A stretch of DNA of 64,000 nt from Acidipila sp. EB88. Lineage in GTDB: Bacteria > Acidobacteriota > Terriglobia > Terriglobales > Acidobacteriaceae. Below, in pieces: positions 1 to 64,000 of this stretch. The notes below the pieces were generated by a model that did no database searches, was not told the DNA's origin, and worked only from the letters and a program-made list of their open reading frames with translations. The position numbers were made by a program, and so were the translations under genes. Each line of letters begins with the position of its first letter. Within the stretch, counting starts at the first letter, position 1. The DNA lies in contig NZ_QWEV01000005.1 of assembly GCF_003858395.1 (NCBI RefSeq), forward strand, positions 1,984,001-2,048,000, in the 5' to 3' direction.

Positions 1-292
1 CTGCCGCGCCGGCGTAGCTGCCGGTGGAGTGGTACCCCGCTTGCGTGCCGCCAGGCATGGACTCCGCCAGGTCATTCGCCTTCTCGGCGTTGCCTTTCTG
101 CTCGGAGCCGCTGACGTTGCCATGCAGCAGGGCGCGCTGCTCGCCCTCGGATGCCCCGGCGGCCTGCGTGTTCTGCGGCGCTACCGGCTCCACGCTGGTG
201 GGCGCGGCCTGCGCGCTTGCTGCGTGGTTCTCGTGCTCCGGCGTCTTGTCGAGTGAGTGCTGTGTGCCTGCCTGCGGTTTGATCTCGCTCAT
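1..292 (-). CDS. Hypothetical Ala/Glu-rich protein, cut by the window edge
   Basis: An open frame reads leftward from an ATG at 292 and runs off the window without a stop, so only about 97 N-terminal residues are visible. The start is supported by a purine-rich Shine-Dalgarno (AGGGAGAG) seven bases upstream. The visible part is hydrophilic and low in complexity, rich in Ala, Glu, Gln and Gly, with no signal peptide, membrane segment or motif I recognise. It lies in the same orientation as, and downstream of, the HIT gene. Function unknown. Confidence 0.55.
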   Translation of the reverse strand, partial: MSEIKPQAGTQHSLDKTPEHENHAASAQAAPTSVEPVAPQNTQAAGASEGEQRALLHGNVSGSEQKGNAEKANDLAESMPGGTQAGYHSTGSYAGAA

Positions 293-359
293 GGTGAAAC
301 TCTCCCTCTATCGAGCACTCGGTCGAGCGACTCGGTTCGTCGATAGGATGCGCCCCGCC

Positions 360-941
360 TCACGCGAGGGGACGCTCCGCGGCAAAGGCTTCCCGCAGCC
401 GCTTCCATGTCACGGTCAAGGGCTCCGGCAGGGTGCGGGTTTCGCCCAGGGTGGAGAGGAAGCTGGTATCCCCGACCCATCGGGGCACCGCATGCAGGTG
501 CAGATGTCCCGCCACGCCCGCCCCGGCCGCCGCTCCCAGGTTCAAACCAAGGTTGTAGCCGTCGGGATGGTACGTCGCACCCAGCGCCCGTTCCGCAGCC
601 TGTCCCCAGTGCATCAGATCGGCCGCGGTGTCAGCGGGCAGCTCGGCCAGCGACGCGCCATGCACATACGGCACAACCATCACGTGGCCGGAGTTGTACG
701 GAAACCGGTTCAGGCAGACGAACACCCGCTCGCCCCGGCACACCAGCAACGCCGCCTGCTCGGCCTCGTCCACTGCCATGCCGTGCCCCATCGCGTGATC
801 CACCGAGCCCAGGAGGTTGCAGAACACGCAGTCCAGGTCGCCCGGCCAGCTCCGCAGCTCCGGCGGCACACCCTTGCGGTGGTCCTCATGCTTTTCGCCG
901 GTGATGTAGCTGTATCGCCAAGGGGTCCAAAGGTGTTCCAT
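360..941 (-). CDS. HIT-family hydrolase/nucleotidyltransferase
   Basis: A 193-residue histidine-triad protein. The HxHxH signature is present (HLHLHAVPRW, roughly residues 140-150), where the central His is the catalytic nucleophile in the family, and a CVFC pair near residue 40 fits the zinc-binding N-terminus of the branch related to Ap4A phosphorylase. HIT proteins of this type act on dinucleoside polyphosphates or nucleoside phosphoramidates; the substrate cannot be told from sequence. The frame is open further upstream to 1070, but the typical N-terminus MEHLWTPWRY begins at the ATG at 941. A TATACT box lies six bases before this ATG and no Shine-Dalgarno is present, so the transcript may be leaderless. 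Divergent from recQ. Confidence 0.9.
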   Translation of the reverse strand: MEHLWTPWRYSYITGEKHEDHRKGVPPELRSWPGDLDCVFCNLLGSVDHAMGHGMAVDEAEQAALLVCRGERVFVCLNRFPYNSGHVMVVPYVHGASLAELPADTAADLMHWGQAAERALGATYHPDGYNLGLNLGAAAGAGVAGHLHLHAVPRWVGDTSFLSTLGETRTLPEPLTVTWKRLREAFAAERPLA

Positions 942-947
942 GCCGCG

Positions 948-953
948 AGTATA
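948..953 (-). promoter_or_regulatory. Predicted -10 box of the HIT gene, leaderless arrangement
   Basis: TATACT read on the minus strand, six bases before the ATG at 941. A start site about seven bases after the box would fall on the ATG. No clear -35 is visible. Inference from spacing only. Confidence 0.45.
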
Positions 954-969
954 TCGACAGAAAGGGCAC

Positions 970-1095
970 AAGCCGCCTGCGCGGCTGGCGGCCACTTCGT
1001 GGCGGGCAGCCGCAAGAGCAAAGCTCTGGTACTTACCAAATATTTGTCTCGAGGAGACCGCCAGCCGCAATAGCGCTATGCGCCAGCAGGCGGTC
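970..1095. repeat. Decayed copy of the ~150-bp compound palindrome
   Basis: The left part (GCCGCCTGCGCGGCTGGCGG, followed by GCCACTTCGTGGC) matches the left arm of the intact copy at 62864, including the small hairpin with a TTCG loop. The right part keeps only CCAGCAGGCGGTCTTCG. The central stem is not conserved. It sits between the divergent HIT and recQ genes, unlike the intact copies at 47097 and 62864, which lie in convergent gaps. Confidence 0.5.
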
Positions 1096-1119
1096 TTCGT
1101 CTTTTCTTCCCGAGGGTCT

Positions 1120-1125
1120 TATAGT
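1120..1125 (+). promoter_or_regulatory. Predicted -10 box of recQ, leaderless arrangement
   Basis: TATAGT ends six bases before the recQ ATG at 1132, with no Shine-Dalgarno between. Same spacing as the box in front of the divergent HIT gene. Confidence 0.45.
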
Positions 1126-1131
1126 TGAGAT

Positions 1132-3231
1132 ATGCCCGCAGCAACATCCCCCCACGTACTGCCCCTGCATGTCCTGCTGGAGCAGCGATTCGGCTTTCGT
1201 GCCTTTCGCGCTAACCAGGAAGCCGTGTGCCGCGCCGCGGTTGAGGGTGCGGATGTGTTGCTGGTGATGCCGACCGGGGCCGGCAAGTCGCTCTGTTACC
1301 AGCTGCCTGCGCTTGCGCGCGGCGGCACGGCACTCGTGATCTCGCCCCTGATCGCCCTGATGGATGATCAGGCGGCCAAGCTCGAAGCATTGGGGCTCAA
1401 CGTCGCCAGGATCCATTCCGGTCTTTCGCGTGAGTCTGCCCGCGAAGCCTGCCGCGGCTACCTCGATGGCACGCTCGACTTCCTGTTTATCGCGCCGGAG
1501 CGTCTGCGCGTTCCCGGTTTTCCCGAGATGCTGGCCAAGCGCAAGCCGGGGCTGATCGCCATCGATGAAGCGCACTGTATCTCGCAGTGGGGCCATGACT
1601 TCCGGCCGGACTACCGCATGCTCGGCCAGCACCTGCAGAACCTGCGGCCTTCGCCCGTGATTGCGCTGACCGCCACGGCCACCACCCAGGTACAGCACGA
1701 CATTGTCGCGCAGCTTGGGCTAGGCCACGGCGGCCGGGAGCCCGCTGTATTTATCCATGGCTTTCGCCGCGACAATCTCGCCATCGAGGTCGTGGAGGTG
1801 CCGAAGCCCAAGCGCCCGGCGTTTGCCTCCGAGCTGCTGGCCGACCCCGCCGCGCGTCCCGCGATCGTCTACGCCCCCACGCGCAAGGATGCGGAGATGC
1901 TGGCTGGGGAACTGGGTCGCTCGTTCCGGGCGGCCGCTTACCATGCGGGTCTCGAGCCCGACCATCGCGAGCGCGTGCAGCGGGCGTTCCTGGCAGGTGA
2001 GCTTGAGATCGTGGTTGCGACCATCGCCTTCGGCATGGGCATCGACAAGGCCAACGTCCGCACGGTGCTGCACATTGCGCTGCCCAGCACGCTCGAAGGC
2101 TACTACCAGGAGATCGGCCGCGCTGGCCGGGATGGCCTGCCATCGCGCACCATCCTGATGCACTCGTTCGCCGATCGCAAGCAGCATGACTTCTTTTTCG
2201 AGCGCGACTACCCGCCGGTAGAGCGGCTCGACGCGATCTACAAGGTGCTCGGCGAAGACCCCATCCATCGCGAAAAACTGCCCGACCTGCTCAAGCGAGC
2301 CAAGATGCGCCTGGAGCAGGAAGAGCTCGACAAGGCGCTGGAGAAGCTGTTGATCCACGGCGGCGCGGTGCTCGACTACGAAGGGTTCGTCACCCTCGGC
2401 CATGGCAACTGGCGCAAGCCCTACCTGGTGCAGAGCACCCATCGCGGCTCGCAGTTGGATCGCGTGATCCGCTTTACCGAATCAGGCGACTGCCGCATGA
2501 CGCAACTGGTGCGCCACTTCGGCGACACCGAGGACGGCCTCGCCGGCTGCGGCATCTGCGATGTGTGCGCCCCGGGCTCCTCGCTCACGCAAACCGCGCG
2601 CCCACTCGACGCGTCGGAGCTGCGCCTGGCACACCAGGTGGTAGGCGCGCTCGCCGGCGGCGGCTACGGTGGCGGGTCCAAGTCCACCGGCAAGCTGCAT
2701 TCCGAGCTGTGTGCCAAAAACGGCATGACCCGCGACTCCTTCGAAGACCTGCTCAACGCACTGGCCGCGGCCGGCTTTCTGCGGATCGAGGAGACGAGCT
2801 TCGAAAAGGATGGCCGTACCATCCCCTATCGCAAAGCAAGCCTCACCCACGAGGGCGGTACCTTCAGCGATCGCGACGCCGAGACCGTGATGCTGCGCGA
2901 GCTGAACGGCAGTGCTTCGGCTGCCGCGGCACCGGCAGGAAAGCGCACGCGCAAACCTGCGGCAGGCAACTCCCGCGGCAGCGCCCGGGAAGACGCACCC
3001 CTCTCGGGCGCTGCGGCTGCGCTCGAAGAGCGTTTGCGCGCCTGGCGCAAGGCGGAAGCGCAAAAGCTCGGCCAGCCGGCATTCTGCATTTTTCCGGATA
3101 AGACCCTGCGCGCCATTGCGGAGGAGCAGCCGCGCTCGGAGGATGACCTGCTGGCCATCGCGGGCCTGGGGCCAGCCAAGATCACGAAGTTCGGCGAGGG
3201 CATCCTGGGCATCTGCGCCGCGGTCCGCTAG
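1132..3231 (+). CDS. recQ: ATP-dependent DNA helicase RecQ
   Basis: A 699-residue 3'-5' DNA helicase of recombination and fork repair. In order: helicase core with Walker A (PTGAGKS, about residue 46) and DEAH box (about 146) followed by the aromatic-rich loop QWGHDFRPDY; second RecA lobe with the motif VI region QEIGRAGRDG; RecQ zinc module with Cys at about 454, 473, 476 and 479; winged helix; and a C-terminal HRDC domain from about residue 637 ending in the expected IAGLGPAKITKFGEGIL. Between winged helix and HRDC is a short Ala/Arg-rich linker. Length and domain set are those of a full bacterial RecQ. The ATG at 1132 has no Shine-Dalgarno; see the -10 box at 1120. Confidence 0.97.
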   Translation: MPAATSPHVLPLHVLLEQRFGFRAFRANQEAVCRAAVEGADVLLVMPTGAGKSLCYQLPALARGGTALVISPLIALMDDQAAKLEALGLNVARIHSGLSRESAREACRGYLDGTLDFLFIAPERLRVPGFPEMLAKRKPGLIAIDEAHCISQWGHDFRPDYRMLGQHLQNLRPSPVIALTATATTQVQHDIVAQLGLGHGGREPAVFIHGFRRDNLAIEVVEVPKPKRPAFASELLADPAARPAIVYAPTRKDAEMLAGELGRSFRAAAYHAGLEPDHRERVQRAFLAGELEIVVATIAFGMGIDKANVRTVLHIALPSTLEGYYQEIGRAGRDGLPSRTILMHSFADRKQHDFFFERDYPPVERLDAIYKVLGEDPIHREKLPDLLKRAKMRLEQEELDKALEKLLIHGGAVLDYEGFVTLGHGNWRKPYLVQSTHRGSQLDRVIRFTESGDCRMTQLVRHFGDTEDGLAGCGICDVCAPGSSLTQTARPLDASELRLAHQVVGALAGGGYGGGSKSTGKLHSELCAKNGMTRDSFEDLLNALAAAGFLRIEETSFEKDGRTIPYRKASLTHEGGTFSDRDAETVMLRELNGSASAAAAPAGKRTRKPAAGNSRGSAREDAPLSGAAAALEERLRAWRKAEAQKLGQPAFCIFPDKTLRAIAEEQPRSEDDLLAIAGLGPAKITKFGEGILGICAAVR

Positions 3232-3297
3232 CTGTCCCGTTTTTCATCCTGCTTTATGAATACTGTGTGGAGAGTGGGCCGCAAACCCTGTGCTTCG

Positions 3298-3326
3298 TTG
3301 ACACCCTATGTCGGCGGACCTATCAT
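3298..3326 (+). promoter_or_regulatory. Sigma-70-type promoter for rpsA
   Basis: TTGACA at 3298-3303, a 17-base spacer, and TATCAT at 3321-3326. This is the closest match to the canonical vegetative promoter that I found in the window. It points at rpsA, about 310 bases downstream, with no gene between. Confidence 0.65.
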
Positions 3327-3638
3327 CTTTTTAGTGGGCCTGCGGCGATAAGCTGTTCATGCCCAACATCACGGGCTACTGCGAGAATGCTCGCCTCCTC
3401 TTCCATCTTCCGGCACGACCCCGCGTTCGAACCCGTACGCTTCCTCCAGGTACAAAGGTTCGGGCCCGCCTTCTCCGGCTCCTGGCAAGCACAGGCTGTG
3501 ATCTCCGCATCCACCCGGCACCGAGTTGAATCAGATACGTAAAGCGCCCACCACTTACGTAGATCCCCCGGTGCGCGATGTGCAGTGCTTTTACGCACTG
3601 CCCATGTTGTAAAGGCATCACCCCCGGAACCGACTGTC
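3327..3638 (+). promoter_or_regulatory. Long untranslated leader of rpsA with a hairpin near its 3' end
   Basis: About 305 bases separate the predicted promoter from the rpsA ATG and hold no credible gene. At 3582-3601 a seven-base stem GCAGTGC/GCACTGC closes a six-base loop, ending about 37 bases before the ATG and not followed by a T run. In other bacteria S1 represses its own translation through a structured leader; whether this leader does so is inference. Confidence 0.4.
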
Positions 3639-5519
3639 ATGGCCGACGTCCCAAATCCCACTTACTCCGAGAGCACTCCGCTGACTACTGAACTCGAAAC
3701 CCCTACCCTTGAAACCGCCGCGACTGAGCAGGACGCCCAGTCGATCGAAACCACCCATAACCCGGAAGCTGCTGAAGTTGTACACACAGCGACCGCGCAG
3801 ACCTCTTCGCCTGCCCTGGACGAAAACACGGGCGAGAGCGACGACTTTACCGACTTTGCCGCCGCGCTCGAGAGCTTCGATCGCGAGCAGGCAGCCGAGG
3901 CTGCTGCATTGCAGTTCGACGACAACATCGTCACCGGCACCGTGGTCAAGCTGACCGACAAGGACGTGATCGTCGATGTTGGCCTCAAGAGCGAAGGCCG
4001 TATCCCGCTCGAGCAGGTCACCGATGTGAACGGCGTGTCGAAGCTGAACCCGGGCGACTCTGTCGAAGTCGTGGTAGAGCGGGAGGAAGCCGAAGGCGGC
4101 TACCTGCTGAGCTACGAAAAGGCGCTGCGCCACCGTGTCTGGGACGTGATCGAAAAGGCCGCAAACGACAAAACCCCGGTGCTTGGCACCGTTCTCGGTC
4201 GCGTCAAGGGTGGTGTGACGGTCGACGTGGGCATCAAGGCGTTCCTGCCTGGCTCGCAGCTCGAAATCCGTCCGGTCCGCAATCTCGATGCTTACATCGG
4301 CACCCAGATCCAGGTCCGCATCATCAAGCTGAACAAGAAGCGCGGCAATGTCGTTGTGTCCCGCAAGGAACTGCTCGAAGAAGAGCAGAACGCCAAGCGC
4401 GGCGAGACGCTTGAGCACCTCGAAGAGGGTTCCATCCTCACCGGCGTGGTCAAGAACCTCACCGACTACGGTGCATTCGTCGACATGGGCGGCATCGATG
4501 GCCTGCTGCACATTACCGACATGAGCTGGGGACGCCTGACCCACCCGCGCGACCTCGTCAATGTTGGCGACGAGATCCAGGTCAAGGTGCTCAAGTTCGA
4601 CAAGGACAAGCAGCGCGTCTCGCTCGGTTTCAAGCAGCTGACGCCTGACCCGTGGCTCGATGCCGTGGAACGTTACCCGGTGGGCGCTCGCGTCCGCGGC
4701 CGCGTTCTCTCGGTTACCGACTACGGTGCATTCGTCGAGCTCGAGCAGGGCATCGAAGGCCTGGTTCACGTTTCGGAAATGACCTGGTCCAAGCGCATGA
4801 AGCATCCCTCGAAGATGCTCAAGCCAGGCGACGAAGTCGAGACGATCGTGATCAGCGTCAACCCCAACGACCGCCGCATTTCGCTCGGTATGAAACAGCT
4901 GCTCGAGAACCCGTGGGAAAACCTGTCGGAGCGTTATCCGACCGGTGCCGTGGTCGAAGGCCGCGTGCGCAACCTCACGGACTTCGGCGCATTCATCGAG
5001 ATCGAAGACGGCATCGACGGCCTCGTCCACGTCTCGAACCTGAGCTGGACCAAGCGCGTCAAGCATCCTTCGGAAGTGCTGAAGAAGGGCGAAAAGCTCC
5101 GCGCCGTTGTTCTGGGCGTTGAGCCTGAGAACCGTCGCCTCTCGCTCGGCATCAAGCAGCTGGAGCCCGATGTCTGGGAGACCTTCTTTGCACAGCACCG
5201 CGCAGGCGATGTGGTGCACGGCAAGGTTCTGCGCACCGCGCAGTTCGGCGCATTCGTCGAGATCGCGGAAGGTGTGGAAGGACTCTGCCACATCTCAGAA
5301 GCAACGGACGCCACCGGTTCGCCGGCAGCGCTCGAGGCTGGCCAGGAGCACGAGTTCAAGATCATCAAGATGAACCCGGAAGAGAAGAAGGTCGGCCTGT
5401 CGCTCCGCGCAATCGGAGAAGAAGGCAGCCGCGCCGATGTGGAAGCCTACAAGGCTCCCGTATCAAGCTCGACGACCACTCTCGGCGACCTGATGAACTG
5501 GAAGCGCGACAGCAACTAA
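3639..5519 (+). CDS. rpsA: 30S ribosomal protein S1
   Basis: A 626-residue S1 with six OB-fold S1 domains after an unusual N-terminal tail of about 85 residues, rich in Thr, Glu and Ala and strongly acidic. Repeats 3-6 are the most regular, each opening with a G-x-V-x-G-x-V pattern and containing YGAFV or FGAF, then a GLxHxS/T segment; repeats 1 and 2 are the divergent ribosome-binding type. S1 brings structured mRNAs to the small subunit. The ATG at 3639 (MADVPNPT) was chosen over an upstream GTG/ATG frame opening at 3585 because the upstream residues overlap the leader hairpin and look non-coding; the Shine-Dalgarno is weak. Followed by two terminator hairpins. Confidence 0.95.
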   Translation: MADVPNPTYSESTPLTTELETPTLETAATEQDAQSIETTHNPEAAEVVHTATAQTSSPALDENTGESDDFTDFAAALESFDREQAAEAAALQFDDNIVTGTVVKLTDKDVIVDVGLKSEGRIPLEQVTDVNGVSKLNPGDSVEVVVEREEAEGGYLLSYEKALRHRVWDVIEKAANDKTPVLGTVLGRVKGGVTVDVGIKAFLPGSQLEIRPVRNLDAYIGTQIQVRIIKLNKKRGNVVVSRKELLEEEQNAKRGETLEHLEEGSILTGVVKNLTDYGAFVDMGGIDGLLHITDMSWGRLTHPRDLVNVGDEIQVKVLKFDKDKQRVSLGFKQLTPDPWLDAVERYPVGARVRGRVLSVTDYGAFVELEQGIEGLVHVSEMTWSKRMKHPSKMLKPGDEVETIVISVNPNDRRISLGMKQLLENPWENLSERYPTGAVVEGRVRNLTDFGAFIEIEDGIDGLVHVSNLSWTKRVKHPSEVLKKGEKLRAVVLGVEPENRRLSLGIKQLEPDVWETFFAQHRAGDVVHGKVLRTAQFGAFVEIAEGVEGLCHISEATDATGSPAALEAGQEHEFKIIKMNPEEKKVGLSLRAIGEEGSRADVEAYKAPVSSSTTTLGDLMNWKRDSN

Positions 5520-5540
5520 GTCTGCTTCTCTGCAACACAA

Positions 5541-5576
5541 GCAAGGGCGCTGCCGCGAGGCAGCGCCCTTGCTGTT
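5541..5576 (+). terminator. Terminator hairpin after rpsA
   Basis: A perfect 14-base stem (GCAAGGGCGCTGCC and its complement) with a GCGA loop, then TGTTT. It starts 22 bases after the rpsA stop. Confidence 0.7.
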
Positions 5577-5598
5577 TCCGGACTACCGACCCACAAAG

Positions 5599-5633
5599 AA
5601 GGGGAGAGCCGCTTGGCCCTCCCCTTTTTGTTT
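5599..5633. terminator. Second hairpin between convergent rpsA and the 5654 gene
   Basis: Stem AAGGGGAGAGCC with GGCCCTCCCCTT (one G-T pair), GCTT loop, followed by TTTGTTT on the plus strand. It may serve both the rpsA transcript and the convergent operon on the minus strand. Confidence 0.6.
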
Positions 5634-5653
5634 CTCGCAGCTCGCAGCATACC

Positions 5654-6052
5654 TTATTTCGCGATGTGAAAGTCCACCGTGACATTCATCTTGGTATCGA
5701 AGGAGCTGATGAGCTTGGCCTTGCTTTTCTCACCCTTGTACTCCGCCCAGATTTTGTAATCGGTGTCCGCCGGCAGCTGTCCGAAACGGTACGAGCCATC
5801 GGCGGTTGCGATGAAGGTTTTCACCACGTTGGTCTTCTGGTCCTGCAGGTATACGATCCCGCCCGGGAGCGGCGCGGTTCCGGCATCCAGCACCTTGCCT
5901 TCGAGTACCTTGGCCTGCACCTGTGCCGAGGCACTCGGGGTTGCGATGGCAGAAACAAACAACCCCGCCATCACGAAGGAACACAGCAGCAGGGCAGAGG
6001 ACCGGGCTGCTCGCGCCCACAGCTCTGGATGGTTCGTTGTTGTTTCGCGCAT
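5654..6052 (-). CDS. Secreted carboxypeptidase-regulatory-like domain protein
   Basis: A 132-residue protein with an N-terminal signal peptide (hydrophobic stretch around residues 18-40 ending in ASAQ) and then one beta-sandwich of the carboxypeptidase regulatory type (GKVLDAGTAPLPGGIVYL... GSYRFGQLP... YKIWAEY). Such domains are abundant in acidobacterial secreted and TonB-linked proteins and probably bind surfaces or proteins; no catalytic part is present. The frame opens with a GTG at 6064 that overlaps the previous stop as TAGTG, but the ATG at 6052 has a GAGGGAAG Shine-Dalgarno five bases before it and is preferred. It follows the zinc-ribbon gene and is probably co-transcribed with it. 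Confidence 0.72.
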   Translation of the reverse strand: MRETTTNHPELWARAARSSALLLCSFVMAGLFVSAIATPSASAQVQAKVLEGKVLDAGTAPLPGGIVYLQDQKTNVVKTFIATADGSYRFGQLPADTDYKIWAEYKGEKSKAKLISSFDTKMNVTVDFHIAK

Positions 6053-6063
6053 CGCTTCCCTCA

Positions 6064-6252
6064 CTAGTCTTCTTCCTCTTCGGTGGTCTTGGGCTCGTCT
6101 TCGTCGATCTCTTCATCCACGCGCGCCAACTCGAGAGGTTCTGTCGCTACGATCTCATACTCAGTGCCGCACTCGTCGCAGGTGACCGAGTCGCCTTCCT
6201 CGATATCTTCAGTATCAATGTCCAGTGGGTTATCGCATTCGGCGCAAAGCAT
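6064..6252 (-). CDS. LysW-like small zinc-ribbon protein
   Basis: A 62-residue acidic protein. Two Cys pairs, CAEC near the start and CDEC about residue 30, form a zinc ribbon, and the spacing plus the sequence EGDSVTCDECGTEYEIV and PLEL resemble the LysW/ArgW amino-group carrier proteins of the alternative lysine/arginine pathway. True LysW proteins end in EDWGE, whose terminal Glu carries the substrate; this one ends in a run of Glu closed by Asp and lacks W-G. It could therefore be only a LysW-like ribbon of other use. The ATG at 6252 has a strong GGAGGAAC Shine-Dalgarno. The downstream gene begins 11 bases after its stop. Confidence 0.6.
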   Translation of the reverse strand: MLCAECDNPLDIDTEDIEEGDSVTCDECGTEYEIVATEPLELARVDEEIDEDEPKTTEEEED

Positions 6253-6458
6253 GGAAGTTCCTCCGGTATCCAAAGTGGGGTGTAAGGTTGTGAGCAACAG
6301 TGCCGACCATTCAGTCGCATGGCCGCGCCCTGCTGCGCGTGTACGGAAACTTCCCGGGCAGCCCCTTGCGAGACGGCCTTTCAGGCTAAAGATGCGCGGG
6401 GACGGCTCCTGATCGCATTAAAGATTCCCACACACAATCTCCAGGAGAGTTTTCACAA

Positions 6459-7937
6459 ATGCAGAACCGTCTCAACCTTCAGCATGTTCTGGCCGGCCTG
6501 GTCCTGCTCGCCTCCGCAGGCACCGCATTCCCAGCGCATGCCCTCTCTGACGGCGGAACAAGCGATCTGGATGCCAGCGGCGAGCACATCGCTGCACTGC
6601 CGGCAGATCCACGCATCGCGGCCGCGATCGCGACCATCCAGCCCGGAGCCATCCGCGCCGATATCGCGGCGCTGGTCGCGTTCCGGAACCGCTCCACCCT
6701 GTCGAGCATGACGCCCAACCTGCCGCCCGGCACCGGCGCAACCGCAGCCGCTGACTGGGTTTTCGCGCAGTATTCCACCATCAGCCGGGAGTGCGGCGGC
6801 TGCCTCGAGGTCAAGCGCGACACCTTTACCGAGCAGCCCATGAGCCGCATCCCGGTGCCGACCACGATCACCAACGTATATGCCGTGCTCAAGGGAACGG
6901 AAGGTGGCAACCGCACCGTGCTCGTCACCGGCCACTACGACTCGCGCAACTCCACCAACGAGAACACCACCGACGAAGCGCCGGGCGCCAATGACGACGC
7001 CTCGGGCGTAGCTGTCTCGATCGAGTCCGCACGCGCGCTGTCGAAGATGCGCTTCCCCGCCACCATCATCTTCGCGGCAGTCGCCGGGGAGGAGCAGGGC
7101 TTGAACGGCAGCCGCCACCTGGCCCAGACGCTCAAAGCCGCGCAGGTGGAGCTCGAAGGCGTGCTCAACAACGACATCGTCGGCGGCAACACCACCCCCG
7201 GCGACACCCTGCAGGACAAGCACGCTGTGCGCATCTTCTCGGAAGGCATCCCTGCCACGGCCACGCCCGACCAGGTCAAGACGGTCGAGCTGCTTGGCTA
7301 CGAAAGCGACTCACCCTCGCGCGAACTCGCCCGCGCCGTCACGGATGTGGACGCGACCTACTTCGGGCACGGTGCATCGCCGGTCGCCGGCAGTGGCAGC
7401 CTGCCCTACTTTCATCCCGTGCTTGAGCTGCGGCGCGACCGGTTTCTGCGCGGCGGCGACCACACCTCGTTCAACGGCGAAGGCTTTACCGCGATCCGCT
7501 TCACCGAGTGGCGCGAAGACTTCAACCACCAGCACCAGAACCTGCGTGTTGAGAACGGCGTGCAGTTCGGCGACCTGATCCAGTACGTCGACATGGACTA
7601 CGCAGCCAACGTCGCGCGCCTCAACGCTGCCACACTTGCGACGCTGGCCGCCGCGCCCGCGCCCCCGGCTGATCCCAAAATCGTCACCAGCAACCTCGAC
7701 AACAACACGACCCTGCGCTGGACCCCGGCAGCGAGCGCGCCGGCCGGCACACACTACCAGGTGCTTTGGCGCGAGCTTTCCTCGAGCGAGTGGCAGCACC
7801 ACGCCGAGGCGGCAAAGTTCGGCAGCGCAGGCACCGCGACCCTCCCGGTCTCCAAGGACAACGTGATCTTCGGCATCCGTTCGGTGGATACGGCCGGCCA
7901 CGCCAGCCTCGCCGTGGTGCCATACCCGGTCCGCTAG
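6459..7937 (+). CDS. Secreted M28-family metallopeptidase
   Basis: A 492-residue zinc peptidase of the M28 aminopeptidase type. A signal peptide spans about residues 1-29. The two-zinc site is readable in order: His and Asp in TGHYDSR (about residue 158), bridging Asp in GANDDASG (about 179), the catalytic Glu and ligand Glu in GEEQG (about 210), an Asp in NNDIVGG, and the last His in GGDHTSF. A C-terminal fibronectin-III-like segment (about 405-490) follows, probably for surface or substrate binding. It should remove N-terminal residues from peptides outside the cytoplasm. The ATG has GGAGAG ten bases upstream. Monocistronic, ended by a long hairpin. Confidence 0.9.
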   Translation: MQNRLNLQHVLAGLVLLASAGTAFPAHALSDGGTSDLDASGEHIAALPADPRIAAAIATIQPGAIRADIAALVAFRNRSTLSSMTPNLPPGTGATAAADWVFAQYSTISRECGGCLEVKRDTFTEQPMSRIPVPTTITNVYAVLKGTEGGNRTVLVTGHYDSRNSTNENTTDEAPGANDDASGVAVSIESARALSKMRFPATIIFAAVAGEEQGLNGSRHLAQTLKAAQVELEGVLNNDIVGGNTTPGDTLQDKHAVRIFSEGIPATATPDQVKTVELLGYESDSPSRELARAVTDVDATYFGHGASPVAGSGSLPYFHPVLELRRDRFLRGGDHTSFNGEGFTAIRFTEWREDFNHQHQNLRVENGVQFGDLIQYVDMDYAANVARLNAATLATLAAAPAPPADPKIVTSNLDNNTTLRWTPAASAPAGTHYQVLWRELSSSEWQHHAEAAKFGSAGTATLPVSKDNVIFGIRSVDTAGHASLAVVPYPVR

Positions 7938-7972
7938 CGAACCACTGCCCGCCCGCAGCCTAAGGAGGAACC

Positions 7973-8013
7973 AGGCGAGCAGCCGCGCTTCTCAGAAGCA
8001 CGGCTGCTCGCCT
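7973..8013 (+). terminator. Hairpin after the M28 peptidase gene
   Basis: A perfect 13-base stem AGGCGAGCAGCCG/CGGCTGCTCGCCT whose loop itself folds (GCTTCT/AGAAGC). There is no clear T run, so termination may be weak. Confidence 0.5.
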
Positions 8014-8139
8014 GCTCCGCCCGGAACTCGCTCCCGGGAATGGCATCCGGGTGCCAAACTGAGCCCCGTGGTGACCGGGCGATTGCACGCTGCGGATCGC
8101 TCGTGAAGTCCACTCCAGGACCTGCGACAATACCGGTAT

Positions 8140-8997
8140 ATGCCGCCATTTCGTTCTTCCGGAATGCTTGCCTTTCCCGAATTTCGCGGGTTCACGCGGA
8201 CACTGGTCATCTGGAATGTCGGCATCTACTTCGGCCTGCTCCTGCTGCAACTAGCCGCTCCCGCCGTGGCGCAGCATGTGGTGCTGCTGTTTTCGCTCAC
8301 CCCGGTGCTGGTCACCCACGGCTACCTCTGGCAGCTCGTCAGCTACTGCTTCCTGCATGCGGGCCTGCTGGGCACCGCGCTGGAGCTGCTTTCGCTCTGG
8401 TTCCTGGGGGCGTTTCTCGAGGCCAACCATGGCAGCCGCTGGGTCGGCGAGCTGTTCTTCGCCTCTGTGCTGGGTGCGGCAATCGCCACGGTCGCCCTGG
8501 CCTATGCCACGGCAGACAGCGGCGGTCTTAATGTGGGCGCGCTCACCGGCGCATTCGGCGGCATCTTTGGCCTGCTGATAGCTTTTGGCGTGCTGTACGG
8601 GGAGATGCAGTTCACACTGTTTCCTCTCCCCGTTGCCATGAAGGCCAAGTACCTTGTGGCCGTGTACATCCTTTTTGCGCTGGCGCAGCTGTTTGGCCAG
8701 AACCGGGTGTATGCGCTGGGCCAGCTTGGCGGTGCACTGGCGGGCTACCTCTACATCAAGGCGGCTCCCCGCCGCGGCTTTACGGCTGCCACGTCGCAGC
8801 GCTACTTCAACCTCCGCAACGACTATTACCGCTGGAAGCGCCGCAACGCCGCCAAAAAGTTCGAGGTCTACATGCGCAAGCAGAATCGCGATGTTCACTT
8901 TGACAGTGACGGGCGCTATGTCGACCCGGACACTGAGGGGCGACCGGGCGGCAACCGGGCCAGGCGCGATCCTAAGGATCGTTCCTGGATGAATTAA
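8140..8997 (+). CDS. Rhomboid-fold membrane protein lacking catalytic residues
   Basis: A 285-residue polytopic membrane protein with the rhomboid pattern: a GYLWQLVSYCFLHAG entry segment, several hydrophobic helices and a glycine-rich helix before the C-terminal QLGGALAGYLYI. The active protease needs Ser in a GxSG motif and a His in the last core helix. Here the motif reads GAFGG (Ser replaced by Phe, near residue 138) and the His position reads Gln in GQLGG. The His/Asn pair of the second helix is also absent (HAGLLGTALE). It is therefore best read as a pseudoprotease of the iRhom/derlin kind. A basic and acidic cytoplasmic tail of about 75 residues follows. The ATG at 8164 is an alternative start. 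Confidence 0.8.
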   Translation: MPPFRSSGMLAFPEFRGFTRTLVIWNVGIYFGLLLLQLAAPAVAQHVVLLFSLTPVLVTHGYLWQLVSYCFLHAGLLGTALELLSLWFLGAFLEANHGSRWVGELFFASVLGAAIATVALAYATADSGGLNVGALTGAFGGIFGLLIAFGVLYGEMQFTLFPLPVAMKAKYLVAVYILFALAQLFGQNRVYALGQLGGALAGYLYIKAAPRRGFTAATSQRYFNLRNDYYRWKRRNAAKKFEVYMRKQNRDVHFDSDGRYVDPDTEGRPGGNRARRDPKDRSWMN

Positions 8998-9172
8998 GAC
9001 GGAGTAGTGGCGAACCAGCAGTACGCTGCCTCCTCCACCCTGTAAAGAGGCTCCTGCGGGAGCAGTTCGCGCATAAGAACGCCGCACACCCGGGAGCGCA
9101 GACACGCTGCGCACGGTATTCTGGAACGGACGCTGCCGCCCACGGTGGGCGCCCGTTCTTCAGGAGACGACG

Positions 9173-9847
9173 TTGACGTTCCGGAACCCTTTTTTGCGCG
9201 CGGCCACGCTGGCCGCATGCGCTTTCTTCAGTGCCACGCACTGCTGCTCTCTGCTCCATGCGCAGGTCACCGCCACGGCGCCTGCCGTGGTTGGCACCAC
9301 CGAGGATGAACGCTTTGACATCCTTGGCGGCGCTGCCTACTCGCACTTCAACCCCGGTTATGCCCACCAGGTACGCGCCGTTAACCTGCTCGGCTGGCAG
9401 GGTTCGGCCACCGGCTGGATCTCCAAGTCCATCGGCATCGAGGCCACGGCACGCGGACTGTACGGCACCTACGAGATCCCGGCGAACAGCTTCAACGTGC
9501 CCGCAGTGAACTCCTCGATGTCCGAGCACCTGTTCCTGTTCGGGCCGTCGGCACGCTTGTACGAGTCGCCCAAGGCTGCGGCCGGCATGCACCTGCTGGT
9601 CGGCGGCGCCTACGGCGCCTTCGATCAGGGTTTTCATGGAACAGGCGTGCAGCCCTTCCAGGTGGGCGTGTACAACAACCAGCTTGCCTTTGCATACGCG
9701 GTGGGCGGCTGGGCTGACTACAAGGTGCGTCCCCGCTTCGCGGTACGCTTCACCGCCGACTACCAGCCGACACACTACGCCAGCCTGAACCAGAACGAGT
9801 TCTTCGGCGCGGTCGGCATCGTCTACAAGATCGGCCGCCGCAAGTAA
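9173..9847 (+). CDS. Outer-membrane beta-barrel protein, TTG start
   Basis: A 224-residue secreted protein: signal peptide about residues 1-31 (ending LLHAQ), then alternating aromatic/glycine strands typical of a small OmpA/porin-like beta barrel (GGAAYSHFNPGY, GWISKSIGIEATARG, FLFGPSARLYES, FFGAVGIVYKIGRRK). Start is a TTG at 9173 with GGAG eight bases upstream; no ATG gives a signal peptide. Structural or adhesive role unknown. It precedes the DUF1697 gene by about 20 bases. Confidence 0.75.
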   Translation: MTFRNPFLRAATLAACAFFSATHCCSLLHAQVTATAPAVVGTTEDERFDILGGAAYSHFNPGYAHQVRAVNLLGWQGSATGWISKSIGIEATARGLYGTYEIPANSFNVPAVNSSMSEHLFLFGPSARLYESPKAAAGMHLLVGGAYGAFDQGFHGTGVQPFQVGVYNNQLAFAYAVGGWADYKVRPRFAVRFTADYQPTHYASLNQNEFFGAVGIVYKIGRRK

Positions 9848-9867
9848 GGCACACCGGGGGAGTGAGC

Positions 9868-10452
9868 ATGCGCGAGCCATCCTCCCCCGTTTCGCTCCCC
9901 GACTCTTCTTCCCGGACCATGTCGCTGCGGGCCGTGATCCTGCTGCGAGGCATCAACGTCGGTGGCCGGCACCCTGTGCCGATGGCCGCGTTGCGCCGGC
10001 TTGCCGAGGAACAGGGCTGCCACGATGTGGTGAGCTACATCCAGAGCGGCAACCTCGTCGTCACAGTTTCGGCAGCGTTCTCCTCGTCCATGCTGGCGGC
10101 AGCTATCGAGCGGCTGTTCGGCTTTGCCGTGCCCATCACCATGCGAACCCTGCCTGAGATCACCACGCTGGTCGAGACCAATCCGTTCGTGCCGGCAGGC
10201 CGAGCGCTTGAAACGCTTCACTGCGTGTTCCTACGCGACCCGCTTGCCTCGGCGCAGCGCGAGAAGCTCAACGCGCTCTGCGTGGGTGGTGAAGCGATTG
10301 CAGCTTCTGCGCGGGAACTCCTGCTGTACCTGCCGAACGGCGCCGGCCGGTCAAAGCTGGCAACGGCGTGCACGGCTGGAAGCATGCCTGGTTCCCCGAC
10401 AATTCGGAACTGGAAAACGGTGCTGGCGCTCGCGGCGATGCTGCGGCAGTAG
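9868..10452 (+). CDS. DUF1697 family protein
   Basis: About 194 residues with the family hallmark LLRGINVGGRHPVPM followed by YIQSGNLVV, which form the ferredoxin-like N-terminal fold of DUF1697. The biochemical role of this family is not known. The ATG at 9868 follows GGGGGAG closely; an ATG at 9919 (MSLRAVILLRG) would match the usual length of the family better and is equally possible. Probably co-transcribed with the barrel gene upstream. Confidence 0.8.
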   Translation: MREPSSPVSLPDSSSRTMSLRAVILLRGINVGGRHPVPMAALRRLAEEQGCHDVVSYIQSGNLVVTVSAAFSSSMLAAAIERLFGFAVPITMRTLPEITTLVETNPFVPAGRALETLHCVFLRDPLASAQREKLNALCVGGEAIAASARELLLYLPNGAGRSKLATACTAGSMPGSPTIRNWKTVLALAAMLRQ

Positions 10453-10460
10453 CCAGAACG

Positions 10461-10505
10461 CGGAAGGCGTGAGCAGCGCGGAATCCACTCCGCCCACGCC
10501 CTCCG
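10461..10505. terminator. Bidirectional hairpin between DUF1697 gene and aspS
   Basis: An imperfect stem pairs CGGAAGGCGTG with CACGCCCTCCG, with an inner GCGGA/TCCGC stem. It lies exactly between the two convergent stop codons. Confidence 0.45.
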
Positions 10506-10506
10506 C

Positions 10507-12444
10507 TTAGCCCTTCAGAACCGTGCGGATATGCAGATCGCGCAGCTGGTTCGGGGCCACCGGCGTCGGTGCATCTACCATCAGGTCGATGGCCTTGGCC
10601 GTCTTGGGGAAAGCAATCACCTCGCGCAGGCTTCCGGCCCCAGCGAGGATCATCACGATCCGGTCGAGACCCAATGCAATGCCTCCATGCGGTGGGGTGC
10701 CATACTCCAGGGCTTCCAGAAAGAAGCCGAACCGCTCCTTCGCCTCTTCCGCGCTCATGCCCAACGCTTCGAAGATCTTGGCTTGTACATCCTGCCGATG
10801 AATACGGATGGAACCCGAACCAAGCTCGAGCCCGTTCATGGCGAGGTCGTAATACTGCGCCCGCACCGACGCGGGGTCACTCGTGAGCCGGTCCATATCC
10901 GCCTCGTGCGGCGAGGTAAACGGATGATGCGAAGGCAGCCAGCGGCCAGTCTCCGCGTCCTGCTCGAACATGGGGAAGTCCGTCACCCAGATTGGCTGGA
11001 AAGCCGTGCCGCTCGCAAGGTGGGTGGCCGAAGTGCCCCCGTCCAGCGTCTGCGTCATGCCTGCGGCCGCAGCGGCCACAACGCGGTCGGTCTCGGCAAA
11101 CGCACCGTGCCGGTCCGCGTACTTGCGCGCCAGCTCCACACGGAACGCGCCCGCCGCCGAATACACCTGTATCTCCCGCTCCGACAGCCTGCCTTCGGAT
11201 TTCGTTTCCGAACCCTCCGCCGGCTTCGTAGCGTCGCCCGCCACGATCACCACCAGGTCCTGGGCCTCGCCGCCGACCAGCGCACGCACCTGCGCCGCAG
11301 CCTCAGGGAAGCCTTTTTCCAGGCGCTTCAGATCGTCGATGTACTTCACGGCGCCCTTGCGCCCATCGAACAGCGGCTTATTCTCGTCGCGATCCTTGCG
11401 CGAAAGCTCGCCCACGTTGGGGATGCGCAACGCGATCACCGGCAGGTCTGCCGTAATGGCGAGCGTGCCCAGCTGCTCAGCTGTGAATGCTTCCTTCACA
11501 TCGGTGAGGCCGGGCAGCCGCAGGTCCGGCTTGTCGATGCCGAACCGCCGCATCGACTCGTCGTACGTAATCTGCGGAAACGGTGTCGGCAGCTCGATGC
11601 CGACCGCGCGAAACGCCGCCGAGAGGAACCCCTCGACCACGCGGAAGATCGTCTCCTGCTGCGGGTAAGCCATCTCCAGATCGATCTGCGTAAACTCCGG
11701 CTGGCGGTCCGCGCGGAGGTCTTCATCGCGGAAGCAGCGTGCGATCTGGAAGTAGCGATCGAAGCCCGAGATCATCAGGATCTGCTTGAACAACTGCGGC
11801 GACTGCGGCAGCGCGTAGAACTCGCCCGCGTGTACGCGGCTTGGCACCAGGTAATCGCGCGCGCCCTCGGGTGTCGACCGCGTCATGAACGGTGTCTCGA
11901 CCTCGAGAAAACCCTGCGCGGCGAGGTTCTCGCGTACCGCGAGCGCAACCTTGTGACGCACCAGGAAGTTGCGTTGCATCTCTGCGCGGCGCAGGTCAAT
12001 GTAGCGGTACTTGAGCCGAACTTCCTCGTTCGCGATCGCGTCTTCCGCCGGCGAGAACGGTGCGAGCTTCGCATCGTTCAGCACCAGCAGTTCGCGCGCA
12101 ACGATCTCGATCTCGCCCGTCGCCATGTTGGGATTGGTGCTGCCCACGCCACGCAGGCGCACCGTGCCGCGCACCGCGACCACGTACTCAGGTCGTACAT
12201 GCTCGGCCTTGGCGTGGCCTTCGGGGCACAGGTCCTTGTCGAGCACGATCTGTGTAATGCCGTATCGGTCGCGCAGGTCCAGAAAGATCAGGTTGCCATG
12301 GTCGCGCCGGCGATTCACCCAGCCCAGCAGGGTGACTTCCTGGCCAGCGTCAGCAGCGCGCAAAGCGCCACTGGTGTGCGTACGTTCCAGCGTTCCTAAG
12401 TGGTCAAGCAATGCGTTTCTTCCCTCGTCCTGCAGCCTAAACAA
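10507..12444 (-). CDS. aspS: Aspartyl-tRNA synthetase, bacterial type
   Basis: A 645-residue class II synthetase. N-terminal OB anticodon domain (GWVNRRRDHGNLIFLDLRD), catalytic domain with motif 2 FRDEDLRADRQPEFTQ, the bacterial GAD insertion (about residues 310-450), and motif 3 GIALGLDRIVM near the end, then FPKTAKAIDLM. The residue after RRRD is His; in Pseudomonas that His is associated with a non-discriminating enzyme that also charges tRNA-Asn, so with GatCAB this could supply Asn-tRNA (inference). It lies 73 bases after hisS in the same direction, the common hisS-aspS pair. Confidence 0.97.
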   Translation of the reverse strand: MFRLQDEGRNALLDHLGTLERTHTSGALRAADAGQEVTLLGWVNRRRDHGNLIFLDLRDRYGITQIVLDKDLCPEGHAKAEHVRPEYVVAVRGTVRLRGVGSTNPNMATGEIEIVARELLVLNDAKLAPFSPAEDAIANEEVRLKYRYIDLRRAEMQRNFLVRHKVALAVRENLAAQGFLEVETPFMTRSTPEGARDYLVPSRVHAGEFYALPQSPQLFKQILMISGFDRYFQIARCFRDEDLRADRQPEFTQIDLEMAYPQQETIFRVVEGFLSAAFRAVGIELPTPFPQITYDESMRRFGIDKPDLRLPGLTDVKEAFTAEQLGTLAITADLPVIALRIPNVGELSRKDRDENKPLFDGRKGAVKYIDDLKRLEKGFPEAAAQVRALVGGEAQDLVVIVAGDATKPAEGSETKSEGRLSEREIQVYSAAGAFRVELARKYADRHGAFAETDRVVAAAAAGMTQTLDGGTSATHLASGTAFQPIWVTDFPMFEQDAETGRWLPSHHPFTSPHEADMDRLTSDPASVRAQYYDLAMNGLELGSGSIRIHRQDVQAKIFEALGMSAEEAKERFGFFLEALEYGTPPHGGIALGLDRIVMILAGAGSLREVIAFPKTAKAIDLMVDAPTPVAPNQLRDLHIRTVLKG

Positions 12445-12517
12445 ATCTTCTTCCGATCAACTCCCGGCAGCCTTTCAGCGGTCGTGGGGAGCCAGCTCGC
12501 ACCTGGATCGCCCACGC

Positions 12518-13825
12518 TTACCGCGCGGTCGCCAGCAACTCCACCTGCGTCATCTTGCGCTGCTCGCCGCTCGCGAAATCCTTCACCGTCAGCACACCGC
12601 TCGCGACTTCGTCCTCACCCAGCAGCACGATCTTCCGCGCAAGCTTATCCGCAACCTCGAACGACTTCTTTACCCGGAACGTGCCGTCGCCGACCTCGAC
12701 CCGCATTCCCTGCGCGCGCAGCTCCTGCGCGAGCTTCAACGCGGCAGGGTTTTGCGCGTCGCCCACCGGCGCAATGAAGACATCGGCCTTGCTGCCCACT
12801 GCGCTGCCGGCAGCCTGCGACTGCAGGGTCAACACCAGACGGTCCGCGCCGATGGCAAACCCGATGCCCGGCGCTCGCGGCCCACCCAGCATCTCGGACA
12901 AGCCGTCATACCGCCCGCCGCCCAGCAACGCGTTCTGCGTGCCGAGCCCGGCGTCATGCGTAAACTCAAACGTCGTGCGCGTGTAGTAATCGAGCCCGCG
13001 TACCAGCCTCGGGTTCACCGTGTACGCCATACCACACGCGTCGAGCGCTGCACGCACGGCAGTGAAGTGCGCCGTGGAGGCGTCATCGAGATAGTCCGCG
13101 ATTTTGGGCAGCGCGTCGATCTTGGGCTGGTCTTCCGGCACCTTGCAGTCCAGCACGCGCAGGGGATTGGTGTCGGCGCGGCGCTGGCAGTCCTCGCACA
13201 TCGTCGGCGCAATCTCTCGCAGGGCTTCGCGCAGCGCAGCCACGTAACGCGGCCGGTCCGCGGCCGAGCCGACAGAGTTGATCGCGAGCCGCCAGCCCGG
13301 GGCCACGGCGTTCGCCGGTGGCAGCCCTAGTTCCAGCAGGAACGCAGCCAGCATCTCCAGCACTTCCGCATCGCGCAAGGGGCTTTCCGAGCCGGCAGTT
13401 GCCGGGCCGATCACCTCCGCGCCGATCTGGAAGAACTGCCGGTAGCGGCCCTTCTGCGGGCGCTCGCGTCGAAACTGCGGGCCGATGTAGAACAGCTTCT
13501 GCAGCAGGCCGGTCTCGCCCAGCTTGTGCTCGATGTAGGCGCGCACCACGCCGGCGGTGTTCTCGGGCCGCAGCGTCAGCGACTGCGCCTTCTCGCTCGC
13601 GGCGCGGGCGCGATCCTCCCACGTGTACATCTCTTTCGAGACCACGTCGGTTTCCTCGCCGATGCCGCGCGCGAACAGGGTCGTATCTTCAAAGATGGGA
13701 GTGCGGATCTCGCCAAAGTTGTAGCGCGCAAAAATGCGCCGCGCGGTGGATTCCACGTGGTTCCAGAGTTCGGTTTCGGGGGGCAGCAGATCGCGTGTGC
13801 CCCGTACTGCTTTCAAAGTGCTCAT
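12518..13825 (-). CDS. hisS: Histidyl-tRNA synthetase
   Basis: A 435-residue class II synthetase. Visible: N-terminal VRGTRDLLPPE, motif 2 (IGPQFRRERPQKGRYRQF), the histidine-binding LDYYTRTTFEF and GGGRYDGL, motif 3 GIGFAIGADRL, and the C-terminal anticodon-binding domain. A CEDCQRRAD insertion near residue 205 is common in bacterial HisRS. First gene of the hisS-aspS unit. The ATG at 13825 lies 15 bases after a TGCTAAACT extended -10, giving a leader of only about eight bases. Confidence 0.97.
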   Translation of the reverse strand: MSTLKAVRGTRDLLPPETELWNHVESTARRIFARYNFGEIRTPIFEDTTLFARGIGEETDVVSKEMYTWEDRARAASEKAQSLTLRPENTAGVVRAYIEHKLGETGLLQKLFYIGPQFRRERPQKGRYRQFFQIGAEVIGPATAGSESPLRDAEVLEMLAAFLLELGLPPANAVAPGWRLAINSVGSAADRPRYVAALREALREIAPTMCEDCQRRADTNPLRVLDCKVPEDQPKIDALPKIADYLDDASTAHFTAVRAALDACGMAYTVNPRLVRGLDYYTRTTFEFTHDAGLGTQNALLGGGRYDGLSEMLGGPRAPGIGFAIGADRLVLTLQSQAAGSAVGSKADVFIAPVGDAQNPAALKLAQELRAQGMRVEVGDGTFRVKKSFEVADKLARKIVLLGEDEVASGVLTVKDFASGEQRKMTQVELLATAR

Positions 13826-13840
13826 GAGGGTGTAACCGCC

Positions 13841-13849
13841 AGTTTAGCA
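13841..13849 (-). promoter_or_regulatory. Extended -10 promoter of hisS-aspS
   Basis: TGC-TAAACT on the minus strand, 15 bases before the hisS ATG. The same nine bases precede the response regulator gene at 19625. Confidence 0.45.
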
Positions 13850-13937
13850 GCCGTCAAAAAAGCGCTTCGCCCTGCCGGCAACCTCGACCGCATGCGCGCC
13901 ATCTGGAAAGGCAGTGCGCACGGAGGCGCCGACAGTT

Positions 13938-14159
13938 ATGCAAGGTCGCAAGAGCGTCATCCTCGCGCTGGTACTCACTTCGTTCCTGGGTCCATTTGGC
14001 ATGCTGTACAGCACGATCATCGGCGCAGTGGTGATGGGCGTCCTCTACATCACGCTCGGCATCCTCACTGCCGGGATCGCACTATTTGTGCTCCACCCCA
14101 TGTGCATCATCTGGGGCTGCTGGTCAGCGCACCAGGAGAACCTCAGGGCCGGCGTCTAG
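13938..14159 (+). CDS. Small two-helix membrane protein
   Basis: A 73-residue protein with two hydrophobic helices: VILALVLTSFLGPFGMLYSTI and a second from about residue 28 to 60. The FLGPFGMLY motif recurs in small uncharacterised membrane proteins of many bacteria. The ATG at 13938 is favoured by a GGAGG 11 bases upstream; a GTG at 13914 is less likely. It stands alone between hisS (divergent) and the carbonic anhydrase gene (convergent). Function unknown. Confidence 0.6.
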   Translation: MQGRKSVILALVLTSFLGPFGMLYSTIIGAVVMGVLYITLGILTAGIALFVLHPMCIIWGCWSAHQENLRAGV

Positions 14160-14205
14160 TCCCGGGGCTGCGCCCCTGCCGCAGCGGTGTCAACGCCCGA
14201 GCTAC

Positions 14206-14715
14206 TTACCCGCGCTTGTACTGCGCTGAGTAGTCCAGGTAGTTCCCGGCGTACATCGCGATCAGCGCCTCATCCTCGGCGGTGGTGGCGCGGCGCACCT
14301 TTCCTGGAATACCAACCACCAACGACCGCGCAGGGATCACCGTGCCTTCCGGCACAACCGCTCCCGCGGCGATGATCGATCCTTCTCCGATGCGCGCATT
14401 GTTCAGCACGATCGCGCCAATCCCGATCAGGCAGTGATCCTCCACCACGCATCCGTGCACGGTGGCATTGTGGCCGATCGAGACTCCTTCGCCCACGTGC
14501 ACCGGGTACAGGTGCCGCATGCCGTGCAGCACCGCGCAGTCCTGCACGTTGGAGCGCGCCCCGATCCGGATCGAATGCACGTCGCCACGCACCACGGCGT
14601 TCATCCAGATACTCGCCTGCTCGCCCAGCACCACGTCGCCCACCACCTGCGCGGAAGGATCAATGTAACAACTCTCCGGAATGGTCGGCGTGCAGCCGTT
14701 GTAGGAGCGGATCAT
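14206..14715 (-). CDS. Gamma-class carbonic anhydrase-like hexapeptide protein
   Basis: A 169-residue left-handed beta-helix protein with repeating hexapeptides (VVGDVVLGEQASIWMNAVVRGD... IGARSNVQD). The three zinc ligands of gamma carbonic anhydrases are in place: His in AVLHGM and two in IGHNATVHGC. The family trimerises and binds zinc or iron between subunits; many members have weak or no CO2 hydration, so activity is likely but unproven. The ATG at 14715 is preceded by GAGG; three codons of an upstream GTG frame are excluded. Confidence 0.9.
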   Translation of the reverse strand: MIRSYNGCTPTIPESCYIDPSAQVVGDVVLGEQASIWMNAVVRGDVHSIRIGARSNVQDCAVLHGMRHLYPVHVGEGVSIGHNATVHGCVVEDHCLIGIGAIVLNNARIGEGSIIAAGAVVPEGTVIPARSLVVGIPGKVRRATTAEDEALIAMYAGNYLDYSAQYKRG

Positions 14716-14760
14716 TGCGAGCACCTCAGCACAGCACCAGTATGCAGCAAGGTGTTTCGG

Positions 14761-15099
14761 TTATTTCCCTGGAGCAGCGCCGGCCTTCATTGCAGGCACA
14801 TCCACGCCATCATCCACGTTAACGTCCTGCAGCATGCACAGGCCTGGCTCACCCTGGTAGAGAAACCCAAGCACCACATCCTTGCCATCTACAAGTTCTG
14901 CCTGGATGATCTCGACCGGCGCACCAACCGGGGGGAAGCCCTCGCGGGGATCGCTCAAAGCCATACGCGCGATCAGCGGCAGCGCATGCGCAAAGCTGTA
15001 CGGCTCGCTGCGCTGCTCCGGCACGAAGAAGATCACCGTCTGCGCCTCGGCTTCCTGCTCTGTCGCAACCCTGCCGTTCAGCGTCTGGTACTCGGGCAT
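14761..15099 (-). CDS. Conserved-looking hypothetical protein
   Basis: A 112-residue soluble protein without signal peptide or transmembrane segment; I recognise no family. It has a compact mixed alpha/beta composition with an acidic C-terminal part. The start at 15099 (MPEYQTLNG) follows GGAG at about eight bases; the frame stays open to 15135. It follows the four-helix-bundle gene and precedes the carbonic anhydrase gene in the same direction, possibly one unit. Confidence 0.55.
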   Translation of the reverse strand: MPEYQTLNGRVATEQEAEAQTVIFFVPEQRSEPYSFAHALPLIARMALSDPREGFPPVGAPVEIIQAELVDGKDVVLGFLYQGEPGLCMLQDVNVDDGVDVPAMKAGAAPGK

Positions 15100-15185
15100 G
15101 TGCAGCACTCCTTCACTCCTGAAGCTTGAGCCCAAATGGCGAGAGCGCGCCGAAGCGCGCTCATCATTCCATCGTTGTGGCGCCG

Positions 15186-15629
15186 TTAGACCTTGCTGGC
15201 GTTGCGGAAATCGCGAACCAGATCGTGCGAGCGCTGCACATGCTCTGACTGCTGCGCAATCAGCGCACGCACCGTGTCCGAGATCGCCACATCAGCCAGT
15301 GCATCCTGGTACGCCTTCTTGGCCGCATCCTCGCCCTGCTCCGCGGTCTCAAGCAGCGCATGATCGTCGCCGCCCAGCTTCGCCTTCAGGTCTCCCCAGG
15401 CGCGGTGCAGCGCCCCGGCTGCCGTACCCGTCTCGTGGATCTCGGCATCCGAAACGCGGTTCACGTGACGCTCCAGATCCAGCGCGTAAGCCCCACGCAC
15501 ACGCGACTCCTCGAGAAAAAAGGACCTGTGTTCCGGGTGCTTCAGGTGCTCGCCGATGTCCGCAAAGCCCTTTTCCCCGTCCCGCAACACCGCAATAAGA
15601 TTCCTGATTACCTTGTCGTCGTTTGCCAT
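15186..15629 (-). CDS. PA2169/DUF2383-family four-helix-bundle protein
   Basis: A 147-residue, almost all-helical protein. The start MANDDKVIRNLIAVLRDGEKGF and the later RGAYALDLERHVN and GDDHALLETAEQGEDAAKKAYQDAL are typical of the ferritin-like DUF2383 (PA2169) family, with Glu and His residues at spacings seen in ferritin-like bundles. Role in the family is unclear; stress-linked expression is often reported. The start at 15629 is chosen by match to the family N-terminus; the GAGGTG upstream is 11 bases away. Confidence 0.75.
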   Translation of the reverse strand: MANDDKVIRNLIAVLRDGEKGFADIGEHLKHPEHRSFFLEESRVRGAYALDLERHVNRVSDAEIHETGTAAGALHRAWGDLKAKLGGDDHALLETAEQGEDAAKKAYQDALADVAISDTVRALIAQQSEHVQRSHDLVRDFRNASKV

Positions 15630-15743
15630 GCCAGTCAAACACCTCATCAACACAGATGCCAGCCTGCCGGCAGGCGTTGCGCCTGCGTGCTCCCCGGTCT
15701 GGTCGCACCTACGCACCGAGCCACACCTGTCGCCATGAACAGC

Positions 15744-15774
15744 AAAGGCGCGCCCCTCGCGGGAACGCGCCTTT
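15744..15774 (-). terminator. Terminator after rplT
   Basis: Stem AAAGGCGCG/CGCGCCTTT with a 13-base loop, about 20 bases beyond the rplT stop on the minus strand. Confidence 0.6.
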
Positions 15775-15793
15775 TGGGTCGAACAGCGTGGAG

Positions 15794-16165
15794 CTAGGCT
15801 GCGGTCTTGGTGCCGAGAGCTGCCTTCGCCTGCACAACCAGCGCGGCAAAGCCCTGCTCATCCCGCACTGCCATGTCCGCCAGGATCTTGCGATCCAGGT
15901 CGATTGCCGCCAGCTTCAGGCCGTGGATCAACTGCGAATACGAGATGCCGTTGATCTTGGCCGCGGCATTGATGCGCACGATCCAGAGCGAACGGTATTG
16001 CCGCTTCTTCTGCTTGCGGCCGCTGTAGGCAAACTTCAGGCCGCGCTCGACGGCTTCCTGGGCTGCCTGGTACAGCTTTGACTTTGTGAGGAAATAACCA
16101 CTCGCGCGCTTGAGAATCTTTTTGCGGCGGTCGTTGCGTTTTGTTCCACGTTTTACGCGTGGCAT
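15794..16165 (-). CDS. rplT: 50S ribosomal protein L20
   Basis: A 123-residue L20 with the basic N-terminal extension ([19 protein letters not shown]) and the globular C-terminal part ([20 protein letters not shown]). L20 binds 23S rRNA early in large-subunit assembly and in other bacteria represses its own operon through the mRNA. It closes the infC-rpmI-rplT cluster. The 162 bases between rpmI and rplT hold no gene and no hairpin I could be sure of. Confidence 0.97.
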
Positions 16166-16327
16166 ACTGTGCTCCTTTTGTAAGGCGTCTTGGTGTTCGC
16201 GGCTGGAGGCAGGTTTTGCCTCTTCACACGCTGCTTCCTGTGTGTCTCTCGCGCTCTCTCAAAAGGAGAACGCGGGGTCGGCGCATACGCGGCGCCTCCC
16301 TCACTTGCCCGCTAGGGGCAGGTGGAC

Positions 16328-16525
16328 TCAGGCGTAGGGGATCATCCGGGAGACCTTGGCGTGATCGGCATCCGAAACCAGCGTGCTGTGTGCCAGCTTG
16401 CGCTTGGTCTTGGTCGCCTTGGACGTCAGGATGTGGCGCATCTTGGCCTGGCCGCGCTTGATCTTGCCGGTGCCAGTCTTCGAGAAGCGCTTCGCGGCGC
16501 CCTTGTGGGTCTTCAGTTTTGGCAT
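16328..16525 (-). CDS. rpmI: 50S ribosomal protein L35
   Basis: A 65-residue basic protein, [21 protein letters not shown] with [13 protein letters not shown], a clear L35. It lies between the receiver-like gene and rplT in the conserved infC-rpmI-rplT order. Confidence 0.96.
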
Positions 16526-16668
16526 GGGTATCCTGCTTGGAATCGTGCTGGGTGCAACATCAGCCAGTATACACAGCGATTGGGCGATCCCGAAGCGATC
16601 ACCCGTACGAGGAGCCGGCGAGCGGCACCTGCGCAGGCCACCTTTCCCGCTCGTACTGATCTTCCCCG

Positions 16669-17025
16669 CTAGTTCTTGATGGAAAGGTGCAGTCCCTTGC
16701 TCAACACATCGAGCAGCGCAGCGGGCTCGTGACTGGGAATCACAAAGGTTGCCCCCGGATAGTGAGCGTTCAGCATGGGACTCGCCACGATGATCGGCAT
16801 CTCGGGATGCGTGCGACGGATCTCCGCAATCATCTCTTCACACTTGGCCAGCTGAGCATGCACCAGCACCGCATCGACCTTGGGGAAGCGGTGCAGGAGG
16901 TCCAGGCCTTCCTTGCTGTTGTAGGCGGTCAGGACATTGTGCCTCGCCGTCTCCACCACCAGTTTGCGCGCGGACAATCCTTCGGGCTGTTCTGTTTCAA
17001 TCATCAACATCACAATCGACCGCAA
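16669..17025 (-). CDS. Degenerate response-regulator receiver-like protein
   Basis: A 118-residue protein whose pattern resembles a CheY-like receiver: a first beta strand, then [18 protein letters not shown], a strand [10 protein letters not shown] where the phosphorylated Asp would be, then [11 protein letters not shown]. The phospho-acceptor position holds His rather than Asp and the N-terminal acidic pair is missing, so phosphotransfer is unlikely. It may be a pseudo-receiver protein-interaction module. It is inserted between infC and rpmI, genes normally adjacent. The exact start is unsure (MRSIVMLMI offers several Met). Confidence 0.5.
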
Positions 17026-17283
17026 GGTGAGTCCTCCAGCGCATACAGCAGGCGCTCAGTCTAACGCAGTTCGCCCCCGGAATTGCACAGAACAAGGGCC
17101 GCGGCAGCACAAAGCGAGCTTTGCGCATGATAGCCACTTGAACGCTCTGTCTTGAGGCTTTGTTCCTGAAGTGCGGTTTAAGCGCGAGCCATGCAGGCTG
17201 CAGGCGCACGCAGCACAGCTTGCAGTGCAGCGTGGCTCGCTGGCTTGGCTGCACCGCGCGGCTGCAAACCGGGTCCGAAGACC

Positions 17284-17904
17284 CTAGTTGGCGACTGGCT
17301 CGGCTGTTTCGGGCTGCTTCGCGGGAGCCGGCATCGCCGCTGCTGCCTTCTTGGCCGCTGCTTCCTTTTCCGCCTGAACCTTCTTGCCAGGCGCCAGGAT
17401 GGCGTGCAGAGTGGTGCCTTCCATGCGCGGCATGAACTCCACCGTGCCGGTGTCGCCGATGTCGGTGATCAGGCGGTGGATGATGTTATATCCAAGATCA
17501 CGATGAGCCATCTGCCGACCACGGAAGCGCAGGCTGGCCTTGACCTTGTCGCCTTCACTCAGAAAGCGGACCGCCTGGTTCTTCTTGGTCTGGTAATCGT
17601 GCTCGTCCACCGTGACCGAGAACTTTACTTCCTTGATGACGATGATCTTCTGCTTCTTGCGTGCCGCGCGGTCGCTCTTGTCCTTCTCGTACAGGAACTT
17701 GCCGTAATCCTGGATGCGGCACACGGGCGGAACCGCGCTCGGCGATACTTCGACCAGGTCAAGGCCGCGTTCGCGCGCAAGCTTGAGCGCTTCGAAGGGA
17801 ACAAGAATCCCGAGCTGCTCGCCGTTTTCGTCGATCACGCGCACTTCGCGCGCACGGATCTTGTCGTTGATCCGAATGAACTGCTTGGCCGAACGTTTAT
17901 CGAT
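17284..17904 (-). CDS. infC: Translation initiation factor IF-3, AUC start
   Basis: A 206-residue IF-3. N-terminal domain begins RINDKIRAREVRVIDENGEQLG, then the helical linker (KDKSDRAARKKQKI) and the C-terminal domain (VKASLRFRGRQMAHRDLG, MPRMEGTTLHAIL), followed by an Ala/Pro-rich tail of about 30 residues. The frame opens upstream with an ATG at 17943, but a GGAGG at 17910-17914 sits five bases before an ATC codon at 17904, and a TGGTATGAT box ends just upstream of that ATG, so transcription should begin near 17939. IF-3 genes typically use AUU/AUC/AUA so that IF-3 limits its own synthesis. Confidence 0.9.
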   Translation of the reverse strand: MDKRSAKQFIRINDKIRAREVRVIDENGEQLGILVPFEALKLARERGLDLVEVSPSAVPPVCRIQDYGKFLYEKDKSDRAARKKQKIIVIKEVKFSVTVDEHDYQTKKNQAVRFLSEGDKVKASLRFRGRQMAHRDLGYNIIHRLITDIGDTGTVEFMPRMEGTTLHAILAPGKKVQAEKEAAAKKAAAAMPAPAKQPETAEPVAN

Positions 17905-17909
17905 GACTG

Positions 17910-17914
17910 CCTCC
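17910..17914 (-). promoter_or_regulatory. Shine-Dalgarno that fixes the ATC start of infC
   Basis: GGAGG on the minus strand, five bases before ATC (17904-17902). No comparable site precedes the ATG at 17943. Confidence 0.65.
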
Positions 17915-17945
17915 GGTTGGATACGGGACGTACTGCCCCGCATCC

Positions 17946-17954
17946 ATCATACCA
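17946..17954 (-). promoter_or_regulatory. Extended -10 promoter of the infC cluster
   Basis: TGG-TATGAT on the minus strand in the 81-base gap between mtaB and the infC ATC start. A start site near 17939 leaves a leader of about 35 bases holding the GGAGG. Confidence 0.5.
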
Positions 17955-17985
17955 TTCAGTTCCAAGATGCTGATCCCCAACTGGT

Positions 17986-19569
17986 TCAGTCCTGCCCGAC
18001 CCGCAGCTCGCCTCGTCCCGCTTCGACGTGCTGCACTCCATGCATCGCGCCATCCTTTATAGATACGATCCGTACCTCGATGCGTTGACCAGCCACCGCC
18101 GGCCCCGGCAGGGTCACCGGGATGAAGTTATCCGTTAGCGCCGTGCCGCCCTCCAGCCTGACTGCAGTACGCACCTGCCCCACAAACCGCCCAGCGAATC
18201 GCTGCCGGGCCGCGGCCGCCCAATCCTCAAGCGCCTTCATCCTTTGCCGTACCCGGGCAGACTCGACCGGCATCGCACGGTGCCAGGTCTCCGCCTCCGT
18301 GTTGGGGCGGGGTGAAAAAGGGAACAGGTGCAGATACGTAAACGGCTGTGCCGCGATAAACGCCCGACTCTCCTCGAACAGCGCGTCGGTCTCCCCGGGA
18401 AAACCCACCATCACATCCGCGCCGATCGCGGCATCCGGCAGCAGCGCGCGGAGCTGCTGGACCTTTTCCGCGTAATGCCAGGGCCGGTAGCGTCGGTGCA
18501 TGCGGCGCAGCACCGTGTCCGCGCCCGACTGCAGCGGAAGATGTGCATGGGGAGCCAGCCGCGCATGGCTTCCTCCACCTGACTGCCCATAGCGTGCATA
18601 CAGCGCCAGCAGCTCGCTGCCCCAGTCCATCGGCTCCACCGATGAGATGCGCAGACTCGGCAGCGCCGTCTCCTCCAGCAGTGCCCGCACCAGCTCCGGC
18701 AGGCTGCGGCGCTTCTCGAGGTCGCGTCCCCACCGCCCCAGGTTGATGCCCGAAAGCACCAGCTCCTGCCCGCCCTGTTCGGCAAACCGGCGTGTGGCCG
18801 CGAGCGCCTCCTCGAGCGTCACCGACCGGCTGGGGCCCCGCGTCTCCGGGATCACGCAAAACGAGCACCGGTTGCCGCAGCCATCCTGCACCTTCAGCAC
18901 AGGTCGCGAGCGAAACGCCCCGGCCTGGGCAACGATCAGCGGCAACTCCGGGCCGGGCGCCCGCTCGGCCGAGACAGCGCGCATGACAAATGGCGCATGC
19001 ACTGGCTGCAGCAGGCGCTCCACCGGCACGAACCCGTTCGAGCCGCGGGCAACTTCGTCCGGCTCCCGCTCGTCGCTCCCCGGCACTTCCAGCCCCGGCA
19101 GGGTGCTCGCGGTTATCCCGACCGATGGACCTATATATGGTTTTGCATCGGCTAGCGGGTGACTTCGGTCATCGACGGGATTTATCTTTCGGCCAGACCG
19201 TTCCAGGGTGAGATCGGCATCTGCTCGTCCTAGCGCCGCAAGCGCCACTGTCGCCACCTCGCCCTTGTGGCTGTTTCCCACTACCGCAAACACGCCTGGC
19301 AGAGCCGCCAGTTCTCCGGGCGCGCGTTGGGCGTAGCACCCTGTGACCACGATCCGAGTCGCGGCATTTTCCCGCTGCACCCTGCGAATCAGCGCGCGGG
19401 CATTGCGTTCGCCCTCGGCCGTGACCGAGCAGGTGTTGATCACCACCACCCCCGCGGTGTCGCGCGAGGAGGCCGCCGCGGCTCCCGCCTGCTCCAGCAG
19501 GGTGGCGATCGCGTCTCCATCGGCCGCGTTGGCGCGGCACCCAAAGTTGTGAATGGCGTAGCCGCCCAT
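17986..19569 (-). CDS. mtaB: tRNA t6A37 methylthiotransferase MtaB-like
   Basis: A 527-residue radical-SAM methylthiotransferase. N-terminal MTTase domain with its three iron-sulphur Cys in FGCRAN (12), NTCSVT (about 45) and TGCYAQ (about 78); the radical-SAM cluster CxxxCxxC in GCGNRCSFCVIPETRGPSRS (about 231-238); C-terminal TRAM domain. YAIHNFGCRAN identifies the MtaB rather than MiaB or RimO branch; MtaB turns t6A into ms2t6A in tRNAs reading ANN codons. About 90 extra residues, low in complexity, lie between the MTTase and radical-SAM domains. The ATG at 19569 follows a TACACT box by six bases with no Shine-Dalgarno. Confidence 0.93.
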   Translation of the reverse strand: MGGYAIHNFGCRANAADGDAIATLLEQAGAAAASSRDTAGVVVINTCSVTAEGERNARALIRRVQRENAATRIVVTGCYAQRAPGELAALPGVFAVVGNSHKGEVATVALAALGRADADLTLERSGRKINPVDDRSHPLADAKPYIGPSVGITASTLPGLEVPGSDEREPDEVARGSNGFVPVERLLQPVHAPFVMRAVSAERAPGPELPLIVAQAGAFRSRPVLKVQDGCGNRCSFCVIPETRGPSRSVTLEEALAATRRFAEQGGQELVLSGINLGRWGRDLEKRRSLPELVRALLEETALPSLRISSVEPMDWGSELLALYARYGQSGGGSHARLAPHAHLPLQSGADTVLRRMHRRYRPWHYAEKVQQLRALLPDAAIGADVMVGFPGETDALFEESRAFIAAQPFTYLHLFPFSPRPNTEAETWHRAMPVESARVRQRMKALEDWAAAARQRFAGRFVGQVRTAVRLEGGTALTDNFIPVTLPGPAVAGQRIEVRIVSIKDGAMHGVQHVEAGRGELRVGQD

Positions 19570-19575
19570 GTCCCG

Positions 19576-19581
19576 AGTGTA
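19576..19581 (-). promoter_or_regulatory. Predicted -10 box of mtaB, leaderless arrangement
   Basis: TACACT on the minus strand, six bases before the mtaB ATG. Confidence 0.45.
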
Positions 19582-19624
19582 CGTTCCACGGCATGGTCGC
19601 CACGCCGGATCCCGCGAGAGTGCC

Positions 19625-19633
19625 TGCTAAACT
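19625..19633 (+). promoter_or_regulatory. Extended -10 promoter of the response regulator gene
   Basis: TGC-TAAACT, identical to the box before hisS. The expected start near 19640 leaves about 30 bases of leader before the ATG at 19671. Confidence 0.45.
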
Positions 19634-19670
19634 CATGGATGCTGTGACATGCCGCGAAACGGATAAACCT

Positions 19671-20183
19671 ATGAAGACAAAGACCAAGCGCCGCATACTG
19701 CTTGTGGACGATGAGTTGACCATCCTCCTGACCCTGAAGGCCGTGCTCGAAATCAGCGGCTTCGACGTGGAGACCGCGGCCTCGGCCCGGGAAGGCCGCT
19801 CCAAGATCCGCGCCCACACCTACGACATGGTCATCACCGACATGCGCATGGAAAGTGACGTAGCCGGCCTGGAAGTAGTGCAGGCCGCCAAGAAGGCGCC
19901 TTACCAGCCCGCTGTCGCCATGCTCACGGCCTTTCCGCTGCCCGGCTCGGAGTGGGAAGAAGAAGGCGCCGACAAGATGCTGGTCAAACCCATGAACACC
20001 CACGATCTGCTTACCCAGCTCGAAGCGCTGCTCGCCAGCCATGAAGCGAAGAAGGCCAAGGCCGCCAACGCGACAATGAGCGGAGCAGAGAATGGTCTGG
20101 AAGGTGTCGCTGAACATGGTGCAGGGCGCATCGCGGACACTGCGGTATCCCGTCCAGCTAAAGGTGCTCCGAGCCGGGACTAG
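19671..20183 (+). CDS. Single-domain response regulator
   Basis: A 170-residue CheY-like receiver. It has the acidic pair in ILLVDDE, the phospho-acceptor Asp in MVITDMRM (about residue 55), Thr in MLTAF and Lys in MLVKPMN, so it should accept phosphate. After about residue 125 comes an Ala/Lys-rich tail without a known output domain, so signalling is probably by protein contact. No sensor kinase is next to it. Start ATG at 19671 is directly before the receiver; an ATG at 19635 is possible. Confidence 0.88.
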   Translation: MKTKTKRRILLVDDELTILLTLKAVLEISGFDVETAASAREGRSKIRAHTYDMVITDMRMESDVAGLEVVQAAKKAPYQPAVAMLTAFPLPGSEWEEEGADKMLVKPMNTHDLLTQLEALLASHEAKKAKAANATMSGAENGLEGVAEHGAGRIADTAVSRPAKGAPSRD

Positions 20184-20435
20184 TTGGCTCTTTGCGCTTG
20201 GCGCATTCGAAGCTGCTTGGTCTTCTGCTATGAATATTTGTATTTATCTTATTGCGCATATATTGCTGGATGCAGGTACACGGAGCCCAAAGTAGCCTGG
20301 GCCGCCACATCAACAGTAATGCGGCAGTATCTCTCGAAATCGAGTTTGGCCAGTAAATTGCAGCAACTCTCCGCATATCAGGCTCACCTCCCTGAGCAAG
20401 CCCAATCAGGCTCAGGGTGGCCTTCCCGGAGACAC
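20184..20435 (+). promoter_or_regulatory. AT-rich upstream region of the TonB receptor-like gene
   Basis: No convincing gene. Bases 20221-20265 are clearly richer in A and T than their surroundings and hold promoter-like boxes (TTGTAT at 20238, TATATT at 20259, spacing 15, so imperfect). At 20387-20420 an 11-base arm CCTCCCTGAGC pairs with GCTCAGGGTGG with one mismatch, just before the Shine-Dalgarno, and might affect translation. Confidence 0.35.
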
Positions 20436-23400
20436 ATGCCAAGCAACCCGCTTCGTATCCCCACTAAGACTTTGTTGGTAAGCGCTGGCCTGCTGCTTGC
20501 AGCCACCGCTCCACTGCCATCCTTCTTTCCCGCGTATGGCCAAGGCATCACGACTGGAACAATCAGCGGCGCGGTCACTGATTCGTCTGGTGCTGTCGTG
20601 CCAGGAGCTCGCGTTACGGCAGTTGCCGCTGCAACGGGCATCAAGCTGGAAACGATCTCTAAGGGAGATGGCGATTTCACGTTTACCAACGTGCCGGTCG
20701 GTGTGTATGCGATCACGATCTCCGCGTCGGGCTTCAGTGACTTCACCGCGCAGAATGCCGCAATTACCTCGGGCAACACCCTCAACCTTGGCAAGGCCAC
20801 TCTCACCACAGGCGGCTCGACTCAGGAAGTTACGGTAAGCGCAGCGACTGCCTTGATGGATACGACCCAGGCTCAAGTCTCGAGCACGTTTTCAACGCAG
20901 CAGCTTGAAAACCTCCCGCTTAACAATGGCTTCGATCGTGTCGCCCTGCTAATCCCCGGCGTTGTACAGACACACGACAACAGCTTCTCGAACAACAATG
21001 GCGCGAGCTTCTCGGCGAACGGTCAGCGTGGTCGATCCAACAATTTCGAACTTGATGGCCAGGCAAACAACGACAATTCCGTCGGCGGCCCGCAACTATT
21101 TTTCGGCAATCAAGACGCGATCCAGGAAATTCAGGTCATCAGCAACAGCTTCAGCGCGCAGTACGGGCGCAACATGGGCACGGTCGTCAACTACATCACC
21201 AAGGCCGGTTCGAACGCATTTCATGGATCAGCTTTCGAGTTTTACCAGGGTTCATTCGGGCAGTCGCTCGAGAATAGTCAAAAGAACCCCCTGTTGGGTT
21301 ATTGCACCCCTGGGCAGAATGCAGCGACGGATGGCTGCGCCCCGGTAGTTCTCCCGCGCGACGTAGAGAACAAATTTGGGGGCACCATCGGCGGCCCGAT
21401 CCTGAAGGACCGGCTCTTTTTCTTCGGAAGTGCCTACTTCGATCGCAATCACTTCGGCGGTGGAAACTCTGTCAGCGGTACAGACCTGACACCGAATCCT
21501 GCCGGTCTGGCTGCTTTGAGCGCGGCCTTCCCGAACAACCCCGGTGTAGCGGCGCTTACGAGCGCGGGGCCGTACGCAGTCACAACAGGCAATCCAACAG
21601 CCTATGGGCCCGTCGTTAATGAAACTGTGACGTTGAACGGCACGTCCGCCTTGATCCCGTTCCAGGCCGTCGAGCGCAGTGTTGCTTCATCGACGAATGA
21701 TGAGGAGGTCCTTGGCAGGCTCGACTGGCAACCTACCAGCAAGGATCATCTTTACCTTCGCTACTTCTACCAGGACGATCCATCAATCACTGATGGCACC
21801 GCAGCGCAGATTGCTGCGGGTTCCTGGTACAACGTGCCAGACACGGCGCACTCGATCGGTGCTGACTGGACTCATGTTTTCTCGCCGAACTGGTCTGATC
21901 AGATCCGGTACAGCTTTCAGCAGACCAGCCTTACCTTCCAGAGCGGCGCGCTCTCTAATTGCACCATCAATACGCCCGGCGACTGTACTTCTTCCATCGC
22001 TATCCAAGGCAATCTGGGAGATGGCTCCTACAGCAATCTGACACTCGGCTACGCGGATAACATCCCGCAGGGACGCGTAGTGAAGGTCAACCAGGTGCAG
22101 GACAATGCGACCTGGACAGCCGGCAAGCACACTATCCTGTTTGGCGGTGAGTTCGATAAGCAGAACTCTCCGAATGGCTTTCTGCCGAATTACAACGGTA
22201 CCTACACCTACGGCAACTTTGGCGACGTGATCAACGGCACCTCGACGCTGAACATCACGAACGGCAGCTACACCATTCCTTTCCAGGAGAGCGACTACGC
22301 TCTTTATTTTCAGGATGACTACAAGGCGACGCCAAGCCTGACGCTCAACATGGGTCTTCGTTGGGAGTACTTTGGCCAGGCTGGAAACCTTCTGCACAGC
22401 GAGACGGTGGCCCGGGAATCGAACCCAGCGACAGCTTTATGGGATCAGACGCTGCCGTTATCTGAGCGCACGTTCCCGTCCACAGAATCGAACTACAAGA
22501 ACTTCGAACCGCGTGTCGGCTTCGCCTACAACCCTGACTTCAATCGCCACCTCGTGATTCACGGGGGGTTCGCTATCAACTTCGATCCTGCGTTCTACAA
22601 CATGTTCATCGACGCAGCGGAGGAAGCTCCTGTAGCGGATGCGGGCACCATCAATTGCAATGGCACGACGGTTGTCTGTCAGTCTCCTTCCGGAGCACTC
22701 GGCTCGGCGACACGAGCGCTCGCATTGCCGCTTTTCCCGACCGGCGCCAACCCGAACCAGCGCAACCAGACATTTTTCCCGAAGGACTTCAAGAATCCTT
22801 ACGCCGAAAACTTCAACCTGGGCGTGAACTATCAAGTTGGCCGCAACGCAATGGTCTCGGCTCTCTATGTCGGCAACCATTCGATTGACCAGTTTCAGGC
22901 TCTGAACGCCAATCCCAACCTTCTGGCGACCGCACAGGCTTTCCCAAATACGATTGCTCCTTCCGTGTTCTGCCAGGACACCACGGCGGTTGGGATTGGG
23001 CGCCCAAATTGCAATCAGACTACTGTGCGTGAGTTCGCCAACACCGCGTTCTCTATCTACAACGGGCTGCAACTGCAGGCAAAGCTCCAGGACTTCCACG
23101 GTTTCAGCGGATTCGCGAACTACACCTACAGCCGTACCATCGACAACACCTCGGATGTGTTCAGCACCTTTGGTGGTGGCAACAGTGAAACCTACGCTCC
23201 GAACCCCTTTTCGACAGATATCCCGGAACGCGGCGAGAGCGGCGTCTCTGTGCCTCATGTGTTCTCTGCCGCTGGGACATATGTCCTGCCGTTCTACAAA
23301 CAGAACGTCAACTCCCTGGCCGGCAGGGTATTCGGTGGATATGAGTTGAACGGTATCTACGAGTTTGATTCCGGCCAGCCTGCCACCCCGTACCAGCTTT

Positions 23401-23921
23401 ATTTCAACCAGAACACCGACGAGACGAGCTATTGCGACAGCGGCTTCCAGGCGGCTTTCTCAAGCTCGATTGATTCCTGCCGCCCGTTGGTTTCAAACCC
23501 GAGTGCGCCAGTCGGCACGGTAGGCTACTACCTTTCGCCGGCGAATGCACCCTCTGTCGGACTGCCGGTCGGCTGGTACAACTACATCACCGGTGCACCC
23601 ATCTCCGGCCCGCAGGCGGTTCGCTGGCTGCACAACGACCAGTCGGACATTGCAGCCATTGGTTCCACAAACCCCTTCGCCGGTGTTAGCCGCAGCACCT
23701 TGCGAGCTACACACTTCAGCGATCTTGATGTGAGCCTCTTCAAGACCACACCCATTCGTGAGAATGTTTCGCTTCAGCTGCAGTTCACGGCCCTGAACGT
23801 CCTGAACCAGCAGTTCTACGGCACGCCGGATCCCGAGATTGAAGATCCTTCCTTCCAGCAGACGTACTACAACACTGGTACCAACCGTACTCTGCAGTTC
23901 GGTGGCAAGATCATCTTCTAA
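20436..23921 (+). CDS. TonB-dependent receptor-like outer-membrane protein with carboxypeptidase regulatory domain
   Basis: A 1161-residue protein of the Oar-like group. In order: signal peptide (about 1-36, ending AYGQG), carboxypeptidase-regulatory beta-sandwich (GTISGAVTDSSGAVVPGARV... FTNVPVGVYAITI, about 40-125), TonB plug-like region (ENLPLNNGFDRVALLIPGV, NGQRGRSNNFELDGQANNDNS), and a long beta barrel that ends LQFGGKIIF, an aromatic C-terminus suited to BAM. Such proteins are very numerous in Acidobacteria and are thought to take up plant or microbial polymers; the ligand here is unknown. Start ATG at 20436 follows GGAG; upstream in-frame sequence to 20184 looks untranslated. Followed by a terminator. 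Confidence 0.92.
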   Translation: MPSNPLRIPTKTLLVSAGLLLAATAPLPSFFPAYGQGITTGTISGAVTDSSGAVVPGARVTAVAAATGIKLETISKGDGDFTFTNVPVGVYAITISASGFSDFTAQNAAITSGNTLNLGKATLTTGGSTQEVTVSAATALMDTTQAQVSSTFSTQQLENLPLNNGFDRVALLIPGVVQTHDNSFSNNNGASFSANGQRGRSNNFELDGQANNDNSVGGPQLFFGNQDAIQEIQVISNSFSAQYGRNMGTVVNYITKAGSNAFHGSAFEFYQGSFGQSLENSQKNPLLGYCTPGQNAATDGCAPVVLPRDVENKFGGTIGGPILKDRLFFFGSAYFDRNHFGGGNSVSGTDLTPNPAGLAALSAAFPNNPGVAALTSAGPYAVTTGNPTAYGPVVNETVTLNGTSALIPFQAVERSVASSTNDEEVLGRLDWQPTSKDHLYLRYFYQDDPSITDGTAAQIAAGSWYNVPDTAHSIGADWTHVFSPNWSDQIRYSFQQTSLTFQSGALSNCTINTPGDCTSSIAIQGNLGDGSYSNLTLGYADNIPQGRVVKVNQVQDNATWTAGKHTILFGGEFDKQNSPNGFLPNYNGTYTYGNFGDVINGTSTLNITNGSYTIPFQESDYALYFQDDYKATPSLTLNMGLRWEYFGQAGNLLHSETVARESNPATALWDQTLPLSERTFPSTESNYKNFEPRVGFAYNPDFNRHLVIHGGFAINFDPAFYNMFIDAAEEAPVADAGTINCNGTTVVCQSPSGALGSATRALALPLFPTGANPNQRNQTFFPKDFKNPYAENFNLGVNYQVGRNAMVSALYVGNHSIDQFQALNANPNLLATAQAFPNTIAPSVFCQDTTAVGIGRPNCNQTTVREFANTAFSIYNGLQLQAKLQDFHGFSGFANYTYSRTIDNTSDVFSTFGGGNSETYAPNPFSTDIPERGESGVSVPHVFSAAGTYVLPFYKQNVNSLAGRVFGGYELNGIYEFDSGQPATPYQLYFNQNTDETSYCDSGFQAAFSSSIDSCRPLVSNPSAPVGTVGYYLSPANAPSVGLPVGWYNYITGAPISGPQAVRWLHNDQSDIAAIGSTNPFAGVSRSTLRATHFSDLDVSLFKTTPIRENVSLQLQFTALNVLNQQFYGTPDPEIEDPSFQQTYYNTGTNRTLQFGGKIIF

Positions 23922-23938
23922 GAAGGTGTGGCCTGGAG

Positions 23939-23969
23939 AAAAGGGGGCGGCCTTGGCCGTCCCTTTTTG
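23939..23969 (+). terminator. Rho-independent terminator after the TonB receptor-like gene
   Basis: AAAAGGGGGCGGCC pairs with GGCCGTCCCTTTTT; the T run is part of the descending arm. Starts 18 bases after the stop. Confidence 0.75.
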
Positions 23970-24040
23970 CGTCTGCCATAGTCGCAAAGAGCAAGATGCA
24001 ATGCCAAGCGTCGGCCTTTCTGTTAAATGAGCTGGCGATC

Positions 24041-24049
24041 TGCTAAGCT
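24041..24049 (+). promoter_or_regulatory. Extended -10 promoter of the VWFA-related gene
   Basis: TGC-TAAGCT, about 28 bases before the ATG at 24078, leaving room for the Shine-Dalgarno AAGGTGG. Confidence 0.4.
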
Positions 24050-24077
24050 CGCTCTGCCCAGCTAAGGTGGGGCCAGA

Positions 24078-25346
24078 ATGATGTGCGGGGACTACCTCGG
24101 AGTTGCAGGAGTAACTGCCTGCATTGCATCTCTGTACACAGCGCTGCAGGCTTCTGCCCGCAGTTCCGGTAAAGGAAGCGCACCGGGAGCATCGTGCCTG
24201 CGTCAGAGATTCCGGCTCAGACAGGAACTGCTGATCCTGTTCGCGCTCGTCCCGCTGATGACTTCATTTGTACTCGCGGCACAAAGCAGCAATCCGCTTG
24301 GCTCGCAACCTGACCAGAACGCGTCCGCCACTAAACTCTCCGCTCCTGTACCTCCCCCACCGCCGGACGCGGTCTCGCTTCCCCTTACGCTCCATGCCTA
24401 TACCAACCTGATCGAACTCCCGGTTCTCGTGCTCAGCCGCGCACACAAAGCGCTACCGCCTATCGGGCCTGAGAAGTTTGGTGTTCGCCTTAACGGGAGT
24501 CCGATCATCCATCCGCGCTATGTGCGGCGCGAAGGCGCCGATCCCATCACACTCGGCATTTTTATCGACGTAGCACGAAACCGATCCAGCTTTCTCCACG
24601 GCCTGGACGAGGCGATCTCGGCCATCTATCCATTGCTGCAGCCTCAGGATCGTGTCGTCTTCTACGGCATGGGCTGCAAGCTCTGGCGGACCAGAGTCGT
24701 CTCGCCTGTACCTGATCCGCAAGCTCTTACGATCGCCCTGCGGAACGTCCTTGACCGGGCCGAGAGTGGTTCCGGCCTTCTTACACCCTGTGCACAACCG
24801 GTCCATCTGTGGGATGCCCTGGTCGTCGTTAGCCAGGAGATCACCGCTCCTCCGGGCCATCGTCCTGTACTGCTTGCACTTACCGATGGTTACGACAGTG
24901 GCAGCTCGGTGCGCTGGCCCGACCTCCGCCGGTACGCCAACTATCACAGTGTGACCCTCTTCGGGCTGGTCGATCAGCACACTGCGCTGCCTGGCGGCAG
25001 CGTCCATGAATCGAATTTTCCGCTCGGGCTTGAGGGCCTAGATGGGTTCTTCGGCAGCACTGTCATCCAATCCTACCTGCCTGTAGTCACCGAGCTTACG
25101 GGAGGCATGGTCCTTCGCTCCGGGGCGACACAGCTGCCTAAAACCATGGCTCGCTTTATAGACCTCCTGCGCGATCGCTACATTCTGTACTTCCCACGTG
25201 GCGCTGACTTTCCCATGGGCCCAGTGGCGATCGAGGTTTCTGACGGCCGAGCCGGCAGCTTTATCCGCCCTGCCGGTGCATCTGTCCCTCTCTCCGACCC
25301 AGCTGTGCTAAGCGATCCAACCACTGTGCCATCTGGCGGCCGGTGA
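24078..25346 (+). CDS. Secreted VWFA-related domain protein
   Basis: A 422-residue protein with a hydrophobic segment around residues 50-68 as signal or anchor, a proline-rich linker (VPPPPPDA) and then a von Willebrand A-like fold. Pieces seen: PITLGIFIDVARNRSSF (where the MIDAS normally reads DxSxS; here D-V-A-R-N, so metal binding is doubtful), LLALTDGYDSGS, and YILYFPRG near the end. The layout matches the VWFA-related domain proteins that are abundant in Acidobacteria and of unknown role. Start ATG at 24078 has AAGGTGG upstream. Confidence 0.78.
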   Translation: MMCGDYLGVAGVTACIASLYTALQASARSSGKGSAPGASCLRQRFRLRQELLILFALVPLMTSFVLAAQSSNPLGSQPDQNASATKLSAPVPPPPPDAVSLPLTLHAYTNLIELPVLVLSRAHKALPPIGPEKFGVRLNGSPIIHPRYVRREGADPITLGIFIDVARNRSSFLHGLDEAISAIYPLLQPQDRVVFYGMGCKLWRTRVVSPVPDPQALTIALRNVLDRAESGSGLLTPCAQPVHLWDALVVVSQEITAPPGHRPVLLALTDGYDSGSSVRWPDLRRYANYHSVTLFGLVDQHTALPGGSVHESNFPLGLEGLDGFFGSTVIQSYLPVVTELTGGMVLRSGATQLPKTMARFIDLLRDRYILYFPRGADFPMGPVAIEVSDGRAGSFIRPAGASVPLSDPAVLSDPTTVPSGGR

Positions 25347-25564
25347 TCCGCGAGGCAACAGTCGTTATCATTTCCCGCGCAACCAAGCGGGCACTATGTG
25401 TACAGCCGTAACAGCTTAGGAAAAAGGGCACACGACTCCTCTGAACTCAGAGAATTCTGGTCTCGGATCATGACCAGCGGAGTGCAGGCAGTGGTCAGCG
25501 AAGCCTAAGACGTCGACACTTCTGCTTTTTACTTCTGAAGTCAGGTCAGCTCCTGCCTCAAGGA
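25347..25564. other. Intergenic region, no feature seen
   Basis: Between the VWFA-related gene and the rpsU terminator. I find no gene, RNA or clear signal here. Confidence 0.4.
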
Positions 25565-25602
25565 CACAGCAAAGGCCCGGCTTGCGCCGGGCCTTTGCTG
25601 TG
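25565..25602. terminator. Hairpin downstream of rpsU
   Basis: A perfect 17-base stem CACAGCAAAGGCCCGGC/GCCGGGCCTTTGCTGTG with a TTGC loop, 10 bases past the rpsU stop. The VWFA gene converges from the other side, so it may serve both. Confidence 0.7.
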
Positions 25603-25612
25603 AACCAGGAAA

Positions 25613-25810
25613 CTAGTCCTGTTCTTTTCTTGCCTTCTTGCGGTTCCGCTTGCGCGCCAGCGCTTCTTTCACGCGGCGCTTCTCACCGGGTTTCAGGTAG
25701 AAGCTGTGACGCTTCACTTCCTTAATGATGTCCTCGGTCTGCACCTTGCGCTTAAAGCGACGAAGGGCATTTTCAAGCGGCTCGCCTTCCTGCACGCGAA
25801 CCTCTGCCAA
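25613..25810 (-). CDS. rpsU: 30S ribosomal protein S21, TTG start
   Basis: A 65-residue S21: AEVRVQEGEPLENALRRFKR, then KVQTEDIIKEVKRHSFYLKPGEKRRVKEA and a very basic tail. S21 helps start-site base pairing of 16S rRNA with mRNA. The only suitable start is a TTG at 25810, with GGGGTG seven bases upstream. The frame stays open for a further 380 codons antisense to pheS, but that extension is only a shadow of pheS. A TTGTTG-16-TATACT promoter lies 71 bases upstream. Confidence 0.93.
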   Translation of the reverse strand: MAEVRVQEGEPLENALRRFKRKVQTEDIIKEVKRHSFYLKPGEKRRVKEALARKRNRKKARKEQD

Positions 25811-25880
25811 ATCAATACACCCCAATTCCTGCCTGACAGGCCCACCCGGTGCGTGGATCGCACGTTGACCAGGTCTTCCA

Positions 25881-25908
25881 AGTATACCCGACACTTCGGC
25901 GGCAACAA
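25881..25908 (-). promoter_or_regulatory. Promoter of rpsU
   Basis: On the minus strand TTGTTG (25908-25903), a 16-base spacer and TATACT (25886-25881). The expected start near 25874 gives a leader of about 63 bases. Confidence 0.6.
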
Positions 25909-25950
25909 GGCCTCGCTGCGTCCACCCTCTGTCGGGCCGCCGTTGTGCGC

Positions 25951-25956
25951 TATTCT
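25951..25956 (+). promoter_or_regulatory. Predicted -10 box of pheS, leaderless arrangement
   Basis: TATTCT, seven bases before the pheS ATG at 25964, with no Shine-Dalgarno between. Confidence 0.4.
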
Positions 25957-25963
25957 GGCCTGT

Positions 25964-27124
25964 ATGAACGAGGTCGCCCAGCCCGGCACGGCACACCCCA
26001 CAAGCGTCGGAACCCCCGCAAATCCCCAGGGACAGCCCCTGCGCCCAACGGATTTCTCCCCACAGGCACTGGAGCAGGCGTTCCAAACGCTCCACGGGGA
26101 AGTTGAGAGCGCTGCCAGCCGCCTCCATGGCGCGGACGCCGCGGAGCAGTTTCGTCTGGAGTGGCTGGGCCGCAAGCAGGGCCGTCTCAAGGCGCTCTCT
26201 GAAGCCTGGCTCAAGGCTGCTCCCTCTGATGCCAAGCGCTCGGTCGGTCAGCGCTTCAACGAACTCAAGACCGCGATAGAAAGCGCGCTGACCCTGGCCG
26301 AAAGCCGCGGCAGCGCCACGTCGCTGGCCGCCGAGTCCATCGACATCACCCTGCCCGGCACCCAGGCGCGCCTCGGCGCCGAGCACCCGCTCATCAAGAC
26401 CATGCACGAAATGATCGCGGTCTTCGAGCGCATGGGCTACTCGGTCGGCGTCGGCCCCGAGGTCGAGACCGACTTCTACAACTTCGAAGCGCTCAACTTC
26501 CCGCCCGGCCATCCCGCGCGCGACACCCAGGACACCCTCGTGATCGCCAACCAGGAGCGCAAACCCGGCCGCGAGCGCCTGCTCATGCGCACCCACACCT
26601 CGCCCGTGCAGATCCGCTCCATGGAACAGCAGCCGCCGCCCATCCGCCTCGTGATCCCCGGCAAGGTGCACCGCAACGACGAGTCCGACGCGACGCACTC
26701 CCCGGTCTTTCACCAGATCGAGGGCCTGTGCGTGGACACCAACATCACCTTTGCCGACCTCAAGGGCACGCTCGACCACGCCATGCGCGAGTTCTTCGGC
26801 CCCTCCGTGCGCACGCGCTTCTTCCCGTCGTTCTTTCCGTTCACCGAGCCGAGCGCCGACGTGCAGATCTCCTGCCCATTTTGCGGTGGCAAGGGCTGCC
26901 GCAAGTGCAAGCACTCTGGCTGGATCGAGCTGCTGGGCTGCGGCATGGTCCACCCGGAGGTCTTCCGCTCGGTGCAGGGCAAGCAGCCCGCGTACGACCC
27001 GGCGAAGATCTCGGGCTTCGCCTTCGGCATGGGCGTCGATCGCATCGCCATGATGAAGTACGGCATCACGGATATCGGTTTGCTGTACGGCGGCGATGCG
27101 CGGTTCCTGGAGCAGTTTCGGTAA
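25964..27124 (+). CDS. pheS: Phenylalanyl-tRNA synthetase alpha subunit
   Basis: A 386-residue class II synthetase subunit. N-terminal coiled-coil that binds tRNA (about 25-110), then the catalytic core: HPLIKTMHEMIAVFERMGY, motif 2 around RLLMRTHTSPVQIRSM and PGKVHRNDESDATHSPVFHQIEG, and motif 3 GFAFGMGVDRIAMMKYGI. A CPFCGGKGCRKCKHSGW insertion carries four Cys that look like a zinc knuckle. It pairs with PheT to charge tRNA-Phe. Unusually pheT does not follow directly: a toxin-antitoxin pair lies between. The ATG at 25964 has no Shine-Dalgarno. Confidence 0.97.
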   Translation: MNEVAQPGTAHPTSVGTPANPQGQPLRPTDFSPQALEQAFQTLHGEVESAASRLHGADAAEQFRLEWLGRKQGRLKALSEAWLKAAPSDAKRSVGQRFNELKTAIESALTLAESRGSATSLAAESIDITLPGTQARLGAEHPLIKTMHEMIAVFERMGYSVGVGPEVETDFYNFEALNFPPGHPARDTQDTLVIANQERKPGRERLLMRTHTSPVQIRSMEQQPPPIRLVIPGKVHRNDESDATHSPVFHQIEGLCVDTNITFADLKGTLDHAMREFFGPSVRTRFFPSFFPFTEPSADVQISCPFCGGKGCRKCKHSGWIELLGCGMVHPEVFRSVQGKQPAYDPAKISGFAFGMGVDRIAMMKYGITDIGLLYGGDARFLEQFR

Positions 27125-27187
27125 CGTGGCGATATGATCCGGGGGCGAAGCGCGGCTGCACTACGCGCGTACTGCTCTGCGTTGCAG

Positions 27188-27231
27188 TACCATCACCGCG
27201 TGAATCGCAATGGTATCTTTAGTGGTACCAT
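27188..27231 (+). promoter_or_regulatory. Promoter and candidate operator of the toxin-antitoxin pair
   Basis: Three alternating six-base half-sites: TACCAT at 27188, ATGGTA at 27210, TACCAT at 27226. They form two overlapping inverted repeats around an extended -10 (TGG-TATCTT, 27211-27219). This is the layout expected where the antitoxin represses its own operon. Confidence 0.5.
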
Positions 27232-27236
27232 GACGC

Positions 27237-27557
27237 GTGGTTGAGCTCCTTGAGTATGTCGATGTACGCGGCCGGAGCGCTTTTGGGCGCTGGTACAGCG
27301 CACTCGAGCCGGCCGTCCGCGCACGCATCGCCGTGGCACTTGATCGCCTCAGCCGCAACGCGCTTCCGGCCAAGGGTGTCGGTGAAGGAGTGCAGGAACT
27401 GCGCCTGGCGTTCGGCCCAGGTTACCGGGTGTACTTCGCACGGGATGGCGGCGCGCTGGTGATATTGCTGGCTGGGGGCACCAAGCGCCGACAGTCCGCC
27501 GACATTGAACGAGCGCAGGCACTCTGGCGCGAATACAGGCAGCGCAAAGGGGAATAG
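27237..27557 (+). CDS. RelE/ParE-family (HigB-like) toxin
   Basis: A 106-residue basic protein. MVELLEYVDVRGRSAFGRWYSAL, ELRLAFGPGYRVYFARDGG and VILLAGGTKRRQSADIERA are the pattern of the addiction-module killer proteins of the RelE/ParE superfamily, where Arg and Lys residues of the last strands cut ribosome-bound mRNA. The start is a GTG at 27237 with hardly any leader after the predicted promoter. Toxin comes first and antitoxin second, the HigBA-type reversed order, three bases apart. The pair separates pheS from pheT. Confidence 0.87.
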   Translation: MVELLEYVDVRGRSAFGRWYSALEPAVRARIAVALDRLSRNALPAKGVGEGVQELRLAFGPGYRVYFARDGGALVILLAGGTKRRQSADIERAQALWREYRQRKGE

Positions 27558-27560
27558 CAC

Positions 27561-27884
27561 ATGCCACTGACGAGAAGCTTCAAGGAGACAGTCAAAGCCG
27601 ACCTGGAAAGCAGCCCCGATTTCCGCCGGGCTCTGTTGCGCGAGGCAATCGGTGCCATGCTTGCCGGTGACGTGGACACCGGCAAGTCTGTGCTGCGCCA
27701 GTACATCAACGGCACAGTGGGTTTCGTGCAGCTTGGAACCGCCCTGGATCGCTCACCAAAAGCCCTGATGCGCATGTTCTCCGAGGCAGGCAATCCGCAG
27801 GCGAAGAACCTGTTTGAGATTGTTGCTTACTTGCAAAAGATAGACGGCACCCGGCTCGAAGTCGTAGACCGGAGCGCCGCCTGA
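27561..27884 (+). CDS. HigA-like antitoxin, helix-turn-helix regulator
   Basis: A 107-residue protein matching the antidote partners of this toxin group: a short N-terminal part (SFKETVKADLESSPDFRRALLREAIGAMLAGDV) and a C-terminal helix-turn-helix (GFVQLGTALDRSPKALMRMFSEAGNPQAKNLFEIVAYLQ). It should neutralise the upstream toxin and bind the operator at 27188. It starts three bases after the toxin stop, so translation is probably coupled. Confidence 0.87.
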   Translation: MPLTRSFKETVKADLESSPDFRRALLREAIGAMLAGDVDTGKSVLRQYINGTVGFVQLGTALDRSPKALMRMFSEAGNPQAKNLFEIVAYLQKIDGTRLEVVDRSAA

Positions 27885-28031
27885 GCGAACAAGCCTTCCA
27901 TTTCACGAGCTCACGCCGAAAACACTTCCCAGTGCCCGCGCTGGCGGCGTGGTCGACGTGTTTCTGTTCAGCCTTCTTGCTGCGATTGCCCTCCGAGTGC
28001 GGGCCCTCCGTCCACCAACAGATCGGACTCT

Positions 28032-30464
28032 ATGAAAATCCTCACCACCTGGCTCCGCTCCTACCTCCCCGGCCTCACTGCCACCGACGCGCAGCTCGCC
28101 GAAGATCTCACCCTGCGCGGCATCGCGGTGGAAGGTGTCTTCGACCTCACCCCGCAGCACGGGGCTGACGCCGGCTCGCTGTTCGAGATGGACATCACCA
28201 CCAACCGCGTCGACGCCATGAACCACTACGGCATCGCGCGCGAGGCTGCCGTGATCTATGGCATCCCGCTTGCGCCGCTCGATCTCACCCTGCCGGCTGA
28301 GCTGCCCGGCGAAGCGTTCCCCGTGCGCGTGGAAGCGCCGGAGCTCTGCGGCCGCTTCACCGCGCGCGTGCTCCGCGGCATCACCATCGCGCCCTCCACC
28401 GGCGAGGTCGCCCGGCGCTTCCGCCTGCTTGAGCAGAAGCAGATCTCAAACGCGGTCGATGCCACCAACTACGTCACCCAGGCGATCGGCCAGCCCACGC
28501 ACGCCTTCGACCTCGACACCCTTCAGGGCGGCATCGTGGTGCGCCGCGCACATAAGGGTGAGCGCCTCCGGACGCTCGACGGTGTCGAGCGCACGCTCGA
28601 TCCCGACGATCTGGTTATCGCCGACGAAGAAAAAGCCCTCGGCATCGCCGGCGTCATGGGCGGCTGGGACTCCATGATTACCCCCGCGACCCGCAACGTG
28701 CTGGTCGAAGCCGCCTGGTTCGACCCCGCGTCAGTCCGCCGCTCCTCCAAGCGGCACGGCCTCCATACCGACGCTTCACACCGCTTCGAGCGCGGCGCGG
28801 ACTTCAACGCTGCCCCTGCCGCCTCGGCAATGGTCAGCCGCATCCTGCTCCAGTCCGGCGGCGCAATCCATGGCCCGTTCGTCGACATCCAGCAGCCGGC
28901 AGCGCTGGCCCGTACCGCGTCGCGCGCCGCGGTATCGCTGCAGATGCGCGAAGTGCGCCGCATCCTTGGCCCCACGGACGACCCCATGGGCATCCCTGCC
29001 GCCGCCGTGCACACCATCCTTTCCGGCCTGGGCTGCGAGGTCACCGCTGCTCCATCCTCCCTGGAACAGCCGGGCGCCCCGGCCAGCGAAGGCACACACA
29101 CCGCGCCGATGCTGGTGCCGGTGCCAGCCGTTTTGTCCCGCTTTGAGCCCACGTTGCCCCTGGGCGACGAGCCTGCGGACACGGCCTTGCCCACGCAAGC
29201 GAGCGAACTGCCGGGCCACGGCGACCGGCCGCACGCAGCCGCGAAATCAGCCTCCGATCCCGCTGTGTTCGTGCCGTCGCCCAACCCGGCCCGCGCGCTG
29301 GAGGTTGCCGACCCCGCCCACGAAACACCCGCCGTCCGGTCTACTCCAGAACAGTTCCAGGTCGAACGGTTCCAGGTCACCCTGCCCTCCTGGCGGCTCG
29401 ACCTCGAACGCGAAATCGACCTCCTTGAAGAGATTGCCCGGGTGCACGGCTATAACCGCTTCCTCAACACGCTCCCGGCGTTCACCGGCTCGGTCCGCGA
29501 ACTCCCGTCGGCCCCTGCTTTCCGCGTTCTCCGCAAAACCCTGCTCGGCGCCGGCTGGTCCGAGGCCATCTCCAGCACCTTTGTCTCGGCGCAGGACGCA
29601 GGGGTGTTCGCGGCACAGCCCAACACCGCCGTCCCCATGGAGAACCCGCTCAGCGAAGAAGCCGGCATGCTGCGCCCTTCGCTCGTGCCCGGCATGCTCA
29701 CCATGCTGGCCCACAACCTCCATCGCGGCGTCGAGCACGCCGCCCTCTTCGAACTCGGCACCGTGTTCACCGGCACGGCCGCGACGGCAACCGACCAGCC
29801 TACGGACCGCGTCGCCGAGCGCCCCTCGCTTGCCTTTGGCGCGATCGGCACACTCCACAACCAGCCCGTCGACTTCTATACCGCCAAGGGCATCGTGGAA
29901 GCCCTGGCCGCGCAGTTCACCACCCGCCTCGTCTACTTCGACCGCTTTCCGCCCGAGTCCGGCCTCCTGCCGGCGTGGCTGCACCCTGGCCGCTCGGCGC
30001 GCCTGGTTGTCGACGGCTCGACCATCGGGTTCTTTGGCCAGCTGCACCCGGATGAAGCCGCCGCCCGCAAACTCAAGCACACAGTCGTGCTTGGCGAACT
30101 CCGCATCGACCGCCTGCTGCAACTCGGCCTGCGCCACCCCATGCCGCGCGAGCTTTCGCGCTTCCAGCCCGTGCGCCGCGACTTCTCCTTTCTGCTCCCC
30201 GCGACCGTCGAGTACGGCGCCATCGCCGAGGCGGTTCGGGCTCTGCGCATCCCCGATCTCCAGTCGTTCGAGCCGGCCGAGATCCGCGAGCAGCCCGCCG
30301 CCGCCCCGGGCGCCCCAGCAGAGTACTCGCTGCTGCTGCGCACCACGTTTCAGTCTGCCGAGCGCACCCTGCGCGACGAGGATCTGCAGCGCGGCTCCCA
30401 GCAGGTGCAGGACGCGATCGCCTCCGTGGGCGGACGCCTGCGCTCGCTGCAGCCCGCCGGATGA
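28032..30464 (+). CDS. pheT: Phenylalanyl-tRNA synthetase beta subunit, atypical domain set
   Basis: An 810-residue PheT. The N-terminus (MKILTTWLRSYLP... LTLRGIAVEGV) runs directly into the B3/4 domain (FEMDITTNRVDAMNHYGIARE), so the usual EMAP-II-like OB domain of about 100 residues near residue 40 is missing. The B5 domain is present but split by about 100 low-complexity Ala/Pro/Glu-rich residues (about 338-445) before the conserved VTLPSWRLDLEREIDLLEEIARVHGY. The core B6/7 fold and the C-terminal ferredoxin-like anticodon domain (LSRFQPVRRDFSFLLP) follow. Catalysis resides in PheS. The 147 bases between antitoxin and pheT hold no gene. Confidence 0.95.
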   Translation: MKILTTWLRSYLPGLTATDAQLAEDLTLRGIAVEGVFDLTPQHGADAGSLFEMDITTNRVDAMNHYGIAREAAVIYGIPLAPLDLTLPAELPGEAFPVRVEAPELCGRFTARVLRGITIAPSTGEVARRFRLLEQKQISNAVDATNYVTQAIGQPTHAFDLDTLQGGIVVRRAHKGERLRTLDGVERTLDPDDLVIADEEKALGIAGVMGGWDSMITPATRNVLVEAAWFDPASVRRSSKRHGLHTDASHRFERGADFNAAPAASAMVSRILLQSGGAIHGPFVDIQQPAALARTASRAAVSLQMREVRRILGPTDDPMGIPAAAVHTILSGLGCEVTAAPSSLEQPGAPASEGTHTAPMLVPVPAVLSRFEPTLPLGDEPADTALPTQASELPGHGDRPHAAAKSASDPAVFVPSPNPARALEVADPAHETPAVRSTPEQFQVERFQVTLPSWRLDLEREIDLLEEIARVHGYNRFLNTLPAFTGSVRELPSAPAFRVLRKTLLGAGWSEAISSTFVSAQDAGVFAAQPNTAVPMENPLSEEAGMLRPSLVPGMLTMLAHNLHRGVEHAALFELGTVFTGTAATATDQPTDRVAERPSLAFGAIGTLHNQPVDFYTAKGIVEALAAQFTTRLVYFDRFPPESGLLPAWLHPGRSARLVVDGSTIGFFGQLHPDEAAARKLKHTVVLGELRIDRLLQLGLRHPMPRELSRFQPVRRDFSFLLPATVEYGAIAEAVRALRIPDLQSFEPAEIREQPAAAPGAPAEYSLLLRTTFQSAERTLRDEDLQRGSQQVQDAIASVGGRLRSLQPAG

Positions 30465-30545
30465 CCCGCGCAGCCGGGCACCGGGTGGGCAGATCGAACG
30501 CAGTGCCGCATAGCTACGCCCCGCTTGCACGCCCGGGACCGCGGC

Positions 30546-31433
30546 GTGCATAGAGCCCCAGTACGTTCGCAGGCGGCAGGCCTGCTGCTGCTGCTCCTGC
30601 TGGCCACGCGGCTGCTGGCGCGCGCGCCCTATGCCCAGGGCGGCACGGCACTGCTCGCCTCTCTCGCAGCCATGGTGGCAAGCCTGCTGCTGGGCGGCTC
30701 GCTCTGGTGGGTCTGCAAGCGGCAAGTCGGCGGGGCAGGTGCTGCGGTGGCGCTGCTGCTGTACGCCGCCGCGCCGCGCCTCGTCTTCGCCGGCTCGTCT
30801 CCCTATGCCGCGCTGGGCCTGTTCGCCATGCTCTATACCGCGATCGGCGTCGCGCATGCCCTGCAGGGTCCGCGCCGCAAGTGGCCTAAGCGCATCGTGC
30901 TCATGGCCCTGCTGGCTGCCTTTACCGCGGCCGCCTCGCCGCTTGCCTGCGCCGTGGGGCTGGCGCTGGCGCTATGCAGCATGCTGTACCTTGCGGAGGG
31001 TCGCCGGTCGCTGCTTCCCGCATTGTTTGCCTTGTGGATCGGCGTGGCTGCGCTTGCCTGCGCCCTGCGCACGCTTGCACCCGCCGGGCTCCTGCATGCG
31101 CAACCGATTGTCTGGACACCTGCGCAGCGGCCCTGGCTGCTCCACAGTGCCGGCACCCTGCTGGCGCTTGCTGCCTCGACGGCTCTCTGGGCTGTCTCAC
31201 GCCGTTCTCGCTACTTCGGCAACACCGCGCCGCTGGCAGCCTCTGTGGTGTTGCTCGGGGTGGCGTACTTCGCCGCGCAACCATTGTGGCTCCTGCCGTA
31301 CCCGCTGTTGTTCATAGCCGGCGTGGTTGCCGATGGCCTCGAGAGCCGGCACCGGCATCTCTGGGTGCTGATTTCGGCTTCCGCCTGCCTGCTGCAGTTG
31401 GTACTTGCATGCACGCGCTACCCGGGCTCATGA
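30546..31433 (+). CDS. Polytopic membrane protein, unknown
   Basis: About 295 residues with eight or so hydrophobic segments and few charged residues; I recognise no family. The helices are Ala/Leu-rich and loops are short, as in membrane components of glycosyltransferase or O-antigen-polymerase-type proteins, but no motif supports that. The GTG at 30546 has GGGA about eight bases upstream; a TTG at 30525 is an alternative. It lies 82 bases after pheT and 31 bases before the copper chaperone gene, so it could belong to either unit. Confidence 0.6.
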   Translation: MHRAPVRSQAAGLLLLLLLATRLLARAPYAQGGTALLASLAAMVASLLLGGSLWWVCKRQVGGAGAAVALLLYAAAPRLVFAGSSPYAALGLFAMLYTAIGVAHALQGPRRKWPKRIVLMALLAAFTAAASPLACAVGLALALCSMLYLAEGRRSLLPALFALWIGVAALACALRTLAPAGLLHAQPIVWTPAQRPWLLHSAGTLLALAASTALWAVSRRSRYFGNTAPLAASVVLLGVAYFAAQPLWLLPYPLLFIAGVVADGLESRHRHLWVLISASACLLQLVLACTRYPGS

Positions 31434-31464
31434 TGCTAGCGTCTTACAGAGGGGAGAACACCTC

Positions 31465-31692
31465 ATGGAAACCAGTGAATTCAAAGTGCAGGTGCTTGCG
31501 ATCGATGGCATGCACTGCGACGCCTGCGTGCGTCGCGTCACCCAGGCCCTTGGCAGCCTTCCCGGCGTGCGCGTGGAGTCGGTAAAGATCGGCGAGGCGC
31601 GCGTGCTGGCCGAGCCCGCGTGTGACGAGGAGATCCGGGGGGCGATCGCCTCTGCCGGCTTCAATGTCACGGATCTTCATGCCTCCAGCTGA
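31465..31692 (+). CDS. Heavy-metal-associated domain protein, copper-chaperone type
   Basis: A 75-residue single HMA domain. The metal site GMHCDAC is in the first loop and the fold is the usual beta-alpha-beta-beta-alpha-beta. By analogy with CopZ it should hand Cu(I) to the ATPase encoded next, with which it overlaps by 14 bases. The start at 31465 has GGGGAG upstream; the frame opens earlier at 31405. Confidence 0.85.
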
Positions 31693-34156
31693 GCCGGTCT
31701 CCGTCACCTTCGCGGTGAAGGGGATGAGCTGCGCCGCCTGCCAGGGTTTTGTCGAGCGGCGCCTGCAACAACAGCCCGGCGTGCTGCAGGCCAATGTGAA
31801 CCTGCTTCTGCACGAAGCAACGGTGGCCTTCGACGCCGGCAACACGTCCATTGACGACCTGATCGCAACCGTCCGCGCAAGCGGTTACGACGCGGAACCA
31901 CCTGCCGCCTCCCCCTCGGAGGATAGCTCCGCGGATTCCAGCGAAACCCTTGGCGCTTTCGACCAGCGGGCGCGAGCCGAGCAGCAGGAACAGACCGCCT
32001 ACCGCCTTTTGCGGTGGCAAGCCGTGGCCACTCTGGCCTGCGGCTGCGCCAGCATGCTCGTGTCTATCCCGCTCATGGGCGCGCACCCGCCATTCCAAAA
32101 GGTCGTGGCTTCGCCCGGCTGGTTCGCCTTCGCGCTGTCCATCAGCGCGTCCTCCACGATGGACGCGATCAACTCCGCCACGCAGCGCCTGCTCCCCTGG
32201 TTGTTTTCCGTTCCCGCGCAGCAACTGCGCGCGGTGCTGCTGCTCGTCACCGCCGCACTGCTCGCCACGGCCGGCCGCCGGTTCTTCCGCAAGGCCTGGG
32301 CAGGGCTCCGGCATGGCAACGCGGACATGAGCACCCTGGTCGCCCTGGGTACCGGCGCTGCCTTCGGCTACTCCTCTGCCGTGACGCTGTGGCCCCGCTG
32401 GTTCACCGCGCACGGCGTGCCACTTGACGTCTACTACGACGCGGCGCTGCTGATCCTGGGCTTTGTGCTGCTCGGCAACGTGCTTGAAGCACGCGCCAAG
32501 CGACAGACCGTGAGCGCCCTGCACGGGCTGCTGGCGTTGGCTCCGCGCGTAGCTGTCCGCGTCGAACCAGATGGCTCGCTCGCGGACGTCGCACTCGAAG
32601 CGCTGGCCCCGGGCGATCTCGTGCTGGTGCGCCCCGGCGGTCGCATCCCCGTCGATGGCGAAGTGGTCGACGGAGCCTCCGCCGTGGACGAATCCATGCT
32701 CACGGGGGAGCCCATGCCGGTCGACAAGGCGGCAGGCGACCGGCTCACCGGCGGCACCGTCAACACCAGCGGCGCCCTGCGCATGCGGGTGCTGCGGCGC
32801 GCAGGCCAGGGCACACTGGCCGAGATCCACAAGCTTCTGCGCGAGGCGCAGGGCACACATGCCCCCATGCAGCAACTCGCCGATCGGGTCAGCCGCGTGT
32901 TCGTCCCGGTCATCGTCGGTATCGCCGGGGCTACCTTCGCAGCGTGGCTGTGGCTGGGTGGCGCTGCCTCGCTGCCCCACGCATTCGCCGCCACCGTCGC
33001 GGTGCTGGTGATCGCCTGCCCCTGCGCGATGGGTCTGGCCGTACCCGCGGCGCTCATGGTCGCGACCGGCCGCGGCGCGCGCATGGGCCTGCTGTTTCGC
33101 TCGGCCGAGGCACTGGAGCAGCTGCGGCTCGTGGACACGGTCCTGCTCGACAAGACCGGCACCCTGACCGAGGGACGGCCATCAATCGGCTCCTTCACCG
33201 TGGCTCCTGGCTTTGACGAGGCTGCGGTGCTACGCGCGGCTGCCGCGCTCGAAGCCGCCAGCGAGCATCCGCTGGCCGGCGCCGTGGTGCGCGTCGCGGA
33301 GGCTCGTCTTGGGACCGGGGTGTTCAAGCCGGCAACGCCACGTAGGCCGCTTCCGGGGCAGCACGAAGGGCAGCTCTCCGCCGATACCGTCACCGGTTTC
33401 CAGGCGCATAGCGGATTTGGCGCCGAGGCGCAGGTGGGCGCACAGCATGTGCTGGCCGGCAGCGCCGCGCTGCTCGAAAGGGAAGGCATCGCCCTTCCGC
33501 CGGCACTGGTCCAGCTTGCCCTCCGACTCGCCTCCGACGGCAGTACTCCACTGTGGGTGGCGCTCGATGGCGTCGCCGCCGCCCTGCTCGGTGCCAGCGA
33601 CACCGTGCGTTCCGGCAGCAAGGCAGCGGTGGCCGCCCTGCAGGCGCGCGGGCTCCGCGTGGTCCTGCTGAGCGGCGACATCGAGTCATCCGCCCAGGCA
33701 ATTGCCGCGCTTGTTGGCATCCCCGCGGACGCGGTCATTGCAGGCGTCCTGCCCGCGGGCAAGCTCGACGTCGTGCGCCGCCTGCAGGAACAGGGCAGAA
33801 AGGTCCTGATGGTGGGCGACGGCATCAACGATGCGCCGGCGCTGGCGCAGGCTGAGGTCGGCATGGCCATGGCCGGCGGCACCGAGATCGCCGTGCACGC
33901 AAGCGACATCACCCTGCTCCGCGCGGACCTTGGCGGCATCCCCCAGGCCCTTCGCCTCGCCGGCGCGACCGGCCGCATCATGCGACAGAACTTCGGCTGG
34001 GCGCTCGGCTACAACCTGCTGGCAGTGCCGCTGGCAGCAGGCGTCCTTTACCCGACGTTGCACGTGCTGTTAAGCCCCGTGCTGGCCAGCGCAGCCATGG
34101 CCGCAAGCTCCCTCAGCGTCGTGCTCAACAGCCTGCGTCTGCGCAGCGCGGCTTGA
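31679..34156 (+). CDS. copA: Copper-exporting P1B-type ATPase CopA-like
   Basis: An 825-residue P-type ATPase. N-terminal HMA domain with GMSCAAC (about residues 14-20), then eight membrane helices. The transport CPC motif is in [12 protein letters not shown]; the actuator has TGEPMPV; the phosphorylation site is DKTGTLTEG; the nucleotide domain has the HP of SEHPLAG; the hinge reads [10 protein letters not shown]. Helix 7 contains YN (LGYNLLA) and helix 8 MAASS, the Cu(I)/Ag(I) signature of subtype 1B-1. It should pump Cu(I) out of the cytoplasm. About 30 residues are inserted in the nucleotide domain after SEHPLAG. Co-transcribed with the chaperone. Confidence 0.95.
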
Positions 34157-34476
34157 ACGCCCGCGCTGCCGGGCCCGCGTAGAAGCACAGGCCCTCCACC
34201 TTATGAACAAAACAGTAACGGTTACATAAGCATTCGCGGCATGGCTGGACTGGCTTGCATCGCTGCTGGCGCCGCGTGTGAGCAGAAAAGCATCCACCCA
34301 TGCAAGCTAATCCGCAAACATCCGGGAGAGGTGCGTTCTTGCGTGGGCGTTGGTGCCGCCACGATGCGGGCCAACGGTAGGACGGAGTTTCTCTCCTGTC
34401 ACCAGTAATACTTCTTCCCGCAGCCAGGAGAGCAGCGGCAGGCGCGTCCCTGTCAGCTTCCTGTCAGTTATCGTCT
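34157..34476. other. Intergenic region with a GTAAC-G-GTTAC palindrome
   Basis: No gene or RNA recognised. The only ordered element is an 11-base palindrome GTAACGGTTAC at 34215-34225 in an AT-rich patch after copA; its spacing and position do not identify a known regulator site. Confidence 0.3.
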
Positions 34477-34875
34477 TCATCCAGCTTTGCGTTCCTGCTG
34501 GATCGTACGACCTGCCTTTGAAGAAACGATGACCCCCGGGAAGATGCCGACGACAAAAAAGAGGTAAGAAGAGAAGCTCCAATCCTTGCGACTCGCCACC
34601 GAGCTATCTTCAAGAGCGTTCACCGACGGGTCTTGCGAGTCGTAGAAGACAGGTACATGGACGTCGACGACCACGCCGGGGGTGCCCGCAGAATGCTTCC
34701 CGTTGTAACTCTTCTCCGAGATTTCAAAGGCATAGCTACATTGGGTGTGGCCTGACTGGTCATAGGGGGTGATCGTGCCTTGTGTTTGCTGCTGGCTCTT
34801 CGCTGCCCCGGCCTCCCGGGCCGCTTCAGGGGCTACCGCAAGCACCCCGAACACAAAGGGAAACGCAAGCAACAT
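34477..34875 (-). CDS. Small membrane-anchored protein, DUF3592-like
   Basis: A 132-residue protein with an N-terminal hydrophobic stretch (about 1-17, signal or helix), a soluble part with CSYAFEISEKSYNGKHS and VVVDVHVPVFYDSQDPSVNALE, and a second hydrophobic segment (SSYLFFVVGIFPGVIV). The pattern of a strand-rich middle with YDxxDP resembles DUF3592 proteins of unknown role. ATG at 34875 with GGTGGA upstream. Monocistronic. Confidence 0.55.
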   Translation of the reverse strand: MLLAFPFVFGVLAVAPEAAREAGAAKSQQQTQGTITPYDQSGHTQCSYAFEISEKSYNGKHSAGTPGVVVDVHVPVFYDSQDPSVNALEDSSVASRKDWSFSSYLFFVVGIFPGVIVSSKAGRTIQQERKAG

Positions 34876-35395
34876 CGTCCACCCTAAGTGGAAACAAGTT
34901 CGCGATTGCGATGCTGAAAACCACTCCCGAAAGTCCGCGCCTGATTATGCGCCGCCAGGTTCGTTGCGAGTGGTACTTGGGAAGCCCAAAACCTTCGGTG
35001 AGCCGGTTCGGGAGCGTACTTTATCAGTGTCCTCATGCGGCAACTCCCGACGCATTGCTGAGTACTCTGTGGCGGCCACCATGCGGGGATGATGCAGCCT
35101 GATGCAGCGCGGAGGCAAGACGAGGCTCTTGTTGCGCTCAGAACGCCATTGCGATGGGAAGTGCTTCAAGGCGATGGGAAGTGCTTCAAGGCGACGGGGC
35201 CTGGCGAGACTATCTAGGTCCGCTATTTTTGCCCTTGCCGCAAACAATCGTTTGCAACAAACCGGATCGACCGAATCAGGGGCATAGCTAGACGCGCGTA
35301 TCTGGACGCATGTCTCGAGGCACGCATATGCAAACTCGCCTCTCTCCGGCCGTCCCAAGTCCGTAGTGCCCAAGTGTGGCAGCTCAACGAGCAAC
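34876..35395. other. Intergenic region with tandem repeat and small hairpin
   Basis: No convincing gene in 520 bases; frames here are short or rich in stop-free shadow sequence. It holds the 20-base tandem duplication at 35151 and a GCAAAC/GTTTGC hairpin at 35240-35255. Confidence 0.4.
35151..35190 (+). repeat. Tandem duplication of a 20-base unit
   Basis: GCGATGGGAAGTGCTTCAAG occurs twice in direct succession and is followed by the first four bases of a third unit. Probably recent slippage. Confidence 0.85.
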
Positions 35396-35983
35396 TCACG
35401 GAGTCGCAGCTTCGGGCCCGGCTGGTTCGCGGAACGGTTCTACCGGGATGCGACCGTACCGCACCTCCAGCACGGTCAGGGTTTCCGTGCCGCCCGGCGC
35501 ATGAAGCACCACGTCATCCCCTTCCGCGGACTTCATCAAGGCGCGCCCCAGCGGCGAAGCCCAACTAATCTGGTTGCGGTCGAGATCGACTTCGTCTGTG
35601 CCGACAATGCTTGCCGTGCGCTCTTGCCCCGCGGCATTCGCATAGCGCACCGTGGCTCCAAAGAATGCCCTCACTGCTCGCTGGCCCGTTCTCGGCGCTT
35701 CCGGATCTACGAGTTCCGCGGCTTCGATCCGCTTGGTCAAGAAGCGGATTCGCCCATCGATCTGGCGCAGTCTTCGCTTGCCGTACTGGTAGTCGGCATT
35801 CTCACTGCGGTCACCATTGCCGGCAGCCCATGCCACCACCTCGACCACGGCAGGGCGATCCTTGGTGAGCAAAAAGTGGCGCTCATCCTTCAGGCGCTCG
35901 AGCCCGCCCGGGGTGATGTAGTTCGTGCCGTGATTCGCTGCGGGTTCCTCGGCCTTTGGTCGTCTTGTAAACCCTTTTCGCAT
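35396..35983 (-). CDS. greB: Transcription elongation factor GreB
   Basis: A 195-residue Gre factor. N-terminal coiled coil with the acidic tip and the GreB-type sequence NGDRSENADYQYGKRRLRQID, which reaches through the secondary channel of RNA polymerase to stimulate cleavage of backtracked RNA; C-terminal FKBP-like domain (VDLDRNQISWASPLGRALMKSAEGD). YQYGKRRLR points to GreB rather than GreA. Start ATG at 35983 has GGAGAGGG upstream; the frame is open to 36196 but upstream residues are low in complexity. Divergent from ruvB, with 295 gene-free bases between. Confidence 0.93.
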   Translation of the reverse strand: MRKGFTRRPKAEEPAANHGTNYITPGGLERLKDERHFLLTKDRPAVVEVVAWAAGNGDRSENADYQYGKRRLRQIDGRIRFLTKRIEAAELVDPEAPRTGQRAVRAFFGATVRYANAAGQERTASIVGTDEVDLDRNQISWASPLGRALMKSAEGDDVVLHAPGGTETLTVLEVRYGRIPVEPFREPAGPEAATP

Positions 35984-36265
35984 CCTGCAGCCCTCTCCTT
36001 GCGCGACGGAGCTATCAGCCTCTCCCGATCCTAGTATGGACGCGCTTGGAAGCAGTCCATGCCAACTTGCGGCTGCAAATGCAGGCACAGGCAGCACCGG
36101 GGAGAGGTCGAGCCCGGTCCGCGCCTGCGGCACGCAACTCCCTCCCGGAGCGCCTGCCGAAACCGGCGCAGCGCCAGCCTGGTTCGCGCCGCTCACCTGT
36201 TGACTTCCTCAGCCCTTCCCCTGGAGTCGGGTCTGCAACAGCGACTCCAGCCGGCGCGGCGCAAG

Positions 36266-36271
36266 TAGACT
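36266..36271 (+). promoter_or_regulatory. Predicted -10 box of ruvB, leaderless arrangement
   Basis: TAGACT, seven bases before the ruvB ATG at 36279, with no Shine-Dalgarno between. Confidence 0.4.
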
Positions 36272-36278
36272 GGACGAG

Positions 36279-37310
36279 ATGGTTTACGGCGACAACCCGG
36301 ATCGCTTGGTCTCTGCCGCGCGGGCAGAAGACGAGAGCTCTTTTGAACTCAAGCTGCGCCCCCGGCTCCTTCGCGAGTTCATCGGCCAGTCCAAGGCGAA
36401 GCTGCAGCTTGAAATTGCGCTCGCAGCAGCCCGCGCCCGCGGCGAAGCGCTCGACCACGTGCTGCTCCATGGGCCGCCGGGCCTTGGCAAAACCACCCTT
36501 GCTTCCATCCTGGCCAACGAGCTCGATGTGGGCTTCCAGCAGACCTCCGGGCCCGCGCTCCAGATCCAGGGCGACCTCACCGCCATCCTCACCAATGTGC
36601 GCGAGCGACAGGTGCTGTTTCTGGACGAGATCCACCGCCTCCAGCCGGTGCTCGAGGAAAAGCTCTACACCGCGCTGGAGGACTACAAGCTCGACATCAT
36701 CATCGGCCAGGGGCCCGGCGCGCGCACCCATGTCATGGACATCAAGCCCTTTACCTTTGTGGGTGCCACCACGAGGCCCGGTCTGCTGTCCTCCCCGTTG
36801 CGCTCCCGCTTCGGCATCCTGCTGCGGCTGGAGTACTACACCGATGACGAACTGCGCTTTGTGGTCGAGCGCTCCGCCGAAGTGCTCGGCGTGCCGATCG
36901 ACGCCGACGGAGCCGCCGAGATCGCCATGCGCTCGCGTGGCACGCCGCGTATCGCAAACCGCTTGCTGCGCCGCGTGCGCGATTACGCCCAGGTGCGTGG
37001 CACAGGCACCATCGACCGCCCTACCGCCATGCACGCGCTGGAAATGCTCGAGGTCGATGCCCACGGCTTCGATGAACTCGACCGGCGCCTGCTGCTCACC
37101 ATCATCGAAAAGTACGCGGGCGGCCCGGTCGGCCTGAACACGCTGGCTGCCAGCCTTTCGGAGGAGCAGGACGCGCTCGAAGAGATCTACGAGCCGTTCC
37201 TGATCCAGATCGGCTTTCTGGACCGCACCCCGCGTGGGCGCATGGCGACGCGCCTCGCCTACGAACATTTCGGACTCGTGCCACCCGTCAAGCAAGCCGG
37301 GCTTTTCTAA
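36279..37310 (+). CDS. ruvB: Holliday junction ATP-dependent DNA helicase RuvB
   Basis: A 343-residue AAA+ motor. Walker [10 protein letters not shown] (about residue 67), Walker [10 protein letters not shown], sensor 1 GATTRPG, arginine finger region [11 protein letters not shown] and the winged-helix DNA-binding C-terminus ending with [15 protein letters not shown]. RuvB drives branch migration with RuvA; neither ruvA nor ruvC is in the window. Confidence 0.97.
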
Positions 37311-37726
37311 AGGAGCCGCAGACTCTTGCGATTGCATTTCGGCGGGGGGACCAGCATCGGCGAACGTGCGCGACTGCTCACAGGGCCCGACCGGAGATTG
37401 CGCACGAACAGGTACATGAGAGCGACAGCGGCCGGATTGCGAGACAGTGTGCGCCGCCTGGTCGAACCGCTTGTTTGTCGCCCCGGCGAGTGTCTCTCCA
37501 ACGCGCTCCTCGCCTAAAACTGCGTCGGCGCAATCCACTGCACAGTTCCTAAGCTGCTTGTGCCATGCGACGCGGACACGTCTGCAACAGCGGTAGCGCG
37601 TGCCTGACCACATCTCTACACGGCCGGTCCGGTGGCATGCGAGTCGTCGATCCACTCCGCGCAAGGGCGCTCTACTCTCCGGAGATGCTTTACGATCAGC
37701 GCACCTTCGAGCCCGCAGTTAGCGCG
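37311..37726. other. Gene-free region between ruvB and the GGDEF-EAL gene
   Basis: These 416 bases between two convergent genes contain no credible gene, no tRNA and no strong hairpin that I could find. Confidence 0.4.
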
Positions 37727-40039
37727 CTAGGGCGTCACCGGCATTGCAAGCACCGCAGCCAGCGCCCCGTGCCCAAGTTCCGACGCCTCTTCATCGCTCT
37801 TCGCGCCGCAACTCTCCCCGCCATCGCCCGGTGCAGGCAGGCATGAGCGCTGCCCATTGCTTGCGCGAACCGACGCCTCTCCACACAGGGCCGCCTGCTT
37901 CAGGTATTCCGTGGTGACAGCCACTGCCATCGGCCGCGAGAAGTAGTAGCCCTGCATCGCGTTGCAGCCCAGCCGCTCCAGCAGGCGCTGCTGCTCCGCC
38001 GTTTCCACCCCTTCTGCCACAACCGACATCCCCAGCAGGTGCGCGATGCGGATGATCGTCTCCACGACCCGATAGCCGGTTGAACCCTCCCGCATTCTGC
38101 TCACAAACATGCGGTCAATCTTGAGCACGTCGAACCGCAGCTCTTCCAGGCGGCCCAGCGAGGAGTAGCCGGTGCCGAAATCATCGAGCGACACCTGGAT
38201 CCCGCGATGCTGCAGCGCACGCATCTGCTCTTCCACCAGTCGCGGGCTGACCGCGAAGGCGGTCTCCGTGATCTCGAAGCAGAGCCACGTGCTCCGGATG
38301 CCGTGGCGAAGCACCGCCGCATCCAGGTCCCGCAGGAAAGAAGGATGCTCAAGCTGCCGCGGCGACAGGTTGACCGCCACCTTGCCGAATGGGATCGACT
38401 CGCTCTGCCATGCTGCAATCTGCGCGCACACCTGCTCCAGCGCGATCTGCCCCAGCGCCACGATGTGCCCGGTTCGTTCGGCGCTTGGGATGAAGTCCAT
38501 CGGCGGGACCATCCCGCGCGTGGGACTGTTCCATCGCATCAACGCTTCCACTCCATCCACGTTGCCCGCGGCATCGACCAGCGGCTGGTAGTGCATCTCG
38601 AACTCGTGGTTGACCATGGCGCTTTCGAGCGCCTGTTGCTCCTCGACGCCCTGTTCATCTTCAGGAGTGGTGGACGACTTGTAAAAGGCGTACCCGCGAC
38701 GCCCCTGCCGCTTCACCGCGTACATCGCGCTGTCGGCCTTGTGCAACAGTTCCTCTTCGCTGCTGCCGTCTTTGGGAAACTGCGAGATGCCTATGCTCGC
38801 GCCAAGCTGCACCGCAGTCCCGGCAATCTCAATCGGCAGCATCAGGGCGGTGATCAGCTCCTGGGCCATGGCCACCAGCGTTGCTTCTTCCGCCACACCC
38901 GGCAGCACGGCCACAAACTCATCCCCACCAATGCGTGCGAGCAGTGCCTGCGGGACCAGGCTGTCGCGGAGCCGCTCGGAAGCCCCGACCAGCAATTGGT
39001 CGCCCGCAGCATGGCCCAGCGTGTCATTCACTTCCTTGAACCGGTCCAGGTCGATGTACAGGATCGAAAACGGCTGCGGCTCTCCCTCCTGCGGGTTCAG
39101 CCGCCGTTCCACTTCCATCTGAAACCGCAGCCGGTTGGGCAGTTGAGTCAGCGAGTCAGTGTACGCCTGGTGAAGCAGCGTCCCCTGTTCCACCTGCTGA
39201 CGCGCGATCACCGTCATCTTGCGCACGCGGCTTAAACACGAACCGATCAGGAACACATCGCAGAAAACAATCCAGCCCGTGTGCTCCAGCCACCGGTATG
39301 GCGCCATGTGGTGGTGCATCCCGAACAAGGTGCAGGGTGCATACATGTTTCGCAGCACGTGATCTAGAAACGCCACCAGCGATCCGGTCAGCAGCACCAT
39401 CCAGTCCAGGTAAAACGCCAGGAAAGCAAGCGAGCCGAAGATATGGAAGTGTGTCTCGATGCGCCCACCGGTCAGAAAGATCAGCAGCGATGAGTACAGC
39501 AGTTGACATACGGCGATCACGTGGCGGGACAGTCTCGTTCCCGGGTACTTCCACGCCAGCAGGATTGCCGCCAGCGAGATCGCCCCGCCGCCAAGGACTG
39601 CAATCTCCAGCGCCTGCGCCGGCGCAACCTGCGCGCCCATCCAGGTGCGCGGCGTCACCCAGACCGCGATCACAATGCCGAACAGCCACTGCGCCGCCAT
39701 CAGTAAGGCAAAAGCGCGATCCGTTCGGCGGGAGATAGCGAAATCAAACTCGCGCATCACCCGTTGCACCGCCTCGTCTTTGGCGTGCGCTGCGGCTTCG
39801 CGGATGGGAAGCGCGCTGCTGCCCCCGCTGTCCACAGGCTTGCCTTCAGCATCCTCTTCCGGCGGTCTCGCCTTTGCTGGTCTCGGCGAAATGCGCTCGA
39901 AAAGTCGCCGGGAAAACCTGCCGATCCCCCGATCAAAAACAAGCTCTTCCTGGGGCTCAGCCACAAACCCCGGGCTGCCGGGCCCTGCGGTGTTCCTGCT
40001 CCTGGGCGTGGCTGCGGTTTTCTTCAGGCTCAGCCGCAT
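37727..40039 (-). CDS. Membrane-bound GGDEF-EAL cyclic-di-GMP enzyme
   Basis: About 770 residues. After a basic cytoplasmic head (about 100 residues) come some six hydrophobic helices (about 110-270), then GGDEF (motif intact, about 371-375) and EAL (EALMRW at about 498, with FEITETAF, SLDDFGTGYSSL and VVAEGVET). No RxxD inhibitory site precedes GGDEF. Both activities are possible: making or breaking c-di-GMP. The membrane part is His-rich between helices (ETHFHIFG, FLDHVLR, GMHHHM, LEHTGW), suggesting metal or heme binding. Start ATG at 40039 is a best guess; Met codons at 40129 and 40243 are alternatives. Confidence 0.9.
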   Translation of the reverse strand: MRLSLKKTAATPRSRNTAGPGSPGFVAEPQEELVFDRGIGRFSRRLFERISPRPAKARPPEEDAEGKPVDSGGSSALPIREAAAHAKDEAVQRVMREFDFAISRRTDRAFALLMAAQWLFGIVIAVWVTPRTWMGAQVAPAQALEIAVLGGGAISLAAILLAWKYPGTRLSRHVIAVCQLLYSSLLIFLTGGRIETHFHIFGSLAFLAFYLDWMVLLTGSLVAFLDHVLRNMYAPCTLFGMHHHMAPYRWLEHTGWIVFCDVFLIGSCLSRVRKMTVIARQQVEQGTLLHQAYTDSLTQLPNRLRFQMEVERRLNPQEGEPQPFSILYIDLDRFKEVNDTLGHAAGDQLLVGASERLRDSLVPQALLARIGGDEFVAVLPGVAEEATLVAMAQELITALMLPIEIAGTAVQLGASIGISQFPKDGSSEEELLHKADSAMYAVKRQGRRGYAFYKSSTTPEDEQGVEEQQALESAMVNHEFEMHYQPLVDAAGNVDGVEALMRWNSPTRGMVPPMDFIPSAERTGHIVALGQIALEQVCAQIAAWQSESIPFGKVAVNLSPRQLEHPSFLRDLDAAVLRHGIRSTWLCFEITETAFAVSPRLVEEQMRALQHRGIQVSLDDFGTGYSSLGRLEELRFDVLKIDRMFVSRMREGSTGYRVVETIIRIAHLLGMSVVAEGVETAEQQRLLERLGCNAMQGYYFSRPMAVAVTTEYLKQAALCGEASVRASNGQRSCLPAPGDGGESCGAKSDEEASELGHGALAAVLAMPVTP

Positions 40040-40330
40040 ACGCACACCATCCGCCGCCGCGGCAGTGTCCGCGCACCGCTGGTCCCCACCCCGGTACCTG
40101 CGCCGGCCTGTGGCACAGGCCCTGGGCATCGTTGCCACTGCTCTGAAAGAAATACCGGCTTCATCCTCGCGCTCCTTGCCTGCGACCTTATCGGCTTCAG
40201 CAGGGTGCGGGGACAGGTTTGCCTGCTTACCGCCGTACCGCAAGGTTCATTTTGGGAGCGCTTTCGAATCGGAACAGCCCCGCCGCCTGGAATCTGCCTA
40301 TTGCCGACTCCGCCTGCCGTCTCTTTATGA

Positions 40331-40359
40331 GTGGACAAGCCAATGTTTATGCGGTACTT
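40331..40359 (+). promoter_or_regulatory. Candidate promoter of ahcY
   Basis: TGGACA (40331-40336), a 17-base spacer, TACTTA (40354-40359). An extended -10 (TGC-TATCCT, 40385-40393) lies further on. Either leaves 55-90 bases of leader. Confidence 0.45.
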
Positions 40360-40411
40360 ATCGCTCGGCGCTCCGGTGGGCCGATGCTATCCTTCAGAAA
40401 AGAGGAGATAA

Positions 40412-41752
<1,341 letters not shown>

Positions 41753-41776
41753 GCTGTTGCTGCTCCAATGCAAAGA

Positions 41777-41802
41777 AAGCCCGGCGCATGCCGGGCTTCT
41801 TG
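41777..41802 (+). terminator. Terminator after ahcY
   Basis: Stem AAGCCCGGC/GCCGGGCTT with a GCAT loop followed by CTT; 24 bases after the stop. Confidence 0.65.
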
Positions 41803-41868
41803 CGTCGCAGATCTTTTTGCGGGTCCGGCCCGCTCTCAGCATCTGACTCCCTGTACCCACACCTTCAC

Positions 41869-43059
41869 ATGATCCTGATCTTCCCCAAGGTCTGCGCCAT
41901 TGTGCTGCTCAGCGTCGCGCTCCGTTGCGAGGCGCAGGCAACTGTCTCGACCGGCACCAGCGCTGGCGTCGAGCCGGCGCCGCACGCCTACCCTTCCGAC
42001 ACCATCCAGCCCATCCCTGTCGTCCGGCCGCTGGCCAGCGCGCTTGCCTCGCGCAAGCGCAGCTATACCCTGGCTGTCCCTGGCACCGGCGCATGGGTGG
42101 ACGCCGGCTTCGCGGTTTCCCCGGACGACCATCTCGCCTTCAGCGCCACCGGCAGCCTCACGCTTGCGGACCAGCGCCGCACCGGCCCGGTCGGCGCTGC
42201 CAGGGGCTGGAAAGACCTGCTGCGCGGGTTCCCTCTGGCCGAGGCCAACACCGGCGCATTGATCGGCACGATCGGCAACTCCGAAGCCGCTGTGCCCTTC
42301 GCCATCGGCGAGTCGCTGAGCGAAGACGCACCCGCGAGCGGCGAGCTCTTCCTGGCCGCCAATGTCAGCGACACGCTGGCCGGCACCGGCCGCTACACCG
42401 TCACGCTCAACTTGTCGAAGACGGTAGCCGTGGCGCCAGCCGCGCCGCCGTTTGACCTCCGGCAGGCCAGCCTGCCCGCGCTCTTTGCCGCGATCCCGCG
42501 CAGGGTCGCCGACGCCAGCAATGACCCGGGCGATGTGGTGAACTTTGCGCTGCTCGGCACCGAGGCGCAGGTGAAAAAGGCCTTCACCGCTGCAGGCTGG
42601 GTGGAGGTCGACAAGACCACTGACGCCGCCGTGGTCCACGGATTGATCGCGACCCTCTCGAAAAAGGCCTACCTCGAGATGCCCATGAGCACCCTGTACC
42701 TGTTTGGCCGCCCGCAGGACCTCAGCTACGCACGCGGCGATCCGCTGGCTGTCGCCCTGGTCCGGCATCACCTGCGCCTTTGGAACAGCGGCGAGGCCGT
42801 CGCCGGGCGCACTCTTTGGGTCGGTTCTGCCACCCACGACAATGGACTCGAGCGGGATCAGCGTGACAACGGCATTACGCATCACATTGACCCGCAGATC
42901 GACCAGGAGCGGGACTTCATCAAGGACAGCTTCACTGCTGCCGGCGCCCTGGACGCGGGTGCCTACGTCACCCCTGCCGATGCGGTGCATCAAGGCGCGA
43001 CCGCCACGGGCGGCAGCTTCCGAACGGACGGCCGCGTTGTGGTTCTGGTACTGCGATAG
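41869..43059 (+). CDS. Secreted protein with LecA-like and LssY C-terminal domains
   Basis: A 396-residue protein with a signal peptide (about 1-23, ending CEAQA). Residues about 65-190 look like a PA-I (LecA)-type galactose-binding lectin module: VDAGFAVSPDDHLAFSATGSLTLAD, GPVGAARGW, TGALIGTIGNSE, ASGELFLAANVSDTLAGTGRYTVTL. Residues about 210-390 match the LssY C-terminal domain: ALLGTEAQVKKAFTAAGWVEVD, LYLFGRPQDLSY, VRHHLRLWNSG, GSATHDNGLERDQRDNGITHHIDPQIDQERDF. Role of LssY_C is unknown. Start ATG at 41869 gives the signal peptide; 81 upstream bases of open frame run into the ahcY terminator. Confidence 0.78.
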   Translation: MILIFPKVCAIVLLSVALRCEAQATVSTGTSAGVEPAPHAYPSDTIQPIPVVRPLASALASRKRSYTLAVPGTGAWVDAGFAVSPDDHLAFSATGSLTLADQRRTGPVGAARGWKDLLRGFPLAEANTGALIGTIGNSEAAVPFAIGESLSEDAPASGELFLAANVSDTLAGTGRYTVTLNLSKTVAVAPAAPPFDLRQASLPALFAAIPRRVADASNDPGDVVNFALLGTEAQVKKAFTAAGWVEVDKTTDAAVVHGLIATLSKKAYLEMPMSTLYLFGRPQDLSYARGDPLAVALVRHHLRLWNSGEAVAGRTLWVGSATHDNGLERDQRDNGITHHIDPQIDQERDFIKDSFTAAGALDAGAYVTPADAVHQGATATGGSFRTDGRVVVLVLR

Positions 43060-43340
43060 AAGCAGGAGCCGATTTTTTCATGCTGCCCAAAACAGCCGGC
43101 AAACGTATTCCGCGGCGAGCAACGTCCCAGCATCAGCGGGCGGGTATGCAGCAGGAGGATCGGGGACTATCCCGCTGCCGCAACACCAGGGCCAACTCCG
43201 CCGTCTCCGCTCTCCGGAGTGACGGGGGCTAAACGTTTGCTTTGTTCGCTGCACGCACCGATCGACGCACGGCCCGGCGCGCTTCACCCACACAGGCGGC
43301 ACCCGGTACAAGCAAGTCCGTACGAAGAAGGATCAACACA

Positions 43341-45146
43341 ATGGCTGTACAGCAACAAGTCTTCACCTCAACCGCTCGCGTAGGCCGCCCCTTGCGGCGA
43401 TGGCCCACGGCTCTCACCACTCCGGCTGCCGCGCAGCGCTGGGGCCTAGGCGAGACAATCATTCTTGTGCTCTGGTGCGCCTGCGTGGCCTTCGGTGTCG
43501 TGCAGCACGTGCCCTGGTCCGACGAAGCCCAGGCCTGGATGCTGGCCGGAGGCGTGAGCTGGAAGACCCTGTTCGTGCACAGCCTGCATTACGAAGGCAC
43601 CGGCGGACTCTGGCATGCGTTTCTGAAAGTGCTGCAGTTCCTGCATGTATCGTTCGACGGCATGCGCTGGATCGTTGCCGCCATCCAGGCCGCCGCGGTC
43701 GCCGTGCTCCTGCGCTTTGCGCCGTTCCCGCGCCTGGTGCGCTGGCTGCTGCCGTTCACGTTCTTCCTGCTCTACCAGGACGCGGTGGTGGCGCGCTCCT
43801 ACTGCCTGTTTGCCATCCTCGCTTTTCCGGCAGCCGCGCTGCTGCGCAGTGCCCGCCCGCGCCCGCTGCTGCTGGTGCTCCTGCTTGGCCCCATGGCCAA
43901 CCTCTCGGTACACGCCGCCCTGGTCTCGGGCGGCATGGCGCTGGCAGCCCTGTTCCACTGGCGCGGCCGCCTGCTGCGCAGCATCCCGGCGGTCGCCTTG
44001 CTGCTGGTGTTCTGGGCGGGCGCTATCGCCACCATGCTGCCTGCCGCCGACATCGATTACGCAGCCGGCAACAACATCCAGCGCTCCATCGCCAAGATCG
44101 AGCACCAGGTCGGCATCCACAAAACCGGGCCCGCGTCGCTGGTGCACCAGCCCATGGCCAACCTGCCCATGGGGCCCGTGCCCGTGCATGAGCGCCACGG
44201 CATCCACAGCTTTCTTAACAAGCTCATCCACACTCTTGCCGTGATTACCTACCCGTTGTCGGTGTACCGCCCGCTGGCCCTGCTGCTGGTGCTGCTGGTG
44301 ATCCTGCAGGCAGCAACAGGGCGCCGCGCACCCAACGCCGCGCCGCTGGCGGTCCACGGCGCCGCTACCTTCCCCGGCGGCCCACTCGGCATCGCCGGCC
44401 TAATGCCCTACCTGCTTATGGTGGTCGTGTTCACCTCGCTCTACCTGGCGCCCCGGCACGCGGGCATGGTGCTGACCGGCTTTGTCACGACCCTGTGGCT
44501 GACCTGGCCGCGCGCCACTGAAGCGTTTGCAGGCACCGCACGTCGACCTGGTTTCTCGCTCCTGCTGGAGCGCACCACCACTGTGCTGCTGGTGCTCACC
44601 TGTGCCGTGCAGATCACCTGGAGCTTTCACGCGTTGCGCAGCGAACACAAGTCTCCGTACTCCCCGGGCAAGCTCACGGCCGACTATCTAAAGTCCCGGG
44701 GGGTGGGCGCCGCCGGCTCCGGCCTTCCCATCGCCGGCTTCTACTACAACAGCATCAGTCCGCTGCTCTACTTCGATCACAACATCTACTTCAACCAGCC
44801 GCCGCACCGCTACTGGTACTGGAGCACCATGATGCGCACCTACGGCACCGTGCAGGAGGCGCTGGCAAAGCACCCGGCCTTCATCATCATGGGCGGTTTC
44901 GAGAATGGGCACGACGCCGAGATCACCCGGGACTGGCAGCCGGTCACCCCGCCCGCTCCCGGCATCACGCTCAATGACTGGTTCTCCATCACCGGCTACT
45001 TCGAGCAGAACGGCTACCACGCCACGCACGTTTTCTGCGGGCGATCCTGGATGCGCTCCACCTATGCCGAGCTGCTGTGCGACACCGTGCTCGAACCTGC
45101 AAAGGCCAATCTGCAACCGTCGGACGCGTCTTCGGTAACCCCGTAG
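43341..45146 (+). CDS. Membrane glycosyltransferase-like protein
   Basis: About 601 residues, with some ten hydrophobic helices followed by a soluble C-terminal domain of about 150 residues. The first loop contains VPWSDEAQAWMLAGG, an acidic DE motif typical of polyprenyl-phosphate-sugar-using GT-C transferases (GT39/ArnT-like), so transfer of a lipid-linked sugar on the periplasmic side is likely; donor and acceptor are unknown. ATG at 43341 has AAGGA upstream. The 281 bases before it contain no gene. Confidence 0.7.
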   Translation: MAVQQQVFTSTARVGRPLRRWPTALTTPAAAQRWGLGETIILVLWCACVAFGVVQHVPWSDEAQAWMLAGGVSWKTLFVHSLHYEGTGGLWHAFLKVLQFLHVSFDGMRWIVAAIQAAAVAVLLRFAPFPRLVRWLLPFTFFLLYQDAVVARSYCLFAILAFPAAALLRSARPRPLLLVLLLGPMANLSVHAALVSGGMALAALFHWRGRLLRSIPAVALLLVFWAGAIATMLPAADIDYAAGNNIQRSIAKIEHQVGIHKTGPASLVHQPMANLPMGPVPVHERHGIHSFLNKLIHTLAVITYPLSVYRPLALLLVLLVILQAATGRRAPNAAPLAVHGAATFPGGPLGIAGLMPYLLMVVVFTSLYLAPRHAGMVLTGFVTTLWLTWPRATEAFAGTARRPGFSLLLERTTTVLLVLTCAVQITWSFHALRSEHKSPYSPGKLTADYLKSRGVGAAGSGLPIAGFYYNSISPLLYFDHNIYFNQPPHRYWYWSTMMRTYGTVQEALAKHPAFIIMGGFENGHDAEITRDWQPVTPPAPGITLNDWFSITGYFEQNGYHATHVFCGRSWMRSTYAELLCDTVLEPAKANLQPSDASSVTP

Positions 45147-45156
45147 TAGGCTCGCT

Positions 45157-45187
45157 GAGGGGCGCTGTGCATCTCAGCACACGCCTC
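45157..45187 (+). terminator. Hairpin between the glycosyltransferase and transporter genes
   Basis: GAGGGGCGCTGTGC pairs imperfectly with GCACACGCCTC around an ATCTCA loop. No T run follows; it may be a weak terminator or a leader structure for the next gene. Confidence 0.35.
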
Positions 45188-45228
45188 AAGGTTTCCCCAG
45201 ACGTTTCCAGGAGAATTGACCTCACCCC

Positions 45229-47097
45229 ATGTCTCTCACCGATCTCCTTCTAGGCAAGCCGCTCGCCACATCCGAGGAACACTCAGAACAGATCGGCGCT
45301 TCCTCGGGCGTCGCGATTTTTGGGCTGGACGGACTCTCCTCCGCGGCATACGGACCGGAAGCAGCACTGACCCTGCTCCTGCCCCTCGGCTTCGCCGGCA
45401 TTGAGCACATCGTTCCCATCACTGCCGCCATCATCGGGCTGCTGCTCATCGTCTTCGTCTCCTACCGGCAGACCATCGATGCCTATCCCAACGGCGGCGG
45501 CTCCTATACCGTTGCAACCGAGAATCTGGGCGTGTCCGCCGGTCTGCTTGCTGCCGCGGCTCTCATGATCGACTACGTACTGACCGCGGCTGTCGGTATC
45601 TCCGCCGGCGTCGGCGCGCTGATCTCCGCCGTGCCCACGCTGCAGCCGCATACCCTCTCCCTGTGCCTGGGCATCCTGGCCGTGCTCACCCTGATCAACC
45701 TGCGTGGCGTGCGCGACACCGGCCTGATCATCCTGGTCCCGACCTACCTGTTCATCGGCAGCCTTCTGCTGCTCATCGGCCTCGGCCTCTTCCACACCAT
45801 CGTTGCCGGTGGCCACCCCCATGCCGTGATCCATCCGCCCAAACTCCCCGGCGCGACCGAGGCATTGTCGTTCTGGCTGCTGCTCAAGGTCTTCTCGAGT
45901 GGCTGTACCGCCATGACCGGGGTCGAAGCCGTGTCCAACGGCGCCAACGCCTTCCGCGAGCCGCGCGCCCCTACCGCGAAAAAGACGCTGACCGTGATCA
46001 TCGCGACGCTGGTCGCCCTGCTCGCCGGCATCGCCTTTCTCTGCCGCGCATACAACGTCGGCGCCACCGATCCCAACTCCCCGCACTACCAGAGCGTGCT
46101 GTCCGAACTGCTGCAGGCTGTGACCGGGCGCGGCATCTTCTACTGGGTTGCGATGAGCTCCATCCTGCTGGTGCTCGCGCTTTCTGCCAACACGGCCTTC
46201 GCCGGTTTCCCGCGCGTGTTGCGCGTCATCGCCCTCAACGGCTACCTGCCGCGTGTGTTTACCCTGCGCGGCCGCCGCCTGCTCTACTCGTGGGGCGTGT
46301 ACCTGCTGGTCCTGCTCACCGCGATGCTGCTGCTGATCTTCCGCGGTGTCACCGACCGTCTGATCCCGCTCTACGCCATCGGCGCCTTCCTTGCCTTCAC
46401 CCTCTCGCAGGCCGGCATGGTGGAGCACTGGCGCAAGAACCCCGGCAAGGGTTCCCGCTTCAAGATGCTCGTCAACGGCATCGGTGCATTCGCCACCGGC
46501 ATCACCACCTTGGTCGTGCTGGTCACCAAGTTCGTCAGCGGCGCCTGGGTCACCGCGCTGCTGATTCCACTGCTCATCATGGTCATGGTGATGGTGCACC
46601 ACCACTACGAACGCGTGCGCCGTGAAATCTCCACCGACGCACCACTCGACACCACGGGCCTGCTCGAACCCTTCGTGATCGTCCCCATCGATCGCTGGAG
46701 CCGCATCTCCGAGAAGGCGCTTCGGCTGGCCATGGTTATGTCCAGCGAGGTGCAGGCCGTCCACGTCATGGCCGAGGAAGACGGGCAGCAGGTCACCATC
46801 TGCGACGAATGGGAACAGATGGTCGTCACCCCCCTGCGCGCCGCCAACCGCCCCGTGCCGGAACTCGTCACCCTCTCCTCGCCTTTCCGCTTCGTGCTCC
46901 TGCCCATGGTTAAACACGTGCTTGAGCAGGAAAAACGCTACGCGGATCGCCACATCGCCGTGCTTGTTCCCGAGCTGGTGGTCAAACACTGGTACGAAAA
47001 CCTGCTCCACAACCAGCGCGGCAACCTGCTCAAACTCCTGTTGCTGGTGCGCGGCAACCAGCGCATCTTCGTGATCAACATCCCCTGGTACCTCTAA
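45229..47097 (+). CDS. KimA-like APC-superfamily potassium/amino-acid transporter
   Basis: A 622-residue transporter with twelve hydrophobic helices (about 25-465) and a cytoplasmic C-terminal domain of about 150 residues. The first helix reads SSGVAIFGLDGLSSAAYGPEA, then YPNGGGSYTVA, and the last helices TKFVSGAWVTALLIPLLIMVMVMVHHHYERV, which together match the KimA (YdaO) potassium importers rather than classical amino-acid permeases of 450 residues. Proton-coupled K+ uptake is the likely role. Its stop codon touches the 150-bp palindrome at 47097. Confidence 0.8.
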   Translation: MSLTDLLLGKPLATSEEHSEQIGASSGVAIFGLDGLSSAAYGPEAALTLLLPLGFAGIEHIVPITAAIIGLLLIVFVSYRQTIDAYPNGGGSYTVATENLGVSAGLLAAAALMIDYVLTAAVGISAGVGALISAVPTLQPHTLSLCLGILAVLTLINLRGVRDTGLIILVPTYLFIGSLLLLIGLGLFHTIVAGGHPHAVIHPPKLPGATEALSFWLLLKVFSSGCTAMTGVEAVSNGANAFREPRAPTAKKTLTVIIATLVALLAGIAFLCRAYNVGATDPNSPHYQSVLSELLQAVTGRGIFYWVAMSSILLVLALSANTAFAGFPRVLRVIALNGYLPRVFTLRGRRLLYSWGVYLLVLLTAMLLLIFRGVTDRLIPLYAIGAFLAFTLSQAGMVEHWRKNPGKGSRFKMLVNGIGAFATGITTLVVLVTKFVSGAWVTALLIPLLIMVMVMVHHHYERVRREISTDAPLDTTGLLEPFVIVPIDRWSRISEKALRLAMVMSSEVQAVHVMAEEDGQQVTICDEWEQMVVTPLRAANRPVPELVTLSSPFRFVLLPMVKHVLEQEKRYADRHIAVLVPELVVKHWYENLLHNQRGNLLKLLLLVRGNQRIFVINIPWYL

Positions 47098-47243
47098 ACC
47101 GCCTGCGCGGCTCGCGGTCCCTTCGGGACATGTACTCGCTCAGAACAAGGGCCTCAAGCTTTCTGGAAAAATCATCCAGAAAGCTTGAGGCCTTTGCGTT
47201 TCAGGTACACCCGCCACGAAGTGGCCGCATCCCGCGTAGGCGC
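47097..47243. repeat. Compound palindrome, copy A
   Basis: Outer arm CCGCCTGCGCGGCTCGCGG, small hairpin GTCCCTTCGGGAC (TTCG loop), a central 18-base perfect stem (47150-47167 with 47175-47192), then a matching CGAA-loop hairpin GCCACGAAGTGGC and a decayed right outer arm CCGCGTAGGCG. It fills the gap between two convergent stop codons (47097 and 47249) exactly. Related copies at 62864 and 63741. Confidence 0.85.
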
Positions 47244-47248
47244 TCTTG

Positions 47249-48769
47249 CTATTTAGGATTCGCCGGCAGCTTCGAGGTATTCCACCCGCCGCCGAGCGAG
47301 CTCACCAGTTGCACACTCGCCACAAACCGGCGCGTGGTGATGTCCTCCGAGGTGCGCTGGTTGGCAAGCTGTGCCTGTTGCGAGGTCAGCACCTCCAGGT
47401 ACGTGGTGACGCCTCCCTTGTAGCGGTTGGTGCTGAGCCGCAGCGAGTTCGTGGCGGAGCGCACGGCGTTCGCAGCCGAACCCTCTTCCTGCTGCAGCAC
47501 CCGCAGCGCTGCCAGGTTGTCCTCGACCTCCTGGAAGCTGTTGAGCACAGTCAGCCGGTAGTTCGCCACGGTCGACGAGTAGTTGGCCCGCGCCTGGTCT
47601 GTGACTGCGCGCCGTCGCCCCCCATCGAAGATCGTCTCAATCGCCGACGCGCCGACCGACCAGAGCTCGCTCGGCCCCTGGATCCAGGTGCCCGGCTCGC
47701 CGCTTTCAAAGCCGCCGCCGCCGGTCAGTGAGATGTTCGGGTAGTACGCCGCGATCGCGACGCCGATCTGCTCGTTCGCGGCCTGCGCGCGCCGTTCGGC
47801 AGCGGCCACGTCCGGCCGCCTCTCCAGCAGCTCGGAAGGCACGCCCGTGGGGATATCCGGGATGTTGGTGTTCTGCGGCATCGGCGGCAGCGAGAAGGCC
47901 GACGCCGAGATCCCCAGGAGGGTGGCGATGGCGTGCTGGTACTGTGCGCGCGCAATCGCTACATCGATGGTCTGCGTTTGCGTGGTGGCCAGCTGGGTCT
48001 GCGCCAGCGCCACATCCGCCTCGGTCGAAACACCTCCGCGGAAGCGCTTCTGCGTCAGCTCCAGGTAAGCCTGGAAGGTCGAAAGCGTGGTGTCCAGCAA
48101 CTGCTGCTGGGCGTCCAGCCCACGCAACTGGTAGTAGTCCACTGCCAGCTCCGTGCGCACCGAGAGCTCCACGTTGGCCTGGTCCGCAGCCAGCGCCTGC
48201 GCGTTGGCCCGGGCGTTCTCGACCTCGCGGCGCACCTGCCCCCAGAAGTCCGGCTGCCAGCTCGCGCTGCCGCTCAGCGCAAAGTCGTTGTACTGGCTGG
48301 GCGTCAGGTTGCTCACGTAGTTTGGCCGGTTGTACGAGAGCCGCTCCCGCTGGATCGTCGGTCCTAGTGAGAGGGTGGGATAGAAGCTGGCCTTGGCCTG
48401 GCGCACCGCGGCGGCGGCGGCCGTGTAGTTGGCCAGCGCTGCCTGCACCTGCAGGTTGGCGCCGGTGAGCCGGGTTTCCAGATCCGTCAGCGTAGGGTCG
48501 CCGAACTGCAGCCACCACTCTCCACGCGCCAGCGCATCCGCCGGCACCGCGGGCTTCCAGGTGCCGGGCGGCGGTGGCAGCTCCTTGTATGTCAGCGCCG
48601 GTGGCGCAGACGGCGGCTTCACATAGTTGGGCCCGACCTTGCAGCCGGAAAGCGCCATCGCGCCTACCAGCAGCGCTGCGGTCCAGGGCAGGGAAGCGCG
48701 CCGTGCAGAATCAGCACTGGCGCCACGCCCGCCGGGGCGGGAGGTTGGTTCCAGATCCACATCCACCAC
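47249..48769 (-). CDS. Outer-membrane efflux channel lipoprotein, NodT/TolC type
   Basis: A 506-residue OMF of tripartite pumps. N-terminal lipobox LSGC after a hydrophobic stretch (about 28-42), then KVGPNYVKP, WWLQFGDPTL, and two OEP repeats of coiled-coil hairpins (NLQVQAALANYTAAAAAVRQAKASFYP; NEQIGVAIAAYYPNISLTG). Three to a trimer, it forms the exit channel for the pump encoded upstream. The start is a GTG at 48769 that overlaps the adaptor stop by one base (TAGTG). Confidence 0.93.
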   Translation of the reverse strand: MVDVDLEPTSRPGGRGASADSARRASLPWTAALLVGAMALSGCKVGPNYVKPPSAPPALTYKELPPPPGTWKPAVPADALARGEWWLQFGDPTLTDLETRLTGANLQVQAALANYTAAAAAVRQAKASFYPTLSLGPTIQRERLSYNRPNYVSNLTPSQYNDFALSGSASWQPDFWGQVRREVENARANAQALAADQANVELSVRTELAVDYYQLRGLDAQQQLLDTTLSTFQAYLELTQKRFRGGVSTEADVALAQTQLATTQTQTIDVAIARAQYQHAIATLLGISASAFSLPPMPQNTNIPDIPTGVPSELLERRPDVAAAERRAQAANEQIGVAIAAYYPNISLTGGGGFESGEPGTWIQGPSELWSVGASAIETIFDGGRRRAVTDQARANYSSTVANYRLTVLNSFQEVEDNLAALRVLQQEEGSAANAVRSATNSLRLSTNRYKGGVTTYLEVLTSQQAQLANQRTSEDITTRRFVASVQLVSSLGGGWNTSKLPANPK

Positions 48770-50157
48770 TACTTGCCCCCCGCGCCGCTGCTCTGCTTGG
48801 AGGCAGCCGTGTTCGCCTGACTGCCTGTCTGCTGCGAGCCCGTGCTTTGTTGCGCACCCTCGGCCGTGTTGGCGCCGCCGGCTGGTCCGCCGCTTGCCCC
48901 ATCCTTAGTCGGCTGCACAATCTGCACTGCCTCCCCATCGAAGATGGAGTCCGGCGGGTTCTGCACCACCTGCGAGTCCGCCGTGATGCCGCTTACCACC
49001 TGCACCACACGTCCATCATCCTGCCCGACCGTGATCGGTACCAGCTTAGCCTTGCCGTTTTCCACCACCGCTACCTGCAGCCCCTGCGCGCGGAAGATCA
49101 TCGCCGGTACCGGCACCACCAGGCTCTTTACGCCGATGTTGAGGTGCATCGAAACCTGTGCATACGCTCCCGGCATCAGCCGGCCGTCACGGTTGTCCAC
49201 ATCTACTTCGACCAGCAGCGTACGGGTGTTCGGGTCAATCGCGCTTGCGGTCCGCACAATGTGCCCTGTAAACGTCCTGCCCGGGTACTCGGCCAGCAAC
49301 AGCTGTGCCGGCGTGCCGCGCTTCGCTCCCAGAGAGTCCACCTGCGGGATCGACACGTACACGCGCAGCGTCGAAACCTGCGACACCTCGAACAGCTCCT
49401 GGTTGGTTGCGGCGCCTGCGTTGATCAACTGGCCCACGTCAACAGAACGCGAGGTCACCACGCCGTCAAACGGCGCATACACCCGCTCGAACCCGACCAG
49501 CTGCTGCAAACGGTCCACGTTGGCCTGCGCGCTCTGCACCTGGGTGTTGGTCGAGAGCTGCGACGTCGTGAAGTTGTCGGTGTCCTGCTGCGACACGGCA
49601 TCCTGCGTCAGCAGCGACTGGTAGCGCTTGGCCTGGATCGTGGCATTGCGTGCATTGGCCTCCGCGGTGGCCAGGTCGGCTTTCGCCTGCTTCAACTGCT
49701 GGTCCACCTCCGGGCTTTCAATCACGGCCAGCAGCGCGCCCTTGCGCACGTGCGCGCCGATATCCGCGTACCAGTGCGTCAGGTAGCCCGAGGTGCGCGC
49801 GTAGATCGGCGACGAGATATACGCCTGCAGCGCGCCGGGCAGCAGCAGCGTGTCCTCCGGCTTGCCCTGGATTGGCTTGGCGACCAGCACCGAGGGCGCG
49901 GCCGTGGCATCGGTCTGGCTGGTCAGCCGCTTCTGCGCCCGTACCCGCGGAATGATCCCCAGGCCGGCCAGCACCACCGCCAGCACCAGTCCGCCTACGA
50001 TCAGCACCAGCGCCTTGCCGGTGGACAGGGGCTCGCGGCGCTGTACCTCGCCTTCCTGGTGAGGATGCTCCGCACCCTTGTGCTTCTGGTCCTGCCCGTT
50101 CTGGCCGTCCTGCTGTGCCTCGGCGTTGCGGTTCGTTCTTTGCTGGTCACTGCTCAT
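48769..50157 (-). CDS. RND efflux periplasmic adaptor (membrane fusion protein)
   Basis: A 462-residue adaptor. A hydrophilic cytoplasmic head of about 47 residues, one membrane helix (about 48-70), lipoyl halves (YISSPIYARTSGYLTHWYADIGAHVRKGALLAVIESPEV and FERVYAPFDGVVTSRSVDVGQLI) flanking a coiled-coil hairpin, a beta barrel, and a Gly/Ala/Ser/Gln-rich tail of about 55 residues. It bridges pump and channel. Overlaps the permease by four bases (ATGA) and the channel gene by one base. Confidence 0.93.
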   Translation of the reverse strand: MSSDQQRTNRNAEAQQDGQNGQDQKHKGAEHPHQEGEVQRREPLSTGKALVLIVGGLVLAVVLAGLGIIPRVRAQKRLTSQTDATAAPSVLVAKPIQGKPEDTLLLPGALQAYISSPIYARTSGYLTHWYADIGAHVRKGALLAVIESPEVDQQLKQAKADLATAEANARNATIQAKRYQSLLTQDAVSQQDTDNFTTSQLSTNTQVQSAQANVDRLQQLVGFERVYAPFDGVVTSRSVDVGQLINAGAATNQELFEVSQVSTLRVYVSIPQVDSLGAKRGTPAQLLLAEYPGRTFTGHIVRTASAIDPNTRTLLVEVDVDNRDGRLMPGAYAQVSMHLNIGVKSLVVPVPAMIFRAQGLQVAVVENGKAKLVPITVGQDDGRVVQVVSGITADSQVVQNPPDSIFDGEAVQIVQPTKDGASGGPAGGANTAEGAQQSTGSQQTGSQANTAASKQSSGAGGK

Positions 50158-53100
50158 GCGGTTGCATTCTCCCGGCCATTTCCGTGGCCCTGTTGCTCCG
50201 AAGCCCTGTCCTGCTTTTCCTGCTCATGCCGCTTTTTCTGGTCTTCCTTCTGCTGCCGCTCAGCCCGCTTCCGCTCCAGCCGCGTGTGCACCACGCTGAA
50301 GAACGTCGGGATAAAGAACAGCGTCGAGGTCGTCGCAAACAGCAGTCCGCCGATCACCGCGCGGCCCAGCGGCGCATTCTCTTCGCCGCCATCGCCGAGA
50401 CCCAGCGACATCGGCAGCATGCCGATCATCATCGCCAGCGCCGTCATGATCACCGGCCGGAACCGTGTGAACCCCGCCGCAATCGCCGACTCGGTCGCCT
50501 CGCCCGGGTGCTGCTCCAGGTGTTCCCTGGCAAACGACACCACCAGGATGGAGTTCGACGTCGCGACGCCCATGCACATAATCGCGCCCGTCAGCGCCGG
50601 CACGCTGATGTGCGTACCCGTCAGGAACAGGAACCACACGATGCCAGACAGCGCTGCCGGCAGGCCCGAGATGATAATGAACGGGTCAAGCCAGCTCTGG
50701 AAGTTCACTACGATCAGCGCGTAGACCAGCACGATCGAGAACGCCAGCCCGAGGTACAGGCCGGTGAACGAAGTGTGCATCGTCTGCACCTGCCCGCGCA
50801 CCACCAGCCGCGAGCCATGCGGCAGCTCGTTCTTCATACCCGCGATGATCTGTTCCATGTGCTTATCCACGCTGGACAGATCGCTGTTCACCACGTTGCC
50901 GTAGATATCGATCGCTGGCGAGATGTTGTAGTGCGAGACCGTACCCATCTCCTCGCCCTGCGTAAACGTCGCCACGTTGCCCAGGATCTGCAGCGGCCGT
51001 GGTCCCGTCACCGAGCTCTGCGGCATGATCGCCGCCAGCGACGAGGGTGAAGGCCCCGTGTACCCGGCAGCCCCAGCCACCGCCGTGCTCGCTCCCGAGG
51101 TCGCATTGCCCGTCGCCGCCAGCGGAATGTTGGAAAGATCGTTCAGCGTGTCGAGGTTGTACTGCGGCGACTGCACCGCGATGTTGTACGAAACATTGTT
51201 CTTCGGATCCAGGAAGAACGTCGGTGAAGTCTGGAACGATCCGCTGGTCGCCGACAGAATGCTCTGCGCCACGTCCTGCTGGGACAGTCCAAGCTGCTGG
51301 CTCTTGGTCCGGTCCACGTCCACGTACATGCGCGGATTGTTGAACGGCTGCTGGATACGCAGGTCGGCCGTGCCGGGCACGTAGCGGATTCGGTCCAGCA
51401 GCTTCACCGCGAACGCGCGGTTGCCCACTAGGTTCGGCCCCGAGATCTGGATGTCGATCGGCGCCGGCAGGCCGAAGTTCAGGATCTGCGTGATCATGTC
51501 CGATGGCAGCTCGTAAAAGATCGTGCCCGGGAACCGCTGCGCCAGGATGCCGCGTAGCTTCTGCACATACAGCTCGCTCGGGTGATGCTTCTCGTTCAAC
51601 GACACCTGGATATCCGCGTCTGCGGGGCCGATCGGCGCCGAGTTCGAGTACGTCAGGTTGATGCCGGAGTAGGGAAGCCCGATGTTGTCGATGATCGTCG
51701 TCAGCTCGCTCGCCGGGATCACCTCGCGGATCGTCTTATCCACCTGGTCGATCAGCCGCGCCGTCTCTTCGATCCGGGTGCCGGTGCGCGCACGCACATG
51801 CAGCGTGAACCTCCCTGCATCAACCGACGGGAAGAAGTCCTGCCCCAGGAACGGGAACAGCAGCACCGCCGAGCCAATGGTGAACCCGAAGAACAGCAGC
51901 GTAAAGATCAAAGGCCGCGCAATGCACAACTCCAGCACCGTCTGATAGCCGTTGCGCACCTTTTCAAACTGCCGCTCAAACCCAAGCTGGAACCGGATCA
52001 GCGGGTTGCGGCTTTCATGCTTCGCCCGCGCTGTCTCTTCGTCATGCTCCTTCAGCATGTACATCGCCATGGTCGGCACCACGGTACGCGAGAGCAGGTA
52101 CGAGGCCAGCATGGCGAACACCACGGCTTCGGCCAGCGGCACAAACAGGTACTTGGCCACGCCCGACAGGAAGAACATCGGCACAAACACGATGCAGATC
52201 GAGATCGTCGCAACAAGTGCCGGCACGGCAATCTGCGAAGCCGCGTCCAGAATGCCCTGCTCAATTGCCTTGCCTTCTTCAAGGTTGCGGTTGATGTTCT
52301 CGATCTCCACCGTCGCGTCATCCACCAGGATGCCAACCGCGAGCGCGAGCCCGCCCAGCGTCATGATGTTGATCGTCTCGCCCAGCGCCGCGAGCACCAG
52401 CAGCGAGGTGATGATCGACAGCGGGATCGACACCGCGATGATGATCGTCGAGCGGAACGAGCCCAGGAACAGCAGGATCATGATCGCGGTCAGGCAGGCG
52501 GCGATCAGCGCCTCACGTACTACGCCCGAGATCGAGGCCTTCACGAACACTGACTGGTCGGCCAGCGGCGTGATCTTGAGCTGCGGCGGCAGCTGCGCCA
52601 GCAGCCCCGGCAGCTTGGAGCGGATGCCCGCCACGATGTCCAGCGTGGACGCGTCGCCCGTCTTGATCACCGAAAGCAGCGAAGCCCTTTGCCCATCCAC
52701 GCGCACGATGTTGGTCTGTGGCGGGAAGCCGTCGCGCACGTGCGCCACGTCGTGCATGTAGACCATGTTGCCGTTGACCGAGCGGATCGGCAGGTTGTTC
52801 AGCCCCTCGATCGTCGACGGCGCCGAGTTGGTCTCCACCTGGTACTCGAACTGGTTCACCTTGAACGTGCCCGATGGCAGGATCAGGTTCTGCGAGGCCA
52901 CCGTCGACACCACGTCGGTCGGCGCCAGCCCCTTGGACTGCAGCGCCTGCAGGTTCAGGTCCACCTGCACCTGCCGCTGCTTGCCGCCATACGGGTAGGG
53001 AATACCCGCGCCCGCCACCGTCACGAGCTGCGTCCGGATGAAGTTCAACCCGAAATCGTTCAGCTGCTGCTCGCTCAATCCCTGTCCCGACAGGCCGAGC

Positions 53101-53522
53101 TGGATGATAGGCACGCTCGAGGCCGAGTACTGCAGGATCAGCGGCGGCGTGGTGCCGGCCGGCAACTGCCGCAGCTGCGTTTGTGCAATCGCCGTCACCT
53201 GCGCGTTGGCGTCGGCGATGTTCACATTGGGCTGAAAGAAGATCTTGATGATGCCGATCCCGTTCAGCGACTGCGATTCCACGTGCTCGATGTCGTTGAC
53301 AGTGGTCGTCAGCGTGCGCTCAGATAGCAGCACGATCCGGCTCGACATCTGCTCGGGCGACAGGCCCGTGTACTGCCAGATCATCGCGATAACCGGGATA
53401 TTGATGTTCGGGAAGATATCGGTCGGCGTTTCCACGATCGCGACGGGACCGAGGATCAGCAGCAGCAAAGCCAGCACGGCAAAGGTATAAGGCCGTCGCA
53501 GCGCGAGGCGAACAATCCACAT
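50154..53522 (-). CDS. RND-family efflux permease
   Basis: A 1122-residue proton-driven inner-membrane pump of the AcrB/MdtB fold: MWIVRLALRRPYTFAVLALLLLI, two large periplasmic loops (residues about 35-330 and 590-890), twelve helices, and the charged pair of helix 4 in GLALAVGILVDDATVEIENI. The DD in helix 4 is the proton-relay position. Substrate unknown; the GPVAIVETPTDIFPNINIPVI start is that of multidrug rather than metal pumps. First gene of an operon with adaptor and outer-membrane channel; the last 30 residues are basic and acidic, an extension beyond most relatives. Confidence 0.94.
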   Translation of the reverse strand: MWIVRLALRRPYTFAVLALLLLILGPVAIVETPTDIFPNINIPVIAMIWQYTGLSPEQMSSRIVLLSERTLTTTVNDIEHVESQSLNGIGIIKIFFQPNVNIADANAQVTAIAQTQLRQLPAGTTPPLILQYSASSVPIIQLGLSGQGLSEQQLNDFGLNFIRTQLVTVAGAGIPYPYGGKQRQVQVDLNLQALQSKGLAPTDVVSTVASQNLILPSGTFKVNQFEYQVETNSAPSTIEGLNNLPIRSVNGNMVYMHDVAHVRDGFPPQTNIVRVDGQRASLLSVIKTGDASTLDIVAGIRSKLPGLLAQLPPQLKITPLADQSVFVKASISGVVREALIAACLTAIMILLFLGSFRSTIIIAVSIPLSIITSLLVLAALGETINIMTLGGLALAVGILVDDATVEIENINRNLEEGKAIEQGILDAASQIAVPALVATISICIVFVPMFFLSGVAKYLFVPLAEAVVFAMLASYLLSRTVVPTMAMYMLKEHDEETARAKHESRNPLIRFQLGFERQFEKVRNGYQTVLELCIARPLIFTLLFFGFTIGSAVLLFPFLGQDFFPSVDAGRFTLHVRARTGTRIEETARLIDQVDKTIREVIPASELTTIIDNIGLPYSGINLTYSNSAPIGPADADIQVSLNEKHHPSELYVQKLRGILAQRFPGTIFYELPSDMITQILNFGLPAPIDIQISGPNLVGNRAFAVKLLDRIRYVPGTADLRIQQPFNNPRMYVDVDRTKSQQLGLSQQDVAQSILSATSGSFQTSPTFFLDPKNNVSYNIAVQSPQYNLDTLNDLSNIPLAATGNATSGASTAVAGAAGYTGPSPSSLAAIMPQSSVTGPRPLQILGNVATFTQGEEMGTVSHYNISPAIDIYGNVVNSDLSSVDKHMEQIIAGMKNELPHGSRLVVRGQVQTMHTSFTGLYLGLAFSIVLVYALIVVNFQSWLDPFIIISGLPAALSGIVWFLFLTGTHISVPALTGAIMCMGVATSNSILVVSFAREHLEQHPGEATESAIAAGFTRFRPVIMTALAMMIGMLPMSLGLGDGGEENAPLGRAVIGGLLFATTSTLFFIPTFFSVVHTRLERKRAERQQKEDQKKRHEQEKQDRASEQQGHGNGRENATA

Positions 53523-53962
53523 AAAAGGCGGCGTCTCCGTGCAGGACCGAGCGTCAGTGCGCTGCGTTCAGCCTGCGTTCACACATCCACACAACTTGAA
53601 ATAGGCAGGCACATGCACCAGTGCGTCCCGACGAGGTCCCCGGGTGCCCGCAAAAGGCAGAGCGCATGGCGCGGCCAGTAACAAGCTTTTCCCTGCGCCA
53701 GCCGCGGCATGCGGCGGAGCGGCCCCAACACATAGTGTTAGTAGACGCTGATTTCAGGCGAAAGGACCCGCTGTTTCTCCCCGGCTGTCATGCTTTCCGT
53801 TGCGCAGGTAACAATCGATGACGGTTTCGAGGCAGCGTGGCGCCGCTGCGGCACTCCAAAGCGGCCGCCAGACGCCCCTCAAGCGACCCCGCAAGCGAGC
53901 CATGAACCAGCAACATTCACGGGGCAGACGCGACGAACGCGCCCACGCCCCTGGCGCTGCGC
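53523..53962. other. Gene-free region upstream of the RND operon
   Basis: 440 bases between the RND promoter side and the end of the SDR gene. No gene recognised. A short inverted repeat AACA-CATAG-TGTT at 53727-53739 could bind a TetR-type repressor, but no regulator gene is adjacent. Confidence 0.3.
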
Positions 53963-54736
53963 CTACATATTCAGGTTCTTGAACAGAAACCCCGGGACGC
54001 TCTTCACCATAAACATGACCACCCGCCAGAAGCCCGGCAGGTACACCGTGTCCCTGCGGTTTTCCACCGCGCGCACAATGCCCGCGCCGATCGCCCGCGG
54101 CTCCGCGAACAACGGGCCACGCGGCAGGTGTGCCGTCATTGGCGTCGCCACAAACCCCGGCTTGATCAGCAGCACCTGCACCCCGGTCCGGTCGATGCGG
54201 TTGCGCAGCCCATCCACCAGCACGTTCAGCGCCGCCTTGGACGCCCCGTACACATAGTTACTCTGCCGCCCGCGATCCCCCGCTACCGACGAGATCACCG
54301 CCAGGCACCCACGGCTGTGCCCCTCGAAGTAGTTCGCCAGCCACGTGATCAGCGAGGCAGGCGACAGAAAGTTGGTCCGGTACACCGCCTCGGCCAGCCG
54401 CGGATCCATCTCCGCCGCCCGCTGGTTGCCCAGTACGCCGTAGGCCACCAGCGCCATGTCGATCATGCCCAGCGCAAACGCCGCCGACGACAGCATCTCC
54501 GCATGCGCTTCCGTGTTGTCCAGGTCCATTGCGTACGAGGTCACGGCCCTAGCTCCGCGCGTGCGCAGGTCGTTCGCCACCGCGTCCAGCTTGTACGGGT
54601 CGCGCGCCACCAGGAAGAAGCTCACTTCCCCGGCGCCGCCTTTTTCAAGCAGCCGCCGCGCGGTCGCCTGCGCAATGGCCGAAGTCGCTCCCAGGATCAC
54701 AATGCGTTTCGGGTCGATCACCGGTTGCTTAGCCAC
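53963..54736 (-). CDS. DprE2-like short-chain dehydrogenase
   Basis: A 257-residue SDR. The NAD-binding start is ILGATSAIAQATARRL, and the catalytic Ser, Tyr and Lys lie in ISSVAGDRGRQSNYVYGASKAAL. Segments AYGVLGNQ, VYGASKAAL, LLIKPGFVATPMTAHLP and a hydrophobic C-terminus follow the mycobacterial DprE2, which reduces the keto intermediate to decaprenyl-phosphoryl arabinose. It overlaps the DprE1-like gene by eight bases and is last of three genes. The identification rests on motif order plus context. Confidence 0.85.
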   Translation of the reverse strand: MAKQPVIDPKRIVILGATSAIAQATARRLLEKGGAGEVSFFLVARDPYKLDAVANDLRTRGARAVTSYAMDLDNTEAHAEMLSSAAFALGMIDMALVAYGVLGNQRAAEMDPRLAEAVYRTNFLSPASLITWLANYFEGHSRGCLAVISSVAGDRGRQSNYVYGASKAALNVLVDGLRNRIDRTGVQVLLIKPGFVATPMTAHLPRGPLFAEPRAIGAGIVRAVENRRDTVYLPGFWRVVMFMVKSVPGFLFKNLNM

Positions 54737-56141
54737 GTCCCGTCACCCTCTGCCAGAAGCCCGAATCGAATGCCGGGTCCACGTACGCGCCAAACTGCTC
54801 CCACTGCGGAAAGAACGCCCGGAAGTGCTCGCCCGACATCCGCGCGTCCTTGGCCGGGTACATCCGCCCGCCATGCTCGAAGGTGATCGCCGCCAGCCTG
54901 TCCAGCAGGTCAAATGACACCTCTGCGCGCACGGGGAAGTCCAGCGCCAGCGTCAGCCCGGGCCTCGGGAACGACATCACCCCTGGCGACGGCACATCGC
55001 CAAACACCTTCAGCACCGCCAGGAACGACGCCATCCCCGACTGCGTGATCGCCTTCATGATCTGCGTAATCCCGTGCTGGTCCGTGTCCCAAGGCAGCAC
55101 GCACTGGAACTGCAGGAGTCCCGCCTTGCCGTACATCCGGTTCCAATGGCCGATCTTGTCCAGCGGGTAAAAGAACGGCTCGTAGTCCACCACCGAGTGC
55201 ACCGTCTTGTGCCGCTGCTTGTTGTAATACGCCGTGTTGAACAGCCCGATCGTGGCCTTGTTCAGCAGGAATCCAGGCAGGTCCACCGGCAGCGCGACGC
55301 TCGGCTCGCCGCCGTTCGGGGACCGGCGCAGCGGGTGGGCCGCGGTCGTCTCGATCCCCGCATGCGCGCCCTGCATGAAAATGCCGCGCGCAAAGTTCTT
55401 GCCGGTCGACACGCAGTCGATCCACGCCACCGTGTATTCCACCTCGGCCGCCGCCCGCGACAGCTCCAGGAACTCCGCAAACCCCACGAACTTGTCGCCC
55501 CGGTACTGGATCCCGCGCGACACGATCGGCCGCAAACGCACCTCGGCCCACGAGATCAACCCCGTCAGGCCCAGCCCGCCGATCGTCATCTGGAACCATT
55601 CCCGGTTCTCGCGTCCCGAGCACAGAATGCGCGAGCCATCCGAGCGCACGAGCTCGAACCGCAGCACGTGCGAGCCGAACGTCCCGGCGATGTGGTGGTT
55701 CTTGCCGTGAATATCATTCGCAATCGCGCCGCCCACCGTCACGAACTTGGTGCCCGGCGTCACCGGCAGAAAGAAACCAAGCGGCACCGCAAAGTCCAGG
55801 ATCTCGGCCAGCGTTACCCCTGCTTCGCAGCGCAGCAGCCCCGTCGCCGGGTCAAAGTGCAGAAAGCGATCCATGCCACGCGTCTGCAGCAGCGTGCCGT
55901 CTTCGAGCAGGCACACGTCCCCGTAGGACCTGCCCGCGCCCACCGGCAGCATCGGGCCATCCCGGCGGTGCGCCGGGGGAAAGTCCGAGATCCAGGAAAG
56001 CGTGCGCAGCTCGGTCTGCAGCCTCGGGTAGCGACCCCACGACTCGAACGCGGCCTTGGCACGCTTTTTCGGCCCATCGGCCGCCCGGGTGGACGGCAGC
56101 GGCTCGCTGGACTGCTGGGGCTCAGAGGAGGGTTCTGCCAT
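54729..56141 (-). CDS. DprE1-like FAD-dependent polyprenyl-phosphoribose oxidase
   Basis: A 470-residue PCMH-type flavoprotein. FAD-binding parts LPVGAGRSYGDVCLLEDG and TVGGAIANDIHGKNHHIAGTFG; the latter is the DprE1 signature. The C-terminal half has ALO-type substrate-domain features (LLQFQCVLPWDTDQHG, YPAKDARMSGEHF). DprE1 oxidises the 2'-OH of decaprenyl-phosphoryl ribose, working with DprE2 to epimerise it to arabinose. Start ATG at 56141 has AAGGA upstream; about 30 residues at the front are Ser/Glu/Gln-rich. The 162 bases before it hold no gene. Confidence 0.88.
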   Translation of the reverse strand: MAEPSSEPQQSSEPLPSTRAADGPKKRAKAAFESWGRYPRLQTELRTLSWISDFPPAHRRDGPMLPVGAGRSYGDVCLLEDGTLLQTRGMDRFLHFDPATGLLRCEAGVTLAEILDFAVPLGFFLPVTPGTKFVTVGGAIANDIHGKNHHIAGTFGSHVLRFELVRSDGSRILCSGRENREWFQMTIGGLGLTGLISWAEVRLRPIVSRGIQYRGDKFVGFAEFLELSRAAAEVEYTVAWIDCVSTGKNFARGIFMQGAHAGIETTAAHPLRRSPNGGEPSVALPVDLPGFLLNKATIGLFNTAYYNKQRHKTVHSVVDYEPFFYPLDKIGHWNRMYGKAGLLQFQCVLPWDTDQHGITQIMKAITQSGMASFLAVLKVFGDVPSPGVMSFPRPGLTLALDFPVRAEVSFDLLDRLAAITFEHGGRMYPAKDARMSGEHFRAFFPQWEQFGAYVDPAFDSGFWQRVTGRG

Positions 56142-56303
56142 GGTGGTCTGTCCTTGCTCAGGCAGCGTATGCGCCACTGCCGGCGATCTTGTTCAGTGTA
56201 TCGGGGCACGGGAGGCTTGTGCCTGCCCGGCTTCCATCCCTCGGCTACGCCACCAAATGCGCTCCGGCCCGTGCATTTCTAACCCGTGTGTCGCACGCCG
56301 CGC

Positions 56304-57791
56304 TTAGTGGATGGCCGCCACCAGCAGCACGCACACCGCCGTCGCGCCCAGCAGCAGGCTCATCCGGTCCGTCAGCGCAAAGATCACCGGGTCCTCATCC
56401 AGTTCGCCGCGGCTGGCCAGCAGCCACACCCGGCTCACCCACAGGATCATGATCGGCGTCATCAGCCACAGGCGCTGCGGGTGCGGGTACAGTCCCGCCA
56501 CGTCGCCCTGGCTGATGTACAGCGAGAACACCACGATCGAGGCATACGCGCTGCTGGTGCCGAACGACCGCATCTGCTCGATGTCGCTTAGCAGGTAGCC
56601 GCGCCCGTTCGAGGGCACCTGCCCTGCGGCGCGGATATTCTGCAGCTCCGCAAACCGCTTCACGATCGCCAGTGAAAGGAACAGGAACACCGAGAAGCCC
56701 GCCAGCCAGGGCGAAATGGCTACCCCCGTCGCGGCTGAGCCGGCCAGCAGCCGCAGCGTGTACAGCCCCGACAGCAGCACCACGTCCACCAGCACCACCC
56801 GCTTCAGGTACAGCGAGTACGAAAGCGTTGTCACCAGGTATGCCACCAGGCACAGCATAAAGCGCCCCGGCAGGAACGCGGCCAGGCCCAGTGCCGCCAC
56901 CAGCAACCCTGCCGACAGCAACACGCCCGTCTTGGCCTGCAGGTCGCCCGCCGCAAACGGGCGCCGCCGCTTGCGCGGATGCTTCCGGTCTGCCTCGATA
57001 TCCAACAGGTCGTTCACGATATAGGTCGAGGACGCACACAGGGAGAAACATACAAACGCCAGCACGGCCTCGAACAGCCGCTGCGGCTGCAGCGCATGGG
57101 CCAGCAGCAGCGGCACAAACATCAGCACGTTCTTGGCCCACTGGTGCACCCGCGCCGCACGCTGCAGCGCCCGCAGCGGCGAGACCCGGTCGATAAACTG
57201 CCGGGCCGCAACGAACTTGCCGGCGCGAATCGCGCGGCGCAGCGCTGCATCCGGGTTCGCCGTCATCGCCGTGCCCGCATGGCAAAGCAGCGGCACATCC
57301 GGCCGCGCATTGCCGATGTAGTCAAAGCCACCCGCCCCGAACCGCTCCTCGAATGAGCGCAGCTTGTTGTGGCCGGTCAGGTTGGTGCGCCCATCGCTTG
57401 CCAGCACCCCGTCAAACAGGCCCAGGTACTTCGCCACGCGGTCGGCCAGCGCGGAGTCGGCGCCGGTGGCCAGGTACAGGCGCCTGCCCCGCCCGCGTTC
57501 CAGCTCGAGATACTGCAGCAGCGGCTGGTTATAGGGCAGGGTAGCGACGTCCAGGCGGATCCGCGCCGTCACCTCGCGCTTCAGCGTTGCCTTGCCCCGT
57601 GCGATCCAGCCCGGCACCAGCGCAAGGTCACGCGTGTGCGTGCGCACCATCAGCAGCAATGTATCGATCAGGGTGTCGCACTTCACGAGCGTGCCATCCA
57701 GGTCCACGCATAGCGGACGCGCCGTTGCCCTGCTTGCTTCAACCTTGGCCGCGGCGGACTGGATGGGAGTACTCGCTTGTATCATCAGCAT
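56304..57791 (-). CDS. Fusion of HAD phosphatase-like domain and UbiA prenyltransferase (phosphoribosyl-polyprenyl synthase-like)
   Basis: A 495-residue two-domain protein. Residues about 20-205 are a HAD-type domain: PLCVDLDGTLVKCDT (nucleophile and acid/base Asp), LYLATGADSALADRV, FDYIGNARPDVPLL. Residues about 215-495 are a UbiA membrane enzyme: ARVHQWAKNVLMF, the NDLLDIEADRKHPRKRRRP motif (the first Asp-rich metal site) and the KRFAEL segment, as in the mycobacterial enzyme that moves phosphoribose to decaprenyl phosphate. The fused phosphatase could remove the 5-phosphate in the next step. The ATG follows an extended -10 by five bases. First gene of the operon with the two Dpr-like genes. 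Confidence 0.88.
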   Translation of the reverse strand: MLMIQASTPIQSAAAKVEASRATARPLCVDLDGTLVKCDTLIDTLLLMVRTHTRDLALVPGWIARGKATLKREVTARIRLDVATLPYNQPLLQYLELERGRGRRLYLATGADSALADRVAKYLGLFDGVLASDGRTNLTGHNKLRSFEERFGAGGFDYIGNARPDVPLLCHAGTAMTANPDAALRRAIRAGKFVAARQFIDRVSPLRALQRAARVHQWAKNVLMFVPLLLAHALQPQRLFEAVLAFVCFSLCASSTYIVNDLLDIEADRKHPRKRRRPFAAGDLQAKTGVLLSAGLLVAALGLAAFLPGRFMLCLVAYLVTTLSYSLYLKRVVLVDVVLLSGLYTLRLLAGSAATGVAISPWLAGFSVFLFLSLAIVKRFAELQNIRAAGQVPSNGRGYLLSDIEQMRSFGTSSAYASIVVFSLYISQGDVAGLYPHPQRLWLMTPIMILWVSRVWLLASRGELDEDPVIFALTDRMSLLLGATAVCVLLVAAIH

Positions 57792-57796
57792 CGGCG

Positions 57797-57805
57797 AGTA
57801 TAGCA
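57797..57805 (-). promoter_or_regulatory. Extended -10 promoter of the ubiA-dprE1-dprE2-like operon
   Basis: TGC-TATACT, five bases before the ATG at 57791, with no Shine-Dalgarno. A leaderless mRNA is expected. Confidence 0.5.
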
Positions 57806-57922
57806 GGCGCTCAGCCACCGCATGGTCGTCAGTCTGCCTGCTTCCCGCGAGTCTTCGCGCAGCCTGGCTCATCCAATGCGAAGGCCCGGCACACCGGGAT
57901 CGTTCGCGAGGATCGCACCCAT

Positions 57923-59106
57923 ATGGCAGCAAAGCCGCTTCTGCTTTCCGTACTCGACCAGTCGCCCATCGCCGAAGGTTCCACCGCCGGGGAGGCGCTC
58001 GATCGCTCCGTGGAGCTAGCCCAGCACGTTGAGGCGCTCGGCTATCGGCGCTTCTGGATGTCCGAACACCATGCCATGCAGACCCTCGCCTGCTCTTCGC
58101 CCGAGGTGGTGCTGGCCCGCATCGGCGCTGCTACCCGCTCCATCCGCATCGGCTCCGGCGGCATCATGCTGCCGCACTACGCACCGTTCAAGGTCGCGGA
58201 AAACTTCCTGACCCTGCACGCCATGTACCCCGGCCGCATCGACCTCGGCGTGGGCCGCGCGCCCGGCGGCGGACCGCTCGAGTCGCAGGCCCTGCGCCGC
58301 GACCGTAAGTCCATGCCCGCCGACGACTTTCCCGACCAGCTGGCCGAGCTGCTCGCCTGGCTCGGCAGCAATCCCGATGCGGCTCCCCACGGCGCCGGCG
58401 CCGACCCAGGCACCGACTCGGACACCGGTCACGACGCCAACCAGGGCTTCCCCCACGGCCACCCTTTCAGCCGCATCCACATCTCGCCCGCCCCCGCGCC
58501 GGGCACCGGCACCCCCACGGTCTGGCTCCTGGGTTCGAGCATGTGGGGCTCCGCCGCCGCTGCCCAGTGGGGTTTGCCCTACGCCTTTGCGCATTTCTTC
58601 TCCCCCGTCGCCACCCGCAATGCGCTCGAAAGCTATCGCCGCGCCTTCCAGCCCTCCGCCCGTCTTGCCGCCCCGCAGTGCACTGCCGCGGTCGGCGTCA
58701 TCGTGGCCGACACCGACGAAGAAGCACGCTTCCTCCATGCCAGCGTGCGCCTCCTGCAGCAGCGCATCCGCGAAGGCGACCGCCGCCCCGTGGCCGATCC
58801 CGCGCAGGCCGAGCGCCTGCTCAACGCCCGCTCCGCCGCCACCAGCGGCCCGTTCGGGTTCGCGCCCGACACCCCGGGGAAGAGGGCGAGTTCCCCCGCT
58901 ACATCGTCGGCAGCCCCGCCACCGTGGAGCGCGAACTCGGCGCCATGGCCCGCTCGCTGGCGCTCGACGAAATCGTGGTCAACACCATCACGCACAGCCA
59001 CGCGGCGCGCCTGCGCTCCTACACCCTGCTCGCGGAGATCTTCCCTCAGCAGCATCCCGCCGCCACCTTCACCACCGACGCCACCCCCGCCCTGGCCGCC
59101 CGGTAA
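57923..59106 (+). pseudogene. Luciferase-like (LLM class) flavin oxidoreductase, frameshifted
   Basis: The first frame encodes MAAKPLLLSVLDQSPIAEGS..., an LLM-class monooxygenase with SEHHAMQTLACSSPEVVLARIGAATRSIRIGSGGIMLPHYAPFKVAE and TVWLLGSSMWGSAAAAQWGLPYAFAHFF. At the run CCCCGGGG (58872-58879) the family sequence continues in another frame (GEEGEFPRYIVGSPATVERELGAMARS) and ends at 59106. One base is missing there. It could be a real mutation or a homopolymer sequencing error; about 90 percent of the protein is intact. ATG at 57923 has GAGG upstream. These enzymes use FMNH2 to oxidise small organics. Confidence 0.8.
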
Positions 59107-59194
59107 CCCGGGCGCCGAAGCCAGCGCGGAGCCGGTAGCATGCCTCGTACGTCTCACACGCATCAAAACAACAAACGCACTTGCGAGGAACTCA

Positions 59195-59893
59195 ATGGCA
59201 GGAGATAGAAAACCAGGCACCATCGTGCTTGTACACGGCGCATGGTGCGATGGCAGCGTCTGGACCAACGTACTCACCACGCTCGCGCATGAGGGCTATT
59301 CGGTGCGCTCCGCGCAGCTTCCGCTCAAGTCCTACGAGGGCGATGTGGCTGCCGTGGAACTGCTGCTCGACCACATCAAGGGCCCGGTGCTGCTGGTCGG
59401 CCACTCCTATGCCGGCGCCGTCATCTCGGCTGCCGGCAACAACCCCAAGGTCGTCGGCCTGGCCTACGTGTGCGCCTTCGCCCCCGAGGCCGACGAGGTG
59501 TTCGGCAGCCTCCTGGCCATGCATCCGGCTGCTGAACAGATGACCATTGGCCCCGATGCCAACGGCTTCCTGTGGCTCGATGCTCCCTTTGCATCGGCCG
59601 CGCTCGGGCACGACCTGCATCGCGGCGTCATCCACCTGGCCGTCGCCGTGCAAAAGCCCACCAGCTACAAGCTCTTTGAAAGCAAACTCTCCGACCCGGC
59701 CTGGAAGCGCAAGCCCACCGCCTACCTCGTCACCACGGAAGACCGCATCCTCGCACCCGCCACCCAGCGCGAGCTGGCCAAACGCATCCACGCCCGCGTC
59801 GAGGAGGTCGCCGCCAGCCACCTCGTGGTGCTCTCGCAACCGGCCGCCGTGGCCCAGTTCATCCGCGCCTCCGCGGAAACGCTCGAAGGCTGA
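59195..59893 (+). CDS. Alpha/beta hydrolase
   Basis: A 232-residue hydrolase. TIVLVHGAWCDGSVW is the oxyanion-hole strand, GHSYAGAV holds the nucleophile Ser (about residue 76), the acid is in TTEDRILAP and the His in ASHLVVLSQP. Small enzymes of this shape are usually esterases or act on aryl/lactone substrates; the true substrate is not evident. ATG at 59195 has GAGGA six bases upstream. It may be co-transcribed with the flavin oxidoreductase. Confidence 0.85.
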   Translation: MAGDRKPGTIVLVHGAWCDGSVWTNVLTTLAHEGYSVRSAQLPLKSYEGDVAAVELLLDHIKGPVLLVGHSYAGAVISAAGNNPKVVGLAYVCAFAPEADEVFGSLLAMHPAAEQMTIGPDANGFLWLDAPFASAALGHDLHRGVIHLAVAVQKPTSYKLFESKLSDPAWKRKPTAYLVTTEDRILAPATQRELAKRIHARVEEVAASHLVVLSQPAAVAQFIRASAETLEG

Positions 59894-59914
59894 ACCCCGC
59901 GGCGCCCGCCGCAC

Positions 59915-59975
59915 ACACAAAAGGGCTGCACCCCGGCGACTTTTGAAGTCGTCCGGGGGTGCAGCCCTTTTGTGC
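59915..59975. terminator. Strong bidirectional terminator between hydrolase and glgP
   Basis: Near-perfect stem of about 25 bases: ACAAAAGGGCTGCACCCC and CGGCGACTT on one arm, their complement on the other, ending CAGCCCTTTTGT. A- and T-runs at both ends fit termination on both strands between the convergent genes. Confidence 0.8.
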
Positions 59976-60013
59976 GCGTCGGCAACGCCCTGTGCGCCGT
60001 TCAGCGCGGCCGT

Positions 60014-61840
60014 TTAGTGCGACGCAGACGCCAGCGTTTCCAAGTCTTCAGTAGCAAGCTCCTGCGGAAAATAAGCGTTCAACGCATACTGCTCTACCAT
60101 CCGCTGCGTGTTAAAGAACGAGCCGTTCAACGCAATCGACGAGCGCATCACCCTCTGCCACTGTTCCTTGTCATCCTGGTACAGCGGCAAAATGACCTCG
60201 TCGAGCTGCGTGTACAGCGACTCCGCCTCGTGCGCTTCCTCTTCCAAATCCGCAATTGCCCAACCCGTCACGCCTTCGATCCAGCCCTCGATCCACCAGC
60301 CATCCAGGATCGACAGCGAAGGCACGCCGTTCAGCGCCGCCTTCATCCCGCTGGTGCCGCTCGCCTCGTACGGGCGTTTCGGCGTGTTCAGCCAAAGGTC
60401 CACGCCGCTGGTCAGCAAGCCGCCCAGCTTCCACTCGTAGTTCTCGATGTACAGGATCTTCAGCAGACCGCCGGAAAGCTCATGCGCCAGCTCGATCACG
60501 CGATGAATCTTGCTCTTGCCCGGCTCGTCCGCAGGGTGCGCCTTGCCCGCATACAGCACCTGCAACCCGCCGAACTTCTTCGCGATCGCCACCAGCCGCT
60601 CGGCATCCGTGAACAGCAGGTCCATGCGCTTGTACGTCGCCGCACGCCGAGCAAAACCGATCGTGAACACGTCGGTCTTCAGCGTCTCGCCCGTGCGGTC
60701 CATCACCGCGTCCACCAGCAGTTGCTTGGCTTCGCGATGCGCCTTCACGATCTCCACTTCCGGGATATCGATCGCATAGCGCAGCGTCACGTTGTCCCGG
60801 CGCCAGCGCGGCAGGTGCTTGTCAAACAGCTCCAGGAACGGCTTCGATGCCCACGTGCCCGCATGCACCCCGTTCGTGATCGCGTCGATCTGGTACCCCG
60901 GAAACATCGCCTGCGACACGATCCCGTGCTGCATCGCCACGCCGTTCACAAAGCGTGAGAAGCGCAGCGCCACGTAGGTCATGTTCAGCATGCCCTCGTG
61001 CGCACCGCCCGCCCGCTCCAGCATGTCGGTCGTGTCCGCACCAAGAATGCGCCGCGCCTGCTCCATCGAGAACCGGTCATGCCCCGCCGGCACCGGCGTA
61101 TGCGTGGTAAACACGCATTGCTCACGTACGCGTGCAAAGTCGTCGGGCCCGGCCAGCGCAAACGTGCGCCCGGCCAGCGTGCGGCCCACCAGCGCCACCG
61201 TCAGCAGCGCTGCGTGGCCCTCGTTCATGTGGAACACCTCTGGTTCCAGCCCCAGCGCCAGCAGCAGCCGCGCCCCGCCGATGCCCAGCACGATCTCCTG
61301 CCGCAGTCGGTAGTCCGTGTCGCCGCCATACAGCCGGTCGGTCAGCGTCCGGTCCGCGGCCGCGTTCTCCGGCACATCCGTATCCAGCAGGAACACCGGC
61401 ACCACGTGCCCCGTGACCCCGCGAATGTCATGCCGCAGCGCCCGCACCGCAACCTGCCTACCCTCGATCTCCACCCATACCAGCGGCGCTTCCGGCGTGG
61501 TAAACGCGTCCACCTGCCAGGGCTGCTCGACCTCGGTCTGCACACCGTCGGGGCTCAGCAACTGCCGAAAGTAGCCGCGGCGGTGCGCCAGCGTAACGGC
61601 AACCAGCGGCACGCCCAGGTCGGCCGCGGCGCGCAGCGTGTCGCCTGCCAGCACGCCCAGTCCGCCGGAGTAGGTGTTCATCTCTGGTTCAATTGCAATT
61701 TCCATCGAGAAGTAGGCGACCCGGGCTTCGAGGCTGGTGCTGGTGTCCGGGTAAGAGAAGCTTGGCTGTTTCCGCATAGACAGTGTTGGTACCGGCTTTC
61801 CCTGTTGGTGCTCCAAGTCTAGCAAGAGGCCAACTGCCAT
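60014..61840 (-). CDS. glgP: Alpha-glucan phosphorylase, short type
   Basis: A 608-residue GT35 phosphorylase of the short thermophile/acidobacterial-like type, without the extended regulatory N-terminus. VAYFSMEIAIEPEMNTYSGGLGVLAGDTL, VFHMNEGHAAL, TTHTPVPAGHDRF, ITNGVHAGTW, and the PLP site EASGTSGMKAALNGV with its Lys are present. It releases glucose-1-phosphate from glycogen. ATG at 61840 has GGAG five bases upstream; Met at 61777 is an alternative. Confidence 0.93.
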   Translation of the reverse strand: MAVGLLLDLEHQQGKPVPTLSMRKQPSFSYPDTSTSLEARVAYFSMEIAIEPEMNTYSGGLGVLAGDTLRAAADLGVPLVAVTLAHRRGYFRQLLSPDGVQTEVEQPWQVDAFTTPEAPLVWVEIEGRQVAVRALRHDIRGVTGHVVPVFLLDTDVPENAAADRTLTDRLYGGDTDYRLRQEIVLGIGGARLLLALGLEPEVFHMNEGHAALLTVALVGRTLAGRTFALAGPDDFARVREQCVFTTHTPVPAGHDRFSMEQARRILGADTTDMLERAGGAHEGMLNMTYVALRFSRFVNGVAMQHGIVSQAMFPGYQIDAITNGVHAGTWASKPFLELFDKHLPRWRRDNVTLRYAIDIPEVEIVKAHREAKQLLVDAVMDRTGETLKTDVFTIGFARRAATYKRMDLLFTDAERLVAIAKKFGGLQVLYAGKAHPADEPGKSKIHRVIELAHELSGGLLKILYIENYEWKLGGLLTSGVDLWLNTPKRPYEASGTSGMKAALNGVPSLSILDGWWIEGWIEGVTGWAIADLEEEAHEAESLYTQLDEVILPLYQDDKEQWQRVMRSSIALNGSFFNTQRMVEQYALNAYFPQELATEDLETLASASH

Positions 61841-62018
61841 TTGCTCTCCAGATTCCCGTTTCGTCGTTGCGGTTACGCTTTCGCGATTACGTCTTCGCCC
61901 TGCGACCCGGCCGATGATCGCCCTGGGTCCGCGCACCCCCGCGCGCACCCATGCGCGTCCCCCGTGCGCGCCTCATCCGGCTGCGGAGCAGCTCTTCAAA
62001 CCCCGCATGCGCTTCCGG

Positions 62019-62024
62019 TACACT
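62019..62024 (+). promoter_or_regulatory. Predicted -10 box of the dienelactone hydrolase gene
   Basis: TACACT, seven bases before the ATG at 62032 and no Shine-Dalgarno, as before recQ and mtaB. Confidence 0.4.
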
Positions 62025-62031
62025 GGCGCGC

Positions 62032-62853
62032 ATGCCCACTCCGCGCCTCCGTGCCGCCCTGCAAGCGATTGCCGCCACTGCTCTGCTCGCCCTCCCTGCC
62101 GCACTCCACGCGCAGGACTGGGCGAAGACCCGCCTCGAAAGCTCCCCGCGCCACCACGAGTACGTCACCGTACCCAGCGGGGGACGCTCCGTGCAGGTCT
62201 TCGTGGTCTACCCCGAGGTCGAGACCAAGGCGCCGGTCGTGGTCTTGATCCACGAAATCTTTGGCCTCTCCGACTGGGCGCGCGAAATGGCCGACGAACT
62301 GGCCGCACAGGGCTACATCGTCGTCGAACCCGATCTCCTCAGCGGCGCAGGCCCCGGCGGCGGTGGGTCCTCAAGCTTTGCCAGCCAGGACGACACCGTC
62401 AAGGCTGTCTCCATGCTCGACCCCGCGCAGGTCACCGCCGACCTCAACGCCGCCGCCGACTACGCCGAAAAACTCCCCTCCACCAACGGCCACCTCGCAG
62501 TCGCCGGCTTCTGCTGGGGCGGCGGCAAAAGCTTCCTCTTCGCCACGCAGCGCGCCGACCTCCGCGATGCCTTCGTCTTCTACGGGCCGCCACCCACGGA
62601 CGCCGCGCTCGCCGGCATCCACGCGCCTGTCTTCGGCTTCTACGCCGGCAACGACGCCCGCATCGCCGCCACCGTCCCGGCCACCACCACCGCCATGAAG
62701 GCCGCACACAAGCACTACCAGCCCACCCTCTACGACGGCGCGGGCCACGGCTTCATGCGCCTCGGCGAAGCCCCCGACGCCACCCCGGAAAACAAGAAAG
62801 CCCGCGATCAGGCCTTTGCGTCCCTACTTGCCGAACTCAAAAAACTCCAGTAG
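62032..62853 (+). CDS. Secreted dienelactone-hydrolase family protein
   Basis: A 273-residue protein with a signal peptide (about 1-27, ending LHAQ). The DLH triad is visible: nucleophile Cys in AGFCWGGG, Asp in YAGNDARIAAT, His in DGAGHGF. APVVVLIHEIFGLSDWAREMADELA is the oxyanion strand and loop. Dienelactone hydrolases cleave lactone rings in aromatic breakdown; secreted ones of this kind have broader esterase roles. Start ATG at 62032 gives the signal peptide. Confidence 0.88.
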   Translation: MPTPRLRAALQAIAATALLALPAALHAQDWAKTRLESSPRHHEYVTVPSGGRSVQVFVVYPEVETKAPVVVLIHEIFGLSDWAREMADELAAQGYIVVEPDLLSGAGPGGGGSSSFASQDDTVKAVSMLDPAQVTADLNAAADYAEKLPSTNGHLAVAGFCWGGGKSFLFATQRADLRDAFVFYGPPPTDAALAGIHAPVFGFYAGNDARIAATVPATTTAMKAAHKHYQPTLYDGAGHGFMRLGEAPDATPENKKARDQAFASLLAELKKLQ

Positions 62854-62863
62854 CGAACAACAA

Positions 62864-63013
62864 AACCGCCTGCGCGGCTCACGGCCACTTCGTGGCGTGT
62901 ACTCGTTAAGAACAAATGCCTCAAGGTATCCGGGTGCGTCTACCCGGGATACCTTGAGGCTTCTGCTTTTCAGGTGCACATGTCCCGAAGGGACCGCGAG
63001 CCGCGCAGGCGGT
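62864..63013. repeat. Compound palindrome, copy B
   Basis: Left outer arm AACCGCCTGCGCGGCTC, hairpin GGCCACTTCGTGGC with TTCG loop, central stem (GCCTCAAGGTATCCGGGT against 62942-62960, one bulge), hairpin GTCCCGAAGGGAC with CGAA loop and right outer arm CGCGAGCCGCGCAGGCGGT. It lies between the convergent dienelactone-hydrolase and msrA stops. The two small hairpins are swapped relative to copy A. Confidence 0.88.
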
Positions 63014-63017
63014 CTTA

Positions 63018-63689
63018 TTACTTCCCGCGATAATCCAAAAACAGGTCCGGATAATCCCGCTTCAGTGCCTCGATCTTGGGCCGGTCGCACACCTCGATAT
63101 ACGGGTTGTTCGGGTTCTTCAACGCGTAGTCCTGGTGGTACGCCTCGGCCTCGTAAAAGCCCTTCAGCGGAACGATCTGCGTGGCAATCTGCTTCGGAAA
63201 CACCTTGGCCGCATCCAGCTTCGCGACATACTCCTCGCTCAACTTCTTCTGCTCCGGCGTGCCGTAAAAAATCACTGAACGGTACGACGAGCCCACATCC
63301 GGCCCCTGCCGGTTCACCTGCGTCGGGTCATGCGCGACCGAGAAGAAGATCTGCAACAGCCGCCCATACGTAATCTTCGACGGGTCATACGTAACCTTCA
63401 CCGACTCCGCGTGCCCGGTATTCTCCTGCGTCACCTGCCCGTACGTCGCCGTTGCCGACGAGCCGCCCGCATAGCCCGCCTCGGTATCCGTCACACCCTT
63501 GACACGCTCAAACACCGACTGCGTTCCCCAGAAGCATCCACCCGCAAACACCGCCGTCGCCTTGCCCGGCTTGCTCGCCAGCGCCGCATCGTTGGTGGGC
63601 GCCGGGATCGGCCCCGCCGCCCACATCACCGCACTTCCCAAACCCAGCACAGCCCCTAACAAACTCCGTCGCCCCGGCAGCAATCGCAT
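63018..63689 (-). CDS. msrA: Secreted peptide-methionine (S)-S-oxide reductase
   Basis: A 223-residue MsrA. The catalytic motif GGCFWGTQ is at about residue 53, with EAGYAGGSSATATYGQV and EAYHQDY, and an N-terminal twin-Arg-like leader (GRRSLLGAVLGLGSAV), so it is exported and repairs oxidised Met in envelope proteins. The C-terminal region contains one Cys (VCDRPKIEAL) that could resolve the sulfenic acid. The ATG at 63689 has AGGGGTGG upstream; a GTG at 63698 is less likely. The stop lies five bases from palindrome copy B. Confidence 0.93.
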   Translation of the reverse strand: MRLLPGRRSLLGAVLGLGSAVMWAAGPIPAPTNDAALASKPGKATAVFAGGCFWGTQSVFERVKGVTDTEAGYAGGSSATATYGQVTQENTGHAESVKVTYDPSKITYGRLLQIFFSVAHDPTQVNRQGPDVGSSYRSVIFYGTPEQKKLSEEYVAKLDAAKVFPKQIATQIVPLKGFYEAEAYHQDYALKNPNNPYIEVCDRPKIEALKRDYPDLFLDYRGK

Positions 63690-63740
63690 CCGTTCCACCC
63701 CTGTCTATCTAGATGCACCACCGCAATGCAACGACCAATA

Positions 63741-63890
63741 AACCGCCTACGCGGCTCGCGGTCCCTTCGGGACGGGTACTCGCAAACAACCAAGGCCTGA
63801 AGGTACCCCGATCGAATCGTCCGGGGTACCTTCAGGCTCTTGCTTTTCAGGCACACACGGCACGAAGTGGCCGCGAGCCGCGTAGGCGGT
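63741..63890. repeat. Compound palindrome, copy C
   Basis: Left outer arm AACCGCCTACGCGGCTCGCGG, hairpin GTCCCTTCGGGAC, central 16-base stem (63795-63810 with 63822-63837), hairpin CACGAAGTGG and right outer arm CCGCGAGCCGCGTAGGCGGT. The outer stem has A-T where copy B has G-C, so pairing is kept. It lies between the galactokinase-like stop and the msrA start, two bases from the former. Confidence 0.88.
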
Positions 63891-63891
63891 T

Positions 63892-64000
63892 TTACAGCAC
63901 TTTCTTCGCCCCATCCGAAGCATGGCACTGGAACACGTCCGGCTTGATCCCGGTCTGCTGCTCATACGCCTTGGCGACCGCATCGCCGAATGCCCTGGCG
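63892..64000 (-). CDS. C-terminal end of a GHMP kinase, probably galactokinase
   Basis: Only the last 35 codons lie in the window. They read AFGDAVAKAYEQQTGIKPDVFQCHASDGAKKVL and stop at 63892. The Y-x-x-x-TG-x-x-P-x-x-F-x-C-x-ASDGA pattern is that of the galactokinase C-terminus, but the fragment is too short to separate galactokinase from related GHMP kinases. The stop codon lies two bases from palindrome copy C. Confidence 0.55.
   Translation of the reverse strand, partial: ARAFGDAVAKAYEQQTGIKPDVFQCHASDGAKKVL

Follow-up and report, generated by a model that had tools for sequence, protein, structure and literature searches.

The window, which is the whole 64,000-nucleotide stretch of DNA analyzed here, contains four copies of a compound palindromic element, three of them complete (E values are those of the R1 covariance-model matches). 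Copy A (47096..47246, + strand; E 8.3e-33) fills the space between two convergent genes, one for an amino-acid permease (stop 47095-47097) and one for an outer-membrane efflux protein (stop at 47249). Its left hairpin b is T-type by sequence (GTCCC-TTC-GGGAC; 47117..47129, + strand), its right hairpin b is A-type by sequence (GCCAC-GAA-GTGGC; 47213..47225, + strand), and between them lies a central stem of 18 bp (47150..47192), recognized from the sequence, the fold and a scan for terminator-like sites. Copy B (62863..63015, + strand; E 6.2e-34) sits between the stops of a dienelactone hydrolase gene (ending at 62853) and msrA (stop 63018), at distances of 9 and 2 nt. It has an A-type left hairpin b (GCCAC-TTC-GTGGC; 62884..62896, + strand; sequence and pairing within the family), a central stem GCCTCAAGGTATCCGGG / CCCGGGATACCTTGAGGC (62918..62960, + strand) supported by sequence, fold and covariation, and a right hairpin b that is heterotypic to the left one, being T-type by sequence (GTCCC-GAA-GGGAC; 62982..62994, + strand). 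Copy C (63740..63892, + strand; E 1.4e-32) lies immediately 3' of the galactokinase stop; its other neighbor, msrA, is likewise on the - strand and has the element upstream of it. Its left hairpin b is T-type (GTCCC-TTC-GGGAC; 63761..63773, + strand), its right hairpin b is A-type with one mismatch (GGCAC-GAA-GTGGC; 63859..63871, + strand), both by sequence, and its central stem GCCTGAAGGTACCCCG / CGGGGTACCTTCAGGC (63795..63837, + strand) is again supported by sequence, fold and covariation. Copy D (970..1079; E 1.2e-13 on the - strand), located where a HIT-domain gene and a gene for a RecQ-like helicase diverge, is decayed and short, with two arms and no central stem, and its right arm is enlarged by GCGCATAGCGCTAT.

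The first-pass annotation had reported three intact copies (47097-47243, 62864-63013 and 63741-63890) and a decayed one, and all four are real. Its statement that two copies fill convergent gaps is true of A and B; the other two settings are a same-direction gap for C and a divergent gap for D. Copies A, B and C fold at −90 to −104 kcal/mol, with z-scores of −10.4 to −11.9 against dinucleotide shuffles. Rfam gave no match above the gathering score within the window. We also observed that msrA is flanked by two elements (62854-63892); in G001, the closest relative of the genome under study (hereafter G000), the whole block from B through msrA to C is missing, and the two flanking genes adjoin.

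Anatomy and distribution of the family

A covariance model built from 16 copies was run on the whole assembly of G000, a member of the Acidobacteriaceae (4.48 Mb, 5 contigs), and matched approximately 70 distinct places, bearing out the earlier proposal of a multi-copy family. These comprised 17 complete elements (147-158 bp), 25 short inverted pairs that lack the central stem, and about 31 solo arms. At least one recognizable arm was present at nearly every fetched place, with 64 fetched loci containing arms. Two properties expected of REPINs and REPs were found: the short palindromic unit recurs at many intergenic places, and its inverted pairs, of which 17 are complete and 25 short, could each form a single hairpin. 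Searching with the central stem alone returned family members only, and we rejected it as an independent repeat. An integron attC site was considered but set aside, as the copies are dispersed and their ends show no apparent GTTRRRY/RYYYAAC boxes.

A complete element consists of two inverted units, each with two small hairpins, placed around the central stem. Each arm is approximately 50 nt long and folds on itself into hairpin a (3-4 bp, loop TGCGC) and hairpin b (5 bp, loop TTC), with the invariant GCGG between them and GTGTAC-like bases after hairpin b; read from outside to inside, it is ACC-GCC TGCGC GGC-T N GCGG TCCC TTC GGGA C RTGT. The small hairpins had been described as carrying TTCG and CGAA loops, and they are more accurately TTC/GAA triloops closed by C-G on a 5-bp stem. 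The spacer is a central hairpin of 16-18 bp with the foot GCCTCAAG...CTTGAGGC. Its tips had been said to differ completely between copies while staying paired; pairing is indeed kept through compensatory changes, but the tips have diverged from a common form, approximately GCCTCAAGATACCCCGGA. As for tags, there is no GTAG, and many arms, though not all, have ACGTCCC / CGTCAC at their inner end, where it overlaps the stem of hairpin b.

Hairpin b exists as T-type (GTCCC/GGGAC) and A-type (GCCAC/GTGGC), and the two types occur together in 16 of the 17 complete copies (P = 1.4e-4 versus a coin toss), although descent from a founder may lie behind part of this bias. The place swap of the small hairpins noticed earlier is real in 3 of the 17 complete copies, in which the arms are swapped relative to the inner segment (equivalent to inversion of one segment), and one hairpin of each type is retained. 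In three arms, the loop of hairpin a is replaced or enlarged by a self-complementary stretch, GCGCATAGCGCTAT, that is almost identical in all three (window 1046-1085; contig C5 at 2575525, + strand, locus L090; contig C5 at 669298, − strand, locus L091).

Relatives were also positive. The full-element model detected 5 of 150 genomes of the taxonomic family, in two genera, and the arm model detected 120 of 397 genomes of the order at E up to 1e-3. Strong multi-copy arm matches were mostly from the sister genus g35, with few elsewhere (e.g., g80 and one g32 genome), and the single weak arm matches in other genera may be chance. The related family in g35 is more abundant than in G000 and shares the common plan, but has a different central stem (CTCCCGTTGGTCG / CGACCAACGGGAG) and an additional outer GTCCTGCCGGAC palindrome. 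In a variant arm of this genus (L139, L141, L147, L148), the usual hairpin b is replaced by a GGGCGTTCGCACGCC-like hairpin with CTTTTTAGAGC after it. Elements are abundant in the sister-genus genomes G173, G174, G177, G178, G182, G187, G188, G242 and G257, and few or absent in G184, G192, G153 and G180.

Covariation and the origin of pairing

In 16 aligned complete copies, the central stem was paired at 93.3% of positions, compared with 78.7% after shuffling and at most 56% in slid controls, and two-sided changes occurred at 13 of its 16 pairs. Across 47 arms from the two genera, both small hairpins were paired at 93.6% (76.9% shuffled). The stems are thus paired, and their covariation exceeds both kinds of control; together with the many copies, this means that none of the outcomes named as refuting in the first-pass annotation was observed. 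The two pair changes singled out in the first-pass annotation recur in the family: the C-G to G-C change in the foot of the central stem (CG 11, GC 3 and UA 1 among 16 copies) and the G-C/A-T change in the outer stem (GC 12, AU 2, GU 1).

That outer stem had been described as an inverted repeat of roughly 20 bases. The repeat is present, but it is mostly a by-product of two-hairpin arms standing in inverted orientation and not a stem of its own. In the sister genus, hairpin a found its complement in its own arm in 55 of 56 cells, versus 39 of 56 in the other arm, through the variants CTCC/GGAG, GCCC/GGGC, CGCC/GGCG, TCCC/GGGA, CCGC/GCGG and CCAC/GTGG. In G000, hairpin b paired locally in 224 of 232 cells and at long range in 141 of 232. 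These counts led us to reject a selected long outer stem in two cases, hairpin a of the sister genus and hairpin b of G000. Hairpin a of G000 showed no preference for local pairing (162 of 232 local versus 179 of 232 long-range, counting four positions), largely because its outermost position is unpaired. Given the excess of local over long-range pairing, the most plausible functional fold is a central hairpin with two arms that each fold on themselves.

If a single RNA strand were the sole target, G-U pairs would be expected to outnumber A-C among imperfect stem cells. This was not seen: G-U and A-C numbered 12 and 10 in G000 and 8 and 7 in the sister genus, and the arm hairpins contained one G-U in 376 cells. 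The absence of a G-U preference argues against single-strand RNA as the sole target and fits a constraint that acts on DNA or on both strands, and equally templated copying between arms. The last of these would make the covariation mutational, because template switching during replication (quasi-palindrome correction) could copy one arm onto the other with no need for a selected fold, and such switching is reported to maintain hairpins through compensatory changes and inverted loops (PMC8794818). Besides the wobble counts, the share of transitions, which was similar in paired stem changes (0.69) and in unpaired spacers (0.63), and the inner segments inverted in 3 of the 17 copies favor this explanation. 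However, the arm hairpins remain paired in different genera while using several pair types, short hairpins are in our judgment poor substrates for strand switching, and copying explains pairing but not placement at stop codons. We regard it as a possible, though not the probable, source of the covariation; since it concerns the origin of pairing, it is compatible with the explanation that we prefer below. The earlier conclusion that the fold and not the sequence is selected is therefore only partly borne out: pairing is preserved while sequence changes, but template switching could yield much of the covariation.

Gene ends and terminators

With gene ends taken from a simple codon-usage caller, the complete copies of G000 lay at a median of 5 nt from the nearest stops and 68 nt from starts, in agreement with the packing against stop codons described earlier; the short pairs lay at 7 and 61 nt, respectively. 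For complete copies, 20 of 23 measured stop-side distances were 16 nt or less. In same-direction gaps, the stop was the nearer end for 7 of 7 complete copies and 13 of 13 short pairs (P = 0.00017 and <1e-5 under random placement). In most convergent gaps, both stops lay within approximately 10 nt of the element, and sister-genus copies were likewise about 10 nt or less from both convergent stops in several cases. The filled convergent gaps have no space for another terminator.

In the genus of G000, the 10 nt preceding the central stem have an A fraction of 0.64 and the 10 nt following it a T fraction of 0.61. A GC-rich stem with a T-tract on both strands, as in a bidirectional intrinsic terminator, was found in this genus only. 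This anatomy supports the RNA-level terminator among the readings offered in the first-pass annotation and suggests that the stem would terminate transcription. Among the 12 terminator-like sites listed in 45000-64000, the stem of copy A has the most pairs; the total itself is not above chance (12 versus 10.8 expected). Sister-genus elements lack a T-tract after the central stem, which rules out ordinary intrinsic termination there, and they may instead act as an RNA 3'-end barrier or together with Rho.

Orthologous gaps in g35 show the element in different states. In the convergent gap between the Omp85 and RDD genes, element-free species have an ordinary terminator just 3' of the Omp85 stop (gap 74 in G198, 72 in G175). 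In G202 and G242 that terminator persists, with a decayed half-element downstream of it, whereas in six species (G173, G178, G188, G177, G182 and G187) a complete element lies against both stops and there is no other terminator. At this one locus, the element stands in place of the native terminator, with the species compared suggesting a succession from terminator to element. The right half of the element (L223-L228) is of one type in G173 and G188 and of another in their close relatives G177, G182 and G187, which indicates mosaic exchange, as if it had been swapped with another copy. A second locus, between O-methyltransferase and IspF genes, has complete, half and absent states but no clear terminator pattern.

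Spread, retention and known repeat families

A RAYT-type or other Y1 transposase had been suggested as a partner of the element. Across 37 Y1_Tnp loci in G000 and the sister genus, no arm lay within 1.5 kb. The sole Y1_Tnp-like ORF of G000 (L031:1369-1980), which has no arm nearby, appears degenerate by inspection, having lost the first His of the HUH motif (SVFHML for an NHVHIL-like motif). Conversely, four 99%-complete sister genomes (G174, G182, G242 and G257) have at least 14 arms and zero Y1_Tnp, and g35 genomes with 7-8 Y1 genes have few arms. We therefore rejected ownership by a RAYT, as Y1 loci are arm-free and arm-rich genomes can lack Y1_Tnp, and also membership in a TIRYT terminal inverted repeat family, as none of the 37 loci is flanked by arms. 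Our searches turned up neither a transposase nor an autonomous partner, and we saw no exact empty site bearing a target duplication. The earlier idea of a non-autonomous mobile element is supported, and the dispersal of copies together with differences in occupancy between species suggests that they have been mobile.

We consider it probable that these are non-autonomous REPIN/BIME-like elements, scattered in trans and retained behind genes as bidirectional 3'-end structures. In this view, a complete copy is made of two REP-like arms in inverted orientation with a structured spacer between them, and some enzyme acting on the hairpins in trans would have scattered such copies. Copies landing behind genes would be retained as 3'-end structures, and the DNA between stop and element would then be lost, including the ancestral intrinsic terminator in at least one traced case. 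The element would thereby become the only remaining structure able to end or protect both convergent transcripts. The failure to find a transposase or an empty site counts against this explanation, as do the sister-genus stem without a T-tract and the restriction of terminator replacement to one locus, the second having no clear pattern. More tentatively, and with the odds against it, the REP-pair element might be a portable bidirectional terminator that spreads to gene ends and displaces native intrinsic terminators genome-wide, template-switch copying helping to keep its hairpins on both strands.

A purely selfish REPIN-like DNA, spread by some enzyme and tolerated only just behind stops in a compact genome, would make stop adjacency and terminator loss side effects of deletion bias with no host function. 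Solo and decayed arms, half-elements in sister species, mosaic halves swapped between orthologous copies and confinement to a few genera are all consistent with such an origin. We find it unlikely, as complete elements are kept where the ancestral terminator is gone, and random tolerated insertion does not predict both stops lying so close in most convergent gaps. It is doubtful that the elements act at the level of translation, for which the short stop-side distances and the precedent of E. coli could be invoked, where REPs no more than 15 nt from a stop codon are reported to stall ribosomes (Liang et al. 2015, as cited in PMC12306157), but wobble neutrality singles out no RNA role on one strand.

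The preferred reading, a REPIN/BIME-like family retained at gene ends, places the element close to several known systems. REPINs are REP doublets that form hairpins and in which compensatory changes are reported to be common (Bertels and Rainey, PMC3116915); the present elements share with them inverted conserved units, a less conserved spacer, intergenic location, solo remnants and compensatory changes. They differ in having two hairpins per arm, a spacer with its own long stem, two arm types that are nearly always heterotypic, and no arm near the Y1/RAYT-type loci tested. According to the sections of the survey by Di Nocera et al. (PMC3733652) on which we draw, BIMEs and REP heterodimers also combine heterodimers, structured spacers and location downstream of genes, and CGTC REPs lack a dedicated transposase, as here. 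Compared with the GTAG and CGTC REPs of those sections, the unit here is longer, has two short stems, and has neither a GTAG tag nor a clear CGTC tag with an 8-9 bp stem. The same sections mention Acidobacteria only for TIR-associated transposases; the TIRs of TIRYT transposases share with our elements the phylum and inverted repeats able to form repeated families, but not, in our data, flanking of Y1_Tnp loci by arms. The A-rich/T-rich flanked central stem between convergent genes in the genus of G000 resembles a bidirectional intrinsic terminator, whereas dispersal as a family with conserved flanking arms, and the sister-genus stem without a T-tract, do not. This family is set apart from known REPINs and BIMEs by arms with two hairpins, a terminator-like stem between those arms, the absence of an associated RAYT and, at an orthologous site, an element that has taken the place of a native terminator. 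Heterodimers among REPs are noted as unexplained in PMC3733652, and the heterotypic arms of this family bear on why REP pairs are often heterodimers.

The finding that wobble pairs are no commoner than A-C means that hairpin covariation in a repeat family need not reflect RNA-level selection. REP-like repeats have been known for decades without agreement on whether they are passengers or working parts. The present family offers a comparative test of that question, with orthologous gene ends that carry a native terminator, a terminator plus a remnant, or the element alone.
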